From an uncultured Burkholderiales bacterium (GTDB lineage: Bacteria; Pseudomonadota; Gammaproteobacteria; Burkholderiales; Burkholderiaceae_C): a stretch of DNA of 43,002 bases. The stretch lies in contig CAIVLE010000085.1 in assembly GCA_903906635.1 (NCBI GenBank), positions 1 through 43,002 of the forward strand, written 5' to 3'. Position 1 is the stretch's first letter. The number at the start of each line of letters is the position of its first letter. The translations under genes and the position numbers were made by a program. The notes beneath the pieces are model-generated. The model saw only the letters and a program-made list of their open reading frames with translations, was not told where the DNA came from and did no database searches. Shown piece by piece: positions 1 to 43,002 of the stretch.

Positions 1-50
1 ATCCAGGCGTCGAGTTGGGCGTAAGCGGCGTTGTGGTTGTGGTCGGTCAT
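1..50 (-). CDS. Start of an unidentified gene (partial, runs off the left edge)
   Basis: Only the first 16 codons are in the window, starting at an ATG (48-50 on the minus strand) and reading MTDHNHNAAYAQLDAW. It lies 27 nt downstream of the uraD-allC stop on the same strand, so it is probably the next gene of the gntR-puuE-uraD/allC operon. The visible residues are too few to name a family. An M20 deacetylase-type N-terminus would be compatible but is only a guess. Confidence is in the existence of a coding start, not in a function. Confidence 0.4.
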   Translation of the reverse strand, partial: MTDHNHNAAYAQLDAW

Positions 51-77
51 GGGGGTCTCGCAGTTGGATGCGCTGGC

Positions 78-1859
78 TTAAGCCGGGGTGTGGTGCAGCA
101 AGTGCATGAAAGCGTCGATGGCAAGTTGCATGTCGTCGCTCGTGGTGCTCTCTAGTGGGTTGTGGCTGATGCCTGAGTTTTGTCCGCGCACGAATAGCAT
201 GGCTTGGGGCATCACCTCGTGAAGTTTCATGGCGTCATGTCCTGCCCCGCTGGGCAGGTGAAACAAAGGCACGCCCAAGGCTTGCACGGCGGCTTCCCAG
301 CGTGTTTGCCATTGCGCTGCGCTGGGGGCTGCGCTGGCACGCATGGTTTCTTCCAGTGTGTAGTGCACGCCACGGCGTGTGCAAATCGTTTTGAGGGCGT
401 TGAGTACATCGTGCGTGAGCGAGTCGCGCTGCCCGTTGGTGGGAGCACGCAAGTCAATGCTGAATTGACAGCGTCCGGGCACCACATTGATCGAGCCATT
501 GGGCACCGTCAGCAAACCCACGGTGCCCACAGCGTTGCACTGGCCATCCGCCCCTCGGTCTCGCAGTGCGCGTTGCTCCACGTACAAGGCCAGTTCGGCC
601 ACGGCTGCTGCGGCATCACGGCGGCGGTCCATCGGGGTGGTGCCTGCGTGGCAAGCCACCCCCCTTACTTCTCCCACAAAGCGCACGCTGCCGTTGATGG
701 ACGTCACCACGCCCAGCGGCAGGTCACGCTCATAGAGCACCGGGCCTTGTTCGATGTGCACTTCCACGAAACCCAGGTACTTGGAGGCGTCTCGTGCCAG
801 CTTGGGGATGTCGGCCACCTTCAAGCCTGCTTGTTGCATGGCTTGGCGCATGGTCACGCCGTTGGCGTCGGTTTGTTCTAGCCATTCGTGTTTGAAGTCA
901 CCCACCAGTGCACCCGATCCTAAGAAAGTGGCTTTGTAGCGCTGCCCTTCTTCCTCGGCAAAGGCCACCACTTCGAGGTCAAAGGGCAGGCGCTGTTTGG
1001 CTCGGGCGAGTTCACGCACGCAGGCCATGGGCACAAAAATGCCCAGGCGGCCGTCGTACTTGCCAGCGTTGCGCACGGTGTCATAGTGCGAACCGGTCAA
1101 AAGTGTTTTGGCGTTCTCACTGGCCGCTTTGTAGATGCCCACCACGTTGCCCACGGCGTCAATGCGCACCTCGTCAAAGCCACAGGCTTTCATACCCAAC
1201 TCGATCGTTTGGGCGCATTGGCGGTGTGCCTCGCTCAGGTAGGTCACGGTCAAGGCATCACTGGCATCACTGAACTGGGCCAGCCACTCATGCCAGTCCC
1301 AGACTTCGTGGCCCAGCTTGGGCTCAAAGCCCAGTTTGTCGTTGAGGCGAATTTCGACGATGCGATGAATGTTGTGCAAGCACTCGGCCAATTCGTCCTC
1401 GGGGTGGTTGCCCAAGCGGCGTTCAAAGGCTTGGATGATCTGATGGCGGTTCAGGCCCGTGCCACGTGGGCCGCGCACTGCCAAGATGAAGGGAAAACCG
1501 AACTTGGCGTTGTAGCTGGCGTTGAGTTGCTGGATGTGCGCGAACTCTTGTGGGGTGCAATCGGTCAACCCCGCTTTGCTTTGTTCGTGGGTCGATTCGG
1601 CGGTGAGGCTTTGGGTCACCATGGCTTTGCCAGCCAATTCGGGGTGAGCGCGCACCAAGGCCAATTGGGCGTCACGGCCTGCACGGCGAAGCACCTCGAC
1701 CATGGCGTGTTTGAGCGCTGCTGCAGACGCAAAGGGGCGTGCATCGAGGGCTTGTTCGGCAATCCAGTCCGAGTGTTCGTACAAGCCCCTCAGCAAAGCC
1801 GCAGCCTGCGCGCGCGGCAAAGTGTTGAGTTGGTTCAGCGTGATGTGCGATGGGCTCAT
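78..1859 (-). CDS. Fused OHCU decarboxylase (UraD) and allantoate amidohydrolase (AllC)
   Basis: A 593-residue protein with two domains. Residues about 8-170 are the OHCU decarboxylase, which turns 2-oxo-4-hydroxy-4-carboxy-5-ureidoimidazoline into S-allantoin; it has the catalytic-type AHPELAGK stretch (His72) and STHEQSKAGL (Glu92). Residues about 180-590 are an M20-family allantoate amidohydrolase, with metal ligands in TGSHYDT (His258), the Asp of KYDGRLG (Asp269), AEEEGQ (Glu303) and EVHIEQGP (His368), and a C-terminal GISHNPLE His. The start at 1859 was chosen over upstream codons because AGGA stands about 8 nt before it and UraD homologues begin here. Twenty nucleotides separate it from puuE upstream. 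PuuE acts between the two steps carried by this one polypeptide. A cytoplasmic location is likely, since no signal peptide is seen. Confidence 0.93.
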   Translation of the reverse strand: MSPSHITLNQLNTLPRAQAAALLRGLYEHSDWIAEQALDARPFASAAALKHAMVEVLRRAGRDAQLALVRAHPELAGKAMVTQSLTAESTHEQSKAGLTDCTPQEFAHIQQLNASYNAKFGFPFILAVRGPRGTGLNRHQIIQAFERRLGNHPEDELAECLHNIHRIVEIRLNDKLGFEPKLGHEVWDWHEWLAQFSDASDALTVTYLSEAHRQCAQTIELGMKACGFDEVRIDAVGNVVGIYKAASENAKTLLTGSHYDTVRNAGKYDGRLGIFVPMACVRELARAKQRLPFDLEVVAFAEEEGQRYKATFLGSGALVGDFKHEWLEQTDANGVTMRQAMQQAGLKVADIPKLARDASKYLGFVEVHIEQGPVLYERDLPLGVVTSINGSVRFVGEVRGVACHAGTTPMDRRRDAAAAVAELALYVEQRALRDRGADGQCNAVGTVGLLTVPNGSINVVPGRCQFSIDLRAPTNGQRDSLTHDVLNALKTICTRRGVHYTLEETMRASAAPSAAQWQTRWEAAVQALGVPLFHLPSGAGHDAMKLHEVMPQAMLFVRGQNSGISHNPLESTTSDDMQLAIDAFMHLLHHTPA

Positions 1860-1879
1860 GGGGTGTCCTGCGTGTGCGG

Positions 1880-2854
1880 TTAGGCTTGGGCGGTATAGGG
1901 GTGCACTTGCTTCCAGTGGCGGGCAATGTCGATGCGACGGGGCACCCACACCCGGTCGTGCTTGGCGATGTGGTCTAAAAACTTTTGCAGCGCCACGATG
2001 CGCCCGGGTTTACCCAACAAGCGGCAGTGCATCCCCACGCTCATCATCTTGGGTGAGTCTTCGCCTTCGGCATAGAGTGCGTCAAAGCTGTCACGCAAGT
2101 AGATGAAGAAGTCTTCGGATTGACTGAAGCCTTGCGGCAAAGCAAAGCGCATGTCGTTGCAGTCCAGGGTGTAGGGCACCACCAAGTGAGGTGCCAAGTC
2201 GCCATTGCTTTTTTTGACTTGCATCCAAAACGGCAGGTCCTCGCCGTAGTAGTCGCTGTCGTACTCAAAACCGCCGTGGTCGAGCACCAGCCGGCGTGTG
2301 TTGGGGCTGTCGCGCCCGGTGTACCAACCCGCGCCGTGGATGGAGTTGCCATGCGTGGTGTGGGTCAGGCGCGCAAGGATATCGATGCCGCGCTTTAAAT
2401 GTTCACGCTCTGTGGCCTCATCGATGGTTTGGTAGTTGATCCAACGCCAGCCGTGGCAAGCTATTTCGTGGCCCATCTCGACCAGGGCACTGGTCAGCTC
2501 AGGGTGGCGCTCTAGCGCCATGCTGACGCCAAAGACCGTCAAGGGCAGGGCGCGTTTTTCAAACTCGCGCAAAATGCGCCACACCCCCACACGTGAGCCG
2601 TATTCGTAGATGCCCTCCATGCTCAGGTGGCGGTCCGCAAAGCTTGGTGGGTTGAACATCTCGCTCAAGAACATTTCGCTGCCCGCGTCGCCGTGCACAG
2701 TGGCGTTCTCGCCGCCTTCTTCGTAATTCAGCACAAACTGAACCGCCACACGGGCTTGGCCAGGCCATTGGGCGTGCGGGGGGGTACGGCCATAGCCCAC
2801 CAAGTCGCGAGGGTAGGGGGCGGTGCTGTTGTAAATGGCGTGGGGGTTAGACAT
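1880..2854 (-). CDS. puuE: Allantoinase PuuE (polysaccharide-deacetylase family)
   Basis: A 324-residue protein of the metal-independent allantoinase family, which opens the hydantoin ring of allantoin to give allantoate in the cytoplasm. It carries the family-typical N-terminus (YPRDLVGYGRTPPHAQWPGQ), the FVLNYEEGGE strand, the ALVEMGHEIACHGWRWINYQ segment of the NodB-like barrel and the YTGRDSPNTRRLV stretch. Length fits the family (about 300-320). The start has an AGGA-type ribosome site about 9 nt upstream, and this site overlaps the end of gntR, 14 nt away. It sits between gntR and the UraD-AllC fusion, whose two activities flank its reaction. Identification is firm. Confidence 0.95.
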   Translation of the reverse strand: MSNPHAIYNSTAPYPRDLVGYGRTPPHAQWPGQARVAVQFVLNYEEGGENATVHGDAGSEMFLSEMFNPPSFADRHLSMEGIYEYGSRVGVWRILREFEKRALPLTVFGVSMALERHPELTSALVEMGHEIACHGWRWINYQTIDEATEREHLKRGIDILARLTHTTHGNSIHGAGWYTGRDSPNTRRLVLDHGGFEYDSDYYGEDLPFWMQVKKSNGDLAPHLVVPYTLDCNDMRFALPQGFSQSEDFFIYLRDSFDALYAEGEDSPKMMSVGMHCRLLGKPGRIVALQKFLDHIAKHDRVWVPRRIDIARHWKQVHPYTAQA

Positions 2855-2868
2855 GGGGAGCTTCCTGT

Positions 2869-3537
2869 TCAGGCCAAGGCCATGGCAATGTCGTTGCTGG
2901 GCACTTTGCGGTCAAGGGTGAGGTTTTCTTCCACGTGGCGCAGGTGCTCGTCCATCAAACGCACGGCCAACTTTTCGTCTTTGGCGGCAATGGCCTTGAT
3001 GATCTCGGCGTGCTCTTCGGCCGAGTGTTCCGCGGCATGGGTGCTTTGGTACATGAGCGTGATCAGCGCGCAGCGCGAAATCAACTCGCCTAGCATTTGG
3101 GCCAGCACTTGGTTGTTCATCAACTCAGCCATGCGCACATGAAAGTCACCCAACAAGTCGGTGCGACCCGGCACATCGCCGCTGCTAACGGCCGCTTTTT
3201 CTTGCGCCACGTGTTCTTTGAGGGCTTTGATCTGGGACGGGGTGACGTGACGCACAAAGTTGCGGGTCATCTCGGCTTCGAGCATGCGACGCACTGCAAA
3301 CACTTGGCGCGCTTCGTCAGAGGAGGGGGTGGCCACAAAGGCCCCGCGTGCGGGCTCCATGCGGATGAGGCGTTTTTGTGCCAACTGAAACAAGGCTTGG
3401 CGTACGAGCGTGCGTGACACGCCAAAGTGATCGGCCAGCTTTTGTTCGGCCAGTTTGGTGCCTGGGTGCAGGCGGTGCTCCACGATGGCTTTGGTCATCG
3501 CATCCACAATGCTTCGGGTGGCGGTTGAGCTGTCCAT
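2869..3537 (-). CDS. GntR-family (FCD) transcriptional regulator of the urate branch
   Basis: A 222-residue regulator. Residues about 5-70 form the winged helix (GTKLAEQKLADHFGVSRTLV, then the RGAFVA wing), followed by an all-helical FCD ligand domain with the metal-binding style motif LLGDFHVRMAEL and further His residues (EEHAEI, DEHLRHVEE). The ATG at 3537 was preferred over an upstream TTG because GGAG lies 7-10 nt before it. It is first in the operon with puuE and uraD-allC, and divergent from uraH. A TGTATACA palindrome in the shared upstream region, repeated before puuD and nearly before xdhA1, is a plausible operator; autoregulation would follow. The ligand is unknown, and a pathway intermediate such as urate or allantoin is an inference. 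Confidence 0.88.
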   Translation of the reverse strand: MDSSTATRSIVDAMTKAIVEHRLHPGTKLAEQKLADHFGVSRTLVRQALFQLAQKRLIRMEPARGAFVATPSSDEARQVFAVRRMLEAEMTRNFVRHVTPSQIKALKEHVAQEKAAVSSGDVPGRTDLLGDFHVRMAELMNNQVLAQMLGELISRCALITLMYQSTHAAEHSAEEHAEIIKAIAAKDEKLAVRLMDEHLRHVEENLTLDRKVPSNDIAMALA

Positions 3538-3585
3538 GGGTGTCTCCGGCAAGGTCGTTGTCGCTTGATGATAGCCTCAAACACT

Positions 3586-3602
3586 AAAACTGTATACACT
3601 TT
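3586..3602. promoter_or_regulatory. Putative GntR operator, gntR/uraH divergent region
   Basis: The palindrome TGTATACA (3591-3598) sits in the stretch aaaactgtatacactt. The same 16 bases recur upstream of puuD at 15206-15221, and TGTATACC occurs upstream of xdhA1. FCD-type GntR proteins commonly bind short TNGTNNNACNA-like palindromes, and this fits that pattern. The site lies 49 nt from the gntR start and 47 nt from the uraH start, so it could control both directions. Binding itself is inferred. Confidence 0.6.
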
Positions 3603-3606
3603 CAGT

Positions 3607-3621
3607 CAACCGTTTCGGTTG
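3607..3621. repeat. Inverted repeat in uraH leader
   Basis: CAACCG and CGGTTG form a perfect 6-bp inverted repeat with a TTT centre, between the putative GntR operator and the uraH ribosome site. It could be a small RNA hairpin in the uraH leader or a second protein-binding site. A related-looking repeat lies upstream of the FMN dehydrogenase gene at 29885-29899. Its role is unknown. Confidence 0.4.
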
Positions 3622-3644
3622 CCATCTCTTTTTTGGAGCGACAC

Positions 3645-3998
3645 ATGGGATTGAGCACACACGTTTTAGACACCATGCACGGTTGCCCCGCCGCAGGCAT
3701 GCAGGTGTCAATGTTTACCACTGCCAGTGGCCAAGCCAGCTTGGTGAAATCGTTCACCTTGAACCACGATGGCCGCAACCCCGATGGCTTGTTGTATGAC
3801 AACGACAGCCTGAAGAAGGGTACCTACAGACTGGTGTTTGACGTGAAGGGGTACTTCGCGGCCAAGGGCGTAGCCTTGCCAGAACCTAACTTCCTAGACC
3901 AGGTGATCCTGGACTTTGGTGTGGCCCACACTGATCAGCATTACCACGTGCCCTTGTTGGTCAGTCCCTGGAGTTATTCGACCTATCGGGGCTCGTGA
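3645..3998 (+). CDS. uraH: 5-hydroxyisourate hydrolase (transthyretin-like)
   Basis: A 117-residue protein of the transthyretin-related HIU hydrolase family. It hydrolyses 5-hydroxyisourate, the product of urate oxidation, to OHCU. Diagnostic features are the N-terminal LSTHVLDTMHGCPAAGM with its catalytic-type His, the DHGRNPDG-like turn (NHDGRNPDGLL) and the C-terminal YSTYRGS tetrapeptide signature. The ATG at 3645 is used because GGAG lies 7-10 nt upstream; an upstream TTG in frame has no such site. No signal peptide is seen, so a cytosolic enzyme is expected. It is transcribed divergently from gntR-puuE-uraD/allC, which carry the following steps. Confidence 0.95.
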   Translation: MGLSTHVLDTMHGCPAAGMQVSMFTTASGQASLVKSFTLNHDGRNPDGLLYDNDSLKKGTYRLVFDVKGYFAAKGVALPEPNFLDQVILDFGVAHTDQHYHVPLLVSPWSYSTYRGS

Positions 3999-4122
3999 CT
4001 TATTCTTAAATCACACCCAGCACCCACAGCCTGGCAATGACGCCTGATGTGATTGTGTCGACTTCAAGCTGGCCAAAGGGGCGTGTGTTGCGGGCGGGTT
4101 GGCGTGGTCGCCAATCATTTCA

Positions 4123-4139
4123 GTTCATTGAAAATGAAC
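4123..4139. promoter_or_regulatory. Perfect palindrome upstream of flavoprotein gene
   Basis: GTTCATT and AATGAAC form a perfect 7-bp inverted repeat with a GAA centre. It lies about 150 nt before the flavoprotein gene at 4288, in a 289-nt stretch (3999-4287) where no convincing gene was found. Size and symmetry fit a dimeric repressor site. No regulator can be assigned. Confidence 0.45.
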
Positions 4140-4287
4140 GCTTGCAAATCGGGGGGATTGGAGGGCAAGACAGTCTTGTGTGAGCGACCTCGCCTTGCTG
4201 CTACGGGTAATACCCATGTGAACTGGCACTTCGCCGACCTAGCATCGCTGACGATTTAATTGAATTTATCGTTTTTGGAGCTTAGGG

Positions 4288-5763
4288 ATGGAGCAATTTG
4301 ACGTGTGCGTGATCGGCGCTGGGCCCTCTGGTTTTGCGGCTGCCATGCGCGCCATAGACTATGGCAAGCGCGTGGCCTTGGTGGAGCGGGGCAAGGTGGG
4401 CGGCGCAGGTATTTTTGACGGGGCTTTGTCGTCCAAAACCATGTGGGAGCTGTCTGAGTGCTACAAGCTCACCCGCAACACCCAACTGGGCTACACGGTG
4501 TATGACTCGGAGCTGAGCTTCACGAGTGTGATGAACCAAACCCACCGTGCGGTGGTGGAAAAACACAGCCAAATCAAACAGCAGATTGCCTATTTTCAAA
4601 AGTCGGGGCAGTTGCAGTTCTTCAAGGGGCAAGCCAAGTTTGCGTCACCCCATGAGGTGGATATCACCAACGCACAGGGCCAAGTACAGACCATACGGGC
4701 CGACAACATCGTGATGGCGGTGGGCAGTCGACCCCGTTATTTGCCCCATATTCCGATTGACGAAAAAATCATCCTCACCAGTGATGGTGTGTCGGGTTTG
4801 TCTGAGTTTCCCAAAAGCATTGTGATTTTGGGAGCGGGTGTGATCGGCTGCGAATTTGCCACCATCTTCTCGAACTTCGGTCAGACCAAGGTCTTTTTGA
4901 TCGACAAAGAAGAACGCATCTTGCCGTTTGAAGACGAGGACATTTCACACACGGTGGCTGCCAATTTGGAGCGCAATGGAGTGGTGATACACCACGGTGC
5001 ATCCCTTGAGCACATGGACGTGGTCAATGGCCAAGTGGAATATGTCTTGTCTTTCAAAGACGGTCGCCGCGAAACGCACACGGTTGAAAAAGCCTTGATT
5101 TCCGTGGGCCGCGTCTCTAACAGCGAAAACCTGGGACTGCAGGCTGCAGGGGTACAGCTCAACGACAGGGGCAATATCGATGACGAGCACACCCGCTCCA
5201 ATGTGCCGCACATTTATGCTGTGGGCGACTTCACGGCTGACATTGCCTTGGTCAACGTCGGGGAATTGGAAGGCCGTCACGCGGTCGAACGCATGTTTGG
5301 CACGCCTCAGCGACAGTTGGTTTACGAGAATATTTCCACCATCATGTTCTTAAATCCCGAAGTGGCCTCGGTGGGATTGAACGAGACGCAAGCGCGCAAG
5401 AAGAAAATTGCGCACCGCGTTGCTGTCATGAACTACCGCTACGTCAACCGCGCCATTGCCATGAGCAAAGTGGATGGGTTCTTCAAGTTGCTCGTGACTG
5501 ATGACGATGAGATGAAAATATTAGGCATGCGCGTGATGGGCAACCACGCCTCCAGCACCATCATGGCGGTGGCGTTGATGATTTCCATGGACATCGGCAT
5601 TTCGCACTTGGCCGAGCTGATTTTTCCGCACCCCTCCATACCAGAGGGCATCCAAGAGTGCGCCCGCATGCTGATGGGCACCTCCATCGTCAAGCCCGAA
5701 GTGTTCAACTTAGACGTGCGCTGCTACCGAGTCGATGTGCAGGGGCGGGTCATCCATCTTTGA
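4288..5763 (+). CDS. Dihydrolipoamide dehydrogenase-like flavoprotein lacking the redox cysteines
   Basis: A 491-residue class-I pyridine-nucleotide-disulfide-oxidoreductase fold. The FAD dinucleotide-binding site is VIGAGPSGFAAA (8-19), the NAD(P) site is VILGAGVIGCEFATIF, the second FAD contact is IYAVGDFT, and the dimerisation domain ends with HPSIPE (equivalent of the His-Glu dyad). At the active site, where relatives read GGTCxxxGCIPSK, this protein reads GGAGIFDGALSSK (38-50): Gly41 and Ala46 replace both cysteines. It therefore cannot run disulfide chemistry. It is closer in that respect to SthA-type transhydrogenases, but also lacks the remaining SthA cysteine. A GGAG site precedes the ATG. 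It is convergent with ppk2. Substrate unknown; a transhydrogenase or quinone/NADH oxidoreductase role is possible. Confidence 0.82.
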   Translation: MEQFDVCVIGAGPSGFAAAMRAIDYGKRVALVERGKVGGAGIFDGALSSKTMWELSECYKLTRNTQLGYTVYDSELSFTSVMNQTHRAVVEKHSQIKQQIAYFQKSGQLQFFKGQAKFASPHEVDITNAQGQVQTIRADNIVMAVGSRPRYLPHIPIDEKIILTSDGVSGLSEFPKSIVILGAGVIGCEFATIFSNFGQTKVFLIDKEERILPFEDEDISHTVAANLERNGVVIHHGASLEHMDVVNGQVEYVLSFKDGRRETHTVEKALISVGRVSNSENLGLQAAGVQLNDRGNIDDEHTRSNVPHIYAVGDFTADIALVNVGELEGRHAVERMFGTPQRQLVYENISTIMFLNPEVASVGLNETQARKKKIAHRVAVMNYRYVNRAIAMSKVDGFFKLLVTDDDEMKILGMRVMGNHASSTIMAVALMISMDIGISHLAELIFPHPSIPEGIQECARMLMGTSIVKPEVFNLDVRCYRVDVQGRVIHL

Positions 5764-5791
5764 CGAGCCCCTGCTGTCTCATTCCAGCGTT

Positions 5792-6610
5792 TCACTCCAG
5801 CTTGACTTGAGAGAGGTCAAACAAGGGTTTGGGCATTTCAAGATGCATGCCCTCTAAGGTTTGCACCAAGAGACCCGCTACAAACAAGTCTCTGTAAGGT
5901 TTGGAGTCTGCAGGCACCACATACCAAGGCGCTTCGGGTGTGCTGGTGGCCGACAGAGCGTCTTCATAGGCTTCAGCAAACTTGGGCCACAACAGGCGAT
6001 CGTCAAAGTCTGAGGGCTGCAACTTCCAGTGTTTGTGGGGGTCATCCAGACGCGCTTGCAAGCGCTTTTTTTGTTCAGCCTTAGAGATGTGCAGATAACA
6101 TTTCAAAACCGTGATGCCTGCGTCGTGCAACAGCGTTTCAAAGTGTTTGATGTCCTCATAGCGTTTCTCGCAGGTGGATTTTTTCACCCAACCGCGCACG
6201 CGCGTGACCAGCACATCTTCGTAATGGCTGCGGTTAAAGATCACCATTTCACCCAGTGCGGGTGTCTTGGAGTGAATGCGCCACAAAAAGTCGTGATTTT
6301 TTTCTAAGTCGCTGGGTGCACCAAATGCCTCCGCACGCACGCCCAAGGGGCTGATGTGGGTGAACACGCTGCGAATCACCCCGTCTTTGCCTGCAGTGTC
6401 CATGCCTTGAAGTACCAACAACAAGCCCTGGCTTTTGCCCGCATGCAAAGTTCCCTGCAGCTTGTTGAGCTTGTCTCCGAGTTTGTGCATGCTGCTTTGC
6501 CAGGTCTGCTCGGTGGGTAAGTCTTTGGGCGCAGGCAAGGTCGCGATGTCATCGAGTTGGAAGCTGCTTTTGGGTTTGACGCGCCAAGGGGAATAGTCTT
6601 TGTGTTCCAT
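5792..6610 (-). CDS. Polyphosphate kinase 2 family protein
   Basis: A 272-residue PPK2-family kinase, which transfers phosphate between polyphosphate and a nucleotide. It has the Walker A-like GMDTAGKDG (69-77), the following SVFTHISPLGVRAEAFGAPS segment and the Walker B-type IFNRSHYEDVLVTRV. The conserved KCYLHISKAEQKKR lid region is also present. The length matches the single-domain short PPK2 proteins. Whether it prefers AMP, ADP or GDP cannot be told from the sequence. It is divergent from xdhA1, and its upstream region (6611-6748) is shared with the putative operator. A cytoplasmic location is expected. Confidence 0.9.
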   Translation of the reverse strand: MEHKDYSPWRVKPKSSFQLDDIATLPAPKDLPTEQTWQSSMHKLGDKLNKLQGTLHAGKSQGLLLVLQGMDTAGKDGVIRSVFTHISPLGVRAEAFGAPSDLEKNHDFLWRIHSKTPALGEMVIFNRSHYEDVLVTRVRGWVKKSTCEKRYEDIKHFETLLHDAGITVLKCYLHISKAEQKKRLQARLDDPHKHWKLQPSDFDDRLLWPKFAEAYEDALSATSTPEAPWYVVPADSKPYRDLFVAGLLVQTLEGMHLEMPKPLFDLSQVKLE

Positions 6611-6664
6611 CGAGTCAGTGTAGGGCGTTTGATTTAGCTATTTAGTGCGCTGTCTTCCAAATTA

Positions 6665-6676
6665 TTTGTATACCAA
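6665..6676. promoter_or_regulatory. Near-match of the putative GntR operator upstream of xdhA1
   Basis: TTTGTATACCAA contains TGTATACC (6667-6674), seven of eight bases of the TGTATACA palindrome found before uraH/gntR and puuD. It lies 75 nt upstream of the xdhA1 start, in the 138-nt ppk2/xdhA1 divergent region. That placement makes it the third candidate site for the same regulator. The flanks do not match the other two sites, so support is weaker. Confidence 0.4.
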
Positions 6677-6748
6677 GCGGCATACCCGAGCTCAATTCGG
6701 GGTGCAGGTCACTAAAATCAGTTGATATTTTTTAGCATTCCCTTCACC

Positions 6749-8224
6749 ATGACCCAAGTCACCAATACCGTGCGATTTGTGCTCGACGGCCAAATCGTCG
6801 AAGCCCAAGGTGTGCGCCGCACCACCACCGTTCTGGATTACCTGCGTGAGCAACTGCACCGCAAAGGCACCAAAGAGGGCTGCGCCGAAGGCGACTGTGG
6901 GGCCTGTGTGGTGATGGTGGGCGAGCTTAACGCTGCGGGCACCGGTGTGAGCTACGTCCCTGTCAACAGCTGCATTCAGTTGTTGCCTGCTTTGGACGGC
7001 AAATCGGTCAAGACGGTGGAGAGTCTCAAAAAAGCCGATGGCTCTTTGCACCCTGTGCAAGAAGCCATGGTGAGCTGTCACGGTTCGCAGTGCGGGTTTT
7101 GTACCCCTGGCATCGTGATGAGCTTGGTCAACTTGGTGCAAACCAACACCAACCCCAAACGCCAAGAAATCACCGATGCGCTGAGCGGCAACCTGTGCCG
7201 TTGCACGGGCTACACGCCAATCATCGACGCCACGGTCAAAGCCTGCGAAAAGAAAACCGCCTTGAAAGTCGACGACAGCGCCGATGTGCCGCTGCTGCAG
7301 CAGATCAAGCGCGCGGCCACCCCCACTTTGAGCCTGGATGGTGAGATCATCGTGCAGCCGGTGGTGCGTACCAAAAAAGGCAACGAGTTCGTCTCTCCCG
7401 CGACCCTGGCCGAGGTGGCCGACTACTTGGTCAAGCACCCCACCACCACGCTTCTGGCGGGCAGCACCGAGGTGGGGTTGCAGGTCAATAAACAGTTCAG
7501 CCGGCCAGACCACATCATGTATTTGGGTAACGTGCAAGAGCTGCGCCGTGTGGCCGAGACCGCCAAGGCCTGGCGCATCGGCGCTGCGGTGTCGCTGGCA
7601 CAGGTTGAAACTCTGCTAGCCCAGGCTTACCCTGACTTTGCCGAGGTACTGCGTCGCTTTGGCTCGCCCCCCATTCGCTCCACCGCCACCTTGGCGGGCA
7701 ACATCGCCAACGGCTCTCCCATTGGAGACACCATGCCGTGTTTGATGGCCTTGGGGGCCAGCTTGGTGTTGCGCCGTGGCGACAAAACCCGCACCGTGGC
7801 GCTGGACCAGTTCTACACCGGTCAAAAGCAAAACGTGTTGCAAGCGGGCGAGTTCATCGAGGCCGTTGAGTTGCCCAAGCCTGTCGCAGGCCAAGTGTTT
7901 CGCGCCCACAAGGTGAGCAAGCGGTTTGAGCAAGACATTTCAGCCACCTGCGCCGCCATCAGCTTCAGCCTCAAAGACGGCAAGCTCCACGCGGTCAAAC
8001 TGGCCTACAACGGTTTGGCGCCATCGCCTTGCCGAGCGCCCAAGCTCGAAGCGGTGTTGGAAGGCAAAACACCCGCCAGCGTGAGCGCTGCTGAACTCGA
8101 CGCGGCCATTTCAGCGAGCTTTGTGGCGCGTGATGGTTTGCGGGCCACTTGGGCGTACCGCTCGCTGGTGGCGCGCAACTTGGTGCTAGATTTCATCGAA
8201 GAACAAACCTCGGAGGTGGCGTAA
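6749..8224 (+). CDS. xdhA: Xanthine dehydrogenase, FeS/FAD subunit (first copy)
   Basis: A 491-residue small subunit that passes electrons from the molybdenum centre to NAD. Residues 1-160 hold the two [2Fe-2S] domains, with cysteines in GCAEGDCGACVV (about 46-58), CHGSQCGFCTPG (about 110-121) and NLCRCTGY. The FAD domain follows (LLAGSTEVGLQVNK around 235; ATLAGNIANGSPIGDTMP), then the CO-dehydrogenase flavoprotein C-terminal domain (HKVSKRFEQDISA). The start at 6749 gives the usual N-terminus (TVRFVLDG); an upstream in-frame ATG at 6722 would add nine untypical residues. The ribosome site is weak. xdhB follows directly with no gap. It is the first gene of an operon running to about 15149. 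Confidence 0.95.
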   Translation: MTQVTNTVRFVLDGQIVEAQGVRRTTTVLDYLREQLHRKGTKEGCAEGDCGACVVMVGELNAAGTGVSYVPVNSCIQLLPALDGKSVKTVESLKKADGSLHPVQEAMVSCHGSQCGFCTPGIVMSLVNLVQTNTNPKRQEITDALSGNLCRCTGYTPIIDATVKACEKKTALKVDDSADVPLLQQIKRAATPTLSLDGEIIVQPVVRTKKGNEFVSPATLAEVADYLVKHPTTTLLAGSTEVGLQVNKQFSRPDHIMYLGNVQELRRVAETAKAWRIGAAVSLAQVETLLAQAYPDFAEVLRRFGSPPIRSTATLAGNIANGSPIGDTMPCLMALGASLVLRRGDKTRTVALDQFYTGQKQNVLQAGEFIEAVELPKPVAGQVFRAHKVSKRFEQDISATCAAISFSLKDGKLHAVKLAYNGLAPSPCRAPKLEAVLEGKTPASVSAAELDAAISASFVARDGLRATWAYRSLVARNLVLDFIEEQTSEVA

Positions 8225-10582
8225 ATGAATGCTCCCATCAACCTCAAAAATTTGTTGCCCGCCTCAGGCGTGCAACAAGGCAGCGACGTGATCCACGAGT
8301 CGGCACACTTGCACGTCACGGGCTCGGCCGCCTACACCGACGACATCCCAGAGTTGGCTGGCACTTTGTTTGCCGCCCTCATCTTGTCACCCGTGGCGCA
8401 TGGCGAGTTGATCGGCGAGGGCATTGACCGCGCCGCGATTTTGAAAGAGCACGGTGTGGTGGCGGTGTACACCTCCAAAGACATTCCGGGCGAAAACAAC
8501 TGCGGACCCATCAACCACGACGATCCGTTCTTGGCCGTGGGCAAGGTCGAGTTCATCGGACAAGCCGTGGCGGTGGTGGTGGCGCGTGACATGTTGTACG
8601 CCCGCGAAGCCGCTAAAAAAGCGAAGGTGCTGGTGAAAGAGCTCACCCCGATCTTGACCATTGACGAGGCCATGGCCGCGCAAGCGTTTGTCATGCCCCC
8701 CAAAGGCATCACCCGTGGCAACGCTGCCGAGGCGATTGCCAAAGCACCGCATCACCTCAAAGGCAGCACGGAGACAGGCCAGCAAGAGCAGTTCTACCTG
8801 GAGGGCCACATCACGTACGCGGTGCCCCGTGAGGACGGTCAACTCACGCTGTATTCCTCCACCCAACACCCTGATGGCAACCAGCGCGAAGCTGCTGCGG
8901 CCTTGAACCTCACCACCAACGATGTCGAAGTGATTTGCCGACGCATGGGTGGCGCCTTTGGTGGCAAGGAGGGCAATGCCAGCATCTTCAGCCAAAGCGC
9001 TGCGCTGGCCGCCCATTTGCTGCAAAAGCCCGTGAAGTTGCGCGTCAACCGCGACGACGACATGACCATCACTGGCAAGCGCCACGATTTTCGGATTGAC
9101 TACGAGGTGGGCTTTGACAACGACGGGCGCATCTTGGGCGCGGACATTGCCTTGCTGTCGCGCTGCGGCTACAGCACCGATTACTCAGGCCCGGTGAATG
9201 ACCGTGCGTGCTTGCACATCGACAACTGTTACTACATTCCGAACTTACAACTCATCAGCCACCGCTGCAAAACCAACACCCAAAGCGCCACCGCATTCCG
9301 TGGCTTTGGTGGCCCACAGGGCATGTTTGGCATTGAGACCGTGATTGAGCAAATAGCCAACACCTTGGGCAAAGACCCCTTGGATGTGCGCAAGCTCAAT
9401 ATGTACCAAGACCCGGCCATCTCGGGCAACCCGGCCACCATGACCACGCAGTACAACCAGTTGATCGAAGACTGGGTGGGTGACCAAGTGGTCAACCAAG
9501 TCGAAGCCCAGTCGCAGTACCGCGAGCGTCGCGCCAGCGTGAATGCCTTCAACCAGGCCCACACCAAACGCAAGCGCGGCTTGGCCTTGGTGCCCTTGAA
9601 GTTTGGCATCAGCTTCACGGCCACCATGCTCAACCAAGGCGGCGCCTTGCTCAACATCTACATGGACGGCTCCATCAGCGTCAACCACGGTGGCACCGAA
9701 ATGGGCCAAGGCCTCAACACCAAGATGGCCCAAGTCTGTGCCGATGGTTTGGGCGTTTCTTTGAAGTATGTGCGCGTGACTGGCACCGACACCCAGAAGG
9801 TGCCCAATGCATCGGCAACTTCGGCCTCAAGCGGCGCTGACATCAACGGAGCTGCCATCATGAATGCCACCGCACAAATGCGTGAGCGTTTGAAACCGGT
9901 GGCCGCCCGCATGTTGGGCTGTGACGCCTCTGGGGTGACTTTTGCCGACAGTCAGGCGCATGGCGGGGGCAAGTCGGTGGCTTGGGCCGCATTGGCCAAG
10001 CAAGCTTGGCTCGACCGTGTGGGCTTGTCGGTGACCGGTTTTTACATGACCCCCGAAATTGCCTACGACTTCACCACCTTGAATGGCCGTGCGTTTTATT
10101 ACTACTGCTATGGCGCTGCCGTGAGCGAGGTGGAGATCGACACCCGCACGGGCGAGTGGTGGCTCAAGGCCGTGGACATCGTGCACGACGCGGGCAAGAG
10201 CATCAAACCGGCCATCGACAATGGCCAAATCGAAGGCGGCTACGTGCAAGGCATGGGCTGGCTCACGATGGAAGAGTGCATTTGGGACAAAAAAGGCAAA
10301 CTGCTCACCCATGGCCCCAGCACCTACAAAATCCCCGTTGCCGGAGACATTCCCGAGCACCTGCGCATCACCTTGTTTGACGGCAGCAACGTCAAGCCCA
10401 CGCCATTCAACAGCAAAGCGGTGGGTGAGCCCCCGCTGATGTTGGCTTTGTCGACGTACTTTGCCTTGCGTGATGCGGTGAGTGCCAGTGCCGACCACAA
10501 GACGGTGGTTCACATGAATGCCCCGGCCACGCCAGAGCGCATCTTGATGGCTTGCGAACGCGCCAAAGCCGCCGCACACTGA
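8225..10582 (+). CDS. xdhB: Xanthine dehydrogenase, molybdopterin subunit (first copy)
   Basis: A 785-residue large subunit that hydroxylates hypoxanthine and xanthine. Visible landmarks are SAAYTDDIPE near the N-terminus, RRMGGAFGGKEG (about 240-251), AFRGFGGPQGMFGIE with the conserved Arg, the NHGGTEMGQGLNTKM pterin contact and KAVGEPPLML (about 731-740) with the catalytic Glu. Length fits bacterial XdhB (about 770-790). The ATG follows the xdhA stop without a spacer, so translation is probably coupled. The large subunit binds molybdopterin with a sulfurated Mo, loaded with help from the XdhC encoded next. A second, clearly diverged copy is at 34415-36715. Confidence 0.95.
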   Translation: MNAPINLKNLLPASGVQQGSDVIHESAHLHVTGSAAYTDDIPELAGTLFAALILSPVAHGELIGEGIDRAAILKEHGVVAVYTSKDIPGENNCGPINHDDPFLAVGKVEFIGQAVAVVVARDMLYAREAAKKAKVLVKELTPILTIDEAMAAQAFVMPPKGITRGNAAEAIAKAPHHLKGSTETGQQEQFYLEGHITYAVPREDGQLTLYSSTQHPDGNQREAAAALNLTTNDVEVICRRMGGAFGGKEGNASIFSQSAALAAHLLQKPVKLRVNRDDDMTITGKRHDFRIDYEVGFDNDGRILGADIALLSRCGYSTDYSGPVNDRACLHIDNCYYIPNLQLISHRCKTNTQSATAFRGFGGPQGMFGIETVIEQIANTLGKDPLDVRKLNMYQDPAISGNPATMTTQYNQLIEDWVGDQVVNQVEAQSQYRERRASVNAFNQAHTKRKRGLALVPLKFGISFTATMLNQGGALLNIYMDGSISVNHGGTEMGQGLNTKMAQVCADGLGVSLKYVRVTGTDTQKVPNASATSASSGADINGAAIMNATAQMRERLKPVAARMLGCDASGVTFADSQAHGGGKSVAWAALAKQAWLDRVGLSVTGFYMTPEIAYDFTTLNGRAFYYYCYGAAVSEVEIDTRTGEWWLKAVDIVHDAGKSIKPAIDNGQIEGGYVQGMGWLTMEECIWDKKGKLLTHGPSTYKIPVAGDIPEHLRITLFDGSNVKPTPFNSKAVGEPPLMLALSTYFALRDAVSASADHKTVVHMNAPATPERILMACERAKAAAH

Positions 10583-10586
10583 CTCT

Positions 10587-11459
10587 GTGCCGCGACACAC
10601 CGCCGAACTCTTGAATCAACTCCAGCACGCCGACGGCGTGCTGGTGAGCGTACACAGCGTCGAGGGCTCAGGCCCGCGTGATGTGGGCGCTTGGATGGCG
10701 GTTTTTGAGAACACCTTGGTCAACACCATTGGCGGAGGCCATCTGGAGTTTCAGGCCATCGACCAAGCGCGTGCTTTGCTCAAGCGACGCACAGACGCTG
10801 TGGGTTCTTTGTCTTTAAGCGCGGCATCTGCCAATTCAGCCCCAGCAGCTGCCACCCACCAAGACCACACCCTCACCCAGCGCTACGCCCTGGGGCCGGC
10901 ACTGGGGCAGTGCTGCGGCGGCGTGGTGCATCTGCGTTTTGAGCCTATGTCTGCTGCCGATGCACCCGCGCTGCAGCAGCGCTTGCTCGCCAACGGTCAG
11001 CCGCTGGCCTTGTTTGGTGGCGGTCACGTGGGGCGTGCCTTGATTCATGTGTTGGGCAATTTGCCGTTTTCGGTGCGCTGGATCGACAGCCGAGACGAAA
11101 TTTTTCCAGCCCAATTGCCTCTCAATGTCGTGGGCGAACACAGCGACCCGGTGCATGCTGCGGTGGCCGATTTGGTCCCTCACTCGGCGGTGCTCATCAT
11201 GAGTTTCAGCCACGCCGAAGACCTGGATGTGGTGGCTGCTTGCCTCAAGCGCCAACGCGCTTTGGGTGACGTGGGGTTCATTGGCTTGATTGGCAGCAAA
11301 ACCAAGTGGGCTACCTTTCGCCACCGCTTGCAAGAGCGCGGTTTCAGCGCCGATGAACTGGCGCGGGTCACCTGTCCTATCGGCATCCAGGGGATCACCG
11401 GCAAAGAGCCTGAGGTGATTGCCGTGGCTGTGGTGGCGCAGTTGTTACAGCAAAGCTGA
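10587..11459 (+). CDS. xdhC: Xanthine dehydrogenase maturation factor XdhC
   Basis: A 290-residue XdhC/CoxI family chaperone, which binds molybdenum cofactor and helps its sulfuration and insertion into xanthine dehydrogenase. The N-terminal XdhC domain has SVHSVEGSGPRDVGAWMAVF and TIGGGHLEFQAI. The C-terminal Rossmann domain has LALFGGGHVGRALIHVLG and GLIGSKTKWATF. A GTG start lies 4 nt after the xdhB stop. Only this copy of xdhC is in the window, so it may serve both xanthine dehydrogenases. A run of Ser/Ala-rich residues (about 72-95) is a less conserved insertion between the conserved blocks. Confidence 0.93.
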   Translation: MPRHTAELLNQLQHADGVLVSVHSVEGSGPRDVGAWMAVFENTLVNTIGGGHLEFQAIDQARALLKRRTDAVGSLSLSAASANSAPAAATHQDHTLTQRYALGPALGQCCGGVVHLRFEPMSAADAPALQQRLLANGQPLALFGGGHVGRALIHVLGNLPFSVRWIDSRDEIFPAQLPLNVVGEHSDPVHAAVADLVPHSAVLIMSFSHAEDLDVVAACLKRQRALGDVGFIGLIGSKTKWATFRHRLQERGFSADELARVTCPIGIQGITGKEPEVIAVAVVAQLLQQS

Positions 11460-11513
11460 AGTTCCGCACCACAGCGCACCCATAATGCGCGGCTACGCAA
11501 CAAAGGTGTCTCC

Positions 11514-12563
11514 ATGACCGAGTCAAGCAAAATCCCGCAGCCGCTGCACGAAGCAGAACTCATCACCCTCGGTACGCGTGCCTTTCAAGGCCTGGGCTTG
11601 CCTTTGACCGATGCCCAAGATGTGGCCCGCGTGTTGGTGATGGCCGATTTGTTTGGCCTGTCCACCCATGGCTTGAGCCGCGTGGAGTCGTATGGTGAGC
11701 GTTTGCTGCTCAAGGGCATCAAGGCCGAGCCGCACATCACCGTCGAGCGCGTGGCTCCTGCGATGGTGCGGGTGGATGGCGACAATGGCGTGGGCCCGGT
11801 GGTTGGCATGCGCTCACTCACTGCCGCCATGGAAGTCGCTCGGGAATGCGGTGTGGGCATCGCGTTTGCACGCGGCAGCAACCACTTTGGTCCCATCTCA
11901 CCCTATTCGTTGATCGCTGCTGAAGCGGGCTTTGCCAGCATCATTGGCAGCAACGCCACCACCACCATTGCACCATGGGGCGGCAGCGACGCGCGGTTGG
12001 GCAACAGCCCGATTGGGTTTGGTGTGCCAAACCCCGGGGGTCAACCCTTTTTGCTTGACATGGCCATGAGCGTGGTGGCGCGGGCCAAGATTCGCAATGC
12101 ATTCAAGCGCGGCGAGTCGATCCCCGACACCTGGGCCACCGACAAAGAAGGTCGCGCCACCACCGACCCCAAGGCTGCGCTGGACGGCTTTTTGCAACCT
12201 GTGGGCGGGCACAAGGGTTATGGGCTGGCGTTGCTGGTCGATTTGTTTGCAGGGCTGCTGTCCAACGCCGCTTACTTGACGCATGTGAAGTCTTGGGTCG
12301 ATGCGCCCGACCAACCGCAGAACTTGGGCCACTTCTTCATCCTCATCGACACCCAACGCTTGGGCTCGAGCCAATGGTTGGCTGAGCGCATGAGCGACTT
12401 TGCCGCCATCTTGCAAGACAGCCCACCCGTTGAAGCTGACAAGCCGGTGCTGGTGCCCGGTCAAATTGAGCTGGCCAAAATGGCACGCCAACGCCTCGAG
12501 GGGGTGGCGCTGGATCCGGCCGTCTTGTCCTTGCTCTACAAGTACGCGGCTGTGGCACCGTGA
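11514..12563 (+). CDS. Ldh_2-family NAD(P)-dependent dehydrogenase, ureidoglycolate dehydrogenase-like
   Basis: A 349-residue member of the malate/L-lactate/ureidoglycolate dehydrogenase family (not the Rossmann malate dehydrogenases). Typical elements are MADLFGLSTHGLSRVESY, the catalytic-type RGSNHFGPISPYS with His, the ATTTIAPWGG(S) segment and GGHKGYGLALLVDLFAGLLS. AAAGGTG precedes the ATG at a good distance. It lies in the xdh operon, 54 nt after xdhC. That context and the purine setting suggest oxidation of ureidoglycolate to oxalurate (AllD activity), but relatives use malate, lactate and other 2-hydroxyacids, so the substrate is inferred. A cytoplasmic location is expected. Confidence 0.82.
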   Translation: MTESSKIPQPLHEAELITLGTRAFQGLGLPLTDAQDVARVLVMADLFGLSTHGLSRVESYGERLLLKGIKAEPHITVERVAPAMVRVDGDNGVGPVVGMRSLTAAMEVARECGVGIAFARGSNHFGPISPYSLIAAEAGFASIIGSNATTTIAPWGGSDARLGNSPIGFGVPNPGGQPFLLDMAMSVVARAKIRNAFKRGESIPDTWATDKEGRATTDPKAALDGFLQPVGGHKGYGLALLVDLFAGLLSNAAYLTHVKSWVDAPDQPQNLGHFFILIDTQRLGSSQWLAERMSDFAAILQDSPPVEADKPVLVPGQIELAKMARQRLEGVALDPAVLSLLYKYAAVAP

Positions 12564-12595
12564 GCCATCGGTTGGCAAACAAGAAAGAGACAGCC

Positions 12596-13564
12596 ATGAA
12601 GCGCTTCGCTACAGCGTTGATATCCCTCCTCACCTTGATCGGTGCAGTCCACGCGCAATCGGACTACCCCAGCAAGCCCATTCGCATGGTGGTGCCCTAT
12701 GTGGCGGGTGGCGCTGCTGATATCACCGCCCGGGTGATCGGGCAGCGCATGTCCGAGAGCTTAGGCCAGGCGGTGGTCATTGATAACAAGCCCGGTGCCA
12801 ACGGCATGCTCGGTACCGACTTGGTGGCCAAGGCAGCCCCAGACGGCTACACCTTGTTGCTCACCGCCAGTGGCCCCATCGTGGTCAATCCTGTGCTTTA
12901 TGCCAAAGTGCCATATGACCCGCTCAATGACCTGGCACCGGTGAGCCAAATCACCAGCTACCAATACGCCGTGGCAGTGCCTGCAGCGTCGCCCATTCAA
13001 AACATGCGCGAATTGGTGGCGCTGGCCAAAGCCAAGCCTCATGAGGTGAGCTACGGCTCTACCGGTATTGGGGGTGGGGGGCACTTGGCGGGCGAGTTGC
13101 TGAGCCAGATGACGGGCACCCAGTTAACCCACGTGCCCTACAAAGGCGCAGCACCCGCGCTGGCCGATTTGTTGGGTGGCCAACTCACCTTCACCTTCGA
13201 GCCCGTCGTGACCGCTGGGCCCATGGTCAAAGCGGGCAAGCTGCGTGCGTTTGCCGTGTCGGGACCCAAGCGTGCTGCCAGCCTGGCGCAGTTGCCCACG
13301 CTCAATGAGCTGGGGTTCACGGGTTTCAATATCACGCAGTTTCAGGGGGTTTTTGCGCCGGCCAAAACCGACCCTACCATCATTGCGCGTTTGCACCAAG
13401 AGATTGTCAAAGCCAGCAAGTCCCTCGAAGCCGCTCGCCGTTTGGTGGATGAAGGGGGTAACGAGATCGTGGCCAGTTCGCCAGCGGAGTTTGCGCGTTT
13501 GATCAAATCTGATTTGGCCTTGTATGGCAAGCTCATCAAAGACGCGGGCATCAAGCCCGAGTGA
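12596..13564 (+). CDS. Bug/TctC-family periplasmic solute-binding protein
   Basis: A 322-residue periplasmic binding protein of the tripartite tricarboxylate transporter (Bug) family. The signal peptide is MKRFATALISLLTLIGAVHA, likely cut before QSDYPSKPI. Family marks are YPSKPIRMVVPYVAGGAADI, VIDNKPGANGMLGTDLVAKA, DGYTLLL and LTHVPYKGAAPALADLLGGQL. The start at 12596 places the signal peptide at the very N-terminus; a GTG-initiated extension would not. No TctA or TctB membrane genes are nearby, which is common for Bug proteins in Burkholderiales. Its place in the xdh operon suggests it captures a purine-related or carboxylate ligand, but none can be named. Confidence 0.9.
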   Translation: MKRFATALISLLTLIGAVHAQSDYPSKPIRMVVPYVAGGAADITARVIGQRMSESLGQAVVIDNKPGANGMLGTDLVAKAAPDGYTLLLTASGPIVVNPVLYAKVPYDPLNDLAPVSQITSYQYAVAVPAASPIQNMRELVALAKAKPHEVSYGSTGIGGGGHLAGELLSQMTGTQLTHVPYKGAAPALADLLGGQLTFTFEPVVTAGPMVKAGKLRAFAVSGPKRAASLAQLPTLNELGFTGFNITQFQGVFAPAKTDPTIIARLHQEIVKASKSLEAARRLVDEGGNEIVASSPAEFARLIKSDLALYGKLIKDAGIKPE

Positions 13565-13595
13565 GTGTGGTGTGGGTCCATGGTAGGAGGGTGAG

Positions 13596-14381
13596 ATGTA
13601 CCAAGTCGATGTGTTGATTCAAGGCTTCCCAGGCCGAGCTGTGTGCCACGGGGGGTTGGGCTGGAGCACCATCACCTTGTTGCGCGGCGAAGGCCGCGTG
13701 ATCTTGTTGGATGTGGGCGCTTTTGGCGTGCGCAAGCCCTTGGCCAAACAGCTTCAAGCGCATGGGGTGCGTGCGCAAGACGTGACCGATGTGGTGCTGA
13801 CCCACGCCCACTACGACCACGCGGTCAACTTCACCCTGTTTCCCAATGCCACCATTTGGATTGGCGCGGCCGAACTCGCATGGGCGGCCAGTGAACCGGC
13901 GGGATTTAACCCCCTGCCAGAGCTGTACGTGCGCGAGTTGTGCCAGTCGCCACGCGTGCAGCGCATCCAATCAGGCGACGCTTTTTTGCCCGGCTTTGAA
14001 GCCCTGGCTGCACCGGGTCACACCCCCGGGCATTTGATTTTTATCTTGCAGGGCAACGATGTGCCCATTGTGTTCACGGGTGACGCGGCCAAAAACCGCG
14101 CCGAGTTGTTGTCGCGCAGCGTGGCCGACAGCGACGACATGGCCGACAGCCTCCGCACCTTGAAGCTCATTTGGGACTGCTGGCGCGCCAAGCCCGGCAC
14201 CCTCTTGATCCCAGGCCACGACCTCACCATGGTGCTCAATGCGCAAGGCCATCCGCAGTACATTGGCCAGCGTGAGGCCTCCATTGCTGCTTGGTTCAGC
14301 GAAACCTTGGAGCAGTCCACCACCATCGACTTGTGTGCCAATGCGGGCGCGGGTTTGTTCACCGATTTGGTGGCTCGCTGA
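13596..14381 (+). CDS. MBL-fold metallohydrolase in the xdh operon
   Basis: A 261-residue metallo-beta-lactamase-fold protein. The zinc signature is LTHAHYDHAVN (about 68-78), followed by PGHTPGHLIF with the next metal His, the bridging Asp in VFTGDAAKNRAE and the C-terminal IPGHDL His, so all ligands are present. It has no signal peptide. A strong AGGAGG site precedes the ATG, 31 nt after the Bug gene. Similar proteins include AHL lactonases and various hydrolases, and nothing in the sequence decides the substrate. Its operon position next to purine genes makes a ring- or ureide-hydrolysing role conceivable, but this is guesswork. Confidence 0.85.
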   Translation: MYQVDVLIQGFPGRAVCHGGLGWSTITLLRGEGRVILLDVGAFGVRKPLAKQLQAHGVRAQDVTDVVLTHAHYDHAVNFTLFPNATIWIGAAELAWAASEPAGFNPLPELYVRELCQSPRVQRIQSGDAFLPGFEALAAPGHTPGHLIFILQGNDVPIVFTGDAAKNRAELLSRSVADSDDMADSLRTLKLIWDCWRAKPGTLLIPGHDLTMVLNAQGHPQYIGQREASIAAWFSETLEQSTTIDLCANAGAGLFTDLVAR

Positions 14382-14417
14382 GCGAGGCTGCCTTTAATTT
14401 TTAATTCCTTCATCACC

Positions 14418-15149
14418 ATGTCCTACAGCCCTGCATTGCTTGCCGAATTCGCACCCACTGGCGTGTTGCGCGCCTCCATCAACTTGGGCAATCCCATCTT
14501 GGCCAATGTGGGTGCAGATGGCCAGCCCTTTGGCGTGTCCATTGACTTGGCGCGTGGTTTTGCCAAGCACCTGGGCCTTGCCCTTGAACTGGTGGTGTTT
14601 GACGCCGCAGGCAAGTCGGTAGACGCCGTGACGAACGAGCAAGCCGACTTTGGCTTCTTTGCAGTGGACCCGGTGCGTGGTGCAGGCATCCACTTCACCG
14701 CGCCCTATGTGTTGATCGAAGGCAGCTACTTGGTGCCCGAGGCATCTGCGATTCAAAGCAACGACCAAGTGGACCACGCGGGCGTGCGCGTGGTGGTGGG
14801 CAAAGGCAGTGCGTATGACCTGTACCTCACGCGCGAACTTAAAAACGCGACCATCGTGCGTGCGCTCACCTCGCCCACGGTGGTAGACACCTTTTTGAGC
14901 GAGGGTTGCGAAGTGGCCGCTGGCGTCAAGCAGCAGCTCCAAGCCGATGCGCTGCGTGTGCCGAGCATGCGCTTGTTGCCTGGGCGCTTCATGGTGATTC
15001 AGCAGGCCATGGGCTTGCCCAAGAGCCGCAGCGCTCAAGCCGTGGCCGTGTTGCGTGCCTATGTGGAGGACATGAAGCAAAGTGGCTTTGTGGCCGAGGC
15101 CTTGCTGCGTCACGGCATTCAAGGGGCATCGGTGGCACCTGCGGCTTGA
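14418..15149 (+). CDS. Periplasmic-binding-fold (SBP_bac_3) protein without signal peptide
   Basis: A 243-residue protein that resembles extracellular amino-acid-binding proteins: GVLRASINLGNPILA, GQPFGVSIDLARGFAKHLGL, ADFGFFAVDPVRGAGIHFTAPY and GKGSAYDLYL are the usual blocks of the fold. It has no secretion signal. The protein starts with MSYSPALLAEFAP, and the same reading frame is closed by the MBL gene's TGA at 14379-14381, 36 nt upstream, with no usable start between. It therefore probably stays in the cytoplasm, as a sensor or an enzyme with a binding-protein fold. No transporter permease genes accompany it. No purine-rich ribosome site is obvious, so it may depend on the preceding gene. 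Confidence 0.8.
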   Translation: MSYSPALLAEFAPTGVLRASINLGNPILANVGADGQPFGVSIDLARGFAKHLGLALELVVFDAAGKSVDAVTNEQADFGFFAVDPVRGAGIHFTAPYVLIEGSYLVPEASAIQSNDQVDHAGVRVVVGKGSAYDLYLTRELKNATIVRALTSPTVVDTFLSEGCEVAAGVKQQLQADALRVPSMRLLPGRFMVIQQAMGLPKSRSAQAVAVLRAYVEDMKQSGFVAEALLRHGIQGASVAPAA

Positions 15150-15205
15150 TGCCGCCTCACGCAGGCTGATCACACAGGTCACGGCTTGGCCTTGGCTTGG
15201 TGACA

Positions 15206-15221
15206 AAAACTGTATACACTT
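15206..15221. promoter_or_regulatory. Putative GntR operator upstream of puuD
   Basis: The 16 bases aaaactgtatacactt are identical to 3586-3601 in the gntR/uraH region, with the palindrome TGTATACA at 15211-15218. TATACA at 15213-15218 could also serve as a -10 element with TTGGCT (15192-15197) as a poor -35, in which case the site overlaps the promoter as expected for repression. The rest of the 202-nt gap (15150-15351) shows no gene. Operator assignment is by sequence repetition and context. Confidence 0.6.
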
Positions 15222-15351
15222 CGTGTGACCTGTCGCAGCGGAGCAGGGCACAGCATGTGGCGCACATGCGGCTCCCTTGTTCGCGACCCTTGCGTCATTC
15301 ACAGTGCCCGCGGTGGTGAATGATCTCTTCTAGCCAATGGACTGGTGTGAC

Positions 15352-16566
15352 ATGGACGCGTATTTACTCGATTGGGCCAACCTGCTGCTGCGCTGGGTGC
15401 ATGTGATCACTGCCATCGCATGGATTGGCTCATCGTTTTACTTTGTTTTTCTAGACAACAACCTGATCAAGCCCAACTCACCTGATTTGTTGGAAAAAGG
15501 CGTCGACGGTGCCATGTGGGCGGTGCACGGGGGTGGTTTTTACAACCCCCAAAAGTACATGGTGGCGCCTAAAAAAATCCACACCAAGCTGCATTGGTTT
15601 TACTGGGAGGCCTACACCACGTGGTTGACGGGCTTTTCGTTGTTTACGGTCTTGTACCTGTGGAATGCGGGCACTTTTTTGATCGACAAGTCCTTGATGG
15701 ATTGGTCTCCCGCACAGGCCATCGCCGCCGCTTTGAGCTTCTTGGTGGTGTTTTGGCTGATCTATGACGCGGTCAGCCGTGTGTTTGGTTTTCGTGAAAA
15801 CGGCGAGCGCGTTGTGGGCGCGATCATGATGGCTGTGGTGGCGTTTGCCGCTTGGGCCGCTTGTCACTTGTTTGCAGGCCGAGCGGCCTTCTTGTTGGTG
15901 GGCGCCATGATTGCGACGGCCATGAGCGCCAACGTGTTCTTTTGGATCATCCCGGGTCAACGCAAGGTGGTGGCCGCCATGACCTCGGGCGTGGCCATGG
16001 ACCCCAAAGAGTTGGCCATGCACGGCAAGCGCGGCAAGCAACGCAGCGTGCACAACACCTATTTCACGCTGCCAGTGATTTTTGCGATGCTCAGCAACCA
16101 CTACAGCTTCTTGTACACCCACGAGTACCACTGGGTGGTGTTGGTGTTGATGATGTTGGCCGGTGCCCTGATTCGTCAGTTCTTTGTGCAGCGTCATGGC
16201 TATCACTTGGGTCGCGCCAGCAACCCCTTGCCCTTTGCCCTCGCCGGTGTGGGGGTGCTGTTGGGCGTGATCGTGTGGCTGCGCCCAGCACCCACGGTCA
16301 ACGCCAGCGCCGCGTCTGCAACCCCTGTGACCTTTGCCCAAGTCAGCCAGGTGTTTGAGCAGCGTTGCTACATGTGCCACGGTGCCCAGGTCCAAATGAA
16401 AAACGTGCGCTTTGACAGCGCCGAGGGTGTCAAGCAGCACGCCCTCAATATTTACCAACAAGCCGTGGTCTTGCGTGTCATGCCCATGAACAACGCCACC
16501 GGCATCACCGAAGAAGAGCGCGGCTTGATCAAGCGTTGGTACGAGGCAGGTGCCAAGACGCAGTGA
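15352..16566 (+). CDS. puuD: Membrane urate hydroxylase PuuD with C-terminal cytochrome c domain
   Basis: A 404-residue inner-membrane protein of the PuuD family, which oxidises urate to 5-hydroxyisourate and passes electrons to the respiratory chain instead of making peroxide. It begins MDAYLLDWANLLLRWVHVIT, followed by AWIGSSFYFVFLDN, and has about eight hydrophobic segments up to residue 320. A periplasmic-type mono-haem domain follows, with CYMCH at 339-343 and Met residues near the C-terminus (VLRVMPMNN) for axial ligation. The start at 15352 matches the family N-terminus; an in-frame ATG at 15337 adds five residues and cannot be excluded. UraH (3645-3998) takes the product onward. A putative GntR operator lies about 135 nt upstream. 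Confidence 0.93.
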   Translation: MDAYLLDWANLLLRWVHVITAIAWIGSSFYFVFLDNNLIKPNSPDLLEKGVDGAMWAVHGGGFYNPQKYMVAPKKIHTKLHWFYWEAYTTWLTGFSLFTVLYLWNAGTFLIDKSLMDWSPAQAIAAALSFLVVFWLIYDAVSRVFGFRENGERVVGAIMMAVVAFAAWAACHLFAGRAAFLLVGAMIATAMSANVFFWIIPGQRKVVAAMTSGVAMDPKELAMHGKRGKQRSVHNTYFTLPVIFAMLSNHYSFLYTHEYHWVVLVLMMLAGALIRQFFVQRHGYHLGRASNPLPFALAGVGVLLGVIVWLRPAPTVNASAASATPVTFAQVSQVFEQRCYMCHGAQVQMKNVRFDSAEGVKQHALNIYQQAVVLRVMPMNNATGITEEERGLIKRWYEAGAKTQ

Positions 16567-16671
16567 GTTGGGTATGGCTGGCTTTTGACTGTTTCATACA
16601 CAGGTCTTCTTTTTGTACAACGCTGCGAAGTATGACTCTGTAAAATTCGGTAACACTTTGAACAAAAGTCC

Positions 16672-16908
16672 ATGACCACCACCCTGACTGTCAAAGGCCA
16701 AGTCACCATTCCAAAGCAAATTCGAGACGCGCTGAATTTGCAGCCTGGTAGCTTGGTCGACTTCGCCGTCAACCGCGGTGGCGAGGTGGTGTTGCACAAA
16801 GCCTCGCAAAAAAAAAGCAAGCTTGACCGTTTCGAAGCGGCTCGTGGCAAAGCCGATGTGGCTTGGCGCACCCAAGAGCTGATGGCTTTGCTGCGTGGCG
16901 ACGTCTGA
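16672..16908 (+). CDS. vapB: AbrB/VapB-type antitoxin
   Basis: A 78-residue protein whose first 45 residues are a SpoVT-AbrB swapped-hairpin DNA-binding domain: LTVKGQVTIPKQIRDALNLQ, then PGSLVDFAVNRGGEVVL. The C-terminal 30 residues (KKSKLDRFEAARGKADVAWR onwards) are the charged toxin-binding tail typical of antitoxins. Its TGA is directly followed by the ATG of the PIN-domain toxin. The 105-nt gap after puuD contains an AT-rich patch (16635-16660) that could be its own promoter and autoregulatory site. Function as antitoxin and transcriptional autorepressor is known for the family. Confidence 0.9.
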   Translation: MTTTLTVKGQVTIPKQIRDALNLQPGSLVDFAVNRGGEVVLHKASQKKSKLDRFEAARGKADVAWRTQELMALLRGDV

Positions 16909-17313
16909 ATGCTGGTCGACACCAACGTCTTGGTCGACGTCTTGCAAAACGACACCGATTGGGTGGACGGGTCCATCTCTCAGTTGCGTGCCCAGTCGCA
17001 AATTCACCGCCTGATCATCAACCCCATCGTCTATGCTGAGCTGTCGCTGACGTTTTCACGCCTCGAAGCCCTGGATCGCGTGCTGGCCAAGATGGTGCTG
17101 CCCGTGGTCGAAGTTCTGACGCCCGCCTTGTTTTTGGCGGGCAAAGCGTTTGTAGAGTACTGTCGTGGTGGTGGGCAAAAAAGCAATGTGCTGGCTGATT
17201 TTTTCATTGGCGCGCATGCAGCGGTGGCCCGCATACCTGTGCTCACTCGAGACGTGCAGCGCTACCAAAATTACTTTCCAAGCGTTCGCTTGGTCACACC
17301 GGAGTTGAAGTGA
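16909..17313 (+). CDS. vapC: PIN-domain ribonuclease toxin VapC
   Basis: A 134-residue PIN-domain protein, expected to be an Mg-dependent endoribonuclease neutralised by VapB. The acidic active-site set is visible: Asp4 in MLVDTNVLVD, Glu in YAELSLTF, Asp in LADFFIGAHA and Asp in VLTRDVQRY. The gene starts immediately after the vapB stop. Its own TGA overlaps the modA ATG by one base (TGATG), so translation of the molybdate operon may be coupled to it. The ORF is full length with no frameshift, so the pair is probably functional. Confidence 0.9.
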   Translation: MLVDTNVLVDVLQNDTDWVDGSISQLRAQSQIHRLIINPIVYAELSLTFSRLEALDRVLAKMVLPVVEVLTPALFLAGKAFVEYCRGGGQKSNVLADFFIGAHAAVARIPVLTRDVQRYQNYFPSVRLVTPELK

Positions 17314-18077
17314 TGCGTTGTTGGCGACGTGGCGTCTTGGCCGTTTGTTTGTATGGGTCTGTGGCGCTGGTGCATGCAGGCGAAGTGAGTGTGGCCGTGG
17401 CGGCCAACTTCACTGTTGCGATGCAAAAAATTGCGCAAGCGTTCTCGCAAGACACCGGACACACCGCCGCGGTGTCAGTCGGCTCCACTGGCAAGTTGTA
17501 TGCACAAATCAAAAACGGTGCGCCGTTTCACGTGCTGCTGGCCGCTGACGACGAAACACCCGCCAAGTTGGTGGACGAAGGTTGGGGTCAAACCGGCAGT
17601 GTGTTTACCTATGCCACCGGACGCTTGGCCTTGTGGAGCAAACAAGCGGGCGTGGTGGATGACCAAGGCCGGGTTTTGCAAGGGCCTTTGTCCCATCAGC
17701 CCCACGTCAAGCTGGCTTTGGCCGACCCAAGGTTGGCACCCTATGGCGCAGCCGCTGTGCAAACCTTGACCCAGCTGGGTGTGTGGCCGCGTTGGCAAAG
17801 CCATGTGGTGCAGGGCGACAACATCGGCCAAGCCTTTCAGTTTGTGGCCACGCAAAACGCGCTGCTCGGTTTTGTGGCCTTGTCACAGGTGTGGGCCGAT
17901 GGCCGTGTGAGCCAAGGCTCGGCCTGGGTCGTGCCACAGCAACTGCACGCGCCACTGCGACAAGACGCTGTGCTGTTGGTGACGGGCAAAAACCAACCCG
18001 CAGCGCTGGCTTTGATGGCGTACTTGAAGGGCGAGCGGGCCAAGGCCATCATTCGCGCTTATGGTTACGCGGTTTGA
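17313..18077 (+). CDS. modA: Molybdate ABC transporter, periplasmic binding protein
   Basis: A 254-residue ModA. It has a signal peptide ([22 protein letters not shown], cut before [11 protein letters not shown]). The oxyanion-binding blocks are [38 protein letters not shown] and [13 protein letters not shown]. It captures molybdate in the periplasm. GGAG lies 9-12 nt before the ATG at 17313; a GTG one codon earlier is possible. The start overlaps the vapC stop. Xanthine dehydrogenase is a molybdenum enzyme, so a molybdate importer in this purine cluster makes functional sense. Confidence 0.94.
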
Positions 18078-18102
18078 AGCTGATAAGGTCTGGGTCATTG
18101 CC

Positions 18103-18786
18103 ATGAATTTCTCCCCCGACGATTACAAAGCCGTGTGGCTCACGCTGCAACTGGCCACGGCTACCACGCTGTTGCTGTTGCTGTTGGCCACGCCGCTGGC
18201 TTGGTGGCTGTCGCGCACCCGCTCGCTGTGGCGCACGCCAGTCAATGCGTTGGTGGCTTTGCCTTTGGTGCTGCCGCCCACGGTGCTGGGTTTTTATTTG
18301 CTGCTGGCTTTGGGGCCCCAAGGGCCCTTGGGTCAGTTCACCCAGTGGGCAGGTTGGGGTACCTTGGCCTTTAGCTTTGGTGGTTTGTTGCTGGGTTCGG
18401 TGATTTATTCCTTGCCGTTTGCAGTGCAACCTTTGCAGCATGCGTTCGAGGCCATGGGCACGCGGCCGATGGAAGTGGCCGCTACCTTGCGCGCCGGTCC
18501 GTGGGATGCTTTTTTCAGCGTGGCCGTGCCCCTGGCGCGCCCGGGCTTTGTGACAGCGGCCATTTTGAGTTTTGCCCACACGGTGGGTGAGTTTGGTGTG
18601 GTGCTGATGATTGGCGGCAACATTCCCGACAAAACCCGCGTCGTCTCGACGCAAATTTATGGCCACGTTGAAGCCATGCAGTACGACCAAGCGCACAGCT
18701 TGGCAGGCTTGATGTTGGTGTTTTCTTTCGCTGTGTTGATGGGCGTGGCTTGGTTCAACCAACGCGGCAATCGGGTGACGCCATGA
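18103..18786 (+). CDS. modB: Molybdate ABC transporter, permease
   Basis: A 227-residue inner-membrane permease. The strongly hydrophobic segments include [40 protein letters not shown] and [18 protein letters not shown]. The EAA-type ATPase-docking loop is [20 protein letters not shown], and [20 protein letters not shown] is the usual ModB tail segment. The start at 18103 fits the family; an upstream ATG at 18061 lies inside modA and would add 14 untypical residues. Its TGA overlaps the modC ATG by four bases. Confidence 0.93.
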
Positions 18787-19859
18787 GTGCACAGTTTCAC
18801 CTGTGCGTACAGTTGCCGCGTGCTGATTTTTCGCTCGACGTGGATGTACGCTTGCCCGCGCATGGCATCACGGCGGTGTACGGCGTCTCGGGCTCGGGCA
18901 AAACCAGCGTGCTGCGTGCGGTGGCAGGGCTTGAGCCACTGGCGCGGGGCCGAATCGCTTTGGCTGGCCAGGTGTGGCAAGACGATGCGCAAGGCATTTG
19001 TTGGCCCACCCACCAACGCCCTGTGGGCTATGTGTTTCAAGAGGCCAGCTTATTTGAGCACTTAGACGTGCAAGGCAATCTCAACTTTGGTTTGAGCCGC
19101 AGCGCGGGCGAGCAACGCACGCTCAACGTTGCCATTGAATTGTTGGGCATTGGTGCGTTGCTCAAGCGTCGTGTGCAGCAACTCTCGGGAGGCGAGCGCC
19201 AACGCGTGGCCATAGCCCGTGCCTTGGCCACGCAGCCTGCTTTGTTGTTGCTCGATGAGCCCCTGGCGGCACTGGATGCGGCGCGGCGCCAAGACATCTT
19301 GCCCTGGCTAGAGAAGATGCGCGATGAGTTGCAACTGCCCATGCTGTACGTGACCCATGCCATGGACGAAGTGGCGCGCTTGGCCGACACCGTGTTGCTG
19401 CTGCACCAAGGCCGGGTGCAGGCGCTGGGGCCGGTATCAGCTGTGTTGGCTGGCAGCGACAGCGCGTTGTTGCTGGGCGAGGAGGTGGGCGCCTTGCTGG
19501 AGGCCCATGTGCAGGTGCTGGACGCCGCGTGGCATTTGGCACAGGTCGGCTTTGCGGGGGGGGCCATGTGGTTGCGCGACAGCGGCCTGGCACTGGGGCA
19601 GCGCGTGCGCTTGCGGGTGTTGGCGCGCGACGTGAGCATCAACTTGCACCCCGGCTCAGGGACCAGCATTCAAAACCATTTGCCTTGCGTGGTGGAGTCC
19701 TTCACGCCTGACCCGCACCCCTCGCAAGTGGTGGTGCGTTTGGCGTGCGGAGCCTCGGTGCTGGTGGCTCGGGTCACTGCACGGGCCGTGCACGAGCTGG
19801 GGTTGAGCGTCGGGCAGGCCGTGTGGGCGCAGGTCAAGTCGGTGGCCCTGGTCAAGTAG
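18783..19859 (+). CDS. modC: Molybdate ABC transporter, ATPase
   Basis: A 358-residue ATPase. Walker A is GVSGSGKTS (34-42), the Q-loop region is [18 protein letters not shown], the signature is [15 protein letters not shown] and Walker B is [12 protein letters not shown]. The last 70 residues form a TOBE/Mop-like domain ([44 protein letters not shown]), which in ModC relatives binds molybdate. The ATG overlaps the modB stop (ATGA), indicating coupled translation. It is the last gene of the vapBC-modABC run and is followed by short GC-rich repeats. Confidence 0.94.
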
Positions 19860-19860
19860 A

Positions 19861-19943
19861 GCGCTTGAGGACTTCAGTTGGGCGCTTGGGGCCTTCAGCT
19901 GGGGCGCTTGGAGCCTATAGCTGGGCTATAGCCGGGGCGCTTG
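19861..19943. repeat. Short degenerate tandem repeats after modC
   Basis: Three consecutive copies of a 21-22-base unit starting GCGCTTG and ending CAGYTGG or TAGCTGG lie at 19861-19881, 19882-19903 and 19904-19925, with a truncated fourth GCGCTTG at 19937-19943. The third contains CTATAGC-TGG-GCTATAG, a perfect 7-bp inverted repeat (19914-19930). The block lies between the convergent modC and lysR genes and runs into the last codons of lysR, so it could act as a bidirectional transcription stop without a clear U-tract. Function unproven. Confidence 0.6.
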
Positions 19944-20831
19944 CACGAGGTCTTGGAACAGGTGTTTGAGTTTGGCACTCAGGGGTGACTCGGTGCGTGA
20001 CTTCATGGTGACCCAGCCAAAACGTGCTTTGGCGTTGAGCGCGGGCACCATGGGCAGCTCCACCAAATCGGGGGCCGCAGCGCGAATCGCCAGCACCACG
20101 GCATCGCTATGGCGGGCCACATCCAGCAAGCTAGAGATCTCTTCGCAACGCAAATTCACGAGTGCATCGGGGTGCGCCGCTGGGCCATAGCGTTCCATCA
20201 AGATGCGCGCCACTTCGTCGCTCAGTGGGGTGGACGCCAGCGGGTAATCGCGCACCATCTCAAGCGTCACCTTGCCCCGCTTAGCCAGCGGATGCCCTTT
20301 TCGGCACATGAAGGCACCCTCGATTTCTTGCACCAACTCCACTTTCACGTCGGTGGCGGGCTTGAGCGATCTGATATCGATCACCAAAGCGTCCAAATGG
20401 CGCTCGCGCAGCGACTGCATCAACATCTCGGTGCTGCCGCGCGAGATGTCGATGTGCGCTTTGGGGTGCATGCGCGCCATGTGCATGAGCAGCGGTGTCA
20501 TCAACAATGCGCCAGGTCCAGAGCCCAGGCCAATGCGGACTTGCCCAATCTCCCCGGTGAGCAAACGTTGTCCGGTTTGCCGCAACTCGTGCGCCCCTTC
20601 AACCAAGCCCTGGGCATGCTGCACGATGTGCAGGCCAAAGGCGGTGAGCTCGTTCTTGCGCCCGATGCGGTCAAACAACGGCTGACCGAGCTCGTCTTCC
20701 AGCGACTTGATGCTGCGGCTGAGTGCTGGCTGAGTCAGGTGCAGCTTGTCGGCGGTTTTGCTGAACGAGCCTTGCCGGGCCAGTTCGATCAGGTGTTTGA
20801 GTTGAACCAAGGTCATGTCAGGTACGTCCAT
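19926..20831 (-). CDS. LysR-family transcriptional regulator
   Basis: A 301-residue regulator. The N-terminal helix-turn-helix is LVQLKHLIELARQGSFSKTA followed by DKLHLTQPALSRSIKSLEDE. The effector domain follows (GQVRIGLGSGPGALLMTPLL, then DALVIDIRSL). The start could be 20831 or the ATG at 20816, which gives the more usual MTLVQLKHL beginning; neither has a strong ribosome site. It is divergent from the Bug/M20 gene pair at 20937-23100, and the 105-nt gap between them has AT-rich palindromes, so it very likely controls that pair and itself. The effector is unknown. The final residues APRL are encoded by the end of the repeat block. Confidence 0.9.
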   Translation of the reverse strand: MDVPDMTLVQLKHLIELARQGSFSKTADKLHLTQPALSRSIKSLEDELGQPLFDRIGRKNELTAFGLHIVQHAQGLVEGAHELRQTGQRLLTGEIGQVRIGLGSGPGALLMTPLLMHMARMHPKAHIDISRGSTEMLMQSLRERHLDALVIDIRSLKPATDVKVELVQEIEGAFMCRKGHPLAKRGKVTLEMVRDYPLASTPLSDEVARILMERYGPAAHPDALVNLRCEEISSLLDVARHSDAVVLAIRAAAPDLVELPMVPALNAKARFGWVTMKSRTESPLSAKLKHLFQDLVQAPRL

Positions 20832-20866
20832 GCATTTAAATTATGGAAATGCATACAACAATGCAT
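20831..20866. promoter_or_regulatory. AT-rich palindromes in the lysR/bug divergent region
   Basis: TGCATTT (20831-20837) and AAATGCA (20847-20853) form a perfect 7-bp inverted repeat with a 9-nt centre. ATGCAT at 20849-20854 is repeated at 20861-20866 after six bases. LysR proteins usually bind dyads with this size of spacing between divergent genes, so this is the best operator candidate for the neighbouring regulator. The first arm touches the lysR start codon if 20831 is used. Binding is inferred. Confidence 0.5.
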
Positions 20867-20936
20867 TGGACATTGTATTTTTGCTTTCTTACGATGTCAC
20901 CATCACCACCCCTTTCATTCCCCAAGGAGTTGAACC

Positions 20937-21923
20937 ATGCCTTTGACACGTCACCGATTGTTTGCGTTGCTGAGCTGTTTGTTGATGAGCGGCGCTGTGC
21001 TGGCCCAGGCGTATCCCAGCAAACCTGTCAGCCTGCTGGTGCCCTACCCAGCTGGCGGTTTGTCTGATGTGATTGCACGCACCGTCAACACCACCTTGGC
21101 CAAAAACTTGGGTCAACCCGTGATCGTCGAAAACCTGGGTGGCGCAAGCGGTGCCATTGCAGCGCAGAAGGTGTTGAACTCTGCGTCAGACGGTCAGATC
21201 ATTTTTCAGGGCTCGCCTAATGAGCTGATCTTGTCGCCCCTGGCCAACGCCGCAGTGAAATTCAAAAGCGAAGACTTCCGTTTGGTGCAAATGATTGCTA
21301 CCGCTCAAATCGGGTTTTTGGCACGCAAAGATTTACCCGTGAACAACGTGGATGAGTTTTTGGACTACGCCCGAAAAATGGCCAAAGAAGGCAAACCCAT
21401 CACTTACGCCAGCGTGGGGCCAGGTTCTTTTTATCACTTGCTGGGCGAGCATTTGTCCAAGGTCACCCACATCGAGATGACCCACGTCCCCTACAAAGGC
21501 TCAGCCCCTGCCAACCAAGACCTCTTGGGCGGACAGGTCGATATCTTTTTGGCCCCCTACGGCAAGGCCTACGACGAGCTGGCCAAGCAAGGCAAGCTCA
21601 AAATTTTGGCCATGCTCAATACCGAGCGTTTGGACGGCGTCAAAGACTACCCCGCCATCTCTGAGAGCAAGGCGCTCAAGACTTTCACCTTCAACATCTG
21701 GACGGGCTACTTTGTCAAAAAGGACACGCCTGAGCCGATTGTTCAAATCATCCACAAAGCCATCACCGAGACCTTGAGCGACCCCGCTGTGCGCAGTGGT
21801 TTGGAGGCCAACAGCCAATTGGTGGCCAAGCCCCTGCCCCAAGTCGCTGTGGACAAGGCGTATGTGGACGGTGCGGCGCAGTTTCGCGCCATCGCCAAGT
21901 CAATCAACTTACAACCGCAGTGA
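20937..21923 (+). CDS. Bug/TctC-family periplasmic solute-binding protein (second)
   Basis: A 328-residue periplasmic binding protein. The signal peptide is MPLTRHRLFALLSCLLMSGA followed by VLAQA; then come the family blocks YPSKPVSLLVPYPAGGLSDV, VIVENLGGASGAIAAQKVL, MTHVPYKGSAPANQDLLGGQ and DIFLAPYGKAYDELAKQGKL. AAGGAG precedes the ATG. It shares no more than family features with the Bug protein at 12596-13564. The M20 amidohydrolase starts one base after its stop, so the two are co-transcribed and the ligand may be the substrate of that enzyme, perhaps an N-acyl amino acid. No TctAB genes are present. Confidence 0.91.
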   Translation: MPLTRHRLFALLSCLLMSGAVLAQAYPSKPVSLLVPYPAGGLSDVIARTVNTTLAKNLGQPVIVENLGGASGAIAAQKVLNSASDGQIIFQGSPNELILSPLANAAVKFKSEDFRLVQMIATAQIGFLARKDLPVNNVDEFLDYARKMAKEGKPITYASVGPGSFYHLLGEHLSKVTHIEMTHVPYKGSAPANQDLLGGQVDIFLAPYGKAYDELAKQGKLKILAMLNTERLDGVKDYPAISESKALKTFTFNIWTGYFVKKDTPEPIVQIIHKAITETLSDPAVRSGLEANSQLVAKPLPQVAVDKAYVDGAAQFRAIAKSINLQPQ

Positions 21924-21924
21924 C

Positions 21925-23100
21925 ATGAGCTATTTGCGTGACGCCCGCGTGGACCAAGTGGGGGAGTTCATCCAGCTGCGCCGCGACATCCACCGCCACC
22001 CTGAGCTCGCCTATGCCGAGCACCGTACCGCCGACTTGGTGGCCGCCAAGCTGCAGGGCTGGGGGTACGCGGTGCACCGTGGTTTGGGGGGCACGGGAGT
22101 GGTGGGTACCTTGGTGCGCGGGCAAGGCACGCGCCGCCTGGGGCTGCGCGCTGACATGGACGCGCTACCCATCGAAGAAGCCACCGGCCTGGCCTGGGCC
22201 AGCTCTAACCCGGGTGTGATGCATGCTTGTGGGCACGATGGGCACACGGCCATGCTGTTGGCAGCGGCCAAGGCCATTGCACAAGACGTGGACTTTGACG
22301 GCACCTTGCATTTGATTTTTCAACCCGCCGAAGAAGGCGGTGGAGGGGCGTTGCGCATGATGGAGGATGGCTTGTTTGAGCAGCACCCCTGCGACGCGGT
22401 GTTTGCCATGCACAACATGCCGGGCGTGCCCACGGGCCACTTGGTGTTGCGCGAAGGACCGGCGATGGCGTCGAGCGACTACGTGACCATACGCGTCAAC
22501 GGCCAAGGCGGTCACGGTGCCATGCCACACCGTGCAGCTGACCCGCTGGTGGCCGCCTCCTCAATTGTCATGGCGCTGCAAACGGTGGTTTCGCGCAATG
22601 TCGATCCACAGCAAACGGCTGTCGTGACGGTCGGGGCATTTCATGCCGGACAGGCCAACAATGTCATCCCGGCTCAAGCCACGTTGGAGTTGAGCGTTCG
22701 AGCCCTTGAGCCCCAGGTTCGGCAATTGCTCGAGCAACGCATCAAAGCCCTGGTGGTGGCGCAAGCACAGAGTTTTGGCGTACAAGCCGAGGTGGATTGG
22801 AAGCCGGGCTATTGCGTCTTGGTCAACAGCCTGCCAGAGACGCAATTCGCGCGCCAAGTGGCACTCAAACTTCGTGGTGAAGAGGGGGTGACCCTCAATG
22901 GGCCGGCATTGACCGGCAGCGAGGACTTTGCCTTCATGCTGCAACGCGTGCCAGGCAGCTATGTGCTCATTGGCAATGGCGACGGCGACTCTGCAGGTGC
23001 TTGCATGGTGCACAACCCAGGCTACGACTTCAACGATGACAACATTGCCACGGGTTGCGCGTTTTGGCGCTTGCTTGTGCAGGAGTATTTCTCCCAGTAG
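21925..23100 (+). CDS. M20-family amidohydrolase (hippurate hydrolase / aminoacylase type)
   Basis: A 391-residue metal-dependent amidohydrolase. Motifs are LRRDIHRHPELAYAEHRT, LRADMDALPI, the metal site MHACGHDGHTAML (Cys102, His104), FQPAEEGGGGA, the dimer domain with GHGAMPHRAADP, and the C-terminal LTGSEDFAFMLQRVPGSY. It releases amino acids or similar from N-acyl compounds; the exact substrate is not predictable. The ATG at 21925 follows the Bug gene's TGA by one base. The glycine riboswitch begins 32 nt after its end, and hippurate-type substrates would release glycine, a tempting but unproven link to the downstream gene. Confidence 0.9.
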   Translation: MSYLRDARVDQVGEFIQLRRDIHRHPELAYAEHRTADLVAAKLQGWGYAVHRGLGGTGVVGTLVRGQGTRRLGLRADMDALPIEEATGLAWASSNPGVMHACGHDGHTAMLLAAAKAIAQDVDFDGTLHLIFQPAEEGGGGALRMMEDGLFEQHPCDAVFAMHNMPGVPTGHLVLREGPAMASSDYVTIRVNGQGGHGAMPHRAADPLVAASSIVMALQTVVSRNVDPQQTAVVTVGAFHAGQANNVIPAQATLELSVRALEPQVRQLLEQRIKALVVAQAQSFGVQAEVDWKPGYCVLVNSLPETQFARQVALKLRGEEGVTLNGPALTGSEDFAFMLQRVPGSYVLIGNGDGDSAGACMVHNPGYDFNDDNIATGCAFWRLLVQEYFSQ

Positions 23101-23103
23101 AAT
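23075..23103 (+). promoter_or_regulatory. Possible promoter for the glycine riboswitch transcript
   Basis: TAGAAT (23098-23103) matches five of six bases of a -10 element and lies 17 nt after TTGTGC (23075-23080), a weak -35. This would start transcription near 23110, just before the first aptamer. It overlaps the end of the M20 gene. Only spacing and the -10 support it. Confidence 0.3.
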
Positions 23104-23132
23104 TTATCAACAATCGACCTTGTGTCGACCTG

Positions 23133-23322
23133 TCATCGGGAGAGACTGGCTCAAACACTGAAGTCAGCGCCGAAGGAGCAACCGCCCCGGAAACTCTCAG
23201 GCAAAAGGACCGATGACATGAAAATCTCTGAAGAGCGATTGGCGCATTCGTCCGCCGATCCACCGAAGGAGCAAGCCAGCACTTTGCGTGCTGTGTGAAT
23301 CTCTCAGGTTCAAGACAGAGGG
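23133..23322 (+). ncRNA. Tandem glycine riboswitch (two aptamers)
   Basis: Two consecutive gcvT-type glycine aptamers. In the first, TCATCGG (23133-23139) pairs with CCGATGA (23210-23216) as P1 and encloses GGGAGAG, the core CGCCGAAGGAGCAA and the hallmark AACTCTCAGGCAAAAGGACC. In the second, CTCTG (23226-23230) pairs with CAGAG (23316-23320) around GAAGAGCGA, CACCGAAGGAGCAAGCC and AATCTCTCAGGTTCAAGACAG. The short linker between aptamers is usual for the cooperative tandem form. Such elements normally switch genes on when glycine is plentiful. The gene controlled here is the DadA-like oxidase 60 nt downstream, not a gcv operon. Confidence 0.95.
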
Positions 23323-23342
23323 GGCGCTTGATGGCATGTCGC

Positions 23343-23367
23343 CGTCGGGCCCAACCCTCGACGTTTT
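23343..23367 (+). terminator. Candidate expression-platform hairpin of the glycine riboswitch
   Basis: CGTCGGG (23343-23349) can pair with CTCGACG (23357-23363), six Watson-Crick pairs plus one G-U, over a 7-nt loop, and is followed by TTTT (23364-23367). It lies between the second aptamer and the dadA-like start, where a switch-controlled terminator would be expected. The U-run is short, so the assignment is moderate. Control at translation initiation is the alternative. Confidence 0.45.
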
Positions 23368-23381
23368 GAAAGCTCACTCCC

Positions 23382-24656
23382 ATGACTAAGATTGCCATCA
23401 TCGGCGGCGGTATCACCGGCGTCACCACAGCCTATGCGTTGGCCAAACGCGGTTTCTCGGTCACCTTGTTTGAACGCCATCGCTACGCGGCTATGGAAAC
23501 TTCGTTTGCCAATGGCGGGCAACTCTCGGCCTCCAATGCCGAGGTGTGGAACTACAGCGGCACCATCCTCAAAGGCTTGAAGTGGATGCTCAAAAGCGAT
23601 GCGCCCTTGTTGGTCAACCCCAAGCCAAGCTGGCACAAGTTGTCTTGGTTTGCTGAGTTCATCGCAGCCATTCCGCAATACGAACGCAACACCGTGCAAA
23701 CGGCACGCATGGCTGTGGCCGCACGTGCCCACTTGTTTGAATGGGCGCAAGAAGAGGGCATTGATTTCGACCTCAAAAAGGAAGGCATCTTGCACATCTA
23801 CCGCGACAAACAAGGCTTTGAGCACGCAGGGGAGGTGTCTAAGTTGTTGGCCCAAGGCGGTTTGCCACGCCACGCCGTCACGCCGCAAGAAATGAAAGCC
23901 ATCGAGCCCACGCTGGCTGGCAACTACTACGGCGGGTATTTCACCCAAAGCGATTCGACCGGTGACATCCACAAATTCACCCAGGGCTTGGCCCAAGCCG
24001 CGCAGCGTTTGGGCGTGCGCATCTTGTACGGACAAGACGTGACTGCGCTCAGCAGCAATGGCACCCAGGCCGTGGTGAAGGTGGCTCAGCTTGATGGCCA
24101 GCCCAGCGTGCACACCTTTGACAGCTTGGTGATTTGCGCGGGCACCGCCAGCCGTGAATTCGCTGCGCAACTGGGTGACCGCGTGAACGTCTACCCCGTC
24201 AAGGGCTACTCGATCACCGTCAACCTCAATGATGCAGCCAGCCAAGCGGGCGCGCCTGTGGTGAGCTTACTTGACGACGAAACCAAGCTGGTCACCAGCC
24301 GTTTGGGCGTGGACCGCTTCCGTGTGGCGGGCACGGCCGAGTTCAATGGCTTTAACCGCGACATCCGCGCTGACCGCATCCGTCCCTTGGTCGCATGGGT
24401 TGAGCAATGCTTCCCCAAGATCGACACCCGCTCGGTGGTGCCTTGGGCTGGGCTGCGCCCGATGATGCCCAACATGATGCCGCGCGTGGGCCGTGGCCAA
24501 GCGGCCAACGTGTTCTACAACACCGGCCACGGGCACTTGGGTTGGACTTTGTCTGCGGCGACTGCTGACATGGTGGGCGAGGTGGTGGCCGATGCGATGC
24601 ACGCACAAGCACCTGTGCAAATGGCTGCATCTGCCGTTCAAACAGCCGCTGTCTGA
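23382..24656 (+). CDS. DadA-like FAD-dependent D-amino acid dehydrogenase / glycine oxidase family
   Basis: A 424-residue FAD oxidoreductase of the DAO/DadA family, length as for DadA small subunits. The FAD site is IAIIGGGITGVTTAYALAKR; then come TSFANGGQLSASNAEVWNY, the NYYGGYFTQSDSTGDIHKFT middle block, YPVKGYSITVNL and the C-terminal second FAD contact YNTGHGHLGWTLSAATADM. It oxidatively deaminates D-amino acids and feeds electrons to the membrane chain. The upstream glycine riboswitch suggests that glycine is a physiological substrate or signal here. An intrinsic terminator follows 46 nt after the stop, so it is probably a single-gene transcript. No distinct ribosome site is visible next to the ATG. 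Confidence 0.9.
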   Translation: MTKIAIIGGGITGVTTAYALAKRGFSVTLFERHRYAAMETSFANGGQLSASNAEVWNYSGTILKGLKWMLKSDAPLLVNPKPSWHKLSWFAEFIAAIPQYERNTVQTARMAVAARAHLFEWAQEEGIDFDLKKEGILHIYRDKQGFEHAGEVSKLLAQGGLPRHAVTPQEMKAIEPTLAGNYYGGYFTQSDSTGDIHKFTQGLAQAAQRLGVRILYGQDVTALSSNGTQAVVKVAQLDGQPSVHTFDSLVICAGTASREFAAQLGDRVNVYPVKGYSITVNLNDAASQAGAPVVSLLDDETKLVTSRLGVDRFRVAGTAEFNGFNRDIRADRIRPLVAWVEQCFPKIDTRSVVPWAGLRPMMPNMMPRVGRGQAANVFYNTGHGHLGWTLSAATADMVGEVVADAMHAQAPVQMAASAVQTAAV

Positions 24657-24702
24657 TACGTCACTGGCACAATATACACAGGCCTAAGAGCCCGTTTTTC
24701 CC

Positions 24703-24725
24703 ACGGGCCCTTGGGCCCGTTTTTT
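24703..24725 (+). terminator. Intrinsic terminator after dadA-like gene
   Basis: ACGGGCCC and GGGCCCGT are perfect 8-bp complementary arms (24703-24710, 24713-24720) around TT and run into a T-tract (24720-24725). In the folded RNA the innermost pairs must open to give a usable loop. This is the clearest rho-independent terminator in the window and ends the riboswitch-controlled unit. Confidence 0.88.
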
Positions 24726-24753
24726 ATTGGCCCTACTTTTTCTCTGATACACC

Positions 24754-25800
24754 ATGACTCCCACACGCATCGCGGTGGCTGGTGCCGGTTACATCGGCCA
24801 AGCCCACATGCAGGCGGCTCAAGACAGCGCCACCGTCACGCTGACTGCAGTGGTCGATCCATCGCCCCTGGCCAGCGCATTGGCAGCCAAAGCCGGTGTG
24901 CCGTGTTACACCTCACTGGAGGAGCTGTTTTCTCTTGACCGCCCGGATGGCGTGGTGCTGTCCACACCCAATGCCATGCATGTCCCCCACGCGTTGACGT
25001 GCATGCAGGCTGGCATTGCGTGCTTACTAGAAAAGCCCATTGCCCCCACCGTGGCCCAAGCGCAAGCCTTGGTTGATCAGGTAGAGGCCACAGGTGCCAA
25101 GGTGCTGATTGGGCACCACCGCGCCCACAGCCCCATCATGGCCAAAGCCAAAGCCCTGGTGCAAAGTGGTGAGCTGGGTCAGCTGGTGGCGGTGATGGGC
25201 AGCGCTACATTTTTCAAACCCGACCAGTACTTTGCCGATGGCCCCTGGCGACGTGAGGTGGGCGGCGGGCCCATCTTGCTCAACATGATCCACGAGGTGC
25301 ATAACCTGCGTATGCTGTGCGGCGAGATCGTGGCGGTACAAGCCTTTGCAAGCAACGCCATCCGAGGGTTTGCGGTCGAAGATACGGTGTGTATCAACCT
25401 GCGTTTTGCCAACGGTGTGCTGGGTACGTTCATGTTGTCTGACACGGCCGCTTGTGCGCGCAGTTGGGAGCAAACCTCGCAAGAAAACAAGGCCTACTCC
25501 AGCTACGACGACGAAGACTGCTACGTCATCACGGGCACCCACGGCAGTCTGTCAGTGCCCACCATGCGCCTAAAAACCTACCCCCGTGCCCAAGACCGCT
25601 CGTGGTGGAAACCTTTTGAGGTCAGCACGCTTGAGATGGAGCGCGCCGATCCGATTGCGCAACAAATGGAACACTTCGCCGCGGTGGTGCGCGGAGAAGT
25701 AGCGCCCTTGGTCACCGCAGGCGATGGCTTGGCCAATTTACGCGTCACCGAAGCCATTGTGCTTGCGGCTCAAACAGGTCGTACGGTTGAACTGGTGTGA
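24754..25800 (+). CDS. Gfo/Idh/MocA-family NAD(P)-dependent oxidoreductase
   Basis: A 348-residue oxidoreductase. The N-terminal Rossmann fold has VAGAGYIGQAHMQAA (8-22), and the family signature region VLSTPNAMHVPHAL is followed by LLEKPIAPTVAQA with the catalytic-type Lys of EKP. The C-terminal substrate domain contains GGGPILLNMIHEVHNLRMLC with the conserved Asp/His-type positions occupied by N and H. Such enzymes oxidise or reduce sugars, inositols and related polyols; the substrate cannot be named. The gene starts 28 nt after the terminator of the dadA-like unit and is convergent with the photolyase gene. Confidence 0.88.
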   Translation: MTPTRIAVAGAGYIGQAHMQAAQDSATVTLTAVVDPSPLASALAAKAGVPCYTSLEELFSLDRPDGVVLSTPNAMHVPHALTCMQAGIACLLEKPIAPTVAQAQALVDQVEATGAKVLIGHHRAHSPIMAKAKALVQSGELGQLVAVMGSATFFKPDQYFADGPWRREVGGGPILLNMIHEVHNLRMLCGEIVAVQAFASNAIRGFAVEDTVCINLRFANGVLGTFMLSDTAACARSWEQTSQENKAYSSYDDEDCYVITGTHGSLSVPTMRLKTYPRAQDRSWWKPFEVSTLEMERADPIAQQMEHFAAVVRGEVAPLVTAGDGLANLRVTEAIVLAAQTGRTVELV

Positions 25801-25824
25801 GCTCCACGCCAGCAAATCAGAACT

Positions 25825-27351
25825 TCAAAAATCAAACCCCAACTGTTGCTTGGCGGCTTGATTGGCCGCGGATTTGTTTTTCCGTGGGGAGAAAGTTTTT
25901 CGGGAGGCATGTTTGTCGATCACGGATGATTTGCCAGCCTTGACCTCTGGCGTTTGACGTCTGCTGTGCAAGCGTTGTTTGGCTTCTCGCGTGGCCGCTA
26001 CCAGCTCCACCAGCGGCTTTGCGATGTCCACGCCCACCTGCACCCCTGAGCTGAGTTGTACCTGTTGAGGCATCAGCCAGGGCTCCAACAGCCAACTGTC
26101 TGGCACGCGGCGCAGGGCGGGCAACCAGCGCCTGACAAATGTGCCATGCGGGTCATGGTCTTGGGCTTGTTTGATTGGGTTGTATACCCGTGTGGTGTTG
26201 ATGCCAGTGGTGCCTGACTGCATTTGCAATTGACTCCAGTGGATGCCGGGTTCATAGTCGAGGAATTGTGTGGCCAGCCACTCTCCCACCGGTCGCCAGT
26301 GCAGCCACAAAGGGTAAGCCGCCACCGACACCAACATGGCGCGCATGCGAAAGTTCAGCCATCCCGTCTCTCGCAGCATCACCACACAGGCATCCACCAT
26401 GGGCCAGCCTGTACGGGCAGCTTTCAAGGCTTCAAAGAGTTCGCTCTGGAAGTCTTCTTCTCGCAGCCCATCGTAGCCACGGTGCATGTTGCGCCATTCG
26501 ATGGCGGGCTCGCTTTCGAGTTTTTGAATGAAGTGGCAGTGCCAATACAAGCGGCTGATGAAAGCACTCAGCCCCGCGCGGTGGCGCGTGGCGGAGGGGG
26601 GCAATTGTGCGATGTGTGCTCGGGTGTGTTGCACCACCTCGCGCATGCTGATGCAGCCCCAGGCCAGATAGGCCGACAAGCGCGAGCACGCATCGGGCGC
26701 CGTCAAGGGGGAGGAAATGCCACCGCGGTAGCCCAAGCTGCGTACATTCAAAAAACTGTGCAGAGTGGTCAGTGCCAAGGGACGCCCGCCCCGCTGACGC
26801 AACGCCGGGTTGTGTGTGAGGTGCTCAGGAGCATGCATCTCAAAGTTCCTTGCTGGCGTGTCTGACCAAAACCTGAGTGGGCCGACATCTTGCATGGGGG
26901 CTGCCATGTGCTTTTCCCAGGCGGCTTGCCACAGATTTCTGTTCTTCAAGCCGCGCACCACGCCAAACTGCGCCTGCTCATGCCACGCCACATGGTGTGA
27001 CTTGCACCAAGCTGCGACCCGCAAGTCGCGTGCGTAGGTCCATCCATTGCCCGTTTCTTGGTGCGAGTGCAGCCGTGCAAAGGGACTGTCTTGCCACATA
27101 CGAGACAGCACATCTGGCAATTCACCGACATGTATTTCCAAGCCTCCGCCTTGGGCGCGCAATGCCTCATCGAGAGCCTCTAGCGATTCGCGGACAAACT
27201 CAAAGTGTTGGAGTGCGGCGTCGGGTTGAAGCCACAGCTCGGGTTCGATGACGTAAATGCAACGCACCGCCCCAAGCCGGCTGGCTTGGGCCAAGGCCGC
27301 ATGGTCTTGCCAACGCAAGTCACGCTTGAACCAAACCAGCTCGTAGCTCAT
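25825..27351 (-). CDS. Cryptochrome/photolyase-family flavoprotein
   Basis: A 508-residue protein. The N-terminal alpha/beta antenna domain begins MSYELVWFKRDLRWQDHAAL. The helical FAD domain includes SHQETGNGWTYARDLRVAAW, LSAYLAWGCISMREVVQHTR, FISRLYWHCHFIQKLESEPA, TGWPMVDACVVMLRETGWLN and the C-terminal YEPGIHWSQLQMQSGTTGIN. These match DNA photolyases and related cryptochromes, and repair of UV photoproducts is the likely job. After about residue 440 there is a basic tail rich in Lys and Arg (HSRRQTPEVKAGKSS onwards), ending in KQQLGFDF, which is unlike the compact end of E. coli PhrB. It is convergent with the Gfo/Idh gene. The exact photolyase class is not settled. Confidence 0.9.
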   Translation of the reverse strand: MSYELVWFKRDLRWQDHAALAQASRLGAVRCIYVIEPELWLQPDAALQHFEFVRESLEALDEALRAQGGGLEIHVGELPDVLSRMWQDSPFARLHSHQETGNGWTYARDLRVAAWCKSHHVAWHEQAQFGVVRGLKNRNLWQAAWEKHMAAPMQDVGPLRFWSDTPARNFEMHAPEHLTHNPALRQRGGRPLALTTLHSFLNVRSLGYRGGISSPLTAPDACSRLSAYLAWGCISMREVVQHTRAHIAQLPPSATRHRAGLSAFISRLYWHCHFIQKLESEPAIEWRNMHRGYDGLREEDFQSELFEALKAARTGWPMVDACVVMLRETGWLNFRMRAMLVSVAAYPLWLHWRPVGEWLATQFLDYEPGIHWSQLQMQSGTTGINTTRVYNPIKQAQDHDPHGTFVRRWLPALRRVPDSWLLEPWLMPQQVQLSSGVQVGVDIAKPLVELVAATREAKQRLHSRRQTPEVKAGKSSVIDKHASRKTFSPRKNKSAANQAAKQQLGFDF

Positions 27352-27375
27352 GGGGGTCTGAGTGGGGGTGCAGTT

Positions 27376-27969
27376 TTAGGGATGAGCTTTGAGTTGGTCG
27401 GGGTTGGGGCGATCCATGACCTTGTAGTCACGCAGCTTGCCGTTGAGATCCACCTGGGCCAACACCATATCCCCTGAGGCAACATTTTCTCCCACGTAGG
27501 CCATGATGTTGACGTGGTGGGTGACCAAAATGAGAGCCTCACTGCCCTTGGCGTTGAGTTGCTTGGCGATGAATTTTTCAAGTGCCAGCGTGCTGACCTT
27601 GGATGTGTGCATGTCATCAAAAAAAGAGGCCAAGGCAGGCGCCACCTTGAAGCCATTGAAGTTGAGCAACTCCGCCGTGTCCTTGCAGCGGCACCAGGCG
27701 CTGCTGTGAACTTGCGCAGTAGCGACTCCTTCTTGACGCAGCCATTGACCCACCACCACCGCCTGTTGTCGGCCTTCTTTGCTGAGGTTGCGTTGGCTTT
27801 TGCAATCTGCCAAGGTGTACCCCGCGGGGTCTCCTATGCCAGGTGCGCGGGTATGCCGCATCAGCAACACGTAGTGTGAGGACTGAAGTTTTTCGGACAA
27901 GTCGCTCGCGTGTGAACACAGCGACAACAACAAACCCATCGCGATGAAGATCATTTTCTGAAATGGCAT
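27376..27969 (-). CDS. Exported histidine-phosphatase-family protein
   Basis: A 197-residue protein with an N-terminal signal peptide (MPFQKMIFIAMGLLLSLCSH followed by AS). The phosphatase core is YVLLMRHTRAPG, in which RHT stands where RHG is usual (38-40), then NLSKEGRQQAVVVGQWLR, and the second catalytic His in LILVTHHVNIMAYVG. It is expected to act in the periplasm on an unknown phosphorylated compound. The C-terminus has a short conserved-looking strand (DMVLAQVDLNGKLRDYKV). It lies 24 nt upstream of the photolyase start on the same strand, so the two may be co-transcribed. Confidence 0.87.
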   Translation of the reverse strand: MPFQKMIFIAMGLLLSLCSHASDLSEKLQSSHYVLLMRHTRAPGIGDPAGYTLADCKSQRNLSKEGRQQAVVVGQWLRQEGVATAQVHSSAWCRCKDTAELLNFNGFKVAPALASFFDDMHTSKVSTLALEKFIAKQLNAKGSEALILVTHHVNIMAYVGENVASGDMVLAQVDLNGKLRDYKVMDRPNPDQLKAHP

Positions 27970-27980
27970 TTCTCGTCTTT

Positions 27981-28223
27981 CTAGGAGCCTTCGCTGTTAT
28001 CCGCTGTTAACCGCTGAGAAGCTCTGAGTGCGTGACTGCTCGCACACACTTTGATGAAAGCCTTGGTGTCCTCAGACAAAGGCGGTGCTGCAGCGCGTTG
28101 AATTGTGGCTGTTTTTTCAAGATCAGTGAGCAGTGCGTCAGACCAAGCAAGCGGTGTGGGTCGTTTGGGCATCACCAGATGAGCTTGTCCTTTGGTGTCG
28201 TGATCCACACGCATGTGGCGCAT
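27981..28223 (-). CDS. Small hypothetical protein
   Basis: An 80-residue open frame on the minus strand, ending 11 nt before the histidine-phosphatase start. Its sequence (for example WSDALLTDLEKTATIQRAAA and PPLSEDTKAFIKVCASSHAL) has ordinary composition and helix-like patterning but matches no family I recognise. No ribosome site precedes the ATG at 28223 or the ATG at 28214. It fills an otherwise empty 330-nt stretch, and spacing to the next gene is operon-like, which is why it is listed. It could also be non-coding. Confidence 0.4.
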   Translation of the reverse strand: MRHMRVDHDTKGQAHLVMPKRPTPLAWSDALLTDLEKTATIQRAAAPPLSEDTKAFIKVCASSHALRASQRLTADNSEGS

Positions 28224-28305
28224 GGCGGTTTATGTCGTTTCTGTGGACGCCCACCAAATTAAAAATCAGTGGCTGGTGATTGAAATGGTCAAACGCCCAG
28301 GTCTG

Positions 28306-29733
28306 TCAACGACTTGCCAATGCCAGCTCCAGCGCCAGCTGGTTGTGCCGCTCAATCAGCGGCCCCATGTCCAGCGTGGCAATCTGTCCTTGTCGCACCA
28401 CCACACGGCCGTTCACAAGGGTGTAGTCTGCATTGGCACTGGCGCACAGCAGGAGCGCGCCCACCGGGTCGTGCACTGCAGCACCGGCCATGTTCAGGGT
28501 GTCGGTGCGAAACATGGCAATGTCCGCGCAAAAGCCCGGGCTGAGCTGCCCCAGCTCGTGCGCGCGACCCAGCACTTGCGCGCCCCCGCGTGTGGCCAAG
28601 CGCAAGGCGTCACGCGGTGTCATGTCAGATGGGCCGACATCACAGCCGTAGACCGTGCGCCCGTCCACCACGCGTGGTGCTTCCAAGGCACGTCCTACGC
28701 GTGCCAGCAACATGGCTTGGCGTGCTTCGTTGAGCAGGTGAGCCCCGTCGTTGCTGGCGCAGCCGTCCACACCCAGGCCTATGGGCACGCCCGCGTCGAG
28801 CATCTTGCGCAAGGGCAAGATGCCGCTGGACAAGCGCATGTTGCTGCAGGGACAGTGGGCAATGCCGGTGCGGGTTTTGGCAAAGAGGTAGGTTCCCGCG
28901 TCGTCCAGCTTGACCCCGTGAGCGTGCCACACGTCGTGGCCCACCCAGCCCAAGTCTTGGGCGTACTCGGCGGGCGTGCAGTTGAACTTCTCTCGGGTGT
29001 ACGCAATGTCGTGGTCGTTTTCGGCCAAGTGCGTGTGCAGTCTCACCTTATATGCACGGGCCAACTCGGCCGAGGCGCGCATCAGGTCTTGGCTCACGCT
29101 GAAGGGGGAGCAGGGTGCCACTGCCACGTGGGTCATGGCGCCAAAGCTTGCGTTGTGCCACGTTTCAATCAGTCGTTGGGTTTCTTTGAGGATCAAAGGT
29201 TCTTGTTCGACCACACGGTCGGGCGGCAAGCCGCCTTGCGATTGGCCCACGCTCATGCTCCCGCGTGAGGCGGTAAAGCGCATGCCAATGCTGTGAGCGG
29301 CTTCAATGCTGTCGTCGAGTCGCACGCCGTTGGGGTAGATGTAGAGGTGGTCGCTGCTGGTGGTGCAGCCACTAAGCAACAACTCGGCCATGGCCACTTG
29401 GGCGGACACCCTCACCATCTCCGGCGTGAGCCCTGCCCAAATGGGGTAGAGCCCTTGCAGCCAACTGAAGAGTTCGGCGTTTTGTACCTTGGGTATTGCC
29501 CGTGTGAGCGATTGGTACATATGGTGGTGCGTGTTGATCAAGCCCGGAACCACCACGTGGTGGCGAGCGTCGATGACTTCTTCGGCGCTGTGCAGTGCCT
29601 GCGGTAACTCAGCATCAGGACCTACCCAATCAATGAGGCCGTCGCGCACGTACAGCGCTGCGTGCGGTATGACATCATCGGCATCGTTTAGTCGAGCTAG
29701 GGCTTGGATGTGGCGTAACAAAAGGGTAGGCAT
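28306..29733 (-). CDS. 8-oxoguanine deaminase (amidohydrolase superfamily)
   Basis: A 475-residue TrzN/AtzA-type amidohydrolase. The metal site HxH occurs in GLINTHHHMYQSLTRAIPKV (about 64-83), with later ligands in VRLHTHLAENDHDI, VWHAHGVKLDDAG and GLGVDGCASNDGAHLLNEAR. The long substrate segment TTSSDHLYIYPNG and AVAPCSPFSVS is as in 8-oxoguanine deaminases. It converts 8-oxoguanine to urate directly, which the PuuD-UraH route then consumes. No signal peptide is seen. Its start is 202 nt from the divergent FMN dehydrogenase gene. Other members of the family act on related purines or triazines, so the exact substrate is a family-level assignment. Confidence 0.85.
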   Translation of the reverse strand: MPTLLLRHIQALARLNDADDVIPHAALYVRDGLIDWVGPDAELPQALHSAEEVIDARHHVVVPGLINTHHHMYQSLTRAIPKVQNAELFSWLQGLYPIWAGLTPEMVRVSAQVAMAELLLSGCTTSSDHLYIYPNGVRLDDSIEAAHSIGMRFTASRGSMSVGQSQGGLPPDRVVEQEPLILKETQRLIETWHNASFGAMTHVAVAPCSPFSVSQDLMRASAELARAYKVRLHTHLAENDHDIAYTREKFNCTPAEYAQDLGWVGHDVWHAHGVKLDDAGTYLFAKTRTGIAHCPCSNMRLSSGILPLRKMLDAGVPIGLGVDGCASNDGAHLLNEARQAMLLARVGRALEAPRVVDGRTVYGCDVGPSDMTPRDALRLATRGGAQVLGRAHELGQLSPGFCADIAMFRTDTLNMAGAAVHDPVGALLLCASANADYTLVNGRVVVRQGQIATLDMGPLIERHNQLALELALASR

Positions 29734-29884
29734 GTGCAGTCCCAGAGGCTTAACTGTAAAAGGTGATGTGTAAGTTTGCCTGATTGTCCCAAGCAGTTGG
29801 CGCTGGCGGCGTTTATCTTTTGATTGGGTGAGGTTTGGGGGACGCTCTACGCGCCTGATGCTCAGCTAGGATGTAGTCAAGCGG

Positions 29885-29899
29885 TCAACCTCTGGTTGA
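29885..29899. promoter_or_regulatory. Inverted repeat upstream of the FMN dehydrogenase
   Basis: TCAACC and GGTTGA are perfect 6-bp arms around TCT, 37 nt before the ATG at 29936. It may be an operator or a leader hairpin. The remaining part of 29734-29935, between two divergent genes, must hold both promoters but no convincing -35/-10 pair was seen. Confidence 0.4.
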
Positions 29900-29935
29900 G
29901 GTGAATGCGGATTGAGAACATAAATAGGAGGAGAC

Positions 29936-31207
29936 ATGAGTCATCAAAAGGTTCAAGACCTACAACGTCGTCAGCTCTTGGCATGGCTGGGCGCAAGCCC
30001 CTTGCTGTCCATGGGCAAAGATGTTTACGCCCAAGATCCTGCCAATGAGCTTGTGCGCAACGTGGCCAAGCGGCCCGATCCGATGATCTGGACGCCGACC
30101 ACCCCATTGGATTTGATCGCAGATCCGAGTCAGGCGATCAATGTGTTCGATTTTGAGCCGGTGGCATTTGCCAAAGTGCCCCCCGCGCATTTCGCCTACA
30201 TGGCTTCTGGCATCGATGACGAAGTGACCTTGCGCGCCAACAGAACGTCTTTTTTGAAATACTCCTTACGCCCACGCCGTTTGCGGGATGTGAGCGAGAT
30301 TGACACGTCGGTGTCCATGTTTGGTACGCGGTGGAAATCCCCCATCATCTTGGCGCCCACTGGGGGAAATAAAGCGTACGACCCAGAGGGTGAGGTGGCC
30401 GTTGCCAAGGCCGCACGAAAAGGCGGATTTTTGAACATTCTCTCCAGCGCAGCAGCTTCCAGCATTGAAGATGTGGTGGCCGCTCGGCAAGGACAGGTGT
30501 GGTTTCAGCTCTACGCGACTTCAAGTTTTGAGGTCTCCAAACAAATAGCCAAACGCCTTGATCGCGCAGGGGTTCCTGTCATGGAGATCACGGTCGATCG
30601 CAATGGGGGGCGTAACCAAGAAACGTTTGCCAGGTTAAGGCGCTTAGACAACCGCAATTGCGCAGCTTGCCACACCCATGGCGCGCCAGGAAGTCGGTTT
30701 GAACGACCCATTTACGACGGCATTGACTTCACGAATGTGAAAAGCATGTCCTCCTCCAACATGACCTGGGACTTCATTCGCAAGATGCGTGATGTCACCC
30801 AGATGAAGTTGATCATCAAAGGTATTCAGACCGAGGAGGACGCCGAGCTGTGCCTCAAATACGGAGTCGATGGCATTCATGTCTCCAACCATGGCGGAAG
30901 AAGTGAAGACGGAGGGCGAGGTGCAATCGAGTGCTTGCCAGAGATTGCCAAAGTAGCCAAGGGCAAAGTGCCCATCCTCTTTGACAGTGGCATTCGCAGA
31001 GGCAGCGACATCTTCAAGGCTCTGGCGCTGGGTGCGAGCGCTGTGTGCGTGGGGCGTCCTTATCTGTGGGGTCTAGGTGCGTTTGGTCAGCCTGGCGTTG
31101 AGCGTGTGATGGACATCTTACAAACAGAATTGGTGGCGTCGATGCAGCAAATGGGCACTCCTGACATCGCTTCGATCGTTCCAGGGATGGTCATCAAGAC
31201 ATCCTAA
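29936..31207 (+). CDS. Exported FMN-dependent 2-hydroxyacid dehydrogenase with a CxxCH haem-c motif
   Basis: A 423-residue protein of the glycolate oxidase / lactate dehydrogenase FMN barrel family. It starts with a twin-arginine-like leader (QRRQLLAWLGASPLL, 10-24). The barrel keeps the catalytic and FMN residues: FAYMASGIDDEVTLR (Tyr88), WFQLY (Tyr193), TVDRNGGRNQ (Asp221, Arg226), IIKGIQTEEDA (Lys295) and VSNHGGR (His319, Arg322). In the loop that in relatives covers the active site stands NCAACHTHG, with Cys242-Ala-Ala-Cys245-His246, a c-type haem attachment motif. Export by Tat would put it where cytochrome c is assembled. A strong AGGAGG site precedes the ATG. The substrate is unknown; glycolate, lactate or glycerate are candidates, and a glycerate kinase gene follows. 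Confidence 0.88.
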   Translation: MSHQKVQDLQRRQLLAWLGASPLLSMGKDVYAQDPANELVRNVAKRPDPMIWTPTTPLDLIADPSQAINVFDFEPVAFAKVPPAHFAYMASGIDDEVTLRANRTSFLKYSLRPRRLRDVSEIDTSVSMFGTRWKSPIILAPTGGNKAYDPEGEVAVAKAARKGGFLNILSSAAASSIEDVVAARQGQVWFQLYATSSFEVSKQIAKRLDRAGVPVMEITVDRNGGRNQETFARLRRLDNRNCAACHTHGAPGSRFERPIYDGIDFTNVKSMSSSNMTWDFIRKMRDVTQMKLIIKGIQTEEDAELCLKYGVDGIHVSNHGGRSEDGGRGAIECLPEIAKVAKGKVPILFDSGIRRGSDIFKALALGASAVCVGRPYLWGLGAFGQPGVERVMDILQTELVASMQQMGTPDIASIVPGMVIKTS

Positions 31208-31327
31208 GGCGCATGGTGTGGATTTTGGACATGATTGCCTGTGGATGTGCGCTGAGCAACACGCACCCCAGGGTCGCTGGCAGATGGTCGAGCGTGCGGC
31301 AGCCTCAGTACGAGCTAGGATATCGCG

Positions 31328-32635
31328 ATGAATAACTTGAGCTTCTCCCCCCAAGCCTTACTTGGCGAACTCTTTAACGCCGCTGTGCAGCGCGCCTTGC
31401 CACTGCACAACACCGCCGCGTGCTTACCCACACCGCCCAAGGGCCGCACCCTGGTGCTGGGCGCAGGCAAGGCTGGTGGGGCCATGGCGCAGGCGGTCGA
31501 AGCTTTGTGGCCGCTTGACCAGCCGTTGTCGGGCCTGGTCATCACGCGCTACCACCACACACCGCCACGACCTGCGGGATTGCCCGCACGCATTGAGGTG
31601 GTGGAGGCTGCGCACCCGGTGCCAGACGCCGCCGGCTTGGCCGCCTCTGAGCGCATGTTGGCCTTGACCCAAGGTTTGACAAAAGACGACCTGGTGCTGT
31701 GCCTGATCTCTGGCGGGGGCTCGTCTTTGCTGACCCTGCCGGCTCAGGGCTTGAGCTTGCAAGACAAGCAGCGCATCAACCGCGACTTGCTGCACAGTGG
31801 CGCCAACATCACCGAGATGAACTGTGTGCGTAAACACCTCTCGCGCATCAAGGGCGGGCGCTTGGCCCAAGCGTGTGCGCCAGCCCAAGTGGTGACGCTC
31901 ACCATCAGCGATGTGCCGGGCGACGACCCCTCGGTCATTGCCAGTGGCCCCACGGTGTGCGACCACACCACGTGTGCCGATGCACTGGCTATATTGCAGC
32001 GCTACCGCATTGAGGTCTCGCCTGAGGTGCAGGCGGCCTTGTTGTCTGGCGCGCTAGAAACGCCCAAGCTCGGCATGAACTGGCATGAACAACCGGTGCA
32101 CCTGATTGCCACGCCCCAACAGTCGCTGCAAGCCGCAGCGCAGGTGGCGCGTGCAGCGGGCTTGAATGCCTATGTGCTGAGTGACGAAATTGAGGGCGAG
32201 TCGCGCGAAGTGGGCAAGGTGCACGCGGCGCTGGCCCGTGCCTCAGCGCGTGGTCTGGGGCCATTTCAAAAGCCGTGTGTGATTTTGAGTGGCGGCGAGA
32301 CCACGGTGACGGTGCGTGCGTCAGCTTCGAGCGCCAGTCCTGGGCGGGGCGGGCGGGCTGGTGAGTTTTGTTTGGGTCTGGCCCAAGCCCTGCAAGGGCA
32401 GCCCGGCGTGTGGGCCTTGGCTGCCGATACCGATGGCATTGACGGCAGCGAAGACAACGCGGGTGCCCGCGTGGCACCTGACACCTTGGCCCGAGCGCAG
32501 GCTTTGGGCATGAAGCCCTCGGCGTATCTGGACCGCAACGACGCCTATGGATTCTTTGAGCCCCTGGGTGACTTGGTGATCACCGGCCCCACCTTTACCA
32601 ACGTCAACGATTTTCGCGCTTTGTTGGTGCTGTGA
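31328..32635 (+). CDS. Glycerate 2-kinase (GckA/TtuD, MOFRL family)
   Basis: A 435-residue glycerate kinase of the GckA/MOFRL type, which phosphorylates glycerate to 2-phosphoglycerate. Blocks are TLVLGAGKAGGAMAQAVE, VEAAHPVPDAAG, LVLCLISGGGSSLLTLPA, NCVRKHLSRIKGGRLAQA, SDVPGDDPSVIASGPT, and in the MOFRL domain VILSGGETTVTV, RGGRAGEFCLGLAQAL and AADTDGIDGSEDNAGA. AGGA lies 7 nt before the ATG at 31328. Glyoxylate from ureidoglycolate breakdown can reach glycerate via tartronate semialdehyde, so the enzyme closes the route to central metabolism; the intermediate enzymes are not in the window. Older annotations call this family hydroxypyruvate reductase TtuD. Confidence 0.92.
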   Translation: MNNLSFSPQALLGELFNAAVQRALPLHNTAACLPTPPKGRTLVLGAGKAGGAMAQAVEALWPLDQPLSGLVITRYHHTPPRPAGLPARIEVVEAAHPVPDAAGLAASERMLALTQGLTKDDLVLCLISGGGSSLLTLPAQGLSLQDKQRINRDLLHSGANITEMNCVRKHLSRIKGGRLAQACAPAQVVTLTISDVPGDDPSVIASGPTVCDHTTCADALAILQRYRIEVSPEVQAALLSGALETPKLGMNWHEQPVHLIATPQQSLQAAAQVARAAGLNAYVLSDEIEGESREVGKVHAALARASARGLGPFQKPCVILSGGETTVTVRASASSASPGRGGRAGEFCLGLAQALQGQPGVWALAADTDGIDGSEDNAGARVAPDTLARAQALGMKPSAYLDRNDAYGFFEPLGDLVITGPTFTNVNDFRALLVL

Positions 32636-32637
32636 GT

Positions 32638-33066
32638 TCACTCGCAGAGGCTGCGAATCTCAGCTGGAATGGCTACCGCGCGGATGCCAGGCTGTGAGGC
32701 GTTGTCGCCCTCTCGGTGCGCTGCGAAGATGCGCACCTCGTCACACTCCATGATCAGGTCGTCGCCGCGCATGATGCGGTAGCGCATCACAAAGCTCTTG
32801 GCACGCCATTCAGCGATCTGGATGTGGATTTGCAACACATCGCCATAGCTGGCGGTTTTGACAAAGCGCGCATGCGTGTCCACCAAGGGGGTGCCTATGA
32901 CGCCCAAGGTTTTTTCAATTTCATGCCAAGGCGGCACACCGCATTGCACAAAGAAGTGGCGTGAGGCCGCATCGATCCAGCGAAAGAAATTGGGGAACCA
33001 GACAATGCGGGCCGGATCGCAGTCGCCAAACTCGACCTGTTGGGTGAAGGTGATGGTTTTACTCAT
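32638..33066 (-). CDS. 4HBT-family acyl-CoA thioesterase
   Basis: A 142-residue hot-dog-fold thioesterase. The signature VEFGDCDPARIVWFPNFFRW (about 11-30) contains the catalytic-type Asp and is typical of 4-hydroxybenzoyl-CoA thioesterase relatives; DTHARFVKTASYGDVLQIHI is the central helix and strand. It hydrolyses a CoA thioester in the cytoplasm. Its ATG overlaps the guaD stop by four bases, so it is translated with the purine operon, although no CoA ester is known in this pathway. It converges with the glycerate kinase gene, separated by two nucleotides. Confidence 0.9.
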   Translation of the reverse strand: MSKTITFTQQVEFGDCDPARIVWFPNFFRWIDAASRHFFVQCGVPPWHEIEKTLGVIGTPLVDTHARFVKTASYGDVLQIHIQIAEWRAKSFVMRYRIMRGDDLIMECDEVRIFAAHREGDNASQPGIRAVAIPAEIRSLCE

Positions 33067-34418
33067 GCGCCTATTGTGGCGGCTGTGTGAACCATTTCTC
33101 CTTGCACCACTGTGTGTGCCACCAGCCGATCGTCACCCAGCACCACCAAGGCAAACAGCCACTCGGCCAGGGAGTCGGCTTGCGCGGTGCGGCGTGCCAG
33201 CAGCGGCGTGGCGCTTGGGTGGAGCACCACAAAATCGGCCTCGCAGCCCACTTGCAAATTCCCCACCACGCCGTCTAGCCCCAAAGCCCGCGCTGCGCCT
33301 GCGGTGTGTTGCCACCACAGGTGTGAGGGGCTCAGGCTCAAGCCCGCGCGCCCCACCGCCTGGCGCGCCACGGTGTAGGCAGCGTGCATGGTGTGAAACG
33401 GGCTAAAGCTGGTGCCTCCGCCCACGTCGCTGGCCAGACCGTAGCGCAAGCCACAACGGTCGGCGCTGGCGTAGTCAAAAAAGCCACTGCCTAAAAACAA
33501 ATTGCTGGTCGGGCTGATGGCCGCCACCGCACCGTGCTCGGCCATGCAGGCGCGGTCGGTGTCATCCAAGTGGATGCAGTGCGCATACACCGCACGCTCG
33601 CGAAGCAAACCCGCTTGGGTGTAGACATCCAGATAGCTTCGTGCGTGGGGGAAGAGTTCATGCGTCCAGCGCACTTCGTCCAGGTTTTCGGCCACGTGCG
33701 ACTGAATCCACACCGTGGGGTGTTGCTGTGCCAACTCTCCCGCGCCGTGCAGTTGCGCCTGCGTGCTGGTGGGGGCAAAGCGCGGTGTGATGACGTAGCC
33801 CAAGCGGGCCACACCGTGCCAGCGTTCAATCAAACGCTCGGTCTCTTGTAGGCTTTTTGGGGTGTCGTGGTCGCGCAAGCCCTCGGGGCTGTGGCGGTCT
33901 TGCAGCACCTTGCCGGTGATCATACGCAAGTCACGGGCTTGTGCTTCCATCATGAAGGCGTCCACAGACGCCGAGTGTGCGGTGGCAAATGTCAGCGCGG
34001 TGGTGACGCCGTGACGCATCAACTCATCCAAAAAAAAGCGGGCTACGCCGCGCGCGTGCGCGGGGTCGGCAAACTTCTGTTCGTGCGGGAATGTGTAGTG
34101 CTCCAACCAGGGCAACAAGCCCTCGGCGGGTGATGCTATGACATCGGTTTGCGGGTAGTGGATGTGCAGGTCCACAAAGCCCGGCGCAATCAGGTGGCCT
34201 GCAAAGTGCGTCACTGCCAAATCGGGGTAGTGGCCAATCAAGCTGGCGTAGTGGCCCACCGCTTGCACACGCACCGTGCCGTCGGCCTCGCGCGCGGTGA
34301 CCAGCAGGCCATCGGTCTCGTGCGAGGGCGTGGCGTGTTGGCTGTCGGCAAACCACAGCAGGGCGGCGCGCCATCCGCGCCAATCGGTGCGCTGGGCACT
34401 GGGAGGATTGGGGGTCAT
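33063..34418 (-). CDS. guaD: Guanine deaminase
   Basis: A 451-residue amidohydrolase that converts guanine to xanthine. Diagnostic parts are LIAPGFVDLHIHYPQTDVIA with the HxH metal pair, LLPWLEHYTFPHEQKF, GKVLQDRHSPEGLRD, GYVITPRFAPTSTQAQL, IQSHVAENLDEVRW, ERAVYAHCIHLDDTD and GLASDVGGGTSFSPFHTM with the final Asp. These are specific to guanine deaminase. Both ends overlap neighbours by four bases (xdhB2 stop, thioesterase start), a fully coupled operon. Its product xanthine is the substrate of the xanthine dehydrogenase encoded just upstream. Confidence 0.94.
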   Translation of the reverse strand: MTPNPPSAQRTDWRGWRAALLWFADSQHATPSHETDGLLVTAREADGTVRVQAVGHYASLIGHYPDLAVTHFAGHLIAPGFVDLHIHYPQTDVIASPAEGLLPWLEHYTFPHEQKFADPAHARGVARFFLDELMRHGVTTALTFATAHSASVDAFMMEAQARDLRMITGKVLQDRHSPEGLRDHDTPKSLQETERLIERWHGVARLGYVITPRFAPTSTQAQLHGAGELAQQHPTVWIQSHVAENLDEVRWTHELFPHARSYLDVYTQAGLLRERAVYAHCIHLDDTDRACMAEHGAVAAISPTSNLFLGSGFFDYASADRCGLRYGLASDVGGGTSFSPFHTMHAAYTVARQAVGRAGLSLSPSHLWWQHTAGAARALGLDGVVGNLQVGCEADFVVLHPSATPLLARRTAQADSLAEWLFALVVLGDDRLVAHTVVQGEMVHTAATIGA

Positions 34419-36715
34419 GGGTGCTTCAAGGCGTGCAGCACGCGTTCGGGGGTGGCGGGTGTGTCAAGTTGCACGGCTGAATTGTCGCCGCGTGCGGCCG
34501 AGATGGCTTCACGCAACGCTTCGTACACGCTGATGGCCAGCATGAAGGGCGGCTCGCCCACGGCCTTGCTAGCGCCCACAGTGTCTTCGCGGTTGGCCTC
34601 GGGCCACAGCGACACTGCAAAGTGTTCTGGCACATCGGCGGCGGTGGGGATTTTGTAGGTGCTGGCGCCTTTGGTTTGCAGCACACCGGCGCTGTTGTAC
34701 ACCAACTCTTCGCTGGTGAGCCAGCCCAGGCCTTGCACAAAGCCGCCTTCGATTTGGCCCACGTCAATGGCCGGGTTCAGCGACTGCCCCACGTCGTGCA
34801 AGATGTCCACGCGCAGCAACCGGTACTCCCCCGTCAAGGTGTCAATGGCCACCTCGCTGCACGCCGCGCCATACGCAAAGTAATAAAAAGGACGGCCCGT
34901 GAGGGTGTGGCGGTCGTAATGGATTTTGGGCGTGGCATAAAAGCCATCGCTCCAAAGCTGCACGCGCTGCTGGTAAGCCAGCTGCACCGCTTGCACAAAG
35001 CTGCGCATGGTGTGGGGCGTGCTGACTTGGGAGTTGGCAAACACCACTTCTTGTGGCGTACAGCCATCGAGTTGTGCCAAGCACTGGGCGATGTTGCTGC
35101 GCACCGTCAGAGCGGCGGTTTGTGCGGCACGGCCGTTCAAGTCGGTGCCACTCGATGCGGCGGTGGCGCTGGCATTGGCCACTTTGTCGGTGTCGCTCGC
35201 GCTGATGCGCACTTGCGCCAGGGGCAAGCCAAACACCTGCGCCACCACTGCACAGACCTTGGTATGCAGGCCCTGGCCCATTTCGGTGCCGCCGTGGTTG
35301 ACCAGTACGCTGCCATCTGTGAACACCGACACCAAAGCGCCCGCTTGGTTGAAGTGTGTGGCCGTGAAGCTGATGCCAAATTTGACGGGCGTGAGCGCCA
35401 TACCGCGCTGAATCACGTGGTGCTGCGCATTCCACAGGGCCAGCGCGGCTCTTCGGGCGTGGTACTGGCAGTCCTCAGCCAGGCGGGTCATCAGGGGCTG
35501 CAAGATGTTGTCTTCGATCTGCATGCCGTAGGGCGTGGTATGCCGATCTTGCACGCCATACAGGTTGCGCAGGCGCACATCGAGTGGGTCCAGCTGCAAC
35601 GCACGGGCGATGTCGCCCATCACGGTTTCGATCAGCAACACCCCTTGCGGGCCGCCAAAGCCACGGTAAGCGGTGTGACTTTGGGTGTTGGTTTTGCAGC
35701 GATAAGAGGCGATATCCACGGCTGGCAAAAAGTAAGCGTTGTCTGTGTGAAAAATCGCCCGGTCTGCCACCGGACCGCTCAGGTCGGCGCTGTGGCCACA
35801 GTGCACCATTTGCACCGAATGCAGAGCCAGCAATTGGCCTTGCTCGTCATATGCAGCTTGGTAGTCGTGGCTGAACGGGTGACGCTTGCCGGTGACTAAC
35901 ATGTCGTCCCCCCGGTCCAACCGCATCTTGACCGGGCAGTTCATGGTGTGGGCTGCCACGGCGGCCCACACGGCCAGGTGGCCGCCTTGTGTTTCCTTGC
36001 CACCAAAGCCCCCGCCCATGCGACGGCACACCACCCGCACCGCATGCAGGGGCAGCCCCAAGGCGTGGGCCACCCAGTGCTGTACCTCGCCGGGGTGTTG
36101 GGTGCTCGAATGCACCAGCCATTGCCGCGGGCCTTGCGGCACAGCGTAGGCAATTTGGGTTTCCAAGTAAAAGTGTTCCTGGCCGCCAATCTCCAACTGG
36201 CCCGAGAGCTGGTGTGGCGCCTTTGCCCAGGCCTGCTGGGTGTTGCCGCTGTGCACGTGCACGGGGGGCAACACAAACGACTGCTGCTGCAAGGCGGAGC
36301 GCGCATCCAGTACCGGGGGCTCGGGGGCCACGTCCATGCGTGCCAAGCGTGCCGCATGCAAAGCTTGCTGGTGGGTCTGGGCCAACACCAAAGCCATGAC
36401 CTGGCCCACGTAGGACACGTACGTGCTGGCAAAGATCGGTTCGTCGTGGGTGTAAGCCGCCAGCACCGGGTCACCCACGATATCGGCGGCCGTCACCACG
36501 CCACACACGCCCGGTGCTTTCAGGCAAGCGCTCAGGTCAAGTGCGCGCACCTGACCGCGCGCCACCGTGCTCAGCACAGGGGCTGCGTGCAGCGTGCCTT
36601 CAGTGAGCGGTATGTCGTCGATGTAGGCGGCGCTGCCTTGCACATGGTGCACGGCGCTTTCGTGCAATGCGTGTCTCTCCTCAACGCTTTTGGGGGTGGT
36701 GTGGGGCGTTTTCAT
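34415..36715 (-). CDS. xdhB: Xanthine dehydrogenase, molybdopterin subunit (second copy)
   Basis: A 766-residue molybdenum subunit. It has SAAYIDDIPLTEGTLHAAPV, VRVVCRRMGGGFGGKETQGG, AYRGFGGPQGVLLIETVMGD, NHGGTEMGQGLHTKVCAVVA and ASKAVGEPPFMLAISVYEAL with the catalytic Glu. It clearly differs from the first copy at 8225-10582 throughout, so the two are old paralogues or separate acquisitions and not a recent duplication. It overlaps xdhA2 upstream and guaD downstream by four bases each. Function: oxidation of hypoxanthine and xanthine to urate, using xanthine made by the adjacent guanine deaminase. Confidence 0.93.
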   Translation of the reverse strand: MKTPHTTPKSVEERHALHESAVHHVQGSAAYIDDIPLTEGTLHAAPVLSTVARGQVRALDLSACLKAPGVCGVVTAADIVGDPVLAAYTHDEPIFASTYVSYVGQVMALVLAQTHQQALHAARLARMDVAPEPPVLDARSALQQQSFVLPPVHVHSGNTQQAWAKAPHQLSGQLEIGGQEHFYLETQIAYAVPQGPRQWLVHSSTQHPGEVQHWVAHALGLPLHAVRVVCRRMGGGFGGKETQGGHLAVWAAVAAHTMNCPVKMRLDRGDDMLVTGKRHPFSHDYQAAYDEQGQLLALHSVQMVHCGHSADLSGPVADRAIFHTDNAYFLPAVDIASYRCKTNTQSHTAYRGFGGPQGVLLIETVMGDIARALQLDPLDVRLRNLYGVQDRHTTPYGMQIEDNILQPLMTRLAEDCQYHARRAALALWNAQHHVIQRGMALTPVKFGISFTATHFNQAGALVSVFTDGSVLVNHGGTEMGQGLHTKVCAVVAQVFGLPLAQVRISASDTDKVANASATAASSGTDLNGRAAQTAALTVRSNIAQCLAQLDGCTPQEVVFANSQVSTPHTMRSFVQAVQLAYQQRVQLWSDGFYATPKIHYDRHTLTGRPFYYFAYGAACSEVAIDTLTGEYRLLRVDILHDVGQSLNPAIDVGQIEGGFVQGLGWLTSEELVYNSAGVLQTKGASTYKIPTAADVPEHFAVSLWPEANREDTVGASKAVGEPPFMLAISVYEALREAISAARGDNSAVQLDTPATPERVLHALKHP

Positions 36716-38190
36716 GCCAAGTCCTCCAAGCGAATTTCCCGCTGTCCAGTGCTTTCAAGCCAGGCGCGATGCAACAAATTGCCCAATACCTCGCGGCGAT
36801 AGTCGCTGCTCGCTCGCATGTCAGAGATGGGGTCAAACTCTTGGCGCAAGACGGTTTGCGCTTTGTGCACGGTCTCTGGCGTCCAGTCGCGTGCGCGCAG
36901 TGTGGCCTCGGTTTGAACTGCGCGCACGGGCGTGGGGGCCACGCCACCCACACCGATGCGGGCTTGGGTGATGCGCTGGCCTTGACGCTGGAGCTGTACT
37001 ACCAAGCAGATGGCTGAGATGTCATCTTCTACCCGCTTGGACACTTTGTAGGCCCCCAGCCATTCGTGGTGAGTGGGGCGCGGCACCTTGATCCAGCACA
37101 GCACTTCGTCAGGGGCCATCCGATTTTGTCTGTAGCCGGTGTAGAGGTTTTCTAGAGGCAGTTCGCGGTGCACGATGCGCCCGCGCCGCCAGGCCATGAG
37201 CACCACATGCGCACCCAGCGCTATCAGCAAAGGCATGCTGTCGCCAATGGGTGAGCCATTGGCCACGTTCCCGCCCAGGGTGCCTGACTGGCGAATTGGC
37301 CAGCCCGCAAAGCGGTTGGCAAAAGCCTGCACGTGCGGGCGCTCTTGAGCCAGCGCTTGGAACGCCTGCTGCAAATTCACTGCTGCACCGATGGCGATGT
37401 GGTGGGGGTAGTCTTCCACCGCGCGCAACTCGGCGACACGGTGGAGGTCAATCACTTGGCGCCATCGTTGTCGGCCCTGGGTCAACTGAAGGCCTGCGTC
37501 AGTGGCCCCAGCGATGAGTGTGGCTTGCGGCGACTGGCTGCGCGCGAGCAACAACTCCTCTAGTCGTTCGGGTAGCGCGTACTCGGCATGCGCGCCACGC
37601 GGTTCAATGTCTGCCAGGGCTTGCAACACTGCGGACTCATCTACACGTTGCACCGGGTAGTGGCCCATCTGGCAGGCGGCCTGCACGATCGGTCGGTAGC
37701 CGGTGCAGCGGCACAGGTTGCCAGACAAGGCGTGCTGCGCCTGTTCACGAGTCACCGTTTGGCCTTGGCTCACGCTGTCTTGGTACAGACCAAACAGGCT
37801 CATCACGCAACCCGGGGTGCAAAAGCCGCATTGCGAGCCATGGTGATCGACCATGGCTTGTTGCGCCGGGTGCAGATCGCCCGTCGAGGTGCTCAAGTCG
37901 CCCGCCGTCCACAGCGCCAGGCCGTGGACCGAATGCGCGGGACGAATACAGCTGTTGACGCTGCGGTAGGCCAGCTTGCCACCGCTGGCTTGAGCCACCA
38001 CCACGGTGCAGGCGCCACAGTCACCAGCGGCGCAGCCCTCCTTGGTGTCGCTGCTGCGCAAGTCCTCGCGCAGCAGCTCCAGAAGCGTTCGGTCCGGTGG
38101 TACATTGTTCAGCGTCACAGCCTCTCCTCGTCGCACAAACACCAGTGTGTTCGACTTCAAAGTGGCTGGGGATGGTTTTTGCTTGGTCAT
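36712..38190 (-). CDS. xdhA: Xanthine dehydrogenase, FeS/FAD subunit (second copy)
   Basis: A 492-residue subunit with both [2Fe-2S] clusters (KEGCAAGDCGACTVV, Cys53/58/61; HGSQCGFCTPGCVMS; GNLCRCTGYRPI) and the FAD domain (TLIAGATDAGLQLTQ; GTLGGNVANGSPIGDSMPLL). The ATG at 38190 is preferred because GAGGTGG stands about 10 nt before it; a TTG at 38220 would add ten residues. Sequence identity to the first copy looks confined to cofactor motifs. It heads the four-gene operon xdhA2-xdhB2-guaD-thioesterase and is divergent from the ABC importer, with only 60 nt between the start codons. No GntR-type TGTATACA site is present there. Confidence 0.93.
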   Translation of the reverse strand: MTKQKPSPATLKSNTLVFVRRGEAVTLNNVPPDRTLLELLREDLRSSDTKEGCAAGDCGACTVVVAQASGGKLAYRSVNSCIRPAHSVHGLALWTAGDLSTSTGDLHPAQQAMVDHHGSQCGFCTPGCVMSLFGLYQDSVSQGQTVTREQAQHALSGNLCRCTGYRPIVQAACQMGHYPVQRVDESAVLQALADIEPRGAHAEYALPERLEELLLARSQSPQATLIAGATDAGLQLTQGRQRWRQVIDLHRVAELRAVEDYPHHIAIGAAVNLQQAFQALAQERPHVQAFANRFAGWPIRQSGTLGGNVANGSPIGDSMPLLIALGAHVVLMAWRRGRIVHRELPLENLYTGYRQNRMAPDEVLCWIKVPRPTHHEWLGAYKVSKRVEDDISAICLVVQLQRQGQRITQARIGVGGVAPTPVRAVQTEATLRARDWTPETVHKAQTVLRQEFDPISDMRASSDYRREVLGNLLHRAWLESTGQREIRLEDLA

Positions 38191-38250
38191 AGGTCCCACC
38201 TCATGGTTCCATGTTTCCAAGCAAGATTAGTGCAAACACATAACCCACCG

Positions 38251-39804
38251 ATGTCGCATCCTCTTTTATCTTTACAAGGTATCACCAAGCGCTACCCAGC
38301 GGTGGTGGCCAATGATGGGGTTTCCTTGGTGGTGCAGCCCGGCGAGATCCACGCCGTGTTGGGTGAAAACGGGGCGGGCAAATCCACCCTCATGAAAATC
38401 ATCTATGGCGCGGTCAAACCCGATGCCGGAGACATTTTTTTTCAAGGCAAGCCAGTACAGATTCGAAACCCGCAAGAGGCCAGGCGGTTGGGCTTGAGTA
38501 TGGTGTTTCAGCACTTCAGCTTGTTTGACACTTTGAGCGTGGCCGAAAACGTGTGGCTGGGTTTGGACAAGTCGCTCACCTTGGCGCAAGTCAGCCAGCG
38601 CATCACCGATACCGCGTCGCAATACGGTCTTGACATTGACCCGCATCGCCCGGTCCACACCTTGAGTGTGGGCGAGATGCAGCGCGTGGAGATCATCCGT
38701 GCGTTGTTGACCAACCCCCAGTTGTTGATCTTGGACGAGCCCACGTCGGTGCTCACCCCCCAAGCGGTCGAGAAGTTGTTTGTGGTCTTGCGCCAACTCG
38801 CCAGCGAGGGGCGCAGCATTTTGTACATCAGCCACAAGTTGCACGAAATTCGTGCCTTGTGCACCGCCTGCACCGTGATGCGGGCTGGGCGTGTCACCGG
38901 TGTGTGCGACCCGCGACAAGAGACCAATGCGTCATTGAGCCAGTTGATGATTGGCCGCTTGCCCCCTGAGCTGGGCGTGCGCAGCCAGCAACCCGGGCCC
39001 GAGGTGCTGCGTGTGCACAAGCTGCGCTTGACCCGAGCAGACCCTTTTGGGGTGGACTTGCAGGACATCGATTTGCAAGTGCGCGCGGGAGAAGTGGTGG
39101 GCATTGCTGGTGTGTCGGGCAATGGTCAACGTGAATTGTTGTTCGCCCTCTCGGGCGAAGACACCCGTGCCACGCGCGAGAGCATTCGTTGTCAAGGACA
39201 AGCCATTGGGCATTGGGGGCCCAAGAGGCGGCGCGACATAGGGCTGCACTTTGTGCCTGAGGAGCGCTTGGGTCGAGGGGCTGTGCCCAGCTTGAGCTTG
39301 GCGCAAAACCTGTTGCTCACGCGGCATGAGGCGGTGTCCAAAAAAGGCGGGTTGGGTTGGTTGAATTTATCAGTCTTGCGTGATCAAGCGCAAGCGATCA
39401 TCGCGCGCTACCAAGTCAAGTCCAGCGGGCCCGACGCCCCCGCGCGGTCGCTGTCGGGTGGTAATTTGCAAAAGTTTTTGGTAGGGCGCGAAATCGAGGC
39501 TTCTCCCCAACTGTTGATCGTCTCGCAACCCACCTGGGGCGTGGATGTGGGGGCGTCGGCGCAAATACGAGCCGCTTTGCTGGCGCTGCGCGACGCGGGG
39601 TGCGCTGTTTTGGTGGTGAGTGAGGAGTTGGATGAATTGTTGGAGCTGTCAGACCGATTGCATGTGATCGCCAATGGGCGGCTTTCTCCCGCGCTGAGCC
39701 GCGAAGAGGCCAGTGTGTCGCGCATCGGCGCTTGGATGAGTGGCTTGTGGGACAGCCCCGCGCATGACCCCGCCCCGCTGGAGGTGCCCCATGCTTCGGC
39801 TTGA
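38251..39804 (+). CDS. BMP-type ABC importer, ATPase with two ABC domains
   Basis: A 517-residue ATPase of the ribose/nucleoside importer class. First domain: Walker A GENGAGKST (38-46), LSVGEMQRVEIIRALL signature and LILDEPTSVL Walker B. Second domain: a degenerate GVSGNGQRELL Walker A without Lys, GLHFVPEERLGRGA, LSGGNLQKFLVGREI and PTWGVDVGA. Such uneven pairs are usual for importers with BMP-family binding proteins. The real start is the ATG at 38251, in a frame that is open much further upstream but overlies xdhA2. It powers import of a purine, nucleoside or related ligand, as suggested by the xdh2-guaD operon next to it. Confidence 0.9.
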   Translation: MSHPLLSLQGITKRYPAVVANDGVSLVVQPGEIHAVLGENGAGKSTLMKIIYGAVKPDAGDIFFQGKPVQIRNPQEARRLGLSMVFQHFSLFDTLSVAENVWLGLDKSLTLAQVSQRITDTASQYGLDIDPHRPVHTLSVGEMQRVEIIRALLTNPQLLILDEPTSVLTPQAVEKLFVVLRQLASEGRSILYISHKLHEIRALCTACTVMRAGRVTGVCDPRQETNASLSQLMIGRLPPELGVRSQQPGPEVLRVHKLRLTRADPFGVDLQDIDLQVRAGEVVGIAGVSGNGQRELLFALSGEDTRATRESIRCQGQAIGHWGPKRRRDIGLHFVPEERLGRGAVPSLSLAQNLLLTRHEAVSKKGGLGWLNLSVLRDQAQAIIARYQVKSSGPDAPARSLSGGNLQKFLVGREIEASPQLLIVSQPTWGVDVGASAQIRAALLALRDAGCAVLVVSEELDELLELSDRLHVIANGRLSPALSREEASVSRIGAWMSGLWDSPAHDPAPLEVPHASA

Positions 39805-40876
39805 GCCTCGTGCGCAGGCCTCGGCCCTGTGGCGATATGCCTCGCCGTTGATGGCTTTGGCCATCACGGTCGTGTTGGGTGTGTTGTTGTTTTTGGCGCT
39901 GGACAAAGACCCGATGCGTGGCTTGGCGGTGTTTTTTTGGGAGCCTATCAAAAGCGTCTATGCCTGGTCGGAGTTGTTGGTCAAGGCCACACCATTGCTG
40001 CTGATCGCTTTGGGGCTGGCGGTGTGTTTTCGCTCCAACATCTGGAACATCGGCGCCGAAGGGCAGTTCGTCATGGGGGCTGTGTTTGCTTCTGGCGTCG
40101 CGCTGCTGGCAGACGCCAACAGCCTGAGCGGCTATTGGGTATGGGTGCTGTTGGGCGGCATGGCTGGGGGCATGGTGTGGGCAGGCATCACCGCTTGGCT
40201 GCGCGACAGCTTCAATGCCAGTGAAATTTTGGTCAGCCTCATGTTGGTCTACGTGGCGGTGATGGTGCTCAACTTCTTGGTTTATGGCGCTTGGAAAGAC
40301 CCCTTGGGCTACAACTTCCCCCAAACCAAAACCTTCGATGCGGTCACGCAAATTCCCAAGCTCATCACCGGCACCCGGGTCAACATTGGCGTCCTGCTGG
40401 CCATCAGCGGTGTGTGCGCTTTGTGGGTGTTTTTGTTCCGCACCCATGCGGGCTTTGCGCAACAGGTGGGTGGTTTGGCACCCGATGCAGCGCGGTATGC
40501 CGGCTTTTCGTCGCGTCGCGCTTTGTGGTTGGCCTTGCTCACCTCAGGTGCAGCGGCGGGTTTGGCGGGTGGGCTGGAGGTGGCGGGGCCCTTGCGCCAA
40601 CTCACCCCGTATGTGCCTGCAGGCTATGGCTTTGCCGCCATCATCGTGGCCTTTGTGGGGCGCTTACACCCTGTGGGCATGGTGCTGTCGGCGTTGTTGA
40701 TGAGCATGTTCTACATCGGGGGTGAGTTGGCGCAATCGCGCTTGGGTTTGCCACGGTCCTTGACCGGGGTGTTTCAAGGCTTGTTGCTGTTCACGCTGCT
40801 GGCTTGTGACACCTTGATGCTGTACAAATTGCGCTGGATTCCTTCGCTGCCAGCCACAAAAGAGATTGCCCCATGA
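39791..40876 (+). CDS. BMP-type ABC importer, permease 1
   Basis: A 361-residue membrane protein. About nine hydrophobic segments are seen, starting after LEPRAQASALWRYA with SPLMALAITVVLGVLLFLAL. The family block FRSNIWNIGAEGQFVMGAVF and the late GYGFAAIIVAFVGRLHPVGM mark it as a nucleoside-type (YufP-like) permease. Its ATG lies 14 nt inside the end of the ATPase gene, and its stop overlaps the next permease by four bases, so the operon is tightly coupled. It forms the inner-membrane channel with permease 2. Confidence 0.9.
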   Translation: MLRLEPRAQASALWRYASPLMALAITVVLGVLLFLALDKDPMRGLAVFFWEPIKSVYAWSELLVKATPLLLIALGLAVCFRSNIWNIGAEGQFVMGAVFASGVALLADANSLSGYWVWVLLGGMAGGMVWAGITAWLRDSFNASEILVSLMLVYVAVMVLNFLVYGAWKDPLGYNFPQTKTFDAVTQIPKLITGTRVNIGVLLAISGVCALWVFLFRTHAGFAQQVGGLAPDAARYAGFSSRRALWLALLTSGAAAGLAGGLEVAGPLRQLTPYVPAGYGFAAIIVAFVGRLHPVGMVLSALLMSMFYIGGELAQSRLGLPRSLTGVFQGLLLFTLLACDTLMLYKLRWIPSLPATKEIAP

Positions 40877-41796
40877 TGGACAGTTACGCACTTTTATGGG
40901 CTGCAACCATGAATGCAGGCACCGTTTTGGCGCTCGCTTCCTTGGGGTTGTTGATCAACGAGAAAGCCGGCATCGTCAACCTAGGCGCTGAGGGCATGAT
41001 GTTGTGTGCGGCCATCGCCGGCTATGCGGCTGTGTCGCACACGGGCAGCGATGTGCTGGGCTTTGCAGCCGGCATGGGTGCGGGTGCTGTGTTGGCCGCA
41101 GCCTTTGGTGTGTTGGTGATTTGGCTGGGGACCAACCAATACGCCACGGGCTTGGCGCTGAGCTTGTTTGGGGCTGGCTTTTCAGCCTTTGTGGGCGTGA
41201 GTTATGTGCAGGCGAAATTGCCAGAGCGCACACAGTTCTCCCTGCCTGTGCTGGGAGACTTGCCGTGGGTGGGGCCCGCGATGTTTCGCCATCACCCGTT
41301 GGTGTACGCAGCGATTGCCTTGACCCTGTGGCTGATTTATTTTTTGTACCGCACCCGCGCCGGTTTGGTGTTGCGTGCCGTGGGTGAGTCGCCCGAGTCG
41401 GCCCATGCTTTGGGCTACCCAGTTCGTCGCATTCGGCTCTTGGCCGTGGTGTGTGGGGGTGCGCTGTGCGGACTCGCTGGTGCCTACATCTCCATCATTT
41501 ACACCCCGCTGTGGGTGGAGGGAATGATCGCGGGCAAGGGCTGGATTGCACTGGCCTTGACCACTTTTGCCACCTGGCGTCCGGCACGCGTTCTGCTAGG
41601 TGCTTATTTGTTTGGTGGTGTCACCATGCTGCAATTTCATTTGCAGGCCACGGGGGTGGACATCCCCAGCCAATTTTTGAGTATGCTGCCTTACCTTGCC
41701 ACCATTGCCGTGCTGGCCTTGATTTCGCGCAACCCCACGTGGTTGCGCGTGAACATGCCGGCTTCGATTGGTAAGCCTTTTTTCCCTGGCTCTTGA
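40873..41796 (+). CDS. BMP-type ABC importer, permease 2
   Basis: A 307-residue membrane protein paired with permease 1 (YufQ-like). It starts MMDSYALLWAATMNAGTVLA; the family block INEKAGIVNLGAEGMMLCAA is diagnostic, and RAVGESPESAHALGYPVRRI is the cytoplasmic coupling region. The ATGA overlap with the upstream gene supports the start. It is followed after 36 nt by the substrate-binding lipoprotein gene; this spacer is T-rich but has no hairpin. Confidence 0.9.
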   Translation: MMDSYALLWAATMNAGTVLALASLGLLINEKAGIVNLGAEGMMLCAAIAGYAAVSHTGSDVLGFAAGMGAGAVLAAAFGVLVIWLGTNQYATGLALSLFGAGFSAFVGVSYVQAKLPERTQFSLPVLGDLPWVGPAMFRHHPLVYAAIALTLWLIYFLYRTRAGLVLRAVGESPESAHALGYPVRRIRLLAVVCGGALCGLAGAYISIIYTPLWVEGMIAGKGWIALALTTFATWRPARVLLGAYLFGGVTMLQFHLQATGVDIPSQFLSMLPYLATIAVLALISRNPTWLRVNMPASIGKPFFPGS

Positions 41797-41832
41797 TTTA
41801 TTTTTTTCTCACCCTTGACTGAAGGAACTTGC

Positions 41833-42978
41833 ATGACAGATATGTACACACGTCGCTGGATTCACGCCGTGGCTTTGACCGCCGTGGCCGCCGCTGCCTT
41901 GGTGGGCTGCGGTAAAAAAGAAGAGGCCAAGCCGGCTGAGGCCCCCAAGGCCGAAGTCAAGGCTGAGCCTCTCAAAATTGCATTTGCCTATGTCGGCCCC
42001 GTGGGCGACGGTGGCTGGACCTTTGCTCACGACAACGCACGCAAAGCGCTCGAGCAAGAATTTGGCGACAAGATCCAAACCTCGTTTGTCGAGAATGTCC
42101 CCGAGTCGGCCGATGCCGAGCGCGTGATCCGCGACATGGTGGGCCAAGGCAACAAGCTGATCTTTGGCACCACCTTTGGCTACATGGATCCTATGCTTAA
42201 AGTGGCATCTGACACGCCAGACGTGAAGTTTGAGCACGCCACCGGGTACAAGCAAGCTCCCAACATGAACACCTACGACAGCCGCACCTACGAAGGCGCT
42301 TACCTGGCAGGTGTGATCGCGGGCAAGATGACCAAAAGCAACACTTTGGGCGTGGTCGCTTCGATCCCAATTCCTGAGGTGATTCGCAACATCAACAGCT
42401 TCACTTTAGGCGCACAGTCGAGCAACCCCAAGATCAAAACCAAAGTGGTGTGGGTCAACGAGTGGTTCAACCCACCTAAAGAAACCGAAGCCGCCACGAG
42501 TTTGATCAACAGCGGCGCCGATGTGTTGTTCCAAAACACCGATTCGCCCGCTGTGCTCAAAACCGCACAAGACAAAGGCAAGCGCGCTTTTGGTTGGGAC
42601 TCTGACATGACGGCCTATGGTCCCAAGGCCCACTTGGCTTCGAGCATCATCAACTGGACGCCTTATTACGTGGCTGCAACCCGCGCAGCGCTGGATGGCA
42701 AATGGGCTGGCGGTACTGCCACTTGGTGGGGCGTGAAAGAAGGCGCCATTGACATCGTGTCGATTGCCGAGGACGTGCCTGCTGACACGAAAGCCAAAGT
42801 CGAAGACGTCAAGAAGGGGCTGAAAGAAGGTACCTTTGCTATTTGGAAAGGGCCCTTGTTGGACAACAGCGGCAAAGAAGTCTTGAAGAAAGATGAAGTG
42901 GCTGACGACAAGTTCATGAGTGGTATCAACTTCTTTGTCAAAGGTGTGGAAGGCAAAGTGCCTGGTGATAAGAAGTAA
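41833..42978 (+). CDS. BMP-family substrate-binding lipoprotein
   Basis: A 381-residue periplasmic binding lipoprotein. The leader is MYTRRWIHAVALTAVAAAAL ending in the lipobox LVGC; the mature part starts with a Lys/Glu/Ala-rich linker and then LKIAFAYVGPVGDGGWTFAH, VIRDMVGQGNKLIFGTTFGY, YDSRTYEGAYLAGVIAGKMT and LFQNTDSPAVLKTAQDKGKR, as in BMP/Med proteins that bind nucleosides or purines. GAAGGAA precedes the ATG at 41833; an upstream TTG frame has no such site. It completes the importer encoded from 38251. Confidence 0.92.
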   Translation: MTDMYTRRWIHAVALTAVAAAALVGCGKKEEAKPAEAPKAEVKAEPLKIAFAYVGPVGDGGWTFAHDNARKALEQEFGDKIQTSFVENVPESADAERVIRDMVGQGNKLIFGTTFGYMDPMLKVASDTPDVKFEHATGYKQAPNMNTYDSRTYEGAYLAGVIAGKMTKSNTLGVVASIPIPEVIRNINSFTLGAQSSNPKIKTKVVWVNEWFNPPKETEAATSLINSGADVLFQNTDSPAVLKTAQDKGKRAFGWDSDMTAYGPKAHLASSIINWTPYYVAATRAALDGKWAGGTATWWGVKEGAIDIVSIAEDVPADTKAKVEDVKKGLKEGTFAIWKGPLLDNSGKEVLKKDEVADDKFMSGINFFVKGVEGKVPGDKK

Positions 42979-43002
42979 ACCTTTTCTCTTTGCATCATGA
43001 AA

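Follow-up and report, generated by a model that had tools for sequence, protein, structure and literature searches.

Probably exported FMN-dependent hydroxyacid dehydrogenases with a predicted haem c on the active-site lid

We have identified a subfamily of FMN-dependent alpha-hydroxy-acid dehydrogenases that carry a twin-arginine leader and an invariant CxxCH motif in the loop that closes over the active site. The member studied here is encoded by an uncultured Burkholderiales bacterium on a stretch of 43,002 nucleotides (contig CAIVLE010000085.1), the whole of which is referred to as the window. Judged from sequence, this protein is probably an FMN-dependent L-2-hydroxyacid dehydrogenase of the periplasm that carries a haem c of its own on the lid and has a cytochrome c as acceptor. 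A first-pass annotation had read the protein as an exported FMN enzyme with a haem-c motif in its active-site loop, and the alignment of relatives speaks for that reading: each of the 86 rows of the subfamily has CxxCH, and 85 of them have the RR pair. On the best reading, the subfamily belongs to the FMN_dh family, differs from flavocytochrome b2 and would add a new flavocytochrome c architecture to that known family.

The gene for the FMN-dependent alpha-hydroxy-acid dehydrogenase with a predicted haem c is an intact open reading frame of 423 codons (423 aa) at 29936..31207 on the forward strand, and its start ATG lies shortly 3' of AGGAGGAG. A Pfam search of the window protein matched PF01070 (FMN_dh) over residues 79-419 with an E-value of 5.5e-110, covering the whole barrel. 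The same domain was matched by 76 of 76 proteins in a comparison set, termed A2, of 73 subfamily members and 3 others. The curated NCBIfam cut-offs for LldD (190.2 of 550 bits) and lactate oxidase (222 of 645.5 bits) were not reached by the window protein, and the nearest solved structures by sequence are lactate oxidases and glycolate oxidases. An AlphaFold2 model generated from a 76-row alignment had a mean pLDDT of 86.6 and a pTM of 0.83, and its best fold match was glycolate oxidase 5zbm (E 7.5e-36). In the lid region, the mean pLDDT of ten-residue blocks between 221 and 260 was 59-78.

Relatives were collected by scanning genome contigs with a six-row alignment, from which the best 80 of 299 confirmed loci were retained (47-87% identity to the window protein). 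Two scan patterns retrieved most of the rows; one of them contained His85 and neither contained CxxCH. The 84 subfamily rows used for most counts fall into 37 groups at 80% identity, and a later alignment of 90 rows consists of these 84 plus 6 later ones (three rows dropped, six added). Left out were L008 (identical to L007 as a protein), L077 (N-terminus lacking), L079 (a sequence containing X) and L157 (core identical to that of L040). The subfamily was compared with 57 other FMN_dh proteins, a partial sample of the family made up of the genome's own paralogues, best matches fetched as loci, L006 and 8 plasmid matches; L106, for which the open reading frame was wrongly caught, and two duplicates were omitted.

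The twin-arginine leader (29936..30031, forward strand) contains the motif RRQLLAWLG, as the first-pass annotation had it, at residues 11-19, with the arginine pair at residues 11-12 (29966-29971). By eye, a possible cleavage site lies near VYA/QD, at about residue 32. An alignment of homologues had been proposed as a check on whether leader and CxxCH occur together, and they do so in the proportions given above; the open frame of the single row without RR, L077, lacks the N-terminal part. The Pfam model TAT_signal was matched in just 2 of the 76 A2 proteins. Two of the 57 other FMN_dh proteins, L123 and L127, match the leader pattern, with no hydrophobic stretch afterwards by eye. A Klebsiella pneumoniae plasmid encodes an FMN_dh protein (L149, 1417-2604; 37.7% identical) that has a twin-arginine leader and lacks both CxxCH and His85; thus, export alone does not bring CxxCH. 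This protein looks like a second exported FMN_dh lineage without the haem motif. Klebsiella accounts for 107 of the 399 plasmid records that matched the query, through L149-type or other FMN_dh genes.

The CAACH motif, likewise confirmed in the translation, occupies residues 242-246 (30659..30673, forward strand) and is the predicted site of haem c attachment, with His246 as the proposed proximal ligand. All 90 aligned subfamily rows, which are 43-87% identical to the window protein, retain Cys242, Cys245 and His246. The two intervening positions vary, with no residue above 31% at 243 or 244, and the remainder of loop 236-262 has a mean top-residue share of 0.49. Because both cysteines and the histidine are held while the x positions vary, the motif is beyond chance, and its conservation is not a selection effect, since the scan patterns contained no CxxCH. 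The motif stands at the same place in all 86 subfamily rows, recurs in 7 of 7 later matches (L098 and L156-L161), and is missing from all 57 FMN_dh proteins outside the subfamily. A cytochrome c domain was recognized by Pfam in none of the 76 proteins of A2, so the protein is better described as one that would work like a flavocytochrome c than as a member of a known cytochrome c family.

A second histidine accompanies the motif. His85 (30188..30190, forward strand), three residues before Tyr88, is the proposed distal haem ligand; all 90 CxxCH proteins share it, and it is absent from the 57 others, where Phe, Ile, Val, Ala, Leu and further residues are found. CxxCH and His85 go together. His85 is also present in all 23 rows whose retrieval needed no His85 (11 found by the other pattern only, 5 from a protein search, 6 added rows and the window protein itself). 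Across 86 subfamily rows only three histidine columns are invariant, namely 85, 246 and the catalytic 319, and His246 and His85 are accordingly named here as candidate axial ligands of a lid haem c. Met276 was ruled out as the sixth ligand, with Met in just 57 of 86 rows. A methionine at position 403 is shared by 81 of 86 subfamily rows, yet 2 of the 3 FMN_dh proteins from outside the subfamily in that comparison have it as well. A gap-free stretch of the alignment with glycolate oxidase 1gox pairs His85 with a Val that precedes the active-site Tyr by three residues, and among the chains aligned its place is taken by Val in glycolate oxidase and Gly in lactate oxidase. Tyr143 of flavocytochrome b2, which we take to be the same tyrosine as Tyr88, touches the haem propionate. 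In lactate oxidase the equivalent Tyr40 helps to bind the pyruvate carboxylate, according to the available text of PMC4908395. Arg115 and Asp238 are additional subfamily markers (84 of 84 each, vs 1 of 57 and 0 of 57 in the other FMN_dh proteins), and might line a haem site.

The first-pass annotation had listed Tyr88, Tyr193, Asp221, Arg226, Lys295, His319 and Arg322 as an intact catalytic set. Each of these residues is found at its position in the translation, and the assignment stands for all except Arg226: Tyr193, Asp221, Lys295, His319 and Arg322 are kept in 84 of 84 subfamily rows and Tyr88 in 83 of 84. The conserved loop-4 arginine of the family (Arg181 of lactate oxidase), present in 56 of the 57 other FMN_dh proteins, aligns with Gln228 (30617..30619, forward strand), and Arg226, two residues earlier, is therefore not its equivalent. 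The glycolate oxidase alignment agrees in pairing the family arginine with Gln228. At this site the 84 subfamily rows have Gln in 65, Trp in 10, Thr in 8 and Arg in 1. As we take the loop-4 arginine to be a residue of the lid and not a defining one, the window protein is regarded as a divergent branch of the PF01070 family.

Loop 4 of the window protein comprises residues 222-277 (30599..30766, forward strand) and carries CAACH. In lactate oxidase, loop 4 (residues 173-222) is flexible and closes over the active site, and Arg181 bonds Tyr215 of this lid, as given in the available part of PMC4908395; the motif had thus rightly been placed in the active-site lid. The notion that it is an insert in the barrel does not hold. 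From Asp221 to Trp278, the subfamily (84 rows) covers 54-63 residues; among the 57 other FMN_dh proteins this span is exactly 78 in 34 and 46-63 in 7. Loop 4 has therefore been replaced and not enlarged, with a length that also occurs elsewhere in the family. With Gln, Trp or Thr at the Arg181 site in 83 of 84 rows, a lid contact of the Arg181-Tyr215 type is gone where CxxCH and His85 appear. A lid of 54-63 residues provides little protein to wrap a haem, which is a counter-point to the haem reading.

A quick, unrooted maximum-likelihood tree was constructed from 141 rows (84 subfamily and 57 other) using columns 66-221 and 278-415, so that leader and loop were excluded. One branch parts the 84 subfamily rows from the 57 others with an SH-aLRT support of 99, with some long branches among the others. 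Labels among the best 80 of 299 loci include Burkholderiales (with Polynucleobacter), Hyphomicrobiales, Reyranella, Acidobacteria, Rokubacteria and one Opitutaceae. Members of the subfamily include those of Polynucleobacter nymphae (L025) and Methylobacterium bullatum (L007). Some labels of contigs from metagenome-assembled genomes (MAGs) look doubtful (Thermoflexus, Bordetella parapertussis and Chitinophaga; L032, L038-L040, L043, L057, L076 and L091), and the proteins of these contigs are placed among other proteobacterial ones in the tree. The gene is sparse and patchy in distribution, as few matches were obtained in the genome samples: a close copy (E up to 1e-60) occurred in the own genome only among 200 genomes of its family, where the second match was 34% identical and without the motif, and 7 of 399 genomes of the order (E up to 1e-75) and 6 of 398 of the phylum matched, the own genome being counted in both. 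The own genome encodes two further FMN_dh genes, both without leader and CxxCH. A Hyphomicrobiales MAG (L052) has tandem copies of the CxxCH enzyme at 2854-4188 and 4211-5488, with the motifs CGDCH and CTACH. At two other loci, the gene for the CxxCH enzyme has as its neighbour, on the opposite strand, an FMN_dh gene without CxxCH that is LldD-like though below the cut-off (L013, 9495-10679; L028, 6505-7743).

Maturation genes were surveyed in the host genomes. The own genome contains CcmF twice as well as TatC. Among 48 host genomes, hand-picked from 86 subfamily loci, CcmF was found in 44, ResB in 6, and one or the other in 47. The ResB matches of two genomes (G708 and G709) are weak and lie inside the CcmF gene, and those of a third (G734) are partial. 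Neither CcmF nor ResB was found in 1 of the 48, G722, an assembly of 3.3 Mb for which completeness is not given. The background of CcmF in a phylum sample was 103 of 150 (Fisher p 0.001 against 44 of 48, uncorrected for relatedness). Co-occurrence with Ccm is weakened as strong evidence, because CcmF is common anyway.

The gene neighbourhood was scanned for a redox partner and for indications of the substrate. Of 84 loci, the automatic choice of open reading frames kept the target in 59 and lost it in 25, and no consistent partner cytochrome gene was found: five of the 59 encode CxxCH proteins no more than 2.5 kb away, and one of these five (L052) is a second copy of the same enzyme family. 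At L082, a plain cytochrome c gene (2144-2608) lies 37 bases upstream on the same strand and encodes a possible electron acceptor, and at L053 the gene directly downstream (9266-10918) encodes a Vgb_lyase-like protein with one CxxCH. In the window, the next gene downstream on the same strand (31328..32635, forward) is a glycerate 2-kinase-like gene of the MOFRL type (PF13660 and PF05161), and its functional link to the FMN_dh gene is uncertain. A glycerate kinase relative adjoins the FMN_dh gene in 1 of 83 loci (L027), and the Ldh_2 and metallo-beta-lactamase genes of the window recur in 3 of 83; these counts are too few to derive a substrate from the neighbours. Genes for TctC receptors are present at 32 of 83 loci. 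Matches to TctC, fragments included, number 126 in the 3.04 Mb of the own genome, or about one per 24 kb, and the frequency at the loci is thus near background, as estimated from the own genome alone; a substrate from the TctC neighbours was therefore rejected. In itself, a set of 126 TctC matches is large for 3.04 Mb. Genes of purine catabolism are also clustered in the window: deaminases for guanine and 8-oxoguanine and a subunit of xanthine dehydrogenase are encoded at 34415-36715, and a urate oxidase with CxxCH near its C-terminus at 15337-16566. Judged by eye, an allantoinase-like gene (1880-2854) and a second set of xanthine dehydrogenase genes (6722-11459) belong here as well.

Flavocytochrome b2 (L-lactate:cytochrome c oxidoreductase, EC 1.1.2.3) is a textbook case of flavin-haem interdomain electron transfer. 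The window protein resembles it in joining an FMN_dh barrel and a haem, predicted here, within one chain, and in its presumed acceptor, cytochrome c; the AlphaFold2 model matches the flavocytochrome b2 structure 1szf (E 3.6e-33). In flavocytochrome b2, however, the haem b occupies a separate, hinge-joined domain (PMC6472588, available text), whereas a c haem on the lid is predicted for the window protein. Pfam found no Cyt-b5 domain, the kind of haem domain at the N-terminus of flavocytochrome b2, in the window protein or among the 76 A2 proteins. Glycolate oxidase and L-lactate oxidase have the same active-site set except for the loop arginine, but they show no CxxCH in the aligned chains and their acceptor is oxygen. 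Transfer from a flavin to a c haem also links the window protein, as predicted, to p-cresol methylhydroxylase, flavocytochrome c sulfide dehydrogenase and gluconate 2-dehydrogenase, in which the cytochrome is a separate subunit or domain and the flavoprotein is of another family. (S)-Mandelate dehydrogenase and LldD share the barrel, and members differ in loop 4, which serves membrane attachment in mandelate dehydrogenase. The available text of PMC8491902 gives oxygen, cytochrome c (for flavocytochrome b2) and quinone as acceptors in the FMN_dh family, with S-mandelate dehydrogenase passing its electrons to quinone. Flavoenzymes with cytochromes are listed in PMC6472588 as flavocytochrome b2, with its haem b domain, and c-type enzymes such as gluconate 2-dehydrogenase and p-cresol methylhydroxylase; in the available portion of that list, flavocytochrome b2 is the FMN lactate enzyme and no FMN_dh barrel with a c haem is named. 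PMC11238220 covers lactate oxidases of the FMN_dh family, and the words heme and cytochrome are absent from its available text. Among the matches listed in a search of titles and abstract openings of the open-licence PMC literature, none dealt with an FMN_dh enzyme with haem c or with an experiment on such a protein.

We hypothesize that the folded, FMN-loaded barrel is exported via the Tat pathway, as the leader suggests, and that the cytochrome c maturation system would attach haem to Cys242 and Cys245 of the lid, in keeping with the motif and its conservation. His246 would be the proximal iron ligand, and His85, on the helix leading to Tyr88, the likely distal one, which is the weakest step of the scheme. 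The substrate would be oxidized on FMN by the Tyr/Tyr/Lys/His/Arg set of the family, and electrons would then pass one by one from FMN to the lid haem, a soluble periplasmic cytochrome c and a terminal oxidase. The mode of action would be that of flavocytochrome b2, except that the mobile b haem domain is replaced by a lid-borne c haem. More tentatively, the haem may double as a latch: iron held by His246 of the lid and by His85 could keep the active site shut in place of the arginine-based contact, the haem would take electrons from FMN, and ligand exchange at His85 could couple lid opening to redox state.

Other roles for the conserved residues have to be weighed against a lid haem. The two cysteines could instead form a structural or redox-active disulfide in an exported lid, with His246 serving another purpose and no haem bound. 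Such a bond would be favoured by export, and both the shortness of the lid and the lack of a recognized cytochrome c domain are in its favour; yet a CxxC disulfide needs no invariant histidine next to it, whereas His246 is kept in 90 of 90 rows, and His85 is invariant in the same proteins and found in 0 of the 57 others. We consider this arrangement unlikely. It is quite improbable that the lid is stiffened by an iron-sulphur centre or by a metal ion, for example zinc, bound to CxxCH and His85. Two cysteines and two histidines, all four invariant, do make a possible metal site, but the exact C-x-x-C-H spacing with free x positions is the signature of haem c, and zinc or iron-sulphur sites do not need that spacing with a histidine directly after the cysteine.

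Replacement of the loop arginine in 83 of 84 rows raises the further question of whether haem c is bound by a protein that has lost its dehydrogenase activity, the haem serving in sensing or in another reaction. Against this stand Tyr193, Asp221, Lys295, His319 and Arg322 in every one of 84 rows and Tyr88 in 83. In lactate oxidase, moreover, Arg181 contacts Tyr215 of the lid, and it is Tyr40, Tyr146 and Arg268 that position the substrate (PMC4908395, available text). A loss of activity is accordingly hardly to be expected, and an active dehydrogenase with a haem c on its lid is the reading we prefer.

If this reading is correct, it suggests that evolution reached the end served by flavocytochrome b2 a second time, not by adding a domain but by placing a haem on the lid of the enzyme itself, and the known ways of building flavocytochromes would be widened. 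Genes of the subfamily would pass in annotation as ordinary FMN_dh enzymes. A compact single-chain enzyme of this kind would be of interest for direct electron transfer electrodes, and its occurrence would point to periplasmic hydroxyacid oxidation in freshwater and soil bacteria.
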